A stretch of DNA of 48,333 nucleotides, from assembly GCA_944381535.1 (NCBI GenBank), contig CALWLN010000208.1, forward strand, positions 1 through 48,333. The letters run 5' to 3'. The number at the start of each line of letters is the position of its first letter. Position 1 is the first letter of the stretch. A program made the translations under genes and the position numbers. Source of the DNA: an uncultured Lachnospiraceae bacterium. Lineage in GTDB: Bacteria > Bacillota > Clostridia > Lachnospirales > Lachnospiraceae. The notes below the pieces were generated by a model, which did not search any database, had not been told where the DNA came from, and saw nothing but the letters and a program-made list of their open reading frames with translations. This document shows positions 1 through 48,333 of the stretch, in pieces.

Positions 1-1335
1 GAATGAGGATTCCCTCTCCTACGGAGTGCCATACATCCTCATCCACGGTACGATAACGCTTCAATTCGCCTGCTTCCAATTTTGCGTATACGGTCTTGGG
101 TGTATCCTCATAATTGCAGATTACCAATGCCCCGGTTCCATCCGCGTATTGATATTCAGCAGCTGTGCAGGAGTCTGGTACTCATAACCATTGTAGTGAT
201 AGTAATCCCCATAGGGATCTTTGATGGCCTCATTCACCAGTTCTCTTCGAAACCACTCCGTGGCACGGTCAGCCCAGGTAAATTTTGTGAACAAAACGAT
301 TCGGACTCCCAGTGCCTGGCACTCCGCAATAGCCTGCTTAAGCTCATCCAACGTACCCAGGCGTGGGTCAAAATCATGGGAAGGATTCCCCTGATCCTGT
401 CCGCCGTGATTCCATCCCACCAGCTGAATGACACGAATTCCATATTGAACACACTCCGCAGCCACTTTTGGAAGCTCGGTAAAACGCAAACGAAGCTCGT
501 CCTCCGGAGAATTGATGTGAAGCTGTAGCCAGGGATGAGGCTCACAAGCCCATTCCGGAGGCTGCGCCGGGTGGCTCCAGGTATCTCTCCATCTTTTGTA
601 GATATCCACCCCCTTCTGCCAATCCCCTTCATAGGCTTCCAACGCAATGGGTGTCAGCTCTTCGGTCTCTCCCGGCTGGATATAACACATATGTACCGGC
701 GCAAAGCGGATATGCACCGGCTTACCCGCAATTTCTTCCTGGCAGGGCACGCGGCTTTCCATTGCGGAATCATAGCCGGGCCGAAGTTCACTGTGCCATG
801 CCACGAACTGGCCGGTTACCTCCTTCACGCCCACATAAAGTCCCTGTGAGCTGTCACGCAGCAGAACATAGGGGGCGCATGGCGCTCCGCTTGTGGGAAA
901 CTGTGTGGGGAAATCAACGCCGTGATCTCCTTCCGTACACTGAAAGGATGGCCAGAGCTTCAGCTCCCAGGCGTCCGCGTAATCATACAAAAATGTTTTG
1001 AACCACTCCGCGCCCTCGGGATGACTTAAATCCCCAATATAAGGACTGTATGCACTCTCTACCACATAGGGGCTTTTATTTTCAATTTTTGTATACCAGA
1101 CGGCCTGCCGATCCTCCACGCAGACATCCGTGATGATTCGGATCTGTAAATCTCCCGCGCGCTCCGACCGGACACCGTCCCACACAAACCGGACATAGCC
1201 GTCCCCCGCCTCCCAGGAAGCCAGTTTCTGCCTTTCCCCATAAACAGGATTATTCCGCAGTTCTTCGTGTACAGGAACCAGCAGTCTCCAGGACAGCCCC
1301 AGCTCGGGCCGTCTGTGAATCTTCCACCCTGTCTC
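1..1335 (-). pseudogene. DUF6259-type glycosidase-like protein, 5'-truncated and internally deleted
   Basis: The long middle piece (frame open from 1335 to 121) reads as the N-terminal beta domain and first part of a TIM-barrel domain of the large DUF6259-type carbohydrate-active proteins (blocks such as VQLVGWNHGGQDQGNPSHD-like at about 380-430 and YGDYYHYNGYEYQTPAQLLNINT just before the break). That frame stops at 121-123. A different frame is open from about position 160 to the window edge and reads like the family's C-terminal end (ADGTGALVICNYEDTPKTVY). Several hundred barrel residues expected between these blocks are absent, so I infer an internal deletion that fused the halves out of frame. 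At the 5' side the coding frame begins straight after a TGA at 1336-1338 with no ATG; the GTG at 1185 lies inside the domain and is not a credible start. Family recognition is from memory of sequence pattern. It is last in the operon after the URO-D gene. Confidence 0.7.
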
Positions 1336-1349
1336 TCATTCCTATGGTA

Positions 1350-2420
1350 TCAGCAGCCCTTCCCGCAATAATAGGCATCCACCGCCTCCTCCAGGTCATG
1401 GGCCTCCCTCTCGGTATCCAGGTGCACCCGGATGAACAGGCCCTCCGGCGGCAGCTTCTGAATATAGTCCATAACCTCAGAGGCGCTTTTTGCCTCCACC
1501 CAGGAGCATTTTCCTGCCTGCTGGATCCTCTTGATCTGTGGGATCCACAGTTCTGAGCTCTGCGCAGCCGGGGTGGCCTGCACCTGTACACCGGTGATTT
1601 CCGGTATAGAGAGTATGGCAGGAAGATGTCTCACGGCATTCTCCCCATCCAGATGAAACAGACAGCGTTTCAGATAACGGGCCATATCCTGTAACGGCTC
1701 CCGGGCGAACTCCTCAAACATCTCTTCGGACATCATCACAATAAAATCATCGGAGATATAGTAGGCCGGCTCCTCGCTGAAAACCCCCAGCCAGTTGGCG
1801 CAGCCTCCCTGGTACCGCATGGCGATCTGCTGATAATCGGCATATACCCGCTTAAATAATTCCAGGTGGGCCTTCTGTACCCGTTTCACCTCCTCCGGGT
1901 GGTCCATTAACTCATAGCATGTATTTTCGGGACCTACCAGAGCCGCCACACCGTCCATAAGGGTATTCAGATCCACCGTTCCGATGATATAGTCCCCGTT
2001 TTTGGCGTCTTCCGTATACGCCAGCAGCAGCTCCTCCATGGCCTTATAATAATAATTCTCCCTGTCAAAGATCAACTCCCGGAACTCCGACAGCTCGCAA
2101 TCCCTGTGCTCCACCCATTCGCTGTGTTCATTATAAGAAAGCTTAAGCCCCAGTATGCCCGCCATCAGATCCGGGCCCAGGGTGAGGGACACAAGGGGAT
2201 ACGCGTCCAGTCCGTAATAGGTATAACCCATCCAATGCCGGGAGGATCCGATCCTCCACTTCGGATCGTACCAGCAGTCCATGCTGTTGGCCGGCCGAGG
2301 GTAATCCGGAACGTCCCCCTCCTTATCTGCTGTCAACGCGATGACCGCTCGTTTGTTGCTCAGTTTCCAGTATTCCCGATGGTGGACCTTCCGCTCCTCC
2401 CAGTTGTCTACGTTGATCAT
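1350..2420 (-). CDS. Uroporphyrinogen decarboxylase (URO-D) family protein, methyltransferase-like
   Basis: The 356-residue protein has the pattern of the URO-D superfamily branch that contains corrinoid and methyl-transfer proteins (MtaA/CmuA-like), not heme-pathway HemE. Seen: an N-terminal helical segment rich in Trp/Tyr, a central GTVDLNTLMDGVAAL-like strand-helix, a GVFSEEPAYYISDDF segment, and LFHLDGENAVRHLPAIL near residues 260-280, corresponding to the barrel strand that often carries the metal ligands. The classical H-x-C zinc motif of MtaA-type enzymes is not obvious here. Such proteins are common and uncharacterised in sugar operons of gut Clostridia. It follows the TIM-barrel isomerase gene by about 40 bases and precedes the broken DUF6259 gene. 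The ATG has GGGAGGAG about 13 bases upstream. The family is fairly sure; the reaction is unknown. Confidence 0.75.
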   Translation of the reverse strand: MINVDNWEERKVHHREYWKLSNKRAVIALTADKEGDVPDYPRPANSMDCWYDPKWRIGSSRHWMGYTYYGLDAYPLVSLTLGPDLMAGILGLKLSYNEHSEWVEHRDCELSEFRELIFDRENYYYKAMEELLLAYTEDAKNGDYIIGTVDLNTLMDGVAALVGPENTCYELMDHPEEVKRVQKAHLELFKRVYADYQQIAMRYQGGCANWLGVFSEEPAYYISDDFIVMMSEEMFEEFAREPLQDMARYLKRCLFHLDGENAVRHLPAILSIPEITGVQVQATPAAQSSELWIPQIKRIQQAGKCSWVEAKSASEVMDYIQKLPPEGLFIRVHLDTEREAHDLEEAVDAYYCGKGC

Positions 2421-2459
2421 GATTTCCGGTTCTCCTCCCTCAAGCTACAGATTCCTTCG

Positions 2460-3323
2460 CTAACATTCTATTTTTTCACATAAATCCGCCAAATATCTCG
2501 CGACCTGAAAGGTAAAGCGGCACGCCTCCCGCAAAAAGTCTTCCGGAAAGCGTTCCGTAAAATCCAGCACCTCCAGATTCAGCGGTCCCTGGTAATGAAC
2601 CTCCTTCAGTGCCTTTGCAATGGCCTTCCAGTCAAGATTCCCGGCAAAGGGCAGCATGTGGGAATCCTCCCGGTAATTGTTATCGTGAATGTGCACCGTT
2701 CCCAGACGGCTTCCCAGCGCGCGGATGGCGTCTGAAGGCTCCTCTCCCACAATGGCACTGTGCCCCACGTCCAGGCATGCGGTAAAATGCTCATCTCCCA
2801 GTTCATCCACATATTCCGCCAGGTCTCTCCCAAAGCTACAGACATTTGGTATGATACATCCTCTCCGTTTATCCGTTCCCCACATATTCTCCAATGCCAC
2901 GCATATGTGAAAACGCCGACATAGGGGCAGCAGGCTGCGGAAAAATTCCATATTATAGGCCTTTTGGTCTACCTGGGGCGGGCAGACAATGGGGTGTACC
3001 ACAATTGTCTCCGCCCCAAGAAGAGAAGCAAATTCGATGGAGCGCCGGATCTGGGCATACAGCTTTTCCCGCTCCTTCTCCCCGTCTTCAAAGGGATAGC
3101 CAAAGGGCGCGTGAGCCTGAAGGAATGAAATATGACATCTCTCCGCCACCTCCAAAAGGTGACGGGCATATTCCTTGTAGTGTTCTCCGAAAACAGGGCT
3201 GTCCTCCGGCGCCCAGTACATGGTATAATCCAGGGCGTCAAATCCGGCTATTGCCAGATATTCTATTGCTTTTTCCTCTCCGATTCGATGGCCTAAGGAA
3301 TAGGTCTCTGTCATTACCACCAT
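2460..3323 (-). CDS. Sugar phosphate isomerase/epimerase-like TIM-barrel protein
   Basis: The 287-residue protein fits the xylose isomerase-like TIM barrel (AP_endonuc_2) family. Seen: AIEYLAIAGFDALDYTMYW at the N-terminus, FLQAHAPFGYPFEDG near residue 95, ETIVVHPIV near 125, VALENMWG near 162 (metal-ligand Glu), ACLDVGHSAI near 203 (Asp and His ligands), and GTVHIHDNN near 232. This Glu/Asp-His/His arrangement is the usual divalent-metal site of the family, so an isomerase or epimerase acting on a free sugar or sugar acid is likely. GGGAGGA lies about 9 bases before the ATG. It lies between the deacetylase and URO-D genes in one tight minus-strand operon. The substrate cannot be told from sequence. 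Confidence 0.85.
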   Translation of the reverse strand: MVVMTETYSLGHRIGEEKAIEYLAIAGFDALDYTMYWAPEDSPVFGEHYKEYARHLLEVAERCHISFLQAHAPFGYPFEDGEKEREKLYAQIRRSIEFASLLGAETIVVHPIVCPPQVDQKAYNMEFFRSLLPLCRRFHICVALENMWGTDKRRGCIIPNVCSFGRDLAEYVDELGDEHFTACLDVGHSAIVGEEPSDAIRALGSRLGTVHIHDNNYREDSHMLPFAGNLDWKAIAKALKEVHYQGPLNLEVLDFTERFPEDFLREACRFTFQVARYLADLCEKIEC

Positions 3324-3346
3324 CTTATATTCCTCCCTGGGGCTTT

Positions 3347-4066
3347 CTAACGGATTTTTTCCAGCTTTAAATCGCTGATAATATATTTATATTCCGCCAT
3401 CTCCAAAAACTTATGGGCCTTGAGATTATAAAGATACTCCTCTCCGCCCTGCCAGCTAAACACCTCCACCGGCTTATCAATATGCTCTTCCAACGTCTTT
3501 CCCGCATGGACTATCTCCCGCTCCATCACTTCATCCGGCGTCTCCCGGCTGATGCGATAATGGGAACCTGTATGACAGCAGATCACATGCTTCTTAGAAA
3601 TCTCCCGTATCTCCTGCCAGGAAAGAGCGATCCTGTCATCCGGATAGACATTCGTTCCCTTTACCATCAATTCATGACTCTCCGCATATCTGCGCTGTTC
3701 CTTTATAGGCACATCCGGGAAAAAGGCGGGAATAAAATACCATCCGGTAAAGTCATATTTCTCCAGCAACGGTGTCAGAGTGTCATACTGATTGCGGAAG
3801 CCGTCGTAGAGAGCCGGAATCAGGCCGGGCTTTTCCTTTGGCCATTTCTTCGTCTCAAAAAAAACATCCAGGTCTTCCGGCTTCACCGGTGAAAAATGCT
3901 TGCTGTAATAAGCAATTTCCCTCTCGAACTGCTCCCGGTTCAGGCTGTTGGTATTGTGATAGTTAATCACCCGGATATAGGCATAGTTCACCAGATTGCG
4001 AAACATTTCCAGGGTGCGCTTGTCACGGCACACCGCTTTCGAAAACGACTGTATATCGAATTGCAT
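3347..4066 (-). CDS. Divergent NodB-like polysaccharide deacetylase family protein (copy 1)
   Basis: The 239-residue protein has the NodB-type layout but altered active-site motifs. The canonical TFDDG block corresponds to ALYDG (residues 85-89), so the first, catalytic-base Asp is Tyr while the metal Asp is kept. The metal-binding HxxxH block is intact as HTGSH (165-169). There is no signal peptide or membrane segment, so it is probably cytosolic. It is homologous end to end to the protein at 24454-25176; both share DKR.LEMF near residue 20, GFRNQYD after motif 1, CCHTG, and the C-terminus LKLEKIR. I chose the ATG at 4066, which overlaps the MATE stop as TAATG with GAGGAGG just upstream, over an upstream in-frame ATG at 4090 lying inside the MATE gene. 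That overlap implies translational coupling. The substrate is unknown, and loss of the base may mean a changed or absent deacetylase activity. Confidence 0.75.
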   Translation of the reverse strand: MQFDIQSFSKAVCRDKRTLEMFRNLVNYAYIRVINYHNTNSLNREQFEREIAYYSKHFSPVKPEDLDVFFETKKWPKEKPGLIPALYDGFRNQYDTLTPLLEKYDFTGWYFIPAFFPDVPIKEQRRYAESHELMVKGTNVYPDDRIALSWQEIREISKKHVICCHTGSHYRISRETPDEVMEREIVHAGKTLEEHIDKPVEVFSWQGGEEYLYNLKAHKFLEMAEYKYIISDLKLEKIR

Positions 4067-5871
4067 TACAAATCCTCCTCCCGCATCCATTCGCCGGTTC
4101 CAAAATCCGTATCTTCAATTCCCCGACGATAGGGAATCACCGTAGTCTTATCGCTCTCTTCGTCGTAGTCAAAACGGAAGCATTTCTCCGCCAGCACATT
4201 CATGGCCGGCGCAGCGGCAGGATAATCCGCCTCCTTCTCCTTATCCTTAAGATAAGTATCGTTCTGCTCGTAAAGATCCGTCAGGATCAGACCTCCCACA
4301 GCCAGGAACAGCCCCATATCCTCATCGTCCTCCGCCGGAGTGTAAGCCCCTTCATAATCCGTAGTAAAATCCTCCATGCAGACATAGGCAGGTATTCCCT
4401 GTGTAGCCTCGTCGCAGGCGTTGCAATACTGAATCAACTCGTTGTAGGCCGTCAAATCATCCGCCCCCAACTGGCCCAATATCTCATCCAGTGTTTCATG
4501 GGCTTTCTTTCCGGAGAAATACTGGAGCCTGGAATAGTTCCGCACCCGGAGCCGCTTCCGGACACTACGGAAAAGTACAAGTCCGATCAATACGGCCACT
4601 CCCTCCGTTATAATGGTGGAGAACCAGATGCCGTCCAGACCAAAGACCGTGCCCATCCCCACCACAAAAATAATCGGAAAGGCAATGCTTCGCGCAACGG
4701 AAAAGACAATGGCATGATTTCCCTCATTTACCGCCTGGAAATAAGTGGACAGCAGAACGTTTAAGGCCGCCAGCAGATAGGAGAAAAATGTAATCCGCAA
4801 AGCCGGGATGGCCATGGTCAGGAAAGTCTCCTCCCCGTCCACAAAGAGGGCGATAAGCTGGGCTGGATAAAACTCTCCGATCACAATGAGGACCACTGCC
4901 ACCAGGAGGGAATAGCCCAGCGCATAGCGCAGGATTTTATTGGCACGTTTATATCTTCCGGAGCCAATGTTGACGCTGACCAGGGGCTGCATGGCATTGG
5001 AAACGCCTTGGAGCGCATTAAGCACAATAATAGTCACGCTTCCTATGACGCCGTATACCGCCACCGCCGTTTCTCCTGACAGTTTCAGCAGCATCAGGTT
5101 AAAGACCAGCAGCGTGATGGAGGACGCCAGTTCCATGATCAGGCTGGAAAACCCCAGCCTGCAGACCCGAAACATGTAGCGCGCCCCCGTGGTTAGCCCG
5201 TAAAAACGCATATTGGATGAGGGACGCCGGGTGCTGATCAAAAGGAAAACCACCGCTACCGCAATGGATACGGAGGTTGCAAGCGATGCCCCCGCAATGC
5301 CCCACTTGAATACAACCAGAAATAAAATATCCAGTACAATATTCAGCCCGCTGCCGATAAAGGTCGCAATCATAGCAAGCTTCGGCGCGTTGTCGTTTCT
5401 CAAAAAGCTGCACAGAAAGGTTTCAAAGGAAAATACCGGCGCAAAGGCAAATACATAGAGCAGATAGTCGTAGGTTCCCTGCCTGGCAGCACCGACGCCC
5501 CCCAGAAATGTGGTCACCTGTGGCAGGAAAATAAGGCCAAATACCAAAATAGCCCCCGTAATCACCAAAAGGATGGTAAAACACGCAGTGTAAATGGCTC
5601 TGGCAATCTTTTCCTCGCCTTTTCCTATATAAATAGAGTAAAGCGTAGAGCCGCCCACTCCAAACAAATATCCAAGTCCGTATAAAATTCCCGGAATCGG
5701 CTGCGCGATTCCCAGGGATGTAATTCCCAGTTCACCCAACGTCTGCCCGACACAGATAGTGTCCACAATATAATTCAGGGAAATAAAAAGAGTTGCTGCA
5801 ATGCTTGGAAATAGATATTGTAGCAACAGGCGATGTGGGTTTCTTGTCAACAGTTCTCTGTTTGTTATCAT
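4066..5871 (-). CDS. MATE family multidrug/solute exporter with a C-terminal extra domain
   Basis: Residues 1 to about 445 are a MATE transporter with 12 hydrophobic segments, starting NRELLTRNPHRLLLQYLFPS and typical of Na+/H+-driven exporters in the membrane. At 601 residues it is about 150 longer than usual. The extension, roughly 460-601, is acidic and soluble and includes TQGIPAYVCMEDF, an AEDDEDMGLFLAVGGLIL helix and DYPAAAPAMNVLAEK. This extension is homologous to the free-standing 130-residue protein at 25163-25555, which shares GIPA, a P/A-ED-DE helix, and YP..APAM in the same order. Both are immediately followed by a divergent NodB deacetylase gene, here with a TAATG overlap. AGAGG precedes the ATG. 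A GC-rich stem-loop separates it from the upstream transporter operon. The MATE assignment is secure; the extension's function is unknown. Confidence 0.9.
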   Translation of the reverse strand: MITNRELLTRNPHRLLLQYLFPSIAATLFISLNYIVDTICVGQTLGELGITSLGIAQPIPGILYGLGYLFGVGGSTLYSIYIGKGEEKIARAIYTACFTILLVITGAILVFGLIFLPQVTTFLGGVGAARQGTYDYLLYVFAFAPVFSFETFLCSFLRNDNAPKLAMIATFIGSGLNIVLDILFLVVFKWGIAGASLATSVSIAVAVVFLLISTRRPSSNMRFYGLTTGARYMFRVCRLGFSSLIMELASSITLLVFNLMLLKLSGETAVAVYGVIGSVTIIVLNALQGVSNAMQPLVSVNIGSGRYKRANKILRYALGYSLLVAVVLIVIGEFYPAQLIALFVDGEETFLTMAIPALRITFFSYLLAALNVLLSTYFQAVNEGNHAIVFSVARSIAFPIIFVVGMGTVFGLDGIWFSTIITEGVAVLIGLVLFRSVRKRLRVRNYSRLQYFSGKKAHETLDEILGQLGADDLTAYNELIQYCNACDEATQGIPAYVCMEDFTTDYEGAYTPAEDDEDMGLFLAVGGLILTDLYEQNDTYLKDKEKEADYPAAAPAMNVLAEKCFRFDYDEESDKTTVIPYRRGIEDTDFGTGEWMREEDL

Positions 5872-5918
5872 AAAGACCTCTTTTTGAACGTTTCAGAATA
5901 CAATTTGAAATATTTCCC

Positions 5919-5945
5919 GCGGGGAGGGAATCACGCCCTCCCCGC
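5919..5945 (-). terminator. GC-rich stem-loop between binding-protein and MATE genes
   Basis: Arms GCGGGGAGGG (5919-5928) and CCCTCCCCGC (5936-5945) pair perfectly around a 7-base loop. It lies 25 bases after the binding-protein stop and about 48 before the MATE start. There is no clear U-run on the minus strand, so it may be an intrinsic terminator of weak type, an attenuator, or a 3'-end stabiliser. Confidence 0.55.
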
Positions 5946-5969
5946 AGACTGCCTATTGATTATAGGCTG

Positions 5970-7643
5970 CTACTGGTTAAAAGTTTCATTTACTACTTCA
6001 GTTACTTTGTCTCCGCCCAGGGTATAGAATTCATCTACCCAATCATCAAAAGCGTCAATGTCTAAGGTGCCGGAAATAATCTGCGCATAGTATTCAATCT
6101 CCGCAGCCTGAATCAGTCCAACTTCGCCGGAAACCTCCTCGGGCATTCCACCGTGAATCTCCGTCAGGATAACCTGATTGTTGGGAATATACTGATCCAC
6201 CACGATTCCCGCGGCACCCTCTAGTCCAAGCTGGGACCAGTAGCCATACTGGCTTGTATCCCCGTCCAGATATGCCTGGATTGCGTCATAGTTTGTCTTG
6301 TAGACACCCACAAGGTCCTCGTAGGCCATGGTTCCCTCCTCAATGGCTTTCACCTGACGGTAGGTCTCAAACTCCGTAGCGCTGGCAGTCATCCGTACCG
6401 GACACAGCATATAGGTGGAGGTATCGCCGGAATAAACGTACTTCTCACTTACTTCCGCCGGCGTCTCGTCGTTGTTGGTTGCCACATACAGATTGGCAAT
6501 CAACACGGCAGCTTCAGGATTCGGACAGTCCGCGGAAATGCAGGTGTAGGTGTCAAGGGGCCACCACACGGAGCAAGTAGCAAGCTCATCCGTTGCGGAA
6601 ACAAAGGGATAGGGCTTCCAAACCGCCTCAGGATTCTCCTGCACCGCAGTCAACAGGGGGTAGTAGCCTGCATAGTTCATACCAAAAGCCATACCGATCT
6701 TGTTATTATAAATATCAGCTATCACAGTCTCAACATCTTTGGTCATAAATTCCGGATCCAGAAGACCTTCTTCATACATGGCATTTGCCGCAGCCAAAGC
6801 TTCCTTCATCTCAGGCTGGATGCCACCGTACACGATTTCTCCCTCGTCATTCTTAATCCAGTTCTGGCTTCCCACAGCCTGGAATGCTCCCGCGAATCCC
6901 TCGAAGGAAGCGATGCCACCCCACCAGGGAGACGAGCCTGATAATCCAATCCCGTAGGTATCATCCACACCGTTGCCATCCGGATCCTGTGTGGTAAACG
7001 CGCGTGCTACCTCCACCAACTCATCCCAGGTGGTGGGAGCTTCCATACCCACGGCATCCAGCCAATCCTGACGGATCCACAGGAACTGGGCGTTCAACTC
7101 ACTGGAGGTTCCGAACTGAGGAATACAGTACAGCTTGCCGTCGATCTTGCAAGCCTCCACCAGCTCCTCGTTGTTGGCAAAAATCTCTTTTAACTGGTCA
7201 CTGCCGTACTCCTCGATCAGGTCTGTCATGTCCGCCAGCATTCCGGCTGTGGCAGCTTCGTAGTAGTCTCCATAGTAAACGCTGAAAATGTCCGGCAGGT
7301 CGTCATTGGCAATGGACATGGTGATCTTGTTGGAATAGGCTTCTGTGGCTCCGTCCGCAGACCACGCCACCTCCAGATTGATGCCCAGCTCATCCGCAAT
7401 GTATCTGGACCACACATTGTCGTCGTAGGAATCGCCCTCGGGGAATTTCATAGCCGCATCCGCCTTCACTGCGTAGCTGATCGTTACCGGCTCGGTGTAT
7501 TTGCCGTCCACGATAGCTTCTTCTTGTTCCTGGCCGCCTTCGTTATCGGGATTTTCTTCCCCGGACTCTCCACAGGCCGCCAGCATGGCTGCTGTCATTG
7601 ACATGGCAAGCAGTAAAGCAATTTTCTTTTTTAATCCTTTCAT
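5970..7643 (-). CDS. Sugar ABC transporter substrate-binding lipoprotein (LplA/YtcQ type)
   Basis: The 557-residue protein begins with a lipoprotein signal peptide: basic KGLKKK, a hydrophobic stretch, and lipobox LAAC with the Cys near residue 23. The mature protein has the extracellular solute-binding protein pattern of the long LplA/YtcQ group, with WTxDA-type segments, LYCIPQFGTSSELNAQFLWIR around 170-190, and repeated Trp/Tyr near the sugar cleft. It captures an oligosaccharide or modified sugar outside the membrane for the two permeases encoded just upstream (8735 and 7784). No ATPase gene is present, as is usual where a shared MsmK-type ATPase serves several importers. A 140-base gap separates it from the second permease gene, and GGAGAGG precedes the ATG. 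The substrate is unknown; neighbours suggest a plant or host glycan product. Confidence 0.9.
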   Translation of the reverse strand: MKGLKKKIALLLAMSMTAAMLAACGESGEENPDNEGGQEQEEAIVDGKYTEPVTISYAVKADAAMKFPEGDSYDDNVWSRYIADELGINLEVAWSADGATEAYSNKITMSIANDDLPDIFSVYYGDYYEAATAGMLADMTDLIEEYGSDQLKEIFANNEELVEACKIDGKLYCIPQFGTSSELNAQFLWIRQDWLDAVGMEAPTTWDELVEVARAFTTQDPDGNGVDDTYGIGLSGSSPWWGGIASFEGFAGAFQAVGSQNWIKNDEGEIVYGGIQPEMKEALAAANAMYEEGLLDPEFMTKDVETVIADIYNNKIGMAFGMNYAGYYPLLTAVQENPEAVWKPYPFVSATDELATCSVWWPLDTYTCISADCPNPEAAVLIANLYVATNNDETPAEVSEKYVYSGDTSTYMLCPVRMTASATEFETYRQVKAIEEGTMAYEDLVGVYKTNYDAIQAYLDGDTSQYGYWSQLGLEGAAGIVVDQYIPNNQVILTEIHGGMPEEVSGEVGLIQAAEIEYYAQIISGTLDIDAFDDWVDEFYTLGGDKVTEVVNETFNQ

Positions 7644-7783
7644 GTTTTCCTCTCCTTTTCTTGATTTCAGCAGGTAACTTTTTTTGATCCCTGCAATCTT
7701 GTATTTTAAGCAGCTTTCAAAGTACCGCTGCCTTAATACCGTTTTTCTTATTTTTTGTCATTGCGTTCCCGTCCCGGAGGCGC

Positions 7784-8722
7784 TTAACCCTTCACGCTTC
7801 CCACCGTCAAGCCGGTGGCAAAATACTTCTGCAGGAAGGGATAAACCAGCATAATAGGCAGGATTGCCACAAACAACTGAGCTGCCCGGGTACTTCTGGC
7901 TGATACGAAGTTCAGCAGATTTTGGATCGCGGTACTTCCGCTCCCTCTCATACTGGCAAGATACTGCTCCGGGTTCACCACAATAGTCTGTAAGTAACTC
8001 TGCAAAGGATAATCTTCCACTCTGTTCATGAATAACATGCCGTCGAACCATGCGTTCCAGTGACCTACCATGGCAAAAAGGACGATGGTGGCTATGGAGG
8101 GAAGACAGAGGGGCAGGATTACGGACACCAGAGTCCGCACATGTCCCGCGCCGTCAATAAACGCCGCATCCTGCAGTTCCTCAGGAAGACCTCTCATATA
8201 GTTCATCAGCACCAGCATGCTGAACACTGGCACTGCGTCCGGCAGGATCAATGCCCAGATGGAACCCATGATACCGGTGGCGCGCACCACCGTGTACCAT
8301 GGCACCAGCCCGGCGCTGAACAATATGGTGATCACAAAGAACCAGGCAAATATCTTCCGGTGTTTAAACTTCCGTTCCGGCTGCGACAAAACGTAAGCTG
8401 TGGGAATCACAAGAAGCATGTTCACACTTACTCCCAGCACAACTCTCTTGACCGTCACCCAGAAGGACTGTAGGAACTGGCCGCTCTCCAGTACGAACTG
8501 ATAAGACGCCAGCGTAAAATCCTTAGGCCAGAAGCTTACCGAGTTGCTGTTTACCGCAAACTGTCCGCTTAAGGATACGGCAAACAGGTTGACAAAGGGC
8601 AACAGGCAGCTCAATGCCAGAAGTATCAGCAGGGTAATGTTGAAAACCGTAAAAATCCGGTATCCCACGCTGACCTTGATCTTGTTCTTCTTATTTTTCT
8701 TCATCTGCTTCTCCGCTCGCAT
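7784..8722 (-). CDS. Carbohydrate ABC transporter permease (LplC/YtcP type)
   Basis: The 312-residue inner-membrane protein has about six hydrophobic segments and the binding-protein-dependent transport motif ELQDAAFIDGAGHVRTLVSVILPLCLP around residues 190-215, the EAA loop that contacts the ATPase. The C-terminus LQKYFATGLTVGSVKG is typical of the MalG/LplC branch. It partners the permease encoded 12 bases upstream and the lipoprotein encoded downstream. AGGAGGTGTGAAAT leads into the chosen ATG at 8722; a later Met at residue 7 is possible. Confidence 0.92.
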   Translation of the reverse strand: MRAEKQMKKNKKNKIKVSVGYRIFTVFNITLLILLALSCLLPFVNLFAVSLSGQFAVNSNSVSFWPKDFTLASYQFVLESGQFLQSFWVTVKRVVLGVSVNMLLVIPTAYVLSQPERKFKHRKIFAWFFVITILFSAGLVPWYTVVRATGIMGSIWALILPDAVPVFSMLVLMNYMRGLPEELQDAAFIDGAGHVRTLVSVILPLCLPSIATIVLFAMVGHWNAWFDGMLFMNRVEDYPLQSYLQTIVVNPEQYLASMRGSGSTAIQNLLNFVSARSTRAAQLFVAILPIMLVYPFLQKYFATGLTVGSVKG

Positions 8723-8734
8723 ATTTCACACCTC

Positions 8735-9703
8735 CTAGAAGATACGGTAATCCAGGAACTTATCCGCCAGGATATAACCCAGGGAGATCAGCGTAAAGGA
8801 CACCAGTGAATTCATCAGCCCCAGGGCCGTGGCCGGACCATACATACCGTTTCCAAGGCTTAAGTTGTATACCAGGGTATCAATAATCTCGCCGGATTCA
8901 TGTACCATGGGATTCAATAAGTTATAGATCTGGTCAAATCCCGCATTCAGGATACTTCCCATACTCAGCAGTGACATGAGAACGATAATGGAACTCATGC
9001 CGGGCAGAGTTATATGAATGGTCTGCTGCCAGCGGCTGGCACCATCCATTCGGGCCGATTCGTATAGCGCCGGATCAATGGAGGCCAGCGAGGCCAGATA
9101 CACGATGGTTCCGTAGCCGAAATTCTTCCAGATATCCGTAGCGACCATGGTAAAGGGGAACCAGTCATTGCTGCCAAGGAAATCTATGGGGCCCACCCCG
9201 ATATACCCCAGCAACTGATTAACAATTCCGCTGGAGGGCGACAGAATATCGGTAAACATACCTGCCAGAATGATCCAGGACAGGAAATTCGGTATATACA
9301 AAAGCGTCTGGATAGAACGCTTCAGTCCAACCTGCCGTAACTCATTTAACAGAAGCGCAACAACAATGGGGACGATCAGATTCCCAATCATTTTCGCAAA
9401 GGCGATCAAAAAAGTGTTGCGCAGCACATTCCAGAAATCCGGCAGATTAAAAATGTATTTAAAATTGTCAAACCAGACCCAGGTAGAATCGAACACACCC
9501 TTGGTGAGCTTGTAGTCCTCAAAGGCGATAATACTTCCGGCCATGGGGATGTACTTATAAATAAATGTTATAATGACAGCCGGCAGGATCATCAGATACA
9601 GCGGCAATGCGGATTTATTAAATTTCTTTTTTTTGACGCCTGCGCCCTCTGCGTCTTTCCCGCTTAAGGTAGCCTTCTGCCCTGCGGTTCTCTGCTTTCT
9701 CAT
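8735..9703 (-). CDS. Carbohydrate ABC transporter permease (LplB/YteP type)
   Basis: This permease is 322 residues from the ATG at 9703. I prefer that start because AGAAGGG sits about 8 bases upstream, whereas the longer GTG-started reading from 9739 has no good ribosome site. It has about six membrane segments after a basic, Lys-rich leader, and the EAA loop ALYESARMDGASRWQQTIHITLPGM near residues 215-240, the MalF/LplB-type signature. It forms the heterodimeric channel with the protein encoded at 7784-8722 and the lipoprotein at 5970-7643. It is first in its operon, preceded by an AT-rich region carrying several TATAAT-like hexamers. Confidence 0.92.
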   Translation of the reverse strand: MRKQRTAGQKATLSGKDAEGAGVKKKKFNKSALPLYLMILPAVIITFIYKYIPMAGSIIAFEDYKLTKGVFDSTWVWFDNFKYIFNLPDFWNVLRNTFLIAFAKMIGNLIVPIVVALLLNELRQVGLKRSIQTLLYIPNFLSWIILAGMFTDILSPSSGIVNQLLGYIGVGPIDFLGSNDWFPFTMVATDIWKNFGYGTIVYLASLASIDPALYESARMDGASRWQQTIHITLPGMSSIIVLMSLLSMGSILNAGFDQIYNLLNPMVHESGEIIDTLVYNLSLGNGMYGPATALGLMNSLVSFTLISLGYILADKFLDYRIF

Positions 9704-9739
9704 AGCATTTCCCTTCTTTCTTAATACTTTTTTGTTCAC

Positions 9740-9835
9740 GTCCGTCTTGCTTCGTAATATTATTATATCATATCATTATAATGTTTAATTATATTATTTT
9801 GTTGCGTTTATTATATTATTTTTACCAATTCTTCT
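9740..9835 (-). promoter_or_regulatory. AT-rich promoter region of the ABC transporter operon
   Basis: On the minus strand this stretch carries at least four TATAAT-like hexamers within 70 bases, in contrast to the GC-richer genes on both sides. No single -35/-10 pair is clearly best. It lies between the aldolase stop and the first permease start, so it is the likely promoter of the transporter operon. Confidence 0.5.
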
Positions 9836-9843
9836 GATTTTCT

Positions 9844-9885
9844 TTCCCGCTGCCACTGGTCTTATAATTCACCTGACAGCGGGAA
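9844..9885 (-). terminator. Stem-loop after the aldolase gene
   Basis: TTCCCGCTG (9844-9852) and CAGCGGGAA (9877-9885) are exact inverted repeats around a 24-base loop, starting 9 bases after the aldolase stop. No U-run follows on the minus strand, so this is only a probable 3'-end of operon B. Confidence 0.45.
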
Positions 9886-9894
9886 CCCGGGGTA

Positions 9895-10743
9895 TCATTC
9901 TTTACCAACGCACCCACAAACCGTCATTTTCTCGATAACCAGCCTTTTCACGGCTTCCCTGCCTGCGCCGCAGTACTTCTTGGGGTCAAAGATATCCGGC
10001 TTCTCCGCCAGCACCTCTTTGACGCCGCCGCTGAAGGCGATTCTCAATTCTGTGGCAAAGTTCACCTTGCAGATACCCCGCCTGATGCTTTCCTTTACAG
10101 CCTCATCCGGCACTCCAGAGGCACCGTGGAGCACCAGAGGAATATCCACTACCTTCCGAATCGCCTCAAGACGTCCAAGATCCAGCTTTGGTTCTCCCTG
10201 ATACAGACCATGGGCCGTGCCGATGGCAACCGCCAAAGAAGAAATCCCGGTACGCTCCACGAATTCCTTCGCCTCCATGGGATCCGTATACGGGTTTCCG
10301 TCCCCTCCTTCCAGGTCATCCTCCTTACCGCCTACTTTGCCAAGTTCCGCTTCCACCGGCACTCCGGAAGGATTACAGCTGTCTGTTACCCGCTTTGTAA
10401 GGGCAATATTTTCTTCGAAGGATTCATGAGAACCATCGATCATGATGGAGGTATAACCCACCCGCAGCGCCTGCATTGCCAGTTCAAAGCTGCTTCCGTG
10501 GTCCAGATGAATGGCCACCGGAACAGACGCCTTTTCGGCTGCGGCCTTAGCATTGGCATAATAAAATTCCAGCCCGCCATATTTCACGGTAGAAGGCGTT
10601 GTCTGCAGTATCACAGGCGCTTGCGTCTCCTCCGCCGCTTCCACCACGGCCTGCACCATCTCCATATTTTCCACATTAAAAGCGCCAACGGCATAATGGC
10701 CTTCCTGCGCCTTTTTCAACATCTCTTTTGTTGTAACTAACAT
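9895..10743 (-). CDS. Class II tagatose/fructose-bisphosphate aldolase (GatY/KbaY/FbaA family)
   Basis: The 282-residue protein is a class II, zinc-dependent aldolase that would split tagatose-1,6- or fructose-1,6-bisphosphate into dihydroxyacetone phosphate and glyceraldehyde-3-phosphate. Seen: GAFNVENMEM near residue 20, HLDHGSS near 80 with the zinc His pair, the MIDGSHESFEEN loop near 103, VEAELG near 133, AVAIGTAHG near 175 and LVLHGASGV near 205 with further zinc His, and VNFATELR near 232. The length and motifs fit the GatY/KbaY group. With the AgaS-like protein (17428-18612) and the PfkB kinase (28589-29521) it could complete a tagatose-6-phosphate route. It is last in operon B. Tagatose versus fructose specificity cannot be settled here. 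Confidence 0.9.
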   Translation of the reverse strand: MLVTTKEMLKKAQEGHYAVGAFNVENMEMVQAVVEAAEETQAPVILQTTPSTVKYGGLEFYYANAKAAAEKASVPVAIHLDHGSSFELAMQALRVGYTSIMIDGSHESFEENIALTKRVTDSCNPSGVPVEAELGKVGGKEDDLEGGDGNPYTDPMEAKEFVERTGISSLAVAIGTAHGLYQGEPKLDLGRLEAIRKVVDIPLVLHGASGVPDEAVKESIRRGICKVNFATELRIAFSGGVKEVLAEKPDIFDPKKYCGAGREAVKRLVIEKMTVCGCVGKE

Positions 10744-10761
10744 GGCTTTTCCCTTCCTTTT

Positions 10762-12632
10762 TTACTCAAATATGATTTCCACGGAATCTCGAATCACGCA
10801 TTCCGCGAAAGAAACCCTTCCCTCCGCAAATGTATAGCCTTTCTCTTCTCCGTCAACGATAAGCTGTTTTACCTGATCTATGAACGACAAACCAATTTCC
10901 GACAGGTCCAGCGTTCCTTCTTCCAGCTTTATCAGCACCCTGTTATCCTTTATCGAGAACACTCCCCAGCCGGTCCCCAGACTGAACAAGCTTCTAAAAT
11001 TTTCTTTGCCCACCAGGGGATGAAATCCGATATACTTTTTCGGCAGATGAAATTCAAAGCCGCTTAAGATGGGTAAAAAGGCAAAACTGGCCATAGAACG
11101 GGCATAATTGCTCCCACATTCTATCTCATTCCATGGATTCCTTTTTCTGCCGTCGTATTTGTCCCGCACAGCTCTTACCACCTTGAGCCCATCCTCCATC
11201 CGGCCTGCCGCAAAGAGAAGCCCGGCAAACTGGTATTCAAACCCATGCATGGTCTCTTCACAATAAGGAATCGGTATGCGCGGCTTACGGACTCCCCGAG
11301 GATAATCACACATGGTGCAGCCCGCCTCATCATTGAGAGAAAACACCCTCCAGGGATTCACGAACTCCCGCATGGAAGCTTTATAGTGATCCTTCATCAT
11401 ACTTTCCAGGGCAATCTCCATCTGCTCCCGGTCCAGGACGTCTCCCAGGCCATTGATGATACAATGCCACTGTCCCAGAAGCTGGTCGATATGGGCCCCC
11501 TCCCCAATCTGATATTTTATCTCGCCTGCCTCTTCGTTCCAATATTCGTCCTCACACTTGAAATGCTCCAATACGCTCTTATCCGTGATATCCACTTTCT
11601 GGACAAAATAGCTTCCGTTAAATAGATTCTCCTTTGTCCACCGGTATCCTTTCCGGAACAGTTCCGTATATTCCCCGGCTTTGGCAGAATCACCCAGATA
11701 ATCCGCCATTTCCGCAGCCGCCTCTAAGGCCGCAAGGTACATGCTCTGCAGCCAGGAAGACGGCCCGAACAGTTCCATATCCAGGGTATGGTGCTGCCGT
11801 CCTTCCAGCACACCGTCCTTGTCGCGGTCCCACTCGTCCGGGTTTTCCTCACTCCAGGCATAGGCCAGGACCTTCGTAATATTGCCCCAGTTCCGTTTCA
11901 GCCATGCGTCATCCCCGGAGATTTTCCACTCTCTATAGCATTTTATGACACTACCCATCTGGCCGTCCAGGCAGGCCCGGAAGGTATCCTTTTCGCTACC
12001 CAGCGGCAGCTTTAGCCGGAACACCATCCAGCCGTTTTCATAGGTACTGTACTGCAATTTTCGGAAACCGGAAAGGGGTTCATTACGGAAAATGCCAGCT
12101 GGTATTCGATGTGCTCCCGGCTTGTGTTCTCCACCTCCAGCTCGAAGAAGGCCCCGGGAATACTGGAATTGTCGGCGTCCAGAGGAATGAAGGGATTAAA
12201 GGCCGTCATGGTGATTTTTCCCGGGAAATCCTCATCCTCAAAAAACAGCCGCGCGATTGGAAACTCTCCTTCAAAGACAACCTTCCGAAAATGTGGAAAA
12301 CCACACATACTTTCCAGGTTGGGTCCAAACCCAAATCCAGCAAAAGGTTCCTTTTGATATTGCCCCGTCAGATTCTGGGTCAAATCCCCGTTCAGAACTT
12401 TTGTTTTCACTCCCTGCCTGGTTTTCGCCTTGACTGCCAGATGGGAATGTCCGTTCCGGCTTCCCTTGGCGGGGCGGTTAAAAATCTCCCAGTCCACCAG
12501 CATACCATTACCGCCAAGGCCTATGCTCCCGCTGCCGATTCCCCCAAGGGGAAAGGATATCTGGCTGGTGTATTCACCCTCATATCTCATATACCAATAC
12601 CTCCTGTCCCTACTGCTTTTTGCCTGTTCCAT
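10762..12632 (-). pseudogene. GH116 beta-glucosidase/glucosylceramidase-like gene, internally deleted and frameshifted
   Basis: Two overlapping frames make up the halves of one GH116-type glycosidase. The first (12632 to 12012) carries the N-terminal beta domain with FPLGGIGSGSIGLGGNG near residue 30. The second (12057 to 10762) carries the later (alpha/alpha)6 part with DGQMGSVIKCYREW, RDKDGVLEGRQHHTLDMELFG and a C-terminal GFHPLVGKENF segment. The frames cross near 12015-12057. The two halves total about 620 residues, whereas family members usually run 750-900. About 250-300 residues expected between them, including the segment that normally holds the nucleophile Glu, are not found in either frame. 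The Asp in HTLDME is the likely acid/base residue and is kept. A second start at 12590 (AGGAGG nearby) may be the real one. I infer a non-functional enzyme. Confidence 0.75.
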
Positions 12633-12645
12633 CCCCTATACCCGC

Positions 12646-15519
12646 TTAAGACCGGAAAAGAATACGGAAGCTGCAAACCCCGCTTCCATTTACCCTGTAT
12701 GTGAGCGTGTCCCCAGCCTCTATGGGGAGAGGCTTCAGGTTATTCTCCAGAAAATCGGCAAGATACGCTTCCATCCTGTGTCCGGGCAGGCGCAGCCGCA
12801 TGACTCGTTCTTCATGGGAGGGATTGTACATCCGGATGATAAGTCCATGGCCGTCCTCTGCTTCTTTGATGGAAGACAGTACCGCTCCTTCTATTTCAAA
12901 CAGGCTTTTGCTTCCCTCCGTACCGCTGGGTTTCGCTCCACAGGAACACACCGTCACCGGATGCAGATACCGCTCCGCAAGGAGCGCCAAAGTTTCCTCC
13001 TTCGGCTGGCAGACTCCCACCGCTATGCGGATGATATGGTCCCCGATTTCCGGATAGGGATCCGGGTCGTAGGAACCGCGAATCAGATTCAGAGACAGCC
13101 CTTCCCGGTCTCCCCGAAATCCATATTTACAGTCGCTTAGTAAATACAGGGCGCTTTTTCCGTCCTTTGGCAGGGCGCAACCAAGCCCCATGGCCGGAAC
13201 ATCCTGGGCAAGGGGCGGCCGGTCTATAACGCCGTAAGGAATGGTATAGCGGTAGTTCTCCATCTCATACCCGCAGGGAACCATGAAGCGCAGCTGAGGA
13301 ATCCCTTTTCCTTCTTCTCCCAGCAGGGTCCAGGCCGCCTCCAGGCGATAATCCAGAAACTGACTTCCCTCATCCAGCCGGATTTTCACGTTTATTTTCG
13401 TTTTCTCTATGGCAATTTCGTATTCCAATTCCTTCCGAAGCCCCTCTGTGGTAAGCTTCAGCGGCTTTACACAGTACTGTTCGTTTAAGTCCACCAGCTT
13501 CGAGGTCCTGCCCACCCGCCAGGCAGTCAGCTCATTGCCATCTTCCTCCGTAATCAGCGCAAGGCCGCAGGCCGGTCTCTCCGGAGCAACAAGCTGCCTT
13601 CCGTCGGATTTTTGGACAAAGGAGATACATTTCATGGTGGAAACCTCGAACACTGCCTTCACCTTATCGTTTTCCAGGCAGATGGGCTCGTCCGTAATAT
13701 TGTCCTTCCTTACATCAAGGACCTGAGGCACTAATATCCCTTCCGTCTCCTTTCCTTCTATGCGGCAGATGGTGTAGCCCAGGGGCGGAACAGGCACCCA
13801 CACCAAAAGCTTGTCACAGGTATGGCCCCAGTACAGGCCCTCCCAGTCCTCCTCCCTGCCGATAAACTGGAAGGGATATTCCTTCCCGTTCAAATCCGTA
13901 ATCCGGGTGTGGGAGATTTCCTCCTGCCAGTCCCACAAAATAATTTCCGTGGGCTCTGTCCGCGCCGTCTGGGTCACGTTAAACAAAACCAGATGCCGCA
14001 CCGGACCGCCACCCCGCTCCGGCATGGCAAATCCAAAACCGCAGGCGCGCTCCGTTCCCTTTCCGGCTCCGGCGCCCATAGCCCTGTCGCCTGTAAAGTT
14101 CTTCTCCAAGCGTTCCCCTGCAGCCTCGCCCATAGCTCCACAGGCTCCCGCCGCAGCTTTGCACACAACTCCGCCGGCTTCCGCCACTGCTTCGCATATG
14201 GCCTCCATGGCCATGGTCCCGTTGGCTCCCGCCCGGGCCATGGCGCTCTGGAATTCTCCCAGCGCGTACTCCCTGGTCTCCACCACACCGGAGCCGGGAA
14301 TGATATCGTGAAACTGATTAAAAAGAATCTTCCTCCATGCGTCTTCGGGATTTTTTCCTCTCTCATAGCCGGGTACCTCCAGAGACGCCATGCTTTCTAA
14401 TATTTCTGACTCCGTCAGGCGGGCTTCCCCAAAACGGTTGGCCATTTTGATTCTGGATTGGGAGGTATAACACCCGGTAAACACATAATTCAGCTCCTGG
14501 TCCACCACCGGAAACTGGTCCTTTCGCTCCTCCAGATAATCAAAAAATTCTCTGTAAGTGCCAAAGCGTATGACAGGATACAGGGGCCAGGTGTTCATAT
14601 CCAGGAAACGCTCAATGTCCCTTCGGGTAGGGCCGCCGCCGTGGTCCCCAACCCCATACACCTTCAGCAGCTTTTGAAGATTATATTTCCTGCAGAAGGT
14701 GGGGATTCCCTCGCAAAAATCACTGTCAATCCCTGCGTTATACCAGGTGCGCTCACAGTAGGAGAGAACCTCCGCCCCGGACAGGCCTCTCCAGCGGTAA
14801 ATAGCCCCCTCGTCGTATCCGCGGCAATGGTAATACCGTGTCACTCCGCCGTTTCTTAAAATTTCCGGCAAATTATAGCTATGTCCGAAGGTATCGGGCT
14901 CAAAATCCAGGTTCAAATCCTCCTCCCGAATATCCAGAAGCCCGGATAAATACTTCTTGGTGTAGAGCAAATGTCTTGCCATGGACTCCCCACCGGACAG
15001 ATTCTTATCATTTTCCACCCAGGTGGAAGCCGTCACCTCCCAGCGGCCCTCCCGCACCCGCCGCTTTACCTGCTCCAGCAGCCGGGGCGCGTATTCCTCC
15101 AGCATATGATAAACAGAAGCCTGAGACTGGGAAAAAGTAAATTGAGGATATTCCTCCATCAGGGCCAGCATGGTACGCACCGTATCCAAAGTTACGGCCA
15201 CCGTCTCCTGAAAGCCCCACATCCAGTTCATATCGATGTGTGCATGAGCCACGCACAATACCGTGAGCTCCTTCGCTCTCTCCGACAGAGGCAGCAGTAC
15301 CCGCTCCGCCTCCTGGGCCGTAGGCACGTTAATCTGGCCGCAGGCCCGATAATCCTCCATCAGAAGGTCCACCGCCTGCTCGATCAACGGTTCCTTTAAA
15401 ATTTCCTCTTTGTCAAGGAGCTCCAAAAGGTAACCTATTTCCGCCAGGATCCGTTTCTCCCAGTAGCTGCGGAAAACGGATTTTCTTAGTTTTCTATAAT
15501 CTCCATAGATGTCTCTCAT
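12646..15519 (-). CDS. GH38 alpha-mannosidase
   Basis: The protein is 957 residues from the ATG at 15519, chosen because GGAG sits 7 bases upstream; a TTG four codons earlier is less likely. It is a family 38 retaining alpha-mannosidase that would remove mannose from N-glycans or related oligosaccharides. Seen: AHAHIDMNWMWGFQET near residue 95 with zinc His/Asp, WVENDKNLSGGES near 172, LDFEPDTFGHSYN near 210 with the nucleophile Asp, and FNQFHDIIPGSG near 405 with another zinc His. There is no signal peptide, so it is probably cytoplasmic and acts on imported sugars. Between about residues 430 and 500 lies an unusual Ala/Gly-rich low-complexity stretch where the family normally has a short linker. 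It sits between the sugar kinase and the broken GH116 gene. Confidence 0.93.
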   Translation of the reverse strand: MRDIYGDYRKLRKSVFRSYWEKRILAEIGYLLELLDKEEILKEPLIEQAVDLLMEDYRACGQINVPTAQEAERVLLPLSERAKELTVLCVAHAHIDMNWMWGFQETVAVTLDTVRTMLALMEEYPQFTFSQSQASVYHMLEEYAPRLLEQVKRRVREGRWEVTASTWVENDKNLSGGESMARHLLYTKKYLSGLLDIREEDLNLDFEPDTFGHSYNLPEILRNGGVTRYYHCRGYDEGAIYRWRGLSGAEVLSYCERTWYNAGIDSDFCEGIPTFCRKYNLQKLLKVYGVGDHGGGPTRRDIERFLDMNTWPLYPVIRFGTYREFFDYLEERKDQFPVVDQELNYVFTGCYTSQSRIKMANRFGEARLTESEILESMASLEVPGYERGKNPEDAWRKILFNQFHDIIPGSGVVETREYALGEFQSAMARAGANGTMAMEAICEAVAEAGGVVCKAAAGACGAMGEAAGERLEKNFTGDRAMGAGAGKGTERACGFGFAMPERGGGPVRHLVLFNVTQTARTEPTEIILWDWQEEISHTRITDLNGKEYPFQFIGREEDWEGLYWGHTCDKLLVWVPVPPLGYTICRIEGKETEGILVPQVLDVRKDNITDEPICLENDKVKAVFEVSTMKCISFVQKSDGRQLVAPERPACGLALITEEDGNELTAWRVGRTSKLVDLNEQYCVKPLKLTTEGLRKELEYEIAIEKTKINVKIRLDEGSQFLDYRLEAAWTLLGEEGKGIPQLRFMVPCGYEMENYRYTIPYGVIDRPPLAQDVPAMGLGCALPKDGKSALYLLSDCKYGFRGDREGLSLNLIRGSYDPDPYPEIGDHIIRIAVGVCQPKEETLALLAERYLHPVTVCSCGAKPSGTEGSKSLFEIEGAVLSSIKEAEDGHGLIIRMYNPSHEERVMRLRLPGHRMEAYLADFLENNLKPLPIEAGDTLTYRVNGSGVCSFRILFRS

Positions 15520-15548
15520 TTCATTCTCCAAGCCTATTGATAACTATT

Positions 15549-16496
15549 TTACCTGACCGTCTTCCCGGCCGCGCCGTTCCTCTCTTCCTGCTCTGCCAGA
15601 AGTACCGCGCCCCACACAGGGGGCAGGGACGGCTCCTTCAGATATCCTCCGATTTCCGACACGCGCTTTTCCAGCAAAGGCAGTACGTATTTTCCCGCAT
15701 GGAACAATCCGCCGGAGTAGGAAACCGCAAAGGCCTCCCCACCCAGCCCAAGGTTTTCCGCCGTGCTGCGGATAATGAGGAACAATTCCTCCGCCGCCGT
15801 CTCATAAAGCCGGATGGCTGCCTTATCTCCGGTATCTGCCGCCGCCAGCAGAACTCGCTGCAGGGAAGCCACCTTATCCCGGAAGGGAACATAATCCTGC
15901 TCCAGCACATCCACAAGGTCCACCGGATTCTTTAAGCCGAATCGGGCAAGCATCTGCGGATACAGGGTTCCCCTTTCCGTCCTTCCGTCCGCTTCCTTAA
16001 AGAACAGTTCCATGGCGCGCCGTCCCAGCCAGTAGCAACTCCCCTCATCACTGAAGAAGGAAGACCAGCCGCCGCTTCTTGCGCTTCTTCCGTCGGCGTT
16101 CTCCCCATAGGCAATGGAGCCGGTGCCCGCCACGATATTAATTCCTGGCCTTAACTCCAGAGAACCGGCCCAGCCCACCTTGACATCATTAGCCAGTACG
16201 TACTTTCTCCCGGAAAAAAGCTTCCCGATCTCTTCTTCCAGTATGGCATCATTTTTTGTACTTTCCCCATAACAGGGAAGTCCTATGGCGGTACAAGATA
16301 CCTCACCGTGCTCTATGCCTGCCATGCGAGTAATTGTGGCAATTCCCTCCGAGAACTGTTTTACCACTTTCGAAATGCCGATTTCCCGGTAGGAACAGCC
16401 GCCCTGCGTAATGGACGCAATCTCCTTGCGGGTCTCATCTGCCAGCAGATACGCAGTTTTGGTTCCGCCGCCGTCTATCCCCAAATAATATTTCAT
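15549..16496 (-). CDS. BadF/BadG/BcrA/BcrD ATPase family sugar kinase (N-acetylglucosamine kinase-like)
   Basis: The 315-residue protein has the ASKHA kinase fold signature of the BadF group: LGIDGGGTKTAYLLAD at the N-terminus (phosphate 1 loop), NDVKVGWAG near residue 100, GTGSIAYG near 122 and GGWSSFFSDEGSCYWLGRRA near 140. Bacterial members near sugar genes are usually N-acetylhexosamine or glucosamine kinases, so it probably phosphorylates a sugar released by the neighbouring glycosidases. It is the first gene of operon B, 18 bases before the mannosidase reading frame. A long perfect inverted repeat lies between it and the GntR gene. The exact sugar is not known. Confidence 0.87.
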   Translation of the reverse strand: MKYYLGIDGGGTKTAYLLADETRKEIASITQGGCSYREIGISKVVKQFSEGIATITRMAGIEHGEVSCTAIGLPCYGESTKNDAILEEEIGKLFSGRKYVLANDVKVGWAGSLELRPGINIVAGTGSIAYGENADGRSARSGGWSSFFSDEGSCYWLGRRAMELFFKEADGRTERGTLYPQMLARFGLKNPVDLVDVLEQDYVPFRDKVASLQRVLLAAADTGDKAAIRLYETAAEELFLIIRSTAENLGLGGEAFAVSYSGGLFHAGKYVLPLLEKRVSEIGGYLKEPSLPPVWGAVLLAEQEERNGAAGKTVR

Positions 16497-16528
16497 TTAC
16501 GCTTCTTTCCTTCCTGGGGTATTTTATT

Positions 16529-16569
16529 GATTCCGTGAAACGGAGCAACTCGCTCCGTTTCACGGAATC
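16529..16569. repeat. Perfect 18-bp inverted repeat between GntR and kinase genes
   Basis: GATTCCGTGAAACGGAGC (16529-16546) is followed by a 5-base loop and its exact reverse complement (16552-16569). Neither strand has a full U-run after it, though the plus strand has TTTGT. It lies 20 bases downstream of the GntR stop and about 33 upstream of the kinase start. It may be the GntR terminator, a 5' leader structure of operon B, or an operator. Confidence 0.8.
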
Positions 16570-16588
16570 TTTGTAAGCAATAACAATT

Positions 16589-17332
16589 TTATTTCAGCTC
16601 CACGCTGTAATGGAAGATATCTCCCCGCACCAGGCTTATACAATACTCCACAATATCCGTACCGCGGTATGTCTCTCGGATCAGGCTGATAGCCGCAGTC
16701 TTATAAGCCACCTGAAGCTTCTCCGCCTCATTCTTGGACAGATTCACAGCGCTGAAAGTCTCTATGGCGCGGTCCAGAAAAACACCGTAGCTGTTGAGAC
16801 TTTTATACAGCCCCTTCTCCTGAATCTGTTCCCCGGTAAGTTCCGGCACAAAACGCACCGGAATAAAGGACTGCTCCAGAGCATAGGGCTTCTCGTCCAC
16901 GAACCGCAACCTCTTGATCCGGAAAACCTCCTCTCCCTCCTCAAGATGCAGGGTATCCCGCACGATCACGTTGGCCGTCTGCCTTTCAAATTCCAACACG
17001 TTGGAATATTCTTTTAACCCTAAGCTCTTTAACTCCTCGCTAAAGGAGTAAAATTTATGCAGCTTTTGATCAATCGTCTTCTTCTGGACAAAAGTACCCC
17101 TTCCCTGCCTCTTAATCAGATATTTCTCATTCTGCAATTCCTCGATGGCCTTGCGGACGGTAATGCGGCTTACCCCGTAGATATCGCATATTTCCTGTTC
17201 GGAAGGAATTTTACTTCCTTCCGCCCATTTTCCGCTGAGAATATTATCCTTAATCTTTTCTTTCAGTTGAAAATACAATGCAAGAGGTATGTCCTTTCGT
17301 ATTTTTTCGATTATTACACTGTCACTCATCAT
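16589..17332 (-). CDS. GntR/HutC family transcriptional regulator
   Basis: The 247-residue protein has an N-terminal winged helix (LKEKIKDNILSGKWAEGSKIPSEQEICD to VSRITVRKAIEELQNEKYLIKRQGRGTFV, residues about 25-80) and a C-terminal UTRA ligand domain (residues about 100-245). HutC-type regulators bind phosphorylated sugars or related effectors and usually repress nearby catabolic genes. It sits alone between operon A and operon B, separated from the first by a hairpin terminator and from the second by an 18-bp inverted repeat, so it may control one or both. GGGGGAG precedes the ATG pair; the second ATG at 17329 is also possible. Confidence 0.93.
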   Translation of the reverse strand: MMSDSVIIEKIRKDIPLALYFQLKEKIKDNILSGKWAEGSKIPSEQEICDIYGVSRITVRKAIEELQNEKYLIKRQGRGTFVQKKTIDQKLHKFYSFSEELKSLGLKEYSNVLEFERQTANVIVRDTLHLEEGEEVFRIKRLRFVDEKPYALEQSFIPVRFVPELTGEQIQEKGLYKSLNSYGVFLDRAIETFSAVNLSKNEAEKLQVAYKTAAISLIRETYRGTDIVEYCISLVRGDIFHYSVELK

Positions 17333-17400
17333 TTCTCCCCCTTCCTCTTTCTTTGATTATGATGTTATAAGGTCCATATCCTTCATTATTATTTTACAGC

Positions 17401-17427
17401 AAAAAGGTAATATTTCCCAGCCTTTTT
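17401..17427 (-). terminator. Terminator of operon A
   Basis: Just after the SIS-gene stop the minus strand reads AAAAAGG, a 13-base loop, then CCTTTTT (7-bp stem ending in a U-run). This fits an intrinsic terminator and separates operon A from the GntR gene. Confidence 0.65.
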
Positions 17428-18612
17428 TTACTCCTTCAATTCATAAATTACAATTCCCTTGGCCACGCGGTTTACCTCTCCTCCGGGACAGGGATTGTCG
17501 GTGGTGAAATTCCTTTCCAGAGACTTTTCCATGGACAGAAGCTGGATGAACATCAAGTCCTTGATGTAAGCTCCCATCTCTGTCCCGGCCGGAAGGCTCT
17601 CAGGTACCTGATAGACCACCTCGTAATCGACACCTTCCACGCTTCCGGCAAGGGCCTTGGGGGCTACGGTTACAATGATATTTTTCTTCTTCTCAGCCAC
17701 CATTTCCCTTGCGAAGTCAATGTCGTATTTGCTGCTATAAGCCTGATTGGACAACAAATGCAGGGTAATGGTCTCATCGTTGACCACGGTCTTTGGACCG
17801 TGACGGAAACCTGTGGGAGCGTCATAGCCTGCGTGGACATAGCCGTTGGTCAGTTCCATAGACTTTACGGCTCCCTCTCTGGCAATTCCTTTCAAAGCTC
17901 CTGTCCCCAGCCAGATAATTCTGCGGTAATCGTTGACGGCAATCTTTACAGCCATATCGTCAAGCTTCTGGAACTCCTCCTCCACGCTTGCCGCCAAAAC
18001 TTTCACATACTCCGTGTAGGTGACCATTTCCTGGTAATGGAACAGGCACCAGGTAGCTAACGCCATGCAGCTCACGCTGCTGGTCATGGCAAAGCCCAGA
18101 TCGCAGGATTTCTCCGGCATATCCAGCACCAGCGCACGGTCAGACTCATAGCCAAGTTTTGCCAGGCTGCTATCCTTATTACATACAATGATCACCTGGT
18201 ACAGTTCCTTTATCTTTTGCTGGGCGAACCGGATAGCGGCGCAGCTCTCAATGCTTTCTCCGGAACGTCCGTAGGAAATCAAAAGCGTCGGCACATCCTC
18301 ATAGGTGGCATCCGGCATGCTGACGAAGTCCGTGGTGTGAACCGTCTCGGTGTGAATCCCCATCTCGTTAGCCAGAAGATACTGCAAAGCCTCCCCCACA
18401 AAGGCGGAGGAGCCTGCCCCGGTAAATATGATTCTTATATTTCTGATGGACAAAACCTTATCCATGAATGCATGAATTTCATCCTGCCGTTTTAACAGCG
18501 TGTCCGCCAATTCGCGCCATAAAGCCGGCTGCTGGGCAATTTCCATGACCGTATGGATGGCTCTGTGTTCGTTATAATAGCTTTCCGTTCTTCCAAAATA
18601 TGTTTTTTCCAT
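17428..18612 (-). CDS. SIS-domain sugar isomerase/deaminase (AgaS-like)
   Basis: The protein is 394 residues from the ATG at 18612, chosen because AGGGAG lies about 10 bases upstream; the longer reading from 18696 starts inside the upstream dehydrogenase gene. It has two SIS domains. Seen: RIIFTGAGSSAFVGEALQYL near residue 55, LLISYGRSGESIES near 105, and a second-domain pattern IIWLGTGALKGIAREGAVKSMELTNG near 225 followed by RHGPKTVV near 268. This is the pattern of AgaS, which converts galactosamine-6-phosphate to tagatose-6-phosphate with loss of ammonia, and of related ketose/aldose isomerases. With the bisphosphate aldolase of operon B and the PfkB kinase elsewhere in the window it would give a complete tagatose pathway. 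It is last in operon A. The exact substrate is inferred. Confidence 0.85.
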   Translation of the reverse strand: MEKTYFGRTESYYNEHRAIHTVMEIAQQPALWRELADTLLKRQDEIHAFMDKVLSIRNIRIIFTGAGSSAFVGEALQYLLANEMGIHTETVHTTDFVSMPDATYEDVPTLLISYGRSGESIESCAAIRFAQQKIKELYQVIIVCNKDSSLAKLGYESDRALVLDMPEKSCDLGFAMTSSVSCMALATWCLFHYQEMVTYTEYVKVLAASVEEEFQKLDDMAVKIAVNDYRRIIWLGTGALKGIAREGAVKSMELTNGYVHAGYDAPTGFRHGPKTVVNDETITLHLLSNQAYSSKYDIDFAREMVAEKKKNIIVTVAPKALAGSVEGVDYEVVYQVPESLPAGTEMGAYIKDLMFIQLLSMEKSLERNFTTDNPCPGGEVNRVAKGIVIYELKE

Positions 18613-18625
18613 CTTCTTATTCTCC

Positions 18626-19600
18626 CTAAATTTCTGTATTGGTTGTTTTTCCTTCCAGCAGATCCACCATATGGTACGCCGACTGCATGGCAACATTGTG
18701 AATCTCCCGGTCTGCCAGACCTGCCATATGAGGGGTCAAAACCACATTTTCCAGTTCAAACAGTTCACTCTCATAGAGGGGCTCCTCCTCGTAGACATCC
18801 AGCGCCGCCCCTGCGATCCTCTGTTCCTTCAGAGCGGCGATCAAAGCCTTCGTGTCAATAATTCCGCCTCTGGAGGGATTAATGATCACGGCACTTTTCT
18901 TCATCATTCCAAGAGATTCCTCATTGATGATATGCCAGGTCTCCGGCGCCAGAGGACAAGTGGGTATCACAATGTCCGCTTCCCGGAATAGTTCCTCCCG
19001 CTCCACATAGACGGCGCCGAACTTTTCCGCCAGCTCCGGTTTTTGGCTGGTGCTGCTGACGATCAGCTTCATATCGAAGCCCATGGCCCGTCTGGCCACC
19101 GCCTGACCAATGGCGCCAAACCCGATGATCCCCAGCGTTTTCTTCGATACTGCCAGGCCCCGCTCCACGCCGTCGCACCACCGCCCCTGACGAATGACGC
19201 GGTCCCCGGCGGGAATCCGCCGCATCAGAGAGAGTATCTGTCCCCAGGCGAAATCCGCCACTGCGTCAAAATTCTGCCTCGGCACATTGCAGACGGTGAT
19301 CCCGGCCTCGTGGAAAGCCCCAAGATCCAGATGATCGCTTCCCGCACAGTTTAAGGAAACCGCCTTTAACCCCTCCGCCGCCTGCACAAAGGCTCTGCCC
19401 AGAGGAATGTCCGCGCCCATAATGATACCCGCAGGCTTCACCGGAAGTTCTTTCCAGTACGCGATCAAATCTTCTTCCGTCCAGCCCTTTCTGTCCTTTT
19501 CTGCCAGAAGCAGGGGGGTATACCCGCCCTGCTTCACGGCTTCAAAGGCTTCCGCCTCCTGTTCAAAGGAGAACGAGAGAATCAATACTTCCTTTCCCAT
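18626..19600 (-). CDS. D-isomer-specific 2-hydroxyacid dehydrogenase (operon A)
   Basis: The protein is 324 residues from the ATG at 19600, which has AAGGAG about 10 bases upstream; the GTG at 19606 is too close to that site. It is an NAD(P)-dependent dehydrogenase acting on a 2-keto or 2-hydroxy acid. Seen: the Rossmann loop LGIIGFGAIGQAVARR near residue 155, INPSRGGIIDTKAL near 235 with the catalytic Arg, LDVYEEEPL near 265 with the Glu, and LTPHMAGL near 290 with the catalytic His. Its place among a dehydratase, an SDR, a GH4 enzyme and a SIS protein suggests a sugar-acid step rather than serine biosynthesis. It ends 14 bases before the SIS start. Confidence 0.9.
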   Translation of the reverse strand: MGKEVLILSFSFEQEAEAFEAVKQGGYTPLLLAEKDRKGWTEEDLIAYWKELPVKPAGIIMGADIPLGRAFVQAAEGLKAVSLNCAGSDHLDLGAFHEAGITVCNVPRQNFDAVADFAWGQILSLMRRIPAGDRVIRQGRWCDGVERGLAVSKKTLGIIGFGAIGQAVARRAMGFDMKLIVSSTSQKPELAEKFGAVYVEREELFREADIVIPTCPLAPETWHIINEESLGMMKKSAVIINPSRGGIIDTKALIAALKEQRIAGAALDVYEEEPLYESELFELENVVLTPHMAGLADREIHNVAMQSAYHMVDLLEGKTTNTEI

Positions 19601-19614
19601 GTTCACCTTTCTCC

Positions 19615-20991
19615 TTATTTATACTGCGGCAGCACATCCTTGTACCTTGCGTAGAATTCCTCCACCAGCGCTTCGGCTATCTTCACGTCCGTAACAGCGC
19701 CGTCCAGCAGCATGGCGTCCGCCCACAGCTTCTTGTCTCCGGTAAGAGCCGCCTCCACGGTGGCGTCCACGGAAGCCAGTCGCTTGATGATGATGTCCTT
19801 CATTGGGCCGCCGAAATTGTTGATGCGCATGCTGGAGAAGCCAAGTCCTGTGGCAACGCCCGGCAGTTCCAGTACCGCATCGTCGGGGATGCCGGCAACG
19901 GCCCCGTTGTTGGGGATATTCACGGAAAATACCTTCCGCTCATCCAATATCAGGGACTTGATCATTTCCACCAGCTGCTCGTGTTCTCCGGAAGCCCGGG
20001 CAAACAGTTCCGGTTCTATCTCGCCCTCAATCTCTCCCTGAGACAGCATATTCTGATAGGTCTGCTCTCCTCTTGCAATCACGTCGTCGATGGGGAACGC
20101 ATCCACGCCCAGAGTATGGTCGTAATAAGCCCCCTGAGGGAACCGTTCCGGGAAGAATTCCACCGCATGGCGGTCCACCACAGCCGGGATTCCGCCATAG
20201 CGCTCAAACAGTTCCCAGGAGAAAGGATTGTCCATGTGGTTAGGAATCTCCTTATCCTCCAACTGGGGATTGAAGAAATTGCGCACATGGGGATGCGCCT
20301 CATTATCCTTCTTCTGCTGCTCCACAATTTTCAAAAGTTCCGGCTTCACATCCACACCGTCCACGCGGATGTCATAAAGCCAGGTCAGATGATTGAGACC
20401 CACGCCGATGGTGGTCAGGCGATTCACATCCACCCCCAGCATTTTGGAGAGGTACTTTTCCCCGTAGATCACGCCGTGGCACAGGCCCACCAGCTTCACG
20501 TTGGTGGCTCTCCTCACCGCAGTCACAATGGAGGTCATGGGGTTGGAGTAGTTGAAGAAATAAGCCTCCGGGCAGAGCCGCTCCACATCCTTCGCAATTT
20601 CGATCATGGCCGGAATCATGCGCTGGGCCCTGGCAATTCCGCCGGGCATGATGGAGTCGCCTACCGGCTGATAGATGCCGTATTTCCGCGGCATTTTCAC
20701 GTCAAATTCCCAGGCATTTCTTCCGCCCACGGCGATGGTGGTCACCACAAAGCTGGCGCCGGGTAGCAGATCGCAGCGGTCCGTGGAGGACGTAATCTTG
20801 ATGTTGTCGGCTTTTTTCTGCTCCACCATCTTTTTGGCAAGCTTCGTGATGGACTCTAAGATTACAGGGTTAATGTCACACAGGGCAATCTCCCATTCTC
20901 CCCAGCCCGACTGGATGAAATCAGCGATCAGTCCCTTGGTAAACACGGCGCTTCCCGCGCCAATCAATACGATTTTTCTTCTCTCACTCAT
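19615..20991 (-). CDS. GH4 family NAD-dependent glycosidase
   Basis: The 458-residue protein is a family 4 glycosidase, which uses NAD and a divalent metal in an oxidation/elimination mechanism. Seen: the N-terminal dinucleotide loop VLIGAGSAVFTKGL, the VGGRNAWEFDVKMPRKYGIYQPVGDS segment near residue 90, YFFNYSNPMTSIV near 145, VGLCHGV near 168 with the metal-ligand Cys, and VGLNHLTWLYDI near 197 with the metal-ligand His. The NHLTW form is the type seen in alpha-galactosidase, alpha-glucosidase and alpha-galacturonidase branches, so a non-phosphorylated alpha-linked or uronic substrate is plausible. Its start overlaps the end of the upstream gene by 8 bases, and GGAGG precedes the ATG. Confidence 0.93.
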   Translation of the reverse strand: MSERRKIVLIGAGSAVFTKGLIADFIQSGWGEWEIALCDINPVILESITKLAKKMVEQKKADNIKITSSTDRCDLLPGASFVVTTIAVGGRNAWEFDVKMPRKYGIYQPVGDSIMPGGIARAQRMIPAMIEIAKDVERLCPEAYFFNYSNPMTSIVTAVRRATNVKLVGLCHGVIYGEKYLSKMLGVDVNRLTTIGVGLNHLTWLYDIRVDGVDVKPELLKIVEQQKKDNEAHPHVRNFFNPQLEDKEIPNHMDNPFSWELFERYGGIPAVVDRHAVEFFPERFPQGAYYDHTLGVDAFPIDDVIARGEQTYQNMLSQGEIEGEIEPELFARASGEHEQLVEMIKSLILDERKVFSVNIPNNGAVAGIPDDAVLELPGVATGLGFSSMRINNFGGPMKDIIIKRLASVDATVEAALTGDKKLWADAMLLDGAVTDVKIAEALVEEFYARYKDVLPQYK

Positions 20992-21952
20992 GTTCTTTTC
21001 CTCCGTTTAATCCGGCTTCCACCAGCCGGTCGTTGCAATTTTTCAAAAATCCCTTTAATATCTCCATCTGCGTCTCGTAATCCGCAGCGTTTAACTGTTC
21101 CACCGTCTCCTGCTTCATAAACAGCTTGATGAATTTCGGTTCTCGGATGCTGAGGTCATAGCCCTCCTGGGGCTTCATGTTCTCAAACACACGGTCAAAA
21201 ATCCGCTGGTTGCTGAACCAGTCCACCTCCGCGAAAATGCCTGCCGGCATTTTCTTGTAGCTGTAGATAGCCCCGAAGTAAGCATACATCCGAATGGTAT
21301 CCTCTTTGTCGGAGAGATAATACCGGAAGCCTTCCGCATACTGGCCGAAATTATCCTTATCCTTGTAGTTGATCTCCACCTTGCTTACGTCGCCTTCCAC
21401 CTCGCGCAAGGTCTTATCGAAGGCCTCCACCAGATTTCTGGCGTCCGCCATATCCTTGAGGGTAATGTGAAAGCCCTCTTCATAGGCGGCTTCCGCAATG
21501 CCCTCCGCGGCAGCCTGTACAAACTGGCGGACAGCCGCAATCTGCTCCCCGCGCTTCATATTTGCCAAAGCCTGAAAGCTTTCGTCCGGCATAAACAGTT
21601 TAAAGTATTCCGGCTCCACACGGTTCACCTCATAGAAGAGGTTTTCCTGAATGTTCTGTTTCACCACGGCATAGCAGCTTTGGTTGTTCTGCTCGTCCAG
21701 TTCCACCATAAACCCACAGCGGGTGGTGGGAAGATAGATCAGTCCCATATGCAGGTAAAAGCCCGCTTGGGAGCGCTTGCAGGTCACCTGGCAGCGCATG
21801 CCGTACCAATGGCGTCCGATACAGTCCCTGGCATCCCGGACCGCCTTCATCTCCACCAGATCACTTTGTACCGTATTGATAGCCTCTTCCAGCACATCGC
21901 CGAACCGGTGCAGGGAGGAGAGGGCCGTTATGTCCACATGTAGCTTTTCCAT
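20984..21952 (-). CDS. Unknown protein made of two repeated domains
   Basis: The protein is 322 residues from the ATG at 21952, which overlaps the SDR stop as TGATG; the longer reading from 22003 starts within the SDR gene. I do not recognise the family. Within it, residues about 45-150 and 200-310 look like copies of one domain. Both run through a beta-rich part (AGFYLHMGLIYLPTTRCGF and IRMYAYFGAIYSYKKMPAGIF), then EPEYFKLFMPDESFQAL and EPKFIKLFMKQETVEQL, and end in an amphipathic helix (IAAVRQFVQAAAEGI and MEILKGFLKNCNDRL). There is no signal peptide or membrane segment. It is rich in Tyr, Phe and acidic residues, and the first copy has several Cys. It is flanked by an SDR and a GH4 glycosidase and translationally coupled to both, so a role in handling the same substrate is likely but unproven. 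Confidence 0.85.
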   Translation of the reverse strand: MEKLHVDITALSSLHRFGDVLEEAINTVQSDLVEMKAVRDARDCIGRHWYGMRCQVTCKRSQAGFYLHMGLIYLPTTRCGFMVELDEQNNQSCYAVVKQNIQENLFYEVNRVEPEYFKLFMPDESFQALANMKRGEQIAAVRQFVQAAAEGIAEAAYEEGFHITLKDMADARNLVEAFDKTLREVEGDVSKVEINYKDKDNFGQYAEGFRYYLSDKEDTIRMYAYFGAIYSYKKMPAGIFAEVDWFSNQRIFDRVFENMKPQEGYDLSIREPKFIKLFMKQETVEQLNAADYETQMEILKGFLKNCNDRLVEAGLNGGKEHE

Positions 21953-22743
21953 CACTTTTCCTCCTTTGCCTTCTTCCAGGGGAAATCCGGATTCTGTACG
22001 CACAGCTTGCCGCCGCTTACCTCAATGAAGGTCCCCGTCAGATAGGAGGCCTCCTCCGAAGCCAGAAACAGCACCGCGTTGGCCACATCCACAGGAGCTC
22101 CCAGCCTGTGCAGGGCGATGGCTCCCACTAGCTCGTCTCCTTTTTGCTCCACAACCCCCTGGGTCATGCCCGTCTTGATCACGCCGGGGATAAATCCGTT
22201 GACACGAATGCCATAGGGCGCCAACTCCGCTGCCAGGGTCTTGGTGAGACTGTATACCGCCGACTTACTGGCAGCATAAGCCCCGCTGCCCGCAGAGGCA
22301 ATGACCGCTGCGTAGGAGGCCGCATTGATGATAACGCCTCCCTGCTCCTTCATATACCGATACGCCTCCCTGGCACAGAGAAATACCGATTTCAGATTCA
22401 CGTTCATAACCGTCTCCCACTGGGCAACCGTCATATCGCAGACCATACACTGTGGATAAATGCCTGCGTTATTAATGAAAATGTCTATCTTTCCCCATGC
22501 CTTAGCAGCCTTGGCAAACATGTCCTCCACCGCCTGCTCATCGCTGACGTCCAGCGCGTAAGCGAGTACCTCACCGTAGGAAGCCAGTTCTTCTTTCGCC
22601 CCCTCCAGCGCCTCACCGTTCAGATCACAGATAAATACTTTCGCGCCGCTTTCCAGAAATTTCTTCGCAATGGCGAAGCCAATTCCCACCTTGGACGCCG
22701 CTCCGGTGATTCCAACCACCTTGCCGGAATAATCAAACGCCAT
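21952..22743 (-). CDS. Short-chain dehydrogenase/reductase
   Basis: The 263-residue classical SDR has the NAD(P) loop VGITGAASKVGIGFAIAKKF at the N-terminus, DLNG near 40, INNAGIYPQC near 90, catalytic Ser in INAASYAAV near 140 and the YAASK pair near 155. The C-terminal part has GVIKTGMTQG and EASYLTGTFIEVSGG. It probably oxidises or reduces a sugar or a 2-keto-3-deoxy sugar acid, given the IlvD/Edd dehydratase encoded 18 bases upstream; a 2-keto-3-deoxy-fuconate or gluconate-type dehydrogenase would fit. Its stop overlaps the start of the unknown two-domain gene by one base. Confidence 0.93.
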   Translation of the reverse strand: MAFDYSGKVVGITGAASKVGIGFAIAKKFLESGAKVFICDLNGEALEGAKEELASYGEVLAYALDVSDEQAVEDMFAKAAKAWGKIDIFINNAGIYPQCMVCDMTVAQWETVMNVNLKSVFLCAREAYRYMKEQGGVIINAASYAAVIASAGSGAYAASKSAVYSLTKTLAAELAPYGIRVNGFIPGVIKTGMTQGVVEQKGDELVGAIALHRLGAPVDVANAVLFLASEEASYLTGTFIEVSGGKLCVQNPDFPWKKAKEEK

Positions 22744-22760
22744 GTTTCTTCCCTCCTGTT

Positions 22761-24434
22761 CTATATCTCGACGACTGCGCCGCGGCTGGCGGACGCGGCC
22801 AGTTTCGAATACACTGCCAGATACCCGGTTTTGTATTTGGGCTCCGGCGCTTTCCAGTTCTTCTTTCTCTCCGCCAGGACCTCCTCCGTCACATGCAGCG
22901 TAATGGTCTTGTTCGGAATGTCGATGGTGATCTTATCCCCATCCTCAATCAGGGCGATGGGACCGCCCTCGGCAGCTTCCGGTGATATATGTCCCACAAA
23001 GCAGCCGTTGTTGGTGCCGGAGAAACGGCCATCGGTAATCAGCGCCGTACACTCCGCCAATCCCATGCCGTAGAGATACTTCATGGCCTTGTACATCTCC
23101 CGCATGCCCGGGCCACCCTTGGGTCCCTCGTAACGGATCACCACCACGCTCTGGGGCTGAATCTCTCCCGCCAATATGGCCCGCTCCGCATCCTCCTCGC
23201 AGTCAAATACCCGGGCTGAACCGGTGAAGTACCGTATGTTCTCCTTGATGGCGGAGGGCTTCGTCACACAGCCTTCGGAGGCCAGGTTCCCGAACAGCAC
23301 GGCGATTCCGCCGAAGGCCGAGAAAGGCTCCTCCATGGTCTTAATAACCTCCCGATTCACTCTAGCGCCGGAAACCTCAGCAAGATTCTCCTTCAAGGTC
23401 TTCCCGGTCACCGTCAGAACTTCCGTATTTAACAGGGGCTCAATCTCCTTCATTACCTGAGGAATCCCCCCTGCCAGGTAAAAGTCCTCCATATTGTACC
23501 GGGAAGAGGGGTTTACCTTAGCCACCAGGGGTGTGGTCTCACTTAAACGCTGGAATTTCTCCATCATCTTCTCGCTGGAAATGCCGAGTTCCCTGGCAAT
23601 GGCCGTCAGATGCAGCACTCCGTTGGTAGAACCTCCGGTGGCATTCAGCACCCGAATCGCATTTTCCATAGAAGCCTCGTTTAAAATCTGGTCCGCAGTG
23701 ATATTTTTCCGTACTAGCTCCACAATGGCTTCGCCGGTGGCAAAGGCTGCTCTGGCGCGCTCCGCGTACACCGCCGGAATCAACGCCCCCTGGGGAAGCG
23801 TAAGCCCCAAAGCTTCCGACAGACAGCACATGGTGTTGGCAGTTCCATAGAAGGAGCAGGAACCGCAGCCGGGTCCACAGGTATCCTCCATGCGGTATAA
23901 TTCCTCCGGGTCAAGCTTACCAGCATTCACCATGCCGCAGCCCTCCGAGAGACTAGTCAGATCCGCAGCTCTCCCGTCAAAAACCGGACCGCCCTGCATA
24001 GGGCCTCCCGGAAGGAGAATGGCCGGCAGTTTCAGTCTGGCCGCCGCCATCAGAAGCCCGGGCACAATCTTATCGCAGGAACCCAAAAGGACAATACCGT
24101 CCAACTGATGTGCCTGGACCATCACCTCCACATCATTGGCGATAAGATCCCTGGAGGGCAGAATAAATTTCATTCCCTCATTCCCCTGAGCCGTTCCATC
24201 ACAGGCGCCGATGACGCCAAACTCCACCGGAGTTCCCCCGGCTGCGTAAATTCCACGGCGCACGCTGTCGGCCACCGCCCGCAGATTGTAACTGCCGGGC
24301 ACCAGTTCACTCCAGGTATCGGCAATCCCGATGATAGGCTTCTCCAGATCCTTGTCCGAGAAGCCCATGGACTTGTACACGCCCCGGTTAAAGCAAAATT
24401 CCGGGCGCTGCAAAATTGCTTCGCTTCTTCTCAT
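22761..24434 (-). CDS. IlvD/Edd family dehydratase, probably a sugar-acid dehydratase
   Basis: The 557-residue protein has the conserved Fe-S dehydratase signatures. Seen: FNRGVYKSMGFSDKDL near residue 18, GACDGTAQGNEGMKF near 77, LLGSCDKIVPG near 115 with one cluster Cys, DTCGPGCGSCSFYGTANTM near 188 with the other Cys residues, ALNATGGSTN-type NATGGSTNGVLHL near 265, and ITDGRFSGTN near 460. It removes water from a 2,3-dihydroxy acid to give a 2-keto-3-deoxy acid. IlvD of valine synthesis is the same family, but the neighbours here (SDR, D-hydroxyacid dehydrogenase, GH4) favour an aldonate such as a pentonate or hexonate. GAAGGAG precedes the ATG. Confidence 0.9.
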   Translation of the reverse strand: MRRSEAILQRPEFCFNRGVYKSMGFSDKDLEKPIIGIADTWSELVPGSYNLRAVADSVRRGIYAAGGTPVEFGVIGACDGTAQGNEGMKFILPSRDLIANDVEVMVQAHQLDGIVLLGSCDKIVPGLLMAAARLKLPAILLPGGPMQGGPVFDGRAADLTSLSEGCGMVNAGKLDPEELYRMEDTCGPGCGSCSFYGTANTMCCLSEALGLTLPQGALIPAVYAERARAAFATGEAIVELVRKNITADQILNEASMENAIRVLNATGGSTNGVLHLTAIARELGISSEKMMEKFQRLSETTPLVAKVNPSSRYNMEDFYLAGGIPQVMKEIEPLLNTEVLTVTGKTLKENLAEVSGARVNREVIKTMEEPFSAFGGIAVLFGNLASEGCVTKPSAIKENIRYFTGSARVFDCEEDAERAILAGEIQPQSVVVIRYEGPKGGPGMREMYKAMKYLYGMGLAECTALITDGRFSGTNNGCFVGHISPEAAEGGPIALIEDGDKITIDIPNKTITLHVTEEVLAERKKNWKAPEPKYKTGYLAVYSKLAASASRGAVVEI

Positions 24435-24453
24435 GATTTCTCCTTCCTGCTTT

Positions 24454-25176
24454 TTACCGTATCTTTTCCAACTTCAGATTGCCCAGCACATACTTGTACC
24501 CGGCCTCCTTTAAGTACTTCTGAGCCCGGACATTGTAGCTGTATTCCTCGGCGTACAGCCAGCAGAACACCTCCACCTCACGGCCAATCTGCTCCTCCAG
24601 CCTGCGCTTGGACAGTACGATTTCCCGCTCCATGTCCTCCTCCGGCGTATCCGGAAAAATCTGGAAATGAGTGCCCGTATGGCAACAGATTTCGTGGCGG
24701 CTGGCCACTTCCCGCACCTCGTCCCAGTTCATAGCCACCCGGCCATCCGGGTAGAGCTCCCGGTTATTCAGATCCAGTTCGTGGGCATCGCTGAAGGCCA
24801 TCTGCTCCTCCACAGGCACGTCCATATAGAAGCTTGGAATGTAAAACCAGCCAGTGAAATGATATTTATCCAAAATCGGCAGCATGACGTCGTACTGGTT
24901 CCGAAAGCCCTCAAAGACTGCCGGTATCAGACCCGGCTTCTCGTAGGGCCATTTTTTCGTCTTAAAAAAGGTATCCATATCCTTCAGCGTCACCGGGACA
25001 AAATTCTCGCTGAAATATTTGATCTCCGCCTCAATGCGGGCTGCATCCTCCGGCTCCGTGTTGTGGTAATTCACCACCCGGATGTAGGAGCCGTTCACCA
25101 GATGGGAGAACATCTCCAGATTTCGCTTGTCGCTGCATACCATAGATAAAAAATTTCTTACATCAAACTGTGCCAT
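24454..25176 (-). CDS. Divergent NodB-like polysaccharide deacetylase family protein (copy 2)
   Basis: The 240-residue protein is homologous end to end to the one at 3347-4066. The TFDDG block corresponds to AVFEG (residues 86-90), so the base Asp is Phe and the metal Asp is Glu. HTGTH (166-170) is intact. There is no secretion signal. Its start overlaps the end of the small-domain gene by 14 bases, indicating coupled translation. It ends about 20 bases before the dehydratase gene start, so it belongs to the sugar-acid operon. Cytosolic, base-lacking members might act on a small acetylated sugar with altered chemistry or as non-enzymatic sugar binders. The family is clear; activity is not. 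Confidence 0.78.
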   Translation of the reverse strand: MAQFDVRNFLSMVCSDKRNLEMFSHLVNGSYIRVVNYHNTEPEDAARIEAEIKYFSENFVPVTLKDMDTFFKTKKWPYEKPGLIPAVFEGFRNQYDVMLPILDKYHFTGWFYIPSFYMDVPVEEQMAFSDAHELDLNNRELYPDGRVAMNWDEVREVASRHEICCHTGTHFQIFPDTPEEDMEREIVLSKRRLEEQIGREVEVFCWLYAEEYSYNVRAQKYLKEAGYKYVLGNLKLEKIR

Positions 25177-25555
25177 CGCCGTCGCCCTCCTTGATCAATT
25201 CAAAATAGGGAAGCACCTTCCCATCCTCGCTCATCTGAAAAAATGTGGAGGCCATGGCTCCCATGGCCGGAGCGATAGGAGGATAGGGCCCCAACTCTTC
25301 CGGGCCCTTTTCCGAAAAAATCCTGGTGTATAAAAGAGCGCCGATGGCCATCATGTATTTCAGTTCCTGATCCTCCGGGGCGCATTCATACGTTATCTCC
25401 CGGTCATCCGCAGGCTGGGTCAGATCCGAAAGACCGATCACCGCCGGTATTCCTTCCGTCTCATTTTTCCTATGGGCGCACTCTTCCAGAATTCTATGAT
25501 ACGCTTCCAGATTTTCAGAGGTTAATTCTTTCAGAATATCAGATATATGCTCCAT
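25163..25555 (-). CDS. Small unknown domain protein, free-standing homologue of the MATE C-terminal extension
   Basis: The 130-residue acidic protein has no signal peptide or membrane helix and I do not recognise a named family. The order of features is an N-terminal helix with NLEAYHRILEECAHRK, then TEGIPAVIGLSDL near 33-46, a helix PEDQELKYMMAIGALLYTRIF near 75-95, and YPPIAPAMGAMASTFF near 105. The same features in the same order form the last 140 residues of the MATE protein at 4066-5871. In both places the next gene is a divergent NodB deacetylase, here overlapping by 14 bases. That repeated linkage suggests the two work as a complex or act on the same compound. It is the first gene of operon A. 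AAGGAGGAAG precedes the ATG. Confidence 0.85.
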   Translation of the reverse strand: MEHISDILKELTSENLEAYHRILEECAHRKNETEGIPAVIGLSDLTQPADDREITYECAPEDQELKYMMAIGALLYTRIFSEKGPEELGPYPPIAPAMGAMASTFFQMSEDGKVLPYFELIKEGDGDGTV

Positions 25556-25621
25556 TTTCTTCCTCCTTATGTTTATTCATAGACTCTTGACAAATCAGCC
25601 TATATCATCTTCGTTTCCTAT

Positions 25622-25657
25622 ATGCTGACTTACCTTTTTCTTTATGTCAGCATTATA
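25622..25657 (-). promoter_or_regulatory. Probable promoter and operator of operon A
   Basis: On the minus strand a TATAAT (25652-25657) lies about 100 bases before the small-domain gene. Just downstream and overlapping it by two bases, ATGCTGAC (25622-25629) and GTCAGCAT (25646-25653) form an exact 8-bp inverted repeat whose centres are 24 bases apart. A -35 box is not clear. The position suits an operator overlapping the start of transcription. Confidence 0.5.
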
Positions 25658-25678
25658 ACATATCATTATGATTAATTC

Positions 25679-25739
25679 TTATTTTATATTTACTCTATTG
25701 TTATTTTATATTTACTTTTATGGGATTTCATGATAAAAT
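25679..25739 (+). promoter_or_regulatory. araC-type gene promoter with two 22-bp-spaced direct repeats
   Basis: A 16-base repeat, TTATTTTATATTTACT, occurs at 25679-25694 and again at 25701-25716, a period of 22 bases or two helical turns, as preferred by AraC-family activators. The second copy overlaps a candidate -35 (TTTACT, 25711-25716), followed 17 bases later by TAAAAT (25734-25739) as -10. It also lies upstream of the divergent operon A promoter, so it could serve both. Confidence 0.5.
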
Positions 25740-25780
25740 CGTTTCTATAAATATGAAACACGCAAGCGGAGGAACCTTTC

Positions 25781-26653
25781 ATGAACAAAACCTGTGATTT
25801 TGTACGCTTACAAGCTTATCAGACCACGGAGCGTATATCTGTCGATACGCCGAAGAACCACTACCTTTTCCTTGCCATAAAAGAAGGGGAGGGCCGTCTG
25901 GAAACTAAAAATCTGGCCCTGCCTTTCTCTGCCGGACATTTTTTTCTTGGGGCTCCAGGCTTTTCCTTTGCCCTCCTTCCTTCAGAGCAGGGAGCGGTAC
26001 GCTTCTTCTGCCTGCTTATTTCCGAAGAAATCACGTTTTTATTGCCAGGGGACGCGGATTTTACCGACCCGCTGAAGCAATTTTTGCAGGCCGCAAACGA
26101 CAGTACTCCTCTCCAGGGCATTTTTCCCCAGGAGGAATTGGGAACCGTCCTGCGCTATGAAGCGCTTCTGGCTTCGGAGCCGGCAGGCGGACAGGAACTG
26201 GCGGAGGGGGGAGTATTTACGGCTCCGATCTCCCGTCACCTTTCGGTGGCCTTTCTGCTGTTTGCGGCCCGGCGTTATCGCCTTTCACATACTGCCCGGG
26301 TCCAGGGAAAGAAACTGCAGTCCCACCAGAAGCTTGTTGCCAGCGCCATGGAACTCATACAACAGCATTATACCGAGGAACTGACGCTGTCCTCCCTGGC
26401 AGACGCTCTCTTTACCAGCCCCAGCTATTTATGCCGGATATTCAAAGAGGTAAGTGGAACCACCGTTTCCACTTACCTCAATCAGGTTCGTATTGCCAAT
26501 GTAAAACGCCTTCTGAGCGATACGGACGAGCTTATTGTAGACATTGCCTCCGCCTGCGGCTACAACTACATTCCCTATTTCAACCAGCTTTTCAAGCGAA
26601 TGGTAGGGGTAACGCCCACAGAATACCGACGAAGCCGGCGGAGCAAAAACTAG
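25781..26653 (+). CDS. AraC family transcriptional regulator
   Basis: The 290-residue protein has an N-terminal cupin-like sensing domain (about 1-150) and a C-terminal AraC/XylS double helix-turn-helix (about 185-285). Seen in the latter: LTLSSLADALFTSPSYLCRIFKEV, then ANVKRLLSDTDELIVDIASACGYNYIPYFNQLFKRMVGVTPTEYRR, the usual AraC signature ending. It is transcribed away from operon A and is most likely its activator in response to a sugar ligand. GGAGG precedes the ATG. Direct repeats upstream are candidate binding sites. It converges on the MhpE-type gene with a paired hairpin between them. Confidence 0.94.
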   Translation: MNKTCDFVRLQAYQTTERISVDTPKNHYLFLAIKEGEGRLETKNLALPFSAGHFFLGAPGFSFALLPSEQGAVRFFCLLISEEITFLLPGDADFTDPLKQFLQAANDSTPLQGIFPQEELGTVLRYEALLASEPAGGQELAEGGVFTAPISRHLSVAFLLFAARRYRLSHTARVQGKKLQSHQKLVASAMELIQQHYTEELTLSSLADALFTSPSYLCRIFKEVSGTTVSTYLNQVRIANVKRLLSDTDELIVDIASACGYNYIPYFNQLFKRMVGVTPTEYRRSRRSKN

Positions 26654-26698
26654 CCTGCCGCCCCTCCGGTTATCCGGTAGGGCAGGTGCCAGCGCACC
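26654..26698. terminator. Paired stem-loops between convergent araC-type and aldolase genes
   Basis: CCTGCC (26654-26659) pairs with GGCAGG (26681-26686) around CCGG-TTAT-CCGG, and GGTGC (26685-26689) pairs with GCACC (26694-26698). The stems occupy the whole gap between two convergent stops, consistent with a two-way terminator. Confidence 0.5.
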
Positions 26699-26701
26699 GT
26701 C

Positions 26702-27715
26702 CTACCGGTCGTTTTTTTCTTTTGCCAGGTTGTAAGCCACATCCACGATCATGTCCTCCTGGCCGCCCACCATTTTCCGTTTTCCAAGTTCCACCAGAAT
26801 CTCCTTAGTACTGATGCCGAATTTGGCCGCTGCCCGCTTGGCATGAAGCAGAAAGCTGGAATAAACACCGGAATATCCCAGCATCAAGGAATCAGTATCA
26901 ATGACCTGGGGCCTGTGCATGATAGGCTCCACATCTTTCTCTGCCACATCCAGAATCTTGTCCAGATTGACCCCGGAATCCACGCCCATCCGCTCCAACA
27001 CGGCGCACAACACCTCCACCTGGCAGTTGCCTGCGCCTGCGCCCAGGCCCCGGCAGGTGCCATCAATATAGTCCACGCCTTCCTCGATGGCCGCCACGGA
27101 GTTGGCGATAGCCAGCCCCAGGTTGTCATGGGCATGAAAGCCCACGGGAGTATGGAGATGCTCCTTCAGCATGTTGACTCTGGCCCGTACCTCATCCGGC
27201 AGAAGATGCCCGGCAGAATCCGCCAGATTAATATAATCCACGCCGCACTCCTCAAAGATTCTGGCCTGCTCCAATATTTTCTCCGGGGAGGCCATATGTA
27301 CCATCATCAAAAATCCGGCCACAAACAGCCCCATCTCCTTGGCAGCCTTGATATGCTGGATGGAGACATCTGCCTCCGTCACATGAGTAGCGATCCGCAC
27401 GGCCTGTACCCCGTTCTCATGGGCCTCCTTCAAATCGGTGATCGTGCCGATGCCAGGCAGCAGCAGAGCTCCCAGCTTTGCGTGACGGATGACCCCGGAG
27501 GCCTCCTTGATCAACTCAATATCCCGCACTTTCGAGAATCCATAGTTAATGGACGAGCCAGCCAGACCGTCGCCGTGGCTGATTTCAATAATGGATACCC
27601 CAGCTTCGTCCAGTCCCTTCGCAATGTTTCTTACCTGTTCCTTGGTATAGCTGTGGCTGACAGCATGGCTGCCATCACGCATGGTAGTGTCAACAATATT
27701 TACTTTCCGGTTCAT
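26702..27715 (-). CDS. mhpE: 4-hydroxy-2-oxovalerate aldolase family protein (MhpE/DmpG-like)
   Basis: The 337-residue protein belongs to the HMGL-like TIM-barrel aldolases that cleave 4-hydroxy-2-oxo acids to pyruvate and an aldehyde. Seen: [14 protein letters not shown] at the N-terminus with metal Asp and catalytic His, [13 protein letters not shown] near 42, [11 protein letters not shown] near 160, [15 protein letters not shown] near 195 with the metal His pair, and [17 protein letters not shown] near 225. The usual partner, an acylating aldehyde dehydrogenase, is encoded directly upstream with an ATGA overlap, as in DmpFG complexes where the aldehyde is channelled. No aromatic ring-cleavage genes are near, so the substrate is more likely a sugar-derived oxo acid. 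Confidence 0.92.
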
Positions 27716-28584
27716 GCCAATCCCTCCCCAAAACGCTCACGCGCGATTTTTTCCGCTACTTCTACGGCTGCCGCATTGATAATATCCAGATTGCCGGAAT
27801 ATTTCGGCAGGAAATCTCCCGCCCCCTCCACTTCCACAATCACGGTCACCTTGTCCCCATCCAAAATGGGAGGCGTGCGCAGCCGGTATCCGGGCACATA
27901 TTTCTGAATCTCCTTCACGATCCGGTTTACCGATTCCGTAATCTTCTTCTCGTCCGGGTGCTTCACAATGGAATAAATAGTGTTGGTCATGAAAATCGGC
28001 GGCTCCGCCGGATTCAAAATGATAATGGCTTTGCCCTTATCCGCGCCGCCAACCACCTCCAGCGCTTTCGAAGTGGTCTCCGTAAATTCGTCAATGTTGG
28101 CTCTGGTTCCCGGGCCCGCGCTCTTGGAGGAGATACAGGAGACAATCTCCGTATAGGAGCTGTCCGCCGCCTCATTGATGGCATAGGCAATGGGCACAGT
28201 GGCCTGCCCACCGCAGGTTACCATATTAAAATTCATCTCATTGGAAAGTTTTCCTAGGTTTACACAGGGAACCACGTAGGGCCCCACCGCAGCGGGCGTC
28301 ATATCAATGGCGATTTTCCCCGCCTCTTTCAAAAGAGGCGCATGAGTCAAATGAGCCTTAGCCCCTGTGGCATCAAAAACGATTTTAATATCCTCCTCTC
28401 CCAAAATATCCTGGATTCCGTTGATTGTCACCGGAAATCCCAAATCCTTGGCTCGGCGAATCCCCTCCGATTCCACAATTCCTACCATGTAGGCCATCTG
28501 AAGGGTATCGCTCCGCATGACCTTGTACATCAGATCCGACCCGATATTGCCCGGGCCTATAATCGCAACCTTTACTTTCTGCAT
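27712..28584 (-). CDS. mhpF: Acylating acetaldehyde dehydrogenase (MhpF/DmpF-like)
   Basis: The 290-residue protein has the NAD loop [16 protein letters not shown] at the N-terminus, [10 protein letters not shown] near 70, [14 protein letters not shown] near 123 with the catalytic Cys, and [24 protein letters not shown] near 152, all typical of acetaldehyde dehydrogenase (acetylating). It converts the aldehyde from the MhpE-type aldolase to acyl-CoA using NAD and CoA. The ATGA overlap with the aldolase gene and 4-base gap to the kinase gene show one operon. AAGGAGG precedes the ATG. Confidence 0.93.
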
Positions 28585-28588
28585 GTTC

Positions 28589-29521
28589 TTACCTCCTTCT
28601 TTTCACTTGCACTTGCGGATAAATAGCTTTATAATCCGCCTTCCTGAAATATCCCGTTTCCCGGCACAGAGCGCTGGCCGTGGCAATGGCCCCGGCGGAA
28701 TGCAGCATTTCTTCTTCCTTAAGCCCCCGGCGGATGGCCATAGCCAGCCCCGCCAGCATGGCGTCCCCGCAGCCCACCGTATTAACGGTCTCTACCTTGG
28801 GAATAACGCTTTTCCATATGCCATTTTCCGAGAACAGCAAGGCCCCATCGCCTCCTAAGGAAATTACCACATATCGAATGCCTTGATTCACAAGTTGCGT
28901 TCCGGCCTCCAGAAGGTCTTCCTCCCGCTCCATTTTCATGCCGGTAAGCTGAAAAATTTCATCCTGATTGGGTTTGATCAGCAGGGGCTTTGCCTGAACG
29001 GATTCCTTAAGCAGACTCCCACTGGTATCCAGCAGCACCGGAACTTCCTTTTCCGCGGCTTTTTCCATCATATAGCGATACATATCCGCATCGATTCCCC
29101 GGGGTACGCTTCCGGATATGGTTACCACCTCCGCCTCTGTCAGCAGAGCCTCGTACTTCTCTTTCATTCTGGCTACGCTCTCTTGGGATATGGCCGGGCC
29201 CTCCTCCAGAAATTCCGTCTGGCTTCCGGCAACCGTATCGAAAATATTGATACAGGTACGGCTCTCTTCCGGTATCGAGACAAAATCCGCCGTGATTCCT
29301 TCCTTCTTGGCCAAAGCTTGAATCAGCATCCCGGTGTAGCCCCCAGCAAAGCCGGTGGCCACCGCCTTTTCATCGGCCTGGGAAATAATTCTTGCCACAT
29401 TCAGCCCTTTTCCGCCGGCGGTATAAGCCGTCTTCTTCACACGGTTCACCTGACCCACCCGCAAGTTTTCCACCTCATAGCGCTTATCGATTGCCGCATT
29501 CAAGGTTACTGTCAGTATCAT
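28589..29521 (-). CDS. PfkB family sugar-phosphate kinase (1-phosphofructokinase/tagatose-6-phosphate kinase type)
   Basis: The 310-residue protein has the PfkB pattern: [15 protein letters not shown] at the N-terminus, [12 protein letters not shown] near 35, [15 protein letters not shown] near 135, [12 protein letters not shown] near 180 and [14 protein letters not shown] near 247 with the catalytic Asp. The N-terminal TLNAAID form is that of the LacC/FruK branch. Tagatose-6-phosphate would fit the AgaS-like and aldolase proteins elsewhere in the window, although fructose-1-phosphate cannot be excluded. It is the first gene of a three-gene operon ahead of mhpF and mhpE, an unusual pairing. 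GAAAGGAGG precedes the ATG, and an IclR-type operator lies about 25 bases before it. Confidence 0.9.
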
Positions 29522-29542
29522 GTTTCCTCCTTTCTTGTTCGT

Positions 29543-29567
29543 TATTATTGAACATTGTTCTTATTTT
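29543..29567 (-). promoter_or_regulatory. Candidate IclR operator before the PfkB gene
   Basis: A GAAC-ATT-GTTC core (29550-29560) is flanked by TATTATT on one side and TTATTTT on the other. The same arrangement, with only the three central bases changed, occurs at 31331-31355 before the FAH gene. The IclR gene lies between them, so both are probably its binding sites. Confidence 0.6.
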
Positions 29568-29602
29568 ATTTTAAAAGAAAAGGACATAGTCCTTTCTCTT
29601 TG

Positions 29603-30370
29603 TCAACGAAAACCCAGTTTCCTGGATATCTCCATGGCATTTCTTTTCAGCTTGGACGCTGCCTCTTCTATATTCATTCTCTCCATCACCGCGGCAGTGC
29701 TTGAAATGCTGATGGCCGCCACCGGATTCTTCCGATAATCAAATATGGGAACTGCCACGCACTTAAGACCGATTTCCACTTCTTCATTGTCTACCGAATA
29801 TCCTTTTTTACGAATTTCTTCCAGCTCCTGTAAAATCTGCCCATCCTCTATCCTCGTATGCGGTGTCAGCTTTTCTCTGGACTGGGTGCGCAATATGTAT
29901 TGGATATCCGCAGCCTTTAAATTCGCCAAAACGGCTTTTCCGATTCCGGTACAGTACATAGGAGCGCGCTTCCCCACCTGGGAATACACGATACGAGTAT
30001 TGGGCGCATCCACCTTATCGATGTAGATTACCTCCCAATCCTGATATAATCCCATATGTACCGTCATTCCAAATTCCTTTGATATTTTTTTCAGATAAGG
30101 AAGGGCGATTTCCCGAATATTCATCCGCTCCTGTACAATACTTCCCAGTTCAAAGAGCTTAAGCCCCAAATGATATTTTTTATTTTCCGGATTTTGTTCC
30201 AGATATCCTGCCGCCAGCAGCGTATTCACCAGCCCGTAAACAGTGCTTTTCCCCAGGTTCATCATTTGGGCGATCTCGGTAATTCCCAATTCCGTCAAGT
30301 CCCCGGTAAACAGATCTACAATTTGAATGGCCCGGTCCACGGACTGGATAATCACTCCCTGTTCTCTCAT
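29603..30370 (-). CDS. IclR family transcriptional regulator
   Basis: The 255-residue protein has an N-terminal winged helix (SVDRAIQIVDLF to GITEIAQMMNLGKSTVYGLVNTLLAAGYLEQ, residues about 9-58) and a C-terminal IclR effector domain (about 75-250) with MTVHMGLYQDWEVIYIDKV and GIGKAVLANL segments. Its start overlaps the FAH gene stop by 4 bases (ATGA), so it is co-transcribed with that enzyme. Matching operator-like repeats lie before the FAH gene and before the PfkB gene, implying that it controls both units and itself. A small AAAGGAC/GTCCTTT hairpin lies just after its stop. Confidence 0.95.
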   Translation of the reverse strand: MREQGVIIQSVDRAIQIVDLFTGDLTELGITEIAQMMNLGKSTVYGLVNTLLAAGYLEQNPENKKYHLGLKLFELGSIVQERMNIREIALPYLKKISKEFGMTVHMGLYQDWEVIYIDKVDAPNTRIVYSQVGKRAPMYCTGIGKAVLANLKAADIQYILRTQSREKLTPHTRIEDGQILQELEEIRKKGYSVDNEEVEIGLKCVAVPIFDYRKNPVAAISISSTAAVMERMNIEEAASKLKRNAMEISRKLGFR

Positions 30371-31302
30371 TGATTCTCACCATCCTGCCGGGCAGAAACG
30401 CGGTTCTCCAGGGTTCCGATTCCTTCTATTTCACAGGTAATCACATCCCCCGGATGCAGGAACCGGGGTGGCTGAAAGCCCATTCCCACTCCTTCCGGCG
30501 TTCCCATGGCGATAATGGTCCCGGCCTTTAGTGTCATCCCACGACTTAGATCCGAAATCACATAATCCAAATCAAAAATCATGTGGTCCGTATTGCTGGA
30601 TTGACGAAGTTCTCCATTTACATAACTTTCAATTTTAAGCCTCACAGGCCAGGAAAACTCATCCGCCGTCACAATACAGGGGCCCATGGGAGTGAAGCCA
30701 TCCAGACTTTTTCCGAAATACCACTGCGTATGCCTGGTCTGTAGATTTCTGGCACTCATATCATTCATAATGGTATATCCAAATATGTAATCCTTGCCGC
30801 TGCCCTTTGGCACATTCTTCGCATCCTTCCCGATGATGGCTGCCAGTTCCACCTCATAGTCAAGCCCATCCACCAACCCGGAATAGTTTGGAATCTCCTG
30901 ACCGGCGGCCGTTGCGGCGTTGACTCTCTTAGAGAAGTAGACCGGATATATGGCCTGGGAGTTGTCGGACTTCTCTGCGGCCTGGTCAAATTCCATATGC
31001 ATGAATTCTTCCGCCTCTTTGGCGTGGGCGCGATAATTTACACCCAGGCAGATGATATCCTGGGCTGGCTTAGGGATTGGAGCCAGCAGCACGATATCTT
31101 CCATCTGATAAGGCGGCTCCTGCTTCGCAGCCTCGCGCTTCAGCTGTTCCCACTCCGTAGGATTGATATTTTCTATGAGCTCCTGCATGGAAGAATAGGG
31201 TAATCCGCACTTTTTTATGGGGAGTATTCCATGAGCATCCTCCTTCATGATTCCGACCATCTGTTCTTGTTTTCCCTTTTCCCGGAAGGTTACCAGTTTC
31301 AT
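30367..31302 (-). CDS. Fumarylacetoacetate hydrolase (FAH) family protein
   Basis: The 311-residue protein has the FAH fold signatures: CLGVNYRAHAKEAEEF near residue 90, YEVELAAIIGKDAKN near 150 with the metal Glu residues, YTIMNDMSARNLQ near 175, and TIIAMGTPEGVGMGF then LHPGDVITCEIEGIGTLENRV near 265-300. Members act as acylpyruvate hydrolases, 2,4-diketo-3-deoxy-sugar-acid hydrolases, or oxo-acid isomerases and decarboxylases. Next to an IclR regulator and mhpFE, and not far from a dehydratase/SDR operon, a role in a 2-keto-3-deoxy sugar-acid route to pyruvate is the best guess. It is the first gene of its operon, with AAGGAG before the ATG and a strong sigma-A promoter. Confidence 0.9.
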   Translation of the reverse strand: MKLVTFREKGKQEQMVGIMKEDAHGILPIKKCGLPYSSMQELIENINPTEWEQLKREAAKQEPPYQMEDIVLLAPIPKPAQDIICLGVNYRAHAKEAEEFMHMEFDQAAEKSDNSQAIYPVYFSKRVNAATAAGQEIPNYSGLVDGLDYEVELAAIIGKDAKNVPKGSGKDYIFGYTIMNDMSARNLQTRHTQWYFGKSLDGFTPMGPCIVTADEFSWPVRLKIESYVNGELRQSSNTDHMIFDLDYVISDLSRGMTLKAGTIIAMGTPEGVGMGFQPPRFLHPGDVITCEIEGIGTLENRVSARQDGENQ

Positions 31303-31330
31303 TTTCTTCTCCTTTGTTTTCTCTGTTCTG

Positions 31331-31390
31331 TATTATTGAACTGCGTTCTTATTTTTTTTACATTATATACTATTTGTTTTGAAATTTCAA
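31331..31390 (-). promoter_or_regulatory. Promoter and IclR operator of the FAH-IclR operon
   Basis: On the minus strand TTGAAA (31385-31390) is followed after exactly 17 bases by TATAAT (31362-31367). Downstream of it, at 31331-31355, is a GAAC-TGC-GTTC core with flanks TATTATT and TTATTTT, matching the element before the PfkB gene. An operator just downstream of the -10 suits repression by the co-transcribed IclR protein. Confidence 0.7.
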
Positions 31391-31402
31391 TAGGAAAATG
31401 AT

Positions 31403-31416
31403 TATAAACGATTACA
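31403..31416. promoter_or_regulatory. cre-like catabolite repression site
   Basis: TATAAACGATTACA matches the CcpA cre consensus TGNAANCGNWNNCA except for A at the second position. It lies about 13 bases upstream of the -35 box of the FAH-IclR promoter. One mismatch makes it tentative. Confidence 0.3.
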
Positions 31417-31529
31417 TTTCCCTTTATTTTTGGTATACTATAAAATACGGGTTGATAATTTTCATCTCCGCGAACTGAGGGGTATTTTCAGCCCACACAT
31501 ATACATTTTTATCAGAAAGGACCCTGGAC

Positions 31530-32498
31530 ATGCCTGGATTTACGACTCATTATTTGTTTGGCATCAACACCTATAAAGAATTAAAAAATGATTCCTTAAA
31601 AAAAATCATTTTTGACCACCATGCAGCCTACAGCCTGGGACTGCAGGGACCGGATATCTTTTTTTACTATCTGCCCTCCTATGTTGTCCACGAGAATAAC
31701 ATCGGCTCCATAGCCCATATCAAGAACACCGGAACATTTCTCTCCTATCTGCTGGAGAGCCAGAACCTGTTTCCTGACAGGGAGGAAGCCCGCATTGCCC
31801 AGGCTTACATCATGGGCTTTGTGGGCCATTATCTGTTGGACCGCAAATGCCATCCCTACATCTATTACCGCACCCATTACAAAGGCCGCAGTTCGGAGTA
31901 TTACGGTCATCACATGAACCTGGAGATAGACATTGACACGGAGCTGCTTGGATTTTATAAGCACAAGCTGCCCTCTGCCTTCCGTCAGGAATCTACCATC
32001 ATGCTGACCCGGCTGGAGCTTCGCGCCATAGCCACCGTCCTGTACTACGTCTACTCCATGACTTACCCGGAGCTTAAGGTAACCTACACCGCCATGCGGC
32101 TGGCCATCCGCTCCATGCAGACCGGTCTTAAGCTCCTTCACAATTCTCATGGCCAGAGAAAAGTACTGACCCGGAAGATTGAAGGCCTCACCGTAGGGCA
32201 TACGAGTATTTCCGCTCTGATGCCCAGCGATCACCTGCGGTTCTATGTGGATCCCTTAAACATCCTCCACCGGGAATGGCGCAATCCATGGGATAAAACC
32301 ATTGCCTCCAGAGCCTCCTTCTTTGACTTGATGGAGGAGACCCAACAGGAGTATCTGCAGCTGCTTCCCCGGATTTACCAGCTGTTCCTGACCAGACGCC
32401 ACTCGGAGGCCGCAAAGCTTCGACTTGCGCATATTCTGGATTTTCTGGGAAGCGTATCCTACCACTCCGGGTTGGACCCGGAGGTGACGGGGGAATAG
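31530..32498 (+). CDS. Zinc-dependent phospholipase C family protein
   Basis: The 322-residue protein resembles the bacterial Zn_dep_PLPC family. Seen: PGFTTHYLFG at the N-terminus with a zinc-ligand-type His, FDHHAAYSLGLQGPDIFFYYLPSY near residue 28, AYIMGFVGHYLLDRKCHPYIYY near 90 with further His, and YYGHHMNLEIDIDTELL near 123. These His/Asp clusters would bind zinc ions and attack a phosphodiester, perhaps in phospholipids or teichoic acids. No secretion signal is seen, which is usual for this subgroup in Clostridia. It is the first plus-strand gene after the sugar-acid region and is followed 64 bases later by a GNAT gene. Confidence 0.85.
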   Translation: MPGFTTHYLFGINTYKELKNDSLKKIIFDHHAAYSLGLQGPDIFFYYLPSYVVHENNIGSIAHIKNTGTFLSYLLESQNLFPDREEARIAQAYIMGFVGHYLLDRKCHPYIYYRTHYKGRSSEYYGHHMNLEIDIDTELLGFYKHKLPSAFRQESTIMLTRLELRAIATVLYYVYSMTYPELKVTYTAMRLAIRSMQTGLKLLHNSHGQRKVLTRKIEGLTVGHTSISALMPSDHLRFYVDPLNILHREWRNPWDKTIASRASFFDLMEETQQEYLQLLPRIYQLFLTRRHSEAAKLRLAHILDFLGSVSYHSGLDPEVTGE

Positions 32499-32562
32499 GA
32501 AAAATTTTGAAACCGGAAATGCATTTTTCAGAAATATGATTTCGCGCAAAGGAGGATAAGCA

Positions 32563-33162
32563 TTGGATAATCATGTAAGAATTCGTGTCGCCACCACAGA
32601 TGACGCAGCAAATCTGCTGGAAATCTACAGGCCTTATGTGGAGAAAACCGCAATCTCCTTTGAGTATAAGGTGCCAAGTCTTGATGAATTTACCGCCAGA
32701 ATGGCAAAGACCTTAAAAAAATATCCCTATGTCGTGGCAGAGGTAGACGGCGCGCTCTCCGGTTACGCTTATACCGGCGCGTTTGTAGGCCGCGCCGCCT
32801 ATGATTGGGCCGCTGAGACCACGATTTATCTGAAGGAAGACAAACGAAAAATGGGATTGGGACGAAAGCTGTACGGTGCCATAGAGGATATCTGCAGAGC
32901 GCAGAATATCACTAATTTATATGCCTGTATCGGCTACCCGGAAGCAGAAGACCAATATCTGACAAAGAACAGCGCGCAGTTCCATGCGCATCTGGGTTAC
33001 CGCCTGGTTGGAACGTTTCAGAAATGCGGATACAAATTTGGCCGATGGTACGATATGGTCTGGATGGAGAAAATCATCGGCGTACATAGCCCTGTCCCCG
33101 CTGCTGTGGTGCCTTTTCCGGATTTGGATAAAGACGTACTTCGGAGGATTGGACTACAATAA
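32563..33162 (+). CDS. GNAT acetyltransferase (phosphinothricin/methionine sulfoximine acetyltransferase type)
   Basis: The 199-residue protein starts with TTG at 32563, preceded by GGAGG with 7-base spacing; no ATG fits better. Seen: VRIRVATTDDAANLLEIYRPYVEKTAISFEY at the N-terminus, ETTIYLKEDKRKMGLGRKLYGAIE near 88 with the acetyl-CoA pyrophosphate loop KMGLG, and FHAHLGYRLVGTFQKCGYKFGRWYDMVWMEK near 140. The last segment is characteristic of Pat/MddA-type N-acetyltransferases that act on amino-acid analogues. The last 30 residues extend past the usual end. Confidence 0.92.
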   Translation: MDNHVRIRVATTDDAANLLEIYRPYVEKTAISFEYKVPSLDEFTARMAKTLKKYPYVVAEVDGALSGYAYTGAFVGRAAYDWAAETTIYLKEDKRKMGLGRKLYGAIEDICRAQNITNLYACIGYPEAEDQYLTKNSAQFHAHLGYRLVGTFQKCGYKFGRWYDMVWMEKIIGVHSPVPAAVVPFPDLDKDVLRRIGLQ

Positions 33163-33420
33163 ATGGGATGGATATTGCAAGACCGCAAAGCCATATTTTC
33201 GGATATTTTTCACGCCCTTTTCTGTCAGTACCGAAGCATAACACTTTTCCTCAATCTGTTTCAGCGCAGCCCGCACAGTGTCCCGAAGCGTTTCTTCATC
33301 CTCCGCTTCCACAAACCAGCCCCTCACCATATTTTGGAACATAATTCGCGCCTCACGGTTGGTAAGGGTCAGTTCGTATTCCGGCTCCTGACCCTCCGGA
33401 ACTTCATTATTTTTCCAGGC
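33154..33420 (-). pseudogene. Remnant of an AAA-ATPase-like/PD-(D/E)XK nuclease family gene
   Basis: An open frame of about 85 codons reads KNNEVPEGQEPEYELTLTNRE, then MFQNMVRGWF, then AALKQIEEKCYA and GVKNIRKYGFAV. This matches the C-terminal region of the large AAA-ATPase-like/PDDEXK proteins common in gut Firmicutes (segments LTLTNREV, ALKQIEEKRYA, IRKYGFAF). The N-terminal ATPase part is missing, there is no proper start, and the family's last strand is replaced by VLQYPSHLL. It overlaps the end of the convergent GNAT gene by 9 bases and lies between that gene and the dehydrogenase gene. Confidence 0.65.
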
Positions 33421-33446
33421 CCAGAACTCTTTCCTGCTCCTGGTCC

Positions 33447-34406
33447 TCAGCTTCTTCGTTCTCTATTTTCTCCTCCGGCCAGGAACTCCTCCACCTGGCC
33501 CTCGATGATCTTCATCAGCCGTACCCGCGCTTCCTTGCTGGCCCAACCAATGTGAGGCGTAATGATAAGCCTGTCGCTGTCCTTAATCTTTCTTAACGGA
33601 TTGTCCTCGCTCATGGGCTCCTTTGCCAGCACATCCAGACCAGCCGCTCCAATGAGGCCCTTCTCCAAAGCCTCTGCCAGATCCGCCTCCACCACAATAG
33701 GACCTCTGCCGAGATTCAGGAAAATCGCCTCCCGCTTCATCTTCTCAAAGGCCTCCTTATTCATCAGGCCTCTGGTATTGTCGTTCAAAGGCGCATGGAC
33801 GGACACGATATCCGATTGACAAAGCAGCGTATCAAAATCCACCCGCTCGTATCCCTCCTGGTTATTCTGCCCGGAGGTGGAGTAGTATATCACACGGCAG
33901 CCGAATAACCGGGCAAGCTCCGCCACCCGTCTGCCGATGGCTCCCATGCCGATGATTCCCCATGTCTTCCCGCTGATATCGTGGAACACATTGTCAAAAT
34001 GCGTGAACATGACGTCGCCCACATACCGCTCACTTTTCACATAATCATCATAGTAGCGAAGCTTTTCCACCAGGTAGAACAACAGAGCAAAGGTGTGCTG
34101 AGCCACGGTCTGTGTGGAGTAGCCGGCCACATTGCGCCAGGCGATTCCCCGCTCTTTCAGATACTCCTTATCCAGATTGTCTGTGCCGGTAGCCGCTACA
34201 CAGACCAGCTTCAGCTTTTTGGCTTCCCCAACAGTCTTCTCATTGACGGGCACCTTATTTAAAATAGCAATATCAGCGTCTTTCGCCCGCTCTCCGACCT
34301 CTTCCGGCGCGGAAAATCCATACTTTACCACTTCTCCAAACCGTTCGAAACCGCTTAAGTCAATATCTTCCCCAATGGTTTTTGCGTCCAGAAATACAAT
34401 CTTCAT
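33447..34406 (-). CDS. D-2-hydroxyacid dehydrogenase (glycerate dehydrogenase-like)
   Basis: The 319-residue NAD-dependent dehydrogenase has the Rossmann loop WGIIGMGAIGRRVAELARLFG near residue 147, FLNLGRGPIVVEADLAEAL near 229 with the catalytic Arg, LDVLAKEPM near 257 with the Glu, and LIITPHIGWAS near 282 with the catalytic His. The N-terminal KAKDADIAILNKVPVNE-type segment is like HprA-type hydroxypyruvate/glycerate dehydrogenases. It stands alone, with AGGAGG before the ATG. It differs clearly from the other dehydrogenase at 18626-19600. Confidence 0.92.
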   Translation of the reverse strand: MKIVFLDAKTIGEDIDLSGFERFGEVVKYGFSAPEEVGERAKDADIAILNKVPVNEKTVGEAKKLKLVCVAATGTDNLDKEYLKERGIAWRNVAGYSTQTVAQHTFALLFYLVEKLRYYDDYVKSERYVGDVMFTHFDNVFHDISGKTWGIIGMGAIGRRVAELARLFGCRVIYYSTSGQNNQEGYERVDFDTLLCQSDIVSVHAPLNDNTRGLMNKEAFEKMKREAIFLNLGRGPIVVEADLAEALEKGLIGAAGLDVLAKEPMSEDNPLRKIKDSDRLIITPHIGWASKEARVRLMKIIEGQVEEFLAGGENRERRS

Positions 34407-34427
34407 TTTCTCATTTCCTCCTGTTTA

Positions 34428-35405
34428 CTAAATCCCGTGGTCCAGCAGAAATTCCCGCCAAAGGGGAATATTCTTTGCCTGAATGTGTACGCCGTCTCCG
34501 GTCAGGGCCGGATTCAGCTTTCCGGTGGCCGGATCGTCCATCACCTCGTTGGCGTCTATATAGAAGACGGTTTCATTGTCCGCCAGCTTCTTAAGCTCCT
34601 CATTTCTGGCATTGATTCTCTCATTGTTAATGTAAGTGCCCTCCGCGTCTTTGGCATCGGTCACGTGAATGATCGCCTGCACGAAAATAATGGCATTTGG
34701 CTGAAGCTCACGGATCCTGTCCACCGAACTTTTAAACTGCTCCCCGTAGGTCACTGGCGTCCCCACATCCAGCTCGTTGATCCCCAGCATAATATAGACC
34801 TTACCATATTGTTTTTCCGTCAGCATCTGCTCCAGAGTCCTGCCGTCTATCTCCTGGTCCCAGACATCCCAGATCATAATACCGTTCTTCACGAAGTATT
34901 CCGTTCCTTCCCATCCTGCATAGTCCTGCAAAATACTGGTGCGTGAATCCCCGATAAAGAGCGCGTCTTTCAGGTAATCCATCTCTACCCGGCGGAACTC
35001 TTTCTTGGACTGGGTGCCGTCCCCGGACTGGGTTCCGTCTCCCGGCTGCGTCCCATTTCCCGACTGCGTTCCGTCCGGTTGCTGTGTTCCGTCTCCCGGC
35101 TGTGTTCCGTCTCCCGACTGCGTTCCGTCCGGCTGCTGCGTTCCGTCTCCCGACTGGGTTCCATTCCCCTGCTGGGTCTCGTTTCCCGACTGGGTTTCAT
35201 CCCCCTGCTGAGTTCCGTCCGACTGACCTTCCTGCTCCGCCAACGAGCCATCCGTATCCGTATTCGGTTCTTCTGTCATCTGTTCCTGGGCCTCTTTATC
35301 CTGATATTCCCCGGCCGCCCGGACAATTTTTACAGTTCCGTATACCATTCCCGTGACTAAAATCATCAGGAAAAAGGAATATTTTTTCATCCATTTCATT
35401 TTCAT
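34428..35405 (-). CDS. SGNH/GDSL hydrolase with signal anchor and hexapeptide-repeat linker
   Basis: The protein is 325 residues from the ATG at 35405, which has GGAGGACTGAAG just before it; the longer reading starts inside the MBOAT gene. It has an N-terminal membrane anchor (about residues 6-27), then a long linker of 12 hexapeptides ending in TQ (about 62-133), then a catalytic domain. Seen in the latter: LFIGDSRTSIL (block I Ser), LGINELDVGTP (block III-like) and GDGVHIQ (block V Asp-His). SGNH domains next to MBOAT proteins usually transfer or remove O-acetyl groups on cell-surface polysaccharide. The MBOAT gene ends 12 bases upstream, so they are one unit. Confidence 0.9.
   Translation of the reverse strand: MKMKWMKKYSFFLMILVTGMVYGTVKIVRAAGEYQDKEAQEQMTEEPNTDTDGSLAEQEGQSDGTQQGDETQSGNETQQGNGTQSGDGTQQPDGTQSGDGTQPGDGTQQPDGTQSGNGTQPGDGTQSGDGTQSKKEFRRVEMDYLKDALFIGDSRTSILQDYAGWEGTEYFVKNGIMIWDVWDQEIDGRTLEQMLTEKQYGKVYIMLGINELDVGTPVTYGEQFKSSVDRIRELQPNAIIFVQAIIHVTDAKDAEGTYINNERINARNEELKKLADNETVFYIDANEVMDDPATGKLNPALTGDGVHIQAKNIPLWREFLLDHGI
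35007..35222 (-). repeat. Tandem 18-bp coding repeat (12 units) in the SGNH gene
   Basis: Twelve consecutive 18-bp units encode hexapeptides of form (G/S/P)-(D/N)-(G/E)-T-Q-(Q/S/P), filling 216 bases exactly. Neighbouring units are nearly the same, so copy number could change by slippage while staying in frame. The product is a flexible hydrophilic spacer between membrane anchor and enzyme. Confidence 0.95.
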
Positions 35406-35416
35406 CTTCAGTCCTC

Positions 35417-36769
35417 CTAAAATCCAAAGTACAGGAAGGGATTGCTGGCCGCCGTCGCCATCCGGTACACGCAAATCCAGAACAGCGCCAGAAGCACCAG
35501 CTTCAGCCAAAGGCGCTTATTGTATTTCCGATAAATATTTTCAATGAAGCAGGTGGAGCAGACCGCCGCGATCAGGAAGAAAATTCCATACCGCTTCAAA
35601 GCGTCCAGGGTCACCGCAGGATTGCTGTTCAGATAGGCCATCCCCGGCGCAAACATTTTTTTCAGATAGATACCAATGCCGCTTAGGCTCTCCACGTTGA
35701 AGATGACCCAGCCCACCACTACGATCAGCAGGGTGTATATCCGGCCCAATCCCTTGTGTTTCTCCCAGAAACGGCCCATGATAAATTTCTCAATAATTAG
35801 GAACACAAAATAGTAAATACCCCAGAGGAGAAAGTTTCCGGTGGATCCATGCCACATCCCCGTGAAAATCCACACCACCAGCAGATTCAAAATCGTCCGG
35901 GCCGTTCCCTTCCGGTTTCCGCCCAGAGGAATGTACAGATAATCACGAAACCAGGAACTCAAAGTAATATGCCACCGTCTCCAGAAATCCGTCACGCTGG
36001 TGGCCAGGTAAGGCTGCCTGAAATTCCGGGGAAGGTTGAACCCCAGCATCCGGCCAACCCCGATGGCCATCAGGGAATAGCCGTTGAAATCAAAGTAGAG
36101 CTGAAGGGAAAAGGCAATGGCTCCCATCCAGGCCATGGGCATGGAAATACTCTCGATTCCCACCACCTCAATCTCATGCCAGAGATTGCCCAGAATATTG
36201 GCAATCAGCATTTTATAGGCCAGACCCAGAGTAAAGACCTTAAGCCCCTCCTCCAGTCCCTCCAGATTGACCTTCCGCCGTTTCAGCTGACGTCTCATAT
36301 CCTTGAAGGGCACTATGGGACCCGAAATCAGCTTGGGAAACATGGTCAGGAAAGCGCCCAGGTTGATAAAGTTCCCGGTATATTCCTCCGGTCTCCGGTA
36401 AACGTCTATGGCATAGGCCGCAATCTGGAAGGTGTAAAAGCTGATACCCAGGGGCAGTGATACCTCCCACTCCGGAAATATCATATTGACATATTTAAAA
36501 AAGAACAGAGTGGAAAAATCATACACCAGCATACAGGCCAGCAATCCCCGCCGGACGCTGTCGCGCCTCCCCTGCATGAGGCTTGTAAGTACATAGTGCA
36601 GCACCAGGGAAAGTATGATCAGGAAAAACCATCTCTTCTCCCCGGTAAAATAAAACCACAGACTGCCCAGAAGCAACACCAGATTTCGGAACCTGGCCGG
36701 CGTCAGAAAATATATCAGCAAAAATATAGGTAAAAACAGAAAAATAAATTCTTCACTGGAAAATAACAT
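35417..36769 (-). CDS. MBOAT family O-acyltransferase (AlgI/DltB-like)
   Basis: The 450-residue membrane protein has about ten hydrophobic segments. Seen: SLPLGISFYTFQIAAYAIDVYR near residue 100, FPKLISGPIVPFKDM near 140, FWRRWHITLSSWFRDYLYIPLGGNR near 258, and VWIFTGMWHGS near 303 with the conserved catalytic His. This is the AlgI pattern, moving acyl (usually acetyl) groups across the membrane to an extracytoplasmic polysaccharide. The SGNH protein encoded 11 bases downstream is the expected partner. It could modify capsule, teichoic acid or peptidoglycan. Confidence 0.94.
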   Translation of the reverse strand: MLFSSEEFIFLFLPIFLLIYFLTPARFRNLVLLLGSLWFYFTGEKRWFFLIILSLVLHYVLTSLMQGRRDSVRRGLLACMLVYDFSTLFFFKYVNMIFPEWEVSLPLGISFYTFQIAAYAIDVYRRPEEYTGNFINLGAFLTMFPKLISGPIVPFKDMRRQLKRRKVNLEGLEEGLKVFTLGLAYKMLIANILGNLWHEIEVVGIESISMPMAWMGAIAFSLQLYFDFNGYSLMAIGVGRMLGFNLPRNFRQPYLATSVTDFWRRWHITLSSWFRDYLYIPLGGNRKGTARTILNLLVVWIFTGMWHGSTGNFLLWGIYYFVFLIIEKFIMGRFWEKHKGLGRIYTLLIVVVGWVIFNVESLSGIGIYLKKMFAPGMAYLNSNPAVTLDALKRYGIFFLIAAVCSTCFIENIYRKYNKRLWLKLVLLALFWICVYRMATAASNPFLYFGF

Positions 36770-36894
36770 CTTTCGTATCCCTTCTATAACAACAAAGAGC
36801 TCACTTTCTCCGCTCCCTTGCTTTCCTTTCTTTTTTATTCTATCATGTTAGACGCGGAAATAAAGAAAAATGTTGTTACAAAAAGTTTAAGTTT

Positions 36895-37473
36895 TTATTT
36901 ATTTTCGATATAAATTTTTCCGTCCCCGGTCCATTGCCCTTGAATACACTCCCCGTTCTTTATCTGCCAGTCAAAATATCCCCTTTGAGGCTCCCCGAAT
37001 GCCTCCAGAATGGCCATAATGGTGCCACCGTGGACACATAAGGCCATCGCCCGGATTCCTATGGTCTCTGCCTCCCACACCGCTCTTAAAAATCCCCGCC
37101 GGCACCGCTCCTTAAATGCCCTGACGGGCTCTCCACCCGGAAAATCATAAGTTCCGCCGCTGTCGATAAAGGCCTGATACGCGGGATTGCCGTTCAGCTC
37201 CGCATAATTCTTATATTCAAAGGCTCCGAAATCCATCTCCCGAAGGTCCTCCTCTATCCGAAGGGGAACATCCGGATACAGAGCTTGGGCCGTCTGCCGG
37301 CAGCGAAGCATGGGGCTTGATACCACCAGCTCCACGGCGGGCATACGCGTCCCGGCCAGGTATTCCAGGCTTTCGGGCAGCAGCGGCTCGTCGGTGCGGC
37401 CCACGTAACGCCCATCCCTGTTTCCCGCTGTTTTCCCATGACGCACAAAATAAAGCTCCATCACATTCCTCAT
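36895..37473 (-). CDS. Histidine phosphatase family protein (phosphoglycerate mutase-like)
   Basis: The protein is about 192 residues from the ATG at 37473, which overlaps the SbcC stop as ATGA; an ATG four codons later (37461) is also possible. Seen: LYFVRHGKTAGNRDGRYVGRTDEPL at the N-terminus with the phospho-accepting His in RHG, SSPMLRCRQTAQALYP near 50 with the second phosphate Arg, MDFGAFEYKNYAEL near 85 with the acid Glu-type region, and ALCVHGGTIMAIL near 147 with the second His. CobC-like alpha-ribazole phosphatase or a general sugar phosphatase are both possible. It is last in the SbcDC operon. Confidence 0.9.
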   Translation of the reverse strand: MRNVMELYFVRHGKTAGNRDGRYVGRTDEPLLPESLEYLAGTRMPAVELVVSSPMLRCRQTAQALYPDVPLRIEEDLREMDFGAFEYKNYAELNGNPAYQAFIDSGGTYDFPGGEPVRAFKERCRRGFLRAVWEAETIGIRAMALCVHGGTIMAILEAFGEPQRGYFDWQIKNGECIQGQWTGDGKIYIENK

Positions 37474-40382
37474 CCTTCCGTCTGCCATGCGGCATGACTT
37501 CCCTTGTCATTTTTTGTTATGACAAGCTTCACATCCATCTGCTCCTTCATCTCCGTAACATGGGAAATAATTCCCACCAGCCTGGTCTCCCCCGCCAGCT
37601 CCTGTAAAATGCGGATGGCGTTCTCCCGGGACTCCTCGTCCAGAGAGCCGAAGCCCTCGTCGATAAACATGGTGTCCAAACGCACCCGGCCTGCGGATTT
37701 GCGGATCACATCCGCCATGCCAAGGGCCATGGACAGGGCTGCCAGAAAAGACTCTCCGCCGGACAGTGTCTTTACATCCCGCGCCTTATCCGTCACCAGA
37801 TCATACACATCCAGGTCCAGCCCGGCCTCTCCCTGTTTTGCCAGCTGAGCAAGATCCCGGCACTGAAGCAGAAACCGTCCCCCGCTCATTTTCACCAGCC
37901 TGCGATTAGCTTCCCCAATAATCCGCTGAAAATACCGGCGCTGCACATAGGTCTGTAGGTCCAGATGGGCCTGCTTTAAGAGATTACCGTTGGCAGTCCG
38001 GGACAAGGTCTCTACAATCTCATAGGTTTTCTTTAAGCTTTCCCGTTCCCGGTAGAGGTCCGCAAGCTTTGCGGCCGCCCGGCTGTTACCGGTTTTGACG
38101 GAAAGCAGGGAGAGTTTTTGCTCCTGAAGGGCGCTTAATTCCTCCCGGCCCTTCTGCTCCTGCTGCCGCAGCAGAGCCGTATCCACGGGCTCTTTTCCCG
38201 CCAGGCTTTTTTCCAGTTCCGCAAGATTCTTCTTCTGTTCCTCCAGCGCCCCGTCGCCCTTGTCCATCTGCTGGCGCAGGGTCCGGATGGTCTCCTGCAC
38301 CCGGCCCTGTTTTTCCTCAAACTGGCTTTTTTCTTTCTGAAGCTTATCGATCACCTCCCTGAGGGCCTCCCGGGATGGGTAGGTCAGAGTTTCCTCCAGC
38401 TCCTTTAAGGATTGCAGGGCCTTCTCATAAGCCAGAGCTTCTTCGTAGCTCCTGGCGCTGAGCGTTTCCTTCTGCTGTAAAATTTCGGCGTAGCGCTGCT
38501 CTGCCTGCTCCAGCTGCCGGGCCTGGGTTTCATATTGCCGCTGGCCTTGCTCCAGCGTTTCCCGCCGGGCCGACAGCTTTTCCAACTGCTGCCTGCACTC
38601 CAAAACAGCCTGCTCCAAAAACTTCTGCGGTACAAAAGCCCCCGGCTGCTCCCGCAGGAAACTCTCCCCGAACAGCCGTTTCCCATTACTTAAAAACACC
38701 TGGATTTCTCCCTCCAGCCGGCTGTTTTGCTTTTGAAACCGTTCCCGCTCTTTGTCCAGAGCCGCCTGGGCCTGGTCCCGGATTTCCCGGGCCTCTTCCA
38801 CCTGGCTCTGGGTCACGGCCTCCCCAGACAGCTCCGCCTTCCTGGGATGGCGCAGCGAACCACAGACCGGGCAGGGGCTTCCCTCCGCAAGTCCGCTGGC
38901 CATAAGTCCCGCCTGGGCCTCGATAAAGCGGCGGTTCTGCCTCTCATATTCCCGGCTTTGCTCCTCAAACCGCGTCAAAGCCTCCGCCACCTGATGCCGC
39001 AGGGTCTGAATCTCCCGTCTCTTTTGCCCGATGGCCTCTCCCCGGTCCCGCAGTTCCAGAAGTTCCACCTCCCGCTGCCGGACGTCCTTTTCCTGCGCAA
39101 GGAGCAGGGGAAGCTGTTCCAGCTGGGGCTGCAGTTCCTTCTGGCTGGCCTTAAGGTCCTCCACCTGCTTTTTTAACTCCGCCTCCTGCCGCTGCTGCCG
39201 GGCCAGATCCCTGGCAGCCTGGATTTTTGCCTTCTCCAATTGTCCGGTCCGGGCCTTCCGCTGCTCGTAGGTATCATATTTGGGCGCCAGATTCTGGGCC
39301 TGGGCAAGTTCCTGCTCCAGCTGGGGAAGCCGTATGCGCCCGGCCGAAAGGAGCTGCTCCTGATAACCGTTCCATTCCTCAAGCTTTTTGATAAGGTCTC
39401 TCCGCTTCTGCTCTATGGTCTCGATGGAAGCCTTTGTCTCCGCAAGCTGCTGGAACTGTCCGTTGATTTCCTTTGCCCGGGACAGGGCGACCTTCACCCG
39501 GTCCTGTTCCTCCGTGACCCTGGCCTCCTGCTCCTTCAACGTTTCTTCCTGTTCTTCCAGAAAGGCCTCCATCTGACGAAGCAGCCCGAAAATTTCCTCC
39601 TTCCCGGTCTCCACCCGGCCGACAGCCTCCTGCCAGGCCTCCTTCCATCCGGCCATCTCCTGAGGGGTAATTTCCCCGTCTTCTTCTCGGGACTTCCCCT
39701 TCTCCGGCCAAATTTCCTCCGGGCAGACCACGCCCTTCAGCTCGTGGTTCATGAGCATGAGGTTGTCCCCAAGACTAACATACAATTCCTTGCTCTGTTC
39801 CTTCAACCGGTTCTGTATCTGCCAATACACCTTTGTATCAAAAATCCGGGCAAAAATTTCCTTCCGTTCCCTGGAGGGCGCATGGAGAAGTTTCAGAAAA
39901 TCTCCCTGGGCAATCATGGAAATCTGGGTAAACTGGTTCACATCCACCCCCAGGATCTCCTTGATCTTCTCGTTGGTCTCCCTGCTTTTTCCCGGAAATA
40001 CCGTGCCGTCCGGCAGGGTCAGCTCCACCGCCGCAGCCTCCGTTGTGTAGGTATATTCCCCGTCCTTGTTTTTCCGCTTGCTTAAGCGCTGATAGCTGGG
40101 ACCTCGCCGCACGGTATACTGCTGTCCCCCGTAGGAAAAGGTCAGTTCCACATAGGTGGGAACCTCCTCCCCCGCAAATTGGCTGCGCATCATGTCCCCT
40201 TCCCGCTTTCCGCCGCTGGTCTCGTCAAAGAGGGCGTAGGTGATGGCGTCAAACACCGTAGTCTTTCCCGCCCCGGTATCCCCGGTGATGAGAAAAATTC
40301 CCCGGTTTACATATGTAAAATCAATCTCGCAAAGACCGCCGTAGGAACCAAAGGCGGACATAACAAGTTTTACAGGCTTCAT
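37470..40382 (-). CDS. sbcC: Exonuclease subunit SbcC
   Basis: The 970-residue SMC-like ATPase of the SbcCD nuclease resects and trims DNA ends and hairpins. Seen: Walker A GDTGAGKTTVFDAITYALFD near residue 35, two long coiled-coil arms (about 185-480 and 530-800, very rich in Glu/Gln/Lys), a zinc hook SPCPVCGSLRHP between them near 500 (CxxC), the signature TLSGGESFLAALSMALG near 865 and Walker B DTMFIDEGFGSLDEES near 900. The gene overlaps sbcD by 4 bases and the phosphatase gene by 4 bases. Confidence 0.97.
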   Translation of the reverse strand: MKPVKLVMSAFGSYGGLCEIDFTYVNRGIFLITGDTGAGKTTVFDAITYALFDETSGGKREGDMMRSQFAGEEVPTYVELTFSYGGQQYTVRRGPSYQRLSKRKNKDGEYTYTTEAAAVELTLPDGTVFPGKSRETNEKIKEILGVDVNQFTQISMIAQGDFLKLLHAPSRERKEIFARIFDTKVYWQIQNRLKEQSKELYVSLGDNLMLMNHELKGVVCPEEIWPEKGKSREEDGEITPQEMAGWKEAWQEAVGRVETGKEEIFGLLRQMEAFLEEQEETLKEQEARVTEEQDRVKVALSRAKEINGQFQQLAETKASIETIEQKRRDLIKKLEEWNGYQEQLLSAGRIRLPQLEQELAQAQNLAPKYDTYEQRKARTGQLEKAKIQAARDLARQQRQEAELKKQVEDLKASQKELQPQLEQLPLLLAQEKDVRQREVELLELRDRGEAIGQKRREIQTLRHQVAEALTRFEEQSREYERQNRRFIEAQAGLMASGLAEGSPCPVCGSLRHPRKAELSGEAVTQSQVEEAREIRDQAQAALDKERERFQKQNSRLEGEIQVFLSNGKRLFGESFLREQPGAFVPQKFLEQAVLECRQQLEKLSARRETLEQGQRQYETQARQLEQAEQRYAEILQQKETLSARSYEEALAYEKALQSLKELEETLTYPSREALREVIDKLQKEKSQFEEKQGRVQETIRTLRQQMDKGDGALEEQKKNLAELEKSLAGKEPVDTALLRQQEQKGREELSALQEQKLSLLSVKTGNSRAAAKLADLYRERESLKKTYEIVETLSRTANGNLLKQAHLDLQTYVQRRYFQRIIGEANRRLVKMSGGRFLLQCRDLAQLAKQGEAGLDLDVYDLVTDKARDVKTLSGGESFLAALSMALGMADVIRKSAGRVRLDTMFIDEGFGSLDEESRENAIRILQELAGETRLVGIISHVTEMKEQMDVKLVITKNDKGSHAAWQTEG

Positions 40383-41578
40383 TTCTCCACCTCCCAGGAA
40401 ACTGGCATCCGGTTATCTTCTTCCTCCGCATTCAGCAGTTTCTCCATCCAGGCTTCCTCCTCCGGGCTCATGGGCTGCCCCCGCATTTCCTGATAAAAGG
40501 CGGCAAACACCTCCATGGGGCTTCGGATTTCTTCCTCCGTCCCGGAAAATTCCGAAAGGGCTCTGGTCCGCTGATTGTCCACCTTAAGCTCCAGAATGAA
40601 ATCGTATTTTTCCTCCAGCTGCTCCATGGGATGATAGGGCTCCTTCTCGTCGGTGATGGTGACAGAGAGGAAATCGTGGCAGTTCTCCGGAGTGGCCCGC
40701 TTTAAAATCTCAGACAGCAGCCCCCTTTCCCGGCGAACCTCCTGTATCGGAATCAGAGGTATGGTCTCAATCTCAGGGGCGGTTCCCTTTTCCTTTAAAG
40801 TCACCATGGTGATGGATTTTTCATGGTGCTCCTCGCTGACAGAATATTTTAACGGCGTGCCGCAATAGCGGATGTGGGAATCCTTTACCTTCTGGGGACC
40901 ATGAATATGCCCCAGAGCCACATAGTCAAAATGCTCCACCAAAGATACATCCACGCTGTCTATTCCGCCCACCTGAATGCCCCGCTGCTCGGAATCACAA
41001 AGTTCCGGCTGCCTGCCGCCGTTTACATAAAACTGATGAGAGAGCAGGACGTTCCGCCCGGGCAGCTCCCTGTCCAGACCGTCCCGGGCCAAAATTGCCT
41101 CCACCGCGCTCTGGTAATCCGTAATCCGCCCTTCCTCAAACAGGTGGCGCACATAGCCGGGCTTTAAAAAAGGAAGCAGGTAAAAATCTACACTGCCCCA
41201 TTCATCCGTCAACGTCACCTTCTTTATATGCTCCCCAGGTCCCTGAGGCGGCAGCACTGACAGGTAAATCTGGTTCCGCTCCAGAAAGGTCCTGGCATAA
41301 GCCAGCCGCTGGGGGCTGTCATGGTTGCCTGCGATCATCAGCACCGGTATCCGGGGATTCAGACCTGCCAGATCATTTAAAAACCCATCAAAAATAGTGT
41401 ACGCCTCCCCGGAGGGACTGGATTTGTCAAAAATATCGCCGCAGATCAGAATAGCGTCCGGCCGGTATTCTTCCACCCGCTCCACGATCTGTTTCAGAAC
41501 GGCCCGCTGATTCCCGGCAAGACTATAATAACGAAGCTGTTTTCCGATATGCAAATCGGAGATATGAAAGAATCTCAA
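40379..41578 (-). CDS. sbcD: Exonuclease subunit SbcD
   Basis: The 399-residue calcineurin-like phosphoesterase, with SbcC, forms the SbcCD nuclease. Seen: FFHISDLHIGKQL at the N-terminus (DLH metal motif), ILICGDIFDKSSPS near 45 (GD), IAGNHDSPQ near 83 (GNHD), NVLLSHQFYVNGG near 175 (SH) and VALGHIHGPQKV near 215 (GHxH). The C-terminal third is the capping and SbcC-binding part. Overlaps of 4 bases on both sides show coupled translation with sbcC and the patatin gene. Confidence 0.97.
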   Translation of the reverse strand: MRFFHISDLHIGKQLRYYSLAGNQRAVLKQIVERVEEYRPDAILICGDIFDKSSPSGEAYTIFDGFLNDLAGLNPRIPVLMIAGNHDSPQRLAYARTFLERNQIYLSVLPPQGPGEHIKKVTLTDEWGSVDFYLLPFLKPGYVRHLFEEGRITDYQSAVEAILARDGLDRELPGRNVLLSHQFYVNGGRQPELCDSEQRGIQVGGIDSVDVSLVEHFDYVALGHIHGPQKVKDSHIRYCGTPLKYSVSEEHHEKSITMVTLKEKGTAPEIETIPLIPIQEVRRERGLLSEILKRATPENCHDFLSVTITDEKEPYHPMEQLEEKYDFILELKVDNQRTRALSEFSGTEEEIRSPMEVFAAFYQEMRGQPMSPEEEAWMEKLLNAEEEDNRMPVSWEVEK

Positions 41579-42432
41579 TGGGTATCCTCCAAATATTTTT
41601 TCAGGTCTGCCATCCGCTCCTTTGCCTGACGGTAGCCTTCTTCATAAAGAGCCGTCAGCCTGTCCGCCCGGGACTCTGTTCTGCCCACGCCCAGAGTAGT
41701 CTTTGGCGCAATGACAAATACCTCTCCCCGCTTCTCCGCCTCATACAGCTCCTTCCTGCAGCGGTTGTAGTTCTCCGGCCGGTTCTTAAGGGCCTCTCCC
41801 ACCTTGGGATATTTCCGGTAAAGTCTTCCGGAAAGCTCGCCGCCCCGCTCCTGCTTCTTCACATAGTCCCGCTCCCGGGTGAGAATGACGATATTCTTGT
41901 CACACCCCTCCTTCATGGCCTGCTTGTAGGGCACGGAATCCGTAAGCCCGCCGTCCAGATAATAGCGGTTTCCTATCTTTACCGGTTGGAAAAGAATGGG
42001 CAGAGCGCAGCTTGCCACGATCACCTCCGACTTCAAATCCCGCCTTGGCACCTCCAGATATTCCGCCTTCCCGGTGTGAATGTTGGTGACCACAGCCACC
42101 ACCTTTCCGGGAAAGCGCTCAAATTCATCATAATCAAAGGGAAGCAGTTTATTTGGAATCTCGTCGAACACAAAGGAGATGTTGTAAAAGCTCCGGTTCT
42201 TCCGGTTCAGCAAATGCCGGGCCCCCATGTAGCGCTTGTCCGGCATGTATTTTTGTATCAATTCAAGATTCCTGCCCTTCTGCTTTGACAGGTAGGAAAT
42301 GCCGTAGGCAATTCCGGCGGAGACGCCGATGAAATAGTCCGGCATGATATTTTCTTCTAAAAACGCGTCGGTGACGCCGCAGCTGAATACGGTTCTGCTG
42401 GCGCCGCCCTCCATGGTGATTCCTAATTTCAT
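41575..42432 (-). CDS. Patatin-like phospholipase family protein
   Basis: The 285-residue protein has the patatin hydrolase pattern: EGGASRTVFSCGVTDAFLEE at the N-terminus (oxyanion region), IGVSAGIAYGISYLS near 37 (GxSxG nucleophile Ser) and LDGGLTDSVPYKQA near 160 (DG/A dyad Asp). It is a lipid acyl hydrolase acting near the membrane; the closest known type is YjjU. It is joined by 4-base overlaps to the nuclease remnant upstream and sbcD downstream, which is an unusual company for a lipase. Confidence 0.92.
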   Translation of the reverse strand: MKLGITMEGGASRTVFSCGVTDAFLEENIMPDYFIGVSAGIAYGISYLSKQKGRNLELIQKYMPDKRYMGARHLLNRKNRSFYNISFVFDEIPNKLLPFDYDEFERFPGKVVAVVTNIHTGKAEYLEVPRRDLKSEVIVASCALPILFQPVKIGNRYYLDGGLTDSVPYKQAMKEGCDKNIVILTRERDYVKKQERGGELSGRLYRKYPKVGEALKNRPENYNRCRKELYEAEKRGEVFVIAPKTTLGVGRTESRADRLTALYEEGYRQAKERMADLKKYLEDTH

Positions 42433-43149
42433 TGATTATCCTTCCTTCCGAGTAGTGTTCTTACAAGCTCCTTCACATGCTCCGGCGTTTCCTCTAACGC
42501 CTCCGCTATCTCCTCCACAGACTGGCCCTTGGCAAGCTTCTTTTGAATCTGCTCCATCAGCTTTCTCTCCCTGCCCAGGGAGATCCCTACTTTCTTTCCA
42601 AGCACGATTCCTTCTTCTTTTCCCTCCTGCCAAACATACTCTTCCCTGGCCATCTGATCTCGCTTTTCTTTTAACCGTGCCTCGTAACGCAGCCGGAACC
42701 GTCTGCTTAAACTCATAACCTTTACCTCTCTGATTGCCTCTAATAATCCCGGGTCAAACCTTGTGGTTCTCTTCATCCTTCGTCAAATTGAAATCCAGTA
42801 TGCTGATATTGATACAGCGCTTCAGCTTGCCATAGTCCTCTCCCTGGCGCAGGTCCTCCACATACATTTTCGCCAGGTAAAACAAACATCTGCGGTCCCA
42901 ACCCGCATAGCGGACAAGCTGCATTTCAATATTGATGCTCGTATCATCATTTAGCTCCACAAGCACATCCACGATTCCCAACTTCTGCTTCCGGTAGCGC
43001 CTTCTAAGAAAGGTGTTCATCAGCCGTACCGAGCGGATTTCCTCCACCTGAATTCCTGTCACCACACTGATAAAGTGCTTACGGACCACCTCGTTGTCCA
43101 TCAGATTCTTTATTGCCTCGTCTTCTTTCGGCAATATGATTCTTCCCAT
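42429..43149 (-). pseudogene. Rpn/PD-(D/E)XK nuclease family transposase-like gene, internally deleted
   Basis: The first frame (43149 to 42754) reads as the N-terminal half of the PD-(D/E)XK nuclease family transposase/Rpn proteins: NLMDNEVVRKHFISVVTG, IVDVLVELNDDTSINIEMQLV (nuclease core with Asp and ExQ) and RRCLFYLAKMYVEDL. It stops just after ISILDFNLTKDEENHKV. The second frame (42776 to 42429) reads as the family's C-terminal tail: PGLLEAIREVKVMSLSRR and a Lys/Glu-rich helix ending EHVKELVRTLL. The middle part expected between them (roughly 90-100 residues) is absent and the halves meet out of frame. The tail frame overlaps the patatin start by 4 bases. GGAGG about 10 bases before 43149 favours that start over 43248. 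Confidence 0.75.
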
Positions 43150-43294
43150 GTCCGACATTCCTCCTTCTTCCTGTTTGGGGAATGCCGGTATTTGGCCTTC
43201 GCATATTTCTCTGCCAACATTATACCGTATTCCCATCCTGTTCTTCAATATCTTTTAATTAAATTTGAAAATAACGCGAAAACTGCGAACTTCG

Positions 43295-43316
43295 ATACGG
43301 CAAAGCTTTGCCGTAT
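43295..43316. repeat. Perfect 22-bp palindrome
   Basis: ATACGGCAAAG is followed directly by its exact reverse complement with no spacer. It could be a protein-binding site or the remains of a mobile-element end; no neighbour says which. Confidence 0.85.
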
Positions 43317-43460
43317 AATTGACGATTCGATTTTTCTCCGCTGCCGATGAGCAACTGACACGGAAATTGTATCACAAAAATTTTCTTTTGACAAGAATTC
43401 TTTTGAATTCTGGACACTTGTGATTCCTTTTTTAAGGAATACAAATACAAGCTTTAAAAA

Positions 43461-43619
43461 TTGTGTGAAAGATTATATACTAAGAGGGGAAAAGAAATTG
43501 CATATCAAAGAAAGCAAACTGCGCAGAATTTTTACGAAGCATTGTTGGCAGAAGTCAATAGCAGTCATTCCACTTTAGATAAAGTTTTGAGAAAAACAGG
43601 AATAGAAATTCCCGTTTAA
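43461..43619 (+). pseudogene. Short open frame, probable C-terminal fragment of an unknown gene
   Basis: The frame is open for 52 codons after a stop, with no ATG. It contains KRGKEIAYQRKQTAQNFY, then EALLAEVNSSHSTLDKVLRK and ends TGIEIPV. The regular helix-like pattern looks like true coding sequence, but I do not recognise a family. It lies 28 bases before the GNAT gene and is probably the tail of a gene lost upstream. Confidence 0.35.
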
Positions 43620-43647
43620 AATTATTGATTGAAATTGGAGATGTCCT

Positions 43648-44082
43648 ATGCAAATAAGATTAGCAACGCCACAGGATTCTGAACAACTATATCTCTTAAA
43701 CGAAAAATTTAATGGCAAGGATGAGACTACACTGGACAACATCAAAGAATCTCTTTCCAAAAATCATCAGGAAATTGTCGTGGTGGCAGAAGAAGAAAGT
43801 ATTCTTGTAGGATTTGTCTGCGTTCAGATGAAAAAATCCTTTTGCTATAACGATTATATGCCTGAAATCACAGAAGTGTTTGTGCTGCCAGAATACAGAA
43901 GAAGGAAAATCGCAAGTGAGATGATATTATTTGCTGAAACATACTGTAAGCAAAATTATTCCCTTCACAAATTTGAACTTCTCACCGGAAATAAGAATCT
44001 TGAAGCACAGGCTTTATATCATACCCTTGGATACAGAAATGAAGGGGAGCTACATTTATCAAAACGAGGAAGGCTCTCTTGA
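43648..44082 (+). CDS. GNAT family N-acetyltransferase
   Basis: The 144-residue protein has the single-domain GNAT fold: MQIRLATPQDSEQLYLLNEKF at the N-terminus, ILVGFVCVQMKKSF near 52, EITEVFVLPEYRRRKIASEMILFAE near 73 with the acetyl-CoA loop RRRKIA, and LEAQALYHTLGYRNEGE near 117. It could acetylate an aminoglycoside-like or peptide amine. Its codon use is AT-rich, unlike almost all other genes here, a sign of transfer. GGAG lies about 8 bases before the ATG. Confidence 0.9.
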   Translation: MQIRLATPQDSEQLYLLNEKFNGKDETTLDNIKESLSKNHQEIVVVAEEESILVGFVCVQMKKSFCYNDYMPEITEVFVLPEYRRRKIASEMILFAETYCKQNYSLHKFELLTGNKNLEAQALYHTLGYRNEGELHLSKRGRLS

Positions 44083-44100
44083 CTGTTTAGCAGACTATCA

Positions 44101-44150
44101 CAAGGCTGCCAGGATAACGAAGCACTCTCCGTTATCCCGGCAGCTTTGTT
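44101..44150. terminator. Strong two-way terminator hairpin
   Basis: An 18-bp stem with one mismatch and one wobble pair (44102-44119 with 44130-44147) and a 10-base loop lies between the convergent GNAT and GH106-like genes. It is followed by TTTGTTT on the plus strand. Confidence 0.75.
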
Positions 44151-44155
44151 TCCAG

Positions 44156-47100
44156 CTATGCCTGTTTCTTCTTTAGTACAATCCCGTTAAGCCCGCTATC
44201 CACCAGGGCGTAATCCTCCGACCAATTTTCCCCCGTAGTCACATAATGCATCGGGCCATAGGATTTGCCGGTCCTTGGCAGCAGGTGCAGAGGACCAAAC
44301 AGGTTCCGCCGGTGGCCCACCACGGTGACCCAAATGGCCTCCCCCCGGGCAACCGCCTCCGTCACATCCGCCTCAAAAGGCTCCCAATACAGGTACGTTT
44401 CCTGTCCGGCCGCCAGGACCTTCATCATGCTGCCGGCAAAGGATTCCGGTGAGAGCACCACCCTCTCTCCTTCCCCAAGGGGGCCGATTGCCTCATAATC
44501 CCCGGCATTCAGAACGTAGGTTACTTCACCTGTGTAGAAGGGCAGCCCGTACTCGGAGAGATTTCCGTATCCCAGCTTCTGTGGCGGCTTCGTCAGAAAA
44601 CAACGATGGCCATCTATCCGCGCCCCGAAACTGCCAAGCAAATATACAGCCTCCGGATTGGTGAGATTGGTGTAGGCCGTTTTTACGGAAATTGTGTTGT
44701 ATCCCACCTTCAGAATGCCCGCCGGAAGTTCCATCCGCTTAAAGCAGTCGTCAATCCAAATCTCCGGCGGTTCCGTCTGCTTCAGCGGGATTCCGTTCAC
44801 CGCGTAGCTCATTCGCTCCGGGCGCTCCCCGGCCAGGATCACTCTGCCCTCCGGCAAGTCCTCAATGTAAAATCCGTACTCCAGCTCCAGCTCCCCGTAG
44901 GAGGCTAGGCCTTTCTTTTTTTCAAACCAGGGCTGCAGCATTTCCCCGCCCCGGTGTTCCAGCCCCAGGGAATCCCGGACAGCCATATCGGCCTTTAAAA
45001 TTTCCTGCTCCTCGCTCCATGGGCCGTCCGCCCAACGCCAGCGAACAATATCCAGAACGCAGACATTTTCCTCGGACAACAAATAGGGGAAGGAGCCGGT
45101 GACCGCAATCTCCTCCAGTTTTTTTTCTTCCACGGGAAGGGGCTTTAGTCCCTCCTCCTTTTCCTCCGTCAGGACAAAGGCTCTGGTCCCGGCGGCCGGA
45201 AGGGAGAACTTAAGCACAAGACAGTCTCCCTCCCGGCTCAGAAGACCGTCGGCGTCCAGGCGGCTGCCCGTCTCCATCTCCCAGCACTGGCAGTGTCCGG
45301 CGGCTCCGGCACGGCAATACAGCAACAGGTCCTTCTTTTCCTCTTCCCTGTTTGTGTTGAGCACCGCCACACCCCGGCCAAAACCGTAGTCACGCATTTG
45401 CAGGAATACCTCCCGCTCCGGGGTACCGTCCGCTCTCCGCAGGCTTGCGTAGATTCCGGAATACCTGCGGACAGCCTCTACAATAGCTTCCTCGGAAAAC
45501 GGCACCCGCACCGCCTGCCCGGCCAGCGCAACCGGCTCATCACTGTGCCGCGCGTCCATATATTCCGGCGCCGCGCCCGCAAAGACTACCTTGCCACCGG
45601 CCTGAAGGAATTCCTTTAAAATGTTCAGGGTGGTGGAGCGGATCGTGTTCATCCCGCTTACAAGTACCACCCGGTAAGCGGTCTGTCCCACCCGGAGCAG
45701 CGCTTCTCCTGTCCGCGAACGCTCAACGCGATACATGGAGGCCATCATCTGTTCCTCGCCATAGTCATAGTCAATCTGATTTCCCAGCAGGATCCGGCAC
45801 AGCGTCTCATAATGCTCCTCCAGCTTTCTCACCTCCGGCGACCGGGCAAAAATCCAGTCCGCCCAGCCCAGATAACACTGGGACCAGGCCGATTCCACCG
45901 GATTTAATACCAGCACGTCGCATAAAGGATTTCCCTCGGTCATCAGGACACCGAACCGGGCAAAATACGACTCCACACCATTATAATAAGGATACCAGGG
46001 GGACTGATGTAAAATGCTGGCCGGGTAATCCCGCTTGGCCTCCCCCTCCATGGTGTACCAGGACAGATGGGGACAGCGCAGATTGATACCCAGAAGCGTC
46101 TGCCAGTCCCCCTCCGCTTTATGGCCCTTCATAGACAAATCCCATCCGGTACAGCCGTAAAGCTCCGACAAAAGCCACTTCTTTCCAGTCTGCCTGGCGG
46201 CGGAAGTAAGCTGCTTCACAGTCCAGTAACAGGTGTTGCTTTGCCCCAACACATCCACCCCAGGATAGTCCATATAGGGATAAAAACGCATAAGAGAGCC
46301 ATGAGGCGCCGCCTGACTGGTGAGCGAATCCTCATGGAGCACATGCCCGGTAAACAGCATCCCATTTTCCCTGCACCAACGGCTGATGGGAGCGGCAAAC
46401 CGCTCCAGGAACAGATTGTCCGTCAAATCAAAATAGTCGTGTTTCACCGGAGCCAGCTTCTCCCCGCCGGGCCGATAAAAAAGCTCCGGCAGCACCTCTC
46501 TGGCATCATAGCCGTACCGAGCGAGAAATTCCTCAAACAGATCGTCGGTCCAGGCCACGGAACAGGTGGTGATGCCGTTCTCTGTCTTAAGATCCCCCAT
46601 CCCCTTTCCCCGATGGGGTTCATCGGTAAAAATTCCCCGGATGGAGGTTCCGAGCCGCGCTCCGCAATGCTTCCGGTACTGCTCATGGGTCAGCTCCATG
46701 AACCGCTCCACCGCTTCCCGGTTCATGGTATCAATGTAGGTATTTCCATTATAGTTGGAATTACAGGCATCTGGCACAATAGAAAACACAAGAATTTTCC
46801 ACTCTCCCGGCTCCGTTTCATGCTCCCGGGCCAGCCGTTCCAAAACAGCCGCCATATGTTCCGGCTCCGCCTTTTCATAAACGCTGACATTGATACCATC
46901 TATTTTCGCCGCGAACACCGCAATCAACTCCCAGCCTTCCATAGGAACGGTGGACACCTTCTGCCCCGCCATTACGGCGGGCATTTTAAGCAAGTCCGGG
47001 CTTTCCGCAAGAACGGAGGGCGCCATTTCCGAAACCACCAGTGACTTCATCCTGTATTCCGGGTTTTCCGTCACCATACCGCCCGCGCTTCCGGAGGGCC

Positions 47101-47377
47101 AGCGATCCTCGTCATAGAGCCACGCCTCCATCCCCAGCCGTTCTCCCTCGTCCGCTCCGGCGTTAATCAATTCAAACCATTCCTGCCCCAGATATTCCGT
47201 AATCAGTCCGGTTCTGGAATGCATGAAATAACCTCCGAACCCCATCTCCTTCATCACATGGATCTGTCGCAGAAGCTCTTCCTTCTTCAATTCTCCGTTC
47301 CAAGACCAGAAGGGTTTTCCCCGGTACTCGCTTCCCGGCTGTTCAAATTTCTCCACAAACTCCCATGTCTCCATAGA
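44156..47377 (-). CDS. GH106-like large glycoside hydrolase (alpha-L-rhamnosidase type)
   Basis: The protein is 1073 residues from the ATG at 47377, which has AAGGCGG about 8 bases upstream; the ATG at 47392 is less well placed. The first 600 residues fit the TIM-barrel GH106-like family. Seen: RGKPFWSWNGELKKEELLRQI near residue 20, GFGGYFMHSRTGL near 48, WLYDEDRWPSGSAGG near 85, and GIFTDEPHRGKG near 245 with a likely catalytic or metal Glu. The C-terminal half holds a Rossmann-like beta-galactosidase-trimerisation-type part and beta-sandwich domains. There is no signal peptide, so it probably acts in the cytoplasm on imported rhamnosides or related plant glycosides. It stands alone, with the strong hairpin after it. 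Confidence 0.88.
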   Translation of the reverse strand, partial: SMETWEFVEKFEQPGSEYRGKPFWSWNGELKKEELLRQIHVMKEMGFGGYFMHSRTGLITEYLGQEWFELINAGADEGERLGMEAWLYDEDRWPSGSAGGMVTENPEYRMKSLVVSEMAPSVLAESPDLLKMPAVMAGQKVSTVPMEGWELIAVFAAKIDGINVSVYEKAEPEHMAAVLERLAREHETEPGEWKILVFSIVPDACNSNYNGNTYIDTMNREAVERFMELTHEQYRKHCGARLGTSIRGIFTDEPHRGKGMGDLKTENGITTCSVAWTDDLFEEFLARYGYDAREVLPELFYRPGGEKLAPVKHDYFDLTDNLFLERFAAPISRWCRENGMLFTGHVLHEDSLTSQAAPHGSLMRFYPYMDYPGVDVLGQSNTCYWTVKQLTSAARQTGKKWLLSELYGCTGWDLSMKGHKAEGDWQTLLGINLRCPHLSWYTMEGEAKRDYPASILHQSPWYPYYNGVESYFARFGVLMTEGNPLCDVLVLNPVESAWSQCYLGWADWIFARSPEVRKLEEHYETLCRILLGNQIDYDYGEEQMMASMYRVERSRTGEALLRVGQTAYRVVLVSGMNTIRSTTLNILKEFLQAGGKVVFAGAAPEYMDARHSDEPVALAGQAVRVPFSEEAIVEAVRRYSGIYASLRRADGTPEREVFLQMRDYGFGRGVAVLNTNREEEKKDLLLYCRAGAAGHCQCWEMETGSRLDADGLLSREGDCLVLKFSLPAAGTRAFVLTEEKEEGLKPLPVEEKKLEEIAVTGSFPYLLSEENVCVLDIVRWRWADGPWSEEQEILKADMAVRDSLGLEHRGGEMLQPWFEKKKGLASYGELELEYGFYIEDLPEGRVILAGERPERMSYAVNGIPLKQTEPPEIWIDDCFKRMELPAGILKVGYNTISVKTAYTNLTNPEAVYLLGSFGARIDGHRCFLTKPPQKLGYGNLSEYGLPFYTGEVTYVLNAGDYEAIGPLGEGERVVLSPESFAGSMMKVLAAGQETYLYWEPFEADVTEAVARGEAIWVTVVGHRRNLFGPLHLLPRTGKSYGPMHYVTTGENWSEDYALVDSGLNGIVLKKKQA

Positions 47378-47467
47378 TATACCGCCTTTCAAGCCAAAAC
47401 CTGTTCTCTCTCTAAGATTCTTTTCTGCTACGAAACCAGAGTATCATGAAATTTTCCAAAAAACAAG

Positions 47468-47845
47468 TTAATGTTTACTCGTGAAACTTCCCCTTTCATA
47501 GGTTATCGTCTCCTCCGTATACTTTCTATCCATCTCATGGCGGATTTTTCGGTTTTGTACCGTATCAAACACTTCCATCCGTTCCAGCTGATAGGGCGTT
47601 AAACAGCTTTCCTTCTCCGCCAGGGCCAGAATTTCCTTTGGTTCTTCCACGGACACCAGCGGCGGCGCGCCGCAAAGCTCCATAAACTTCCGGGCGTCCG
47701 TGGTGTCCTTCAGCTGTTTCCGAAGCTCTCTTTCGTCCAGAAAATACGTGATGCCCGCAATCTGCTCCCTGGCGCTGTCCGTCAAGGCCAATGCCAGCCA
47801 TTTTTCTTTAACTTTGTCAAATTCTAATGTTGTATCTATCTTCAT
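47468..47845 (-). pseudogene. Truncated MutS-like (MutS2-type) gene start
   Basis: The first 92 or so of 125 residues resemble the N-terminal helical part of MutS2/MutS-family ATPases: TLEFDKVKEKWLALALTDSA, then ELRKQLKDTTDARKFMELCG, then PKEILALAEKESCLTPYQLERM. The rest of the protein, including the ATPase, is missing. After about VFDTVQ the frame runs into unrelated sequence and stops. GGAGC precedes the ATG. I read this as a gene cut off soon after its start, leaving no functional repair protein. Confidence 0.65.
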
Positions 47846-47889
47846 TTTTTATATCGGCTCCTTATATTTATCTGATCTTATAAACTTTG

Positions 47890-48212
47890 CTATTTCTCAT
47901 ACATTTGCCCATCGCCACCCATCAGCGCCGTCATTTCCTCAATTTTTTCTAACGGGAATGGCGGTTGGGAGAGTGGTTTCATTGCGATCGACATTAATTT
48001 CATAGGATTATCGTCTGCCGCCACACGGTTGGAACTTAAATGTCCACATATTCGGCAGCGATGCAAAGGCAATTCGGGCAATGGTTCCGATGGTCGCTTC
48101 CGGCTCCGGCAGCTACCACCAATCTGCCGCATACTTTACAAGTAAAACTGTCTTTGCTTTTGTGTGTTTTGTAATAGCCTTTTTCATATTGTTTTCTTTT
48201 ATTCTCTCTAAG
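47890..48212 (-). pseudogene. RNHCP-domain protein gene, start lost and internally deleted
   Basis: One frame (48212 to about 48070) carries SKDSFTCKVCGRLVV and then SDHRNHCPNCLC, the defining RNHCP zinc-ribbon block. A second frame (to 47890) carries the family tail: HRCRICGHLSSNRVAADDN, MKLMSIAMKPLSQPPFPLE and MTALMGGDGQMYEK. The 30-40 residues that should join them are absent and the halves meet out of frame near 48062-48075. The first frame begins right after a TAA at 48213-48215 with no start codon, beside the probable IS200/IS605 end. The protein's function is unknown even in intact form. Confidence 0.75.
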
Positions 48213-48333
48213 TTAGCAACCCCCATTTCAAATGGGGGTTTAGACTTAACCCCTCCGGGGTATTTTACCGGTTCCGCCAGAGGCGGGGTCTCGCAGTACC
48301 ATTTTTACTGGTTGCCTCCTAAAGAAGGCGTCT
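48213..48333 (-). mobile_element. Probable IS200/IS605-type right end with structured RNA-like region
   Basis: On the minus strand this reads toward the RNHCP remnant as a series of short stems: GCC/GGC near the edge, CCGCC-AGA-GGCGG (48274-48286), ACCCC-TCC-GGGGT (48249-48261), and a perfect 11-bp stem AACCCCCATTT/AAATGGGGGTT around one base (48218-48240). Such a hairpin-rich end of about 110 bases is typical of IS200/IS605 right ends and the overlapping omega RNA of TnpB. The transposase/TnpB gene would lie beyond the window. This is a pattern judgement without the gene in view. Confidence 0.45.

Follow-up and report, generated by a model that had tools for sequence, protein, structure and literature searches.

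A small acidic domain, a NodB-like protein with an altered active site and a MATE transporter in a rare catabolic island of a Lachnospiraceae genome

Why should a MATE transporter carry a small C-terminal domain that also exists as a protein of its own, and why should both forms of that domain be followed by the same kind of NodB-like gene? This arrangement is found in a contig of 48,333 nucleotides from an uncultured Lachnospiraceae bacterium (GCA_944381535.1, contig CALWLN010000208.1, positions 1 to 48,333), the whole of which we call the window. An earlier note on this DNA had claimed that the C-terminus of the MATE protein and a free protein of 130 amino acids are homologous, that the same NodB-like protein is the next gene in both places, and that both next genes overlap their upstream neighbor. 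The first two claims were borne out. Residues 459-589 of the MATE protein (P0001), the fused copy of the domain, passed a test that the earlier note had itself set: they align with the free 130-residue protein at 30% identity over 134 columns (68.9 bits, E 6e-19; BLASTP, single comparison). Between the two NodB-like proteins, identity is 55% across 240 amino acids. The overlap is confirmed at 14 bases for the second pair; the first NodB-like gene likely starts at an inner ATG behind GGAGGAGG, which gives a 1-base TAATG overlap and not the 25 bases of the longest open reading frame. The organism's own genome (4.3 Mb in 241 contigs) contains two confident copies of the small domain and two NodB-like copies at E <= 0.01. 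A third small-domain match, with an E value of 0.69 and an internal stop, was dismissed as noise.

Table 1. Features of the two domain-NodB pairs and of the island around them in the window
Feature	Positions	Strand	Evidence
NodB-like protein, copy 1	3347..4066 (likely start 4066; ORF from 4090)	-	PF01522 30.4 bits vs cut-off 23.1; motif 1 variant YDGFRNQYD, HTGSH
Whole MATE-domain fusion protein	4066-5871	-	
Small domain copy 1, C-terminal, fused to MATE	4066..4509	-	BLASTP to copy 2 E 6e-19; domain-profile match
MATE transporter part of fusion protein, 442 aa	4546..5871	-	PF01554 (MatE) 121.7 bits vs cut-off 24.9; best solved relatives BH2163 chains 4lz6/5c6o; clade with other island MATEs, support 100/99
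Solute-binding protein	5970-7643	-	PF01547
Two ABC permeases	7784-8722, 8735-9739	-	PF00528; match of 7784-8722 below cut-off
Class II tagatose/fructose-bisphosphate aldolase, GatY-like	9895..10743	-	PRK12737 421.9 bits over 383
BcrAD-type sugar kinase, GlcNAc/MurNAc kinase-like	15549..16496	-	PF01869; solved MurNAc/GlcNAc kinase 8zo3 E 1.8e-38
GntR regulator	16589..17332	-	PF07702/PF00392
SIS-domain isomerase, AgaS-like	17428..18696	-	TIGR02815 365.1 bits, below cut-off 529.2; putative tagatose-6-phosphate isomerase 3odp E 1e-70
D-2-hydroxyacid dehydrogenase	18626..19606	-	PF02826; 71, 55, 28% identity in G777, G778, Arthrobacter
GH4 glycosidase	19615..20991	-	PF02056/PF11975; 78, 73, 44% identity in G777, G778, Arthrobacter
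Unnamed protein, ~320 aa	20984..22003	-	No Pfam match; best solved relative E 0.22, not convincing
SDR dehydrogenase	21952..22743	-	PF13561/PF00106
IlvD-type dehydratase, directly following NodB copy 2	22761..24434	-	TIGR00110 667.9 bits over cut-off 618
NodB-like protein, copy 2	24454..25176	-	PF01522 41 bits vs cut-off 23.1; motif 1 variant FEGFRNQYD, HTGTH
Small domain copy 2, free protein of 130 aa	25163..25555	-	Homology to copy 1
4-hydroxy-2-oxovalerate aldolase (HOA)	26702-27715	-	TIGR03217 507 bits over 286
Acylating acetaldehyde dehydrogenase (ADA)	27712-28584	-	TIGR03215 447 over 282
PfkB hexose kinase	28589..29521	-	TIGR03168 341.7 over 216

Relatives in other genomes came from a scan of a genome collection that starts from two short NodB-like peptides and for that reason finds close relatives only. 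It returned four loci in three genomes: G776 (L007 and L009, one isolate) and G777 (L008), both labelled Lachnospiraceae, and G778 (L010), labelled Oscillospiraceae. The host animals for these relatives' records are suggested by the record names alone. A further NodB-like protein, 35% identical (E 6e-46), is encoded on a plasmid of Arthrobacter sp. ERGS1:01; one of the four other plasmid matches, an E. coli plasmid record, is a canonical TFDDG protein, and no relative was found in viral contigs by scans that also start from short peptides.

The small domain is rare. Six copies were found in four genomes, all of them acidic (net charge -13 to -28), and 14 columns of their alignment are invariant, including I36, D44 and T46 in the GIPA region as well as the residues of YP..A.AM. 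There is no convincing Pfam family for the domain, no NCBIfam match for its free copy and no good match among solved structures (best E 0.098). Identity with the N-terminus of Dyp-type peroxidases was rejected, since just one of the six members matched, at E 0.0085 and below the cut-off. Profile searches that began with the domain covered 391 class genomes, 400 from the G778 family and 29 from the G777 genus; they yielded no full-length copy without a NodB-like gene and no new positive genome; three weak partial matches elsewhere (L012-L014, E 0.0025-0.0089) were not counted as copies. A plasmid search for the domain at E 0.1 gave no match. On the Arthrobacter plasmid, a neighbor of 95 amino acids overlaps the NodB-like gene by 8 bases and could be a shortened version of the domain. 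Its match is weak: 8.6 bits, a score that none of 5000 shuffles equalled, hhalign probability 48% over 23 columns, and E 0.11 in a separate search of the open reading frames collected.

The expectation that the domain would adjoin a NodB-like gene in other genomes also held, as all six copies lie directly upstream of one, with spacing that varies between an overlap of 14 bases and a gap of 55 bases, a count that is not unbiased because the outside copies were found through NodB. A MATE gene adjoins four of the six copies, one per genome, being fused to the domain in the window and in G776 and separate from it in G777 and G778. In G778, where a further NodB-like gene precedes the domain, the first NodB-like gene stands between MATE and domain. 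When 30 MATEs, taken from 50 matches in the four genomes, were placed in a tree, the four island MATEs formed one clade (support 100/99). Gene order, near or overlapping genes, the presence of one such MATE in each of four genomes and the MATE clade support the reading of domain and NodB-like protein as a unit linked to a MATE, and with it part of the earlier interpretation. A strict link is not upheld: the second pair of the window and that of G776 have no MATE beside them, and the Arthrobacter stretch has no MATE match, with an MFS gene ~6 kb away. It could be argued that the neighbors merely travel together as an accessory catabolic island and that domain and NodB-like protein are functionally unconnected with the MATE. 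A very patchy distribution, with one carrier among six genomes of the genus, and the two of six pairs that lack an adjacent MATE would fit such co-travel, but the MATE is fused to the domain in two genomes and adjoins a pair in four, and these MATEs are monophyletic, which makes co-travel alone very improbable in our judgment.

MATE transporters have 12 membrane spans, and a crude hydropathy scan of the island MATE detected nine. Positive residues follow the last span, and if this stretch obeys the positive-inside rule, the fused domain presumably lies on the cytosolic side. No signal peptide was seen by eye at the starts of the NodB-like proteins.

The NodB-like protein departs from the enzymes that it resembles at the active site. 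All eight of the proteins examined have, in order, NYH, then [FY][ED]G[FYW]R[NT]xxD, then HTxxH. Passages of PMC5855634 on the CE4 family assign the first Asp of the TFDD motif 1 to the catalytic base and the second to a metal ligand, and these and an excerpt of PMC10967932 describe PgaB-type members as circularly permuted. By motif order, with NYH placed N-terminal to motif 1, the layout here is PgaB-like and permuted. None of the eight has TFDDG; a Phe or Tyr occupies the position of the base in every one, and the second Asp is Glu in six. Motif 2, H(S/T)xxH, is present in all eight. Given the roles that those passages assign to the motif 1 residues, the base is lost here and the metal triad kept as Glu/Asp-His-His. 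Motif 3, RxPY, is missing from seven of the eight, and the single match (G778 N2) precedes motif 1 and is thus not motif 3. Both window copies pass the PF01522 cut-off (Table 1), the Arthrobacter copy has no match to that family at E 0.01, and the window copies score 25.4 and 12 bits against the NCBIfam PgaB model, whose cut-off is 321.9. Among solved structures, PgaB de-N-acetylases come closest to the NodB-like protein (E 9e-6 to 5e-4). The nearest outside proteins are of the TFDDG type in eight of eight cases (L006 and L022-L028, the latter being the seven matches outside the own genome in 378 genomes). Because the NodB tree is mostly unresolved and long-branched, we claim no history for the two NodB copies.

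A canonical deacetylase was rejected because the motif 1 base is missing in all eight proteins. A decaying pseudogene was rejected as well, the altered site being conserved across distant genomes and dN/dS being low where it could be measured (0.060 for NodB copy 2, 0.042 for domain copy 1 and 0.205 for domain copy 2; the other two of five comparisons were saturated at synonymous sites). The label 'degenerate' that had been given to this NodB is accordingly misleading: the change is shared by eight of eight proteins, and the dN/dS values are low for all three comparisons, out of five, that gave one. Low dN/dS fits a binding protein as well as an enzyme and does not discriminate between them.

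The NodB-like protein could be a pseudo-enzyme. It would then bind the sugar or a metal, catalyze nothing, and use the small domain to act as a gate or sensor for the MATE. According to passages of PMC5855634, a CE4 protein without the base, ECU11_0510, is inactive, and this precedent makes a binding-only role a serious rival. The loss of the base Asp in all eight proteins, the missing RxPY and the fusion of the domain to the pump in two genomes point the same way. The metal-triad positions, however, are kept in all eight, and we consider the pseudo-enzyme possible but on the unlikely side.

The catabolic island around the two pairs was not linked to them in the earlier note. It occupies one stretch of ~28 kb in the window, in the order FAH, IclR, PfkB, acetaldehyde dehydrogenase, 4-hydroxy-2-oxovalerate aldolase, an AraC-like gene (named by eye), domain, NodB, IlvD, SDR, the unnamed protein of ~320 amino acids, GH4, 2-hydroxyacid dehydrogenase, AgaS-like SIS, GntR, GlcNAc/MurNAc-kinase-like, GH38, GH116, GatY-like aldolase, ABC importer, MATE-domain and NodB. 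The unnamed protein was seen here only in these islands: among 376 genomes of the class it occurs in one, the own genome, and it recurs in the islands of G777 and G778.

Most of the island set is present in G777, as 20 genes between a ribosomal-protein-like and a sensor-kinase-like gene (flanks named by eye). GH4 and the 2-hydroxyacid dehydrogenase are matched in G777, G778 and Arthrobacter, the BcrAD kinase in G776, G777 and G778, and the SIS protein in G777 and G778. IlvD and GatY are each matched in G776, G777 and Arthrobacter, HOA and ADA in G776 and G777, and PfkB in G777 and Arthrobacter. Gaps in G776 mean little because this genome is represented by two short stretches. ABC permease matches occur everywhere, but at 20-28% identity outside G776 they are a family likeness at most. 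The ~42 kb of G778 keep two NodBs, the domain, the MATE, GH4, SIS and the kinase and include a GatZ-like gene, and they hold no match to IlvD, SDR, HOA, ADA, PfkB or GatY. On the Arthrobacter plasmid the NodB-like gene stands in a setting similar to the island; tblastn with the window SIS protein (at E 1e-5) and BcrAD kinase gave no match in this stretch, which does contain an annotated SIS gene.

Two halves of this island could claim the pair. In the window, and likewise in G776 and G777, a NodB-like gene directly precedes IlvD and SDR, and no lactonase is among the genes annotated in the island, so the pair might be a ring-opening lactonase or lactam hydrolase that acts between SDR and IlvD and feeds HOA and ADA, for instance from a 5-deoxypentose. 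PuuE allantoinase opens a ring. The NodB fold includes this enzyme, according to an excerpt of PMC10967932, but the same excerpt describes PuuE as missing the second His, which is kept here. G778 has two NodBs and the domain with no IlvD, SDR, HOA or ADA in its ~42 kb. Because the trio of MATE, domain and NodB-like protein persists there without the IlvD branch, that branch is the less likely partner, and the gene content of G778 ties the trio to the amino-sugar half of the island. We therefore regard ring opening as improbable.

Instead we propose, tentatively and at less than even confidence, that the MATE, the small domain and the NodB-like protein form one module of a rare island for an N-acylated, galactosamine-like glycoside, in which the NodB-like protein and its partner would act as an N-deacylase. 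The importer would bring in a glycoside of an N-acylated, galactosamine-like sugar, which GH4 would cleave in the cytosol, and the kinase, AgaS-like isomerase, PfkB and aldolase would degrade the amino sugar as far as triose phosphates. Together with the small acidic domain, the NodB-like protein would be a cytosolic N-deacylase, or a related amide or ester hydrolase, with a metal on Glu/Asp-His-His; the lost base would be replaced by another residue, either the family-specific Asp within the NodB signature or the invariant Asp44 of the partner. The MATE would export a by-product or surplus of the deacylation step, and fusion of the partner to the presumably cytosolic MATE C-terminus in two genomes may tether the hydrolase to the pump.

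The amino-sugar route is supported by a kinase most like MurNAc/GlcNAc kinase, an isomerase most like the AgaS type and a tagatose-type aldolase. Passages of PMC5583593 use AgaS together with the deacetylase AgaA as signatures of GalNAc use. No NagA-like gene was found in the window and nine island loci (tblastn with five NagA-type proteins of these genomes, 200,784 bases, best E 0.31), and so the pair may perform the N-deacylation, with the MATE exporting a by-product. As kin of de-N-acetylases, the NodB-like protein is, we infer, the obvious candidate for the deacetylation step of the island. An island deacetylase may not be needed, though, because NagA-type deacetylases scoring over the family cut-off are encoded elsewhere in three of the four genomes. 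Also against a deacylase are the missing base Asp and RxPY, the isomerase score below the AgaS cut-off and the two of six pairs without a MATE. The route itself is incomplete in places, namely for PfkB and GatY in G778 and for SIS and BcrAD matches to the window proteins in Arthrobacter. A bolder version, in which a NodB-fold hydrolase with a rebuilt active site would work only with the small acidic partner, the latter supplying a catalytic or binding residue and being docked on or fused to the MATE as an enzyme-exporter complex, strikes us as a long shot.

The MATE could also serve self-protection. Cleavage of the glycoside might free an aglycone or amino sugar that is toxic; the NodB-like protein would modify this product and the MATE would remove it. 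An efflux-type MATE, related to BH2163, is odd in a catabolic island, and the four copies form one clade. It has no candidate substrate, and Arthrobacter has the NodB-like gene in a similar setting with no MATE match, so we hold self-protection to be doubtful. The proposal of the earlier note that some small compound may be processed and transported, in one direction or the other, is compatible with the catabolic setting.

If the N-deacylase proposal is right, the gain would be an unnamed domain, a subfamily of NodB proteins whose altered active site is conserved, and an unexpected role for NodB in small-molecule catabolism rather than in polysaccharide modification. The module would also be a rare instance of a MATE pump physically tied to a metabolic enzyme, and thereby a way to learn the cargo of a MATE. 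The Arthrobacter copy may make testing practical, as it belongs to a named isolate with a completely sequenced plasmid.

In the open-licence literature we found no paper on such a cluster or MATE fusion, and four known systems serve for comparison. With PgaB/IcaB-type NodB2 proteins of CE4 the NodB-like protein shares the motif order (NYH first) and HTxxH, and its best solved match is PgaB 4u10 (E 9e-6). It differs from them in the replacement of the base Asp by Phe or Tyr, the lack of RxPY, a score far below the PgaB cut-off, the lack of an export signal by eye and the catabolic setting. Because two CE4 motif tests and the PgaB cut-off went against it, we do not file it as a CE4 deacetylase; its closest resemblance is to a NodB2 protein of the PgaB type that has moved into catabolism. 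The metal-independent allantoinase PuuE, as described in an excerpt of PMC10967932, shares the NodB fold with an altered motif 1, and is set apart by the second motif-2 His discussed above; no PuuE chain appeared at E <= 1 in the solved-structure search. Compared with GalNAc (Aga) clusters, the window shares a GlcNAc-type kinase, PfkB and a tagatose-type aldolase, and it has an AgaS-like isomerase whose best solved matches are of the AgaS type, yet whose score stays below the family cut-off. It differs from such clusters in having an ABC importer and GH4 and no AgaA/NagA-like gene in the island stretches, and it adds the IlvD/SDR/HOA/ADA branch, the MATE, the NodB-like pair and the unnamed 320-amino acid protein. 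Lastly, the island transporter resembles MATE multidrug exporters of the DinF/VmrA side in being a MATE by sequence, and differs from them in that it carries or adjoins an unnamed acidic domain and forms its own clade among the 30 MATEs compared from the four genomes.

We infer that the SDR dehydrogenase, IlvD-type dehydratase, 4-hydroxy-2-oxovalerate aldolase and acetaldehyde dehydrogenase of the island, a rare catabolic gene set, could together convert a 5-deoxypentose to pyruvate and acetyl-CoA. The GH116-type glycosidase is split between two ORFs in different frames, and either the gene is broken or the assembly is in error.

Features and their window coordinates
Feature	Window
SDR, IlvD, 4-hydroxy-2-oxovalerate aldolase, acetaldehyde dehydrogenase	21952-28584
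GH116-type glycosidase, both ORFs	10762-12632
GH116 N-terminal part	12012-12632
GH116 catalytic part	10762-12057
Unnamed ~320-aa protein	20984-22003
356-aa protein	1350-2420
PD-(D/E)XK transposase-family ORF (outside the island)	42754-43248

The unnamed protein, found in this analysis in these islands only, had no Pfam match and no convincing relative among solved structures. The 356-aa protein matched nothing in Pfam or NCBIfam at E 0.001; by eye it resembles uroporphyrinogen-decarboxylase.

In the plasmid stretch of Arthrobacter sp. ERGS1:01, where a NodB-like gene has a similar setting, no match to the 4-hydroxy-2-oxovalerate aldolase or the acetaldehyde dehydrogenase was seen; an IlvD and an FAH gene are both present. 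Its PfkB and SIS genes flank a small protein (4161-4475 of locus L020) that has no match in Pfam and, judged by eye, looks like a tautomerase.
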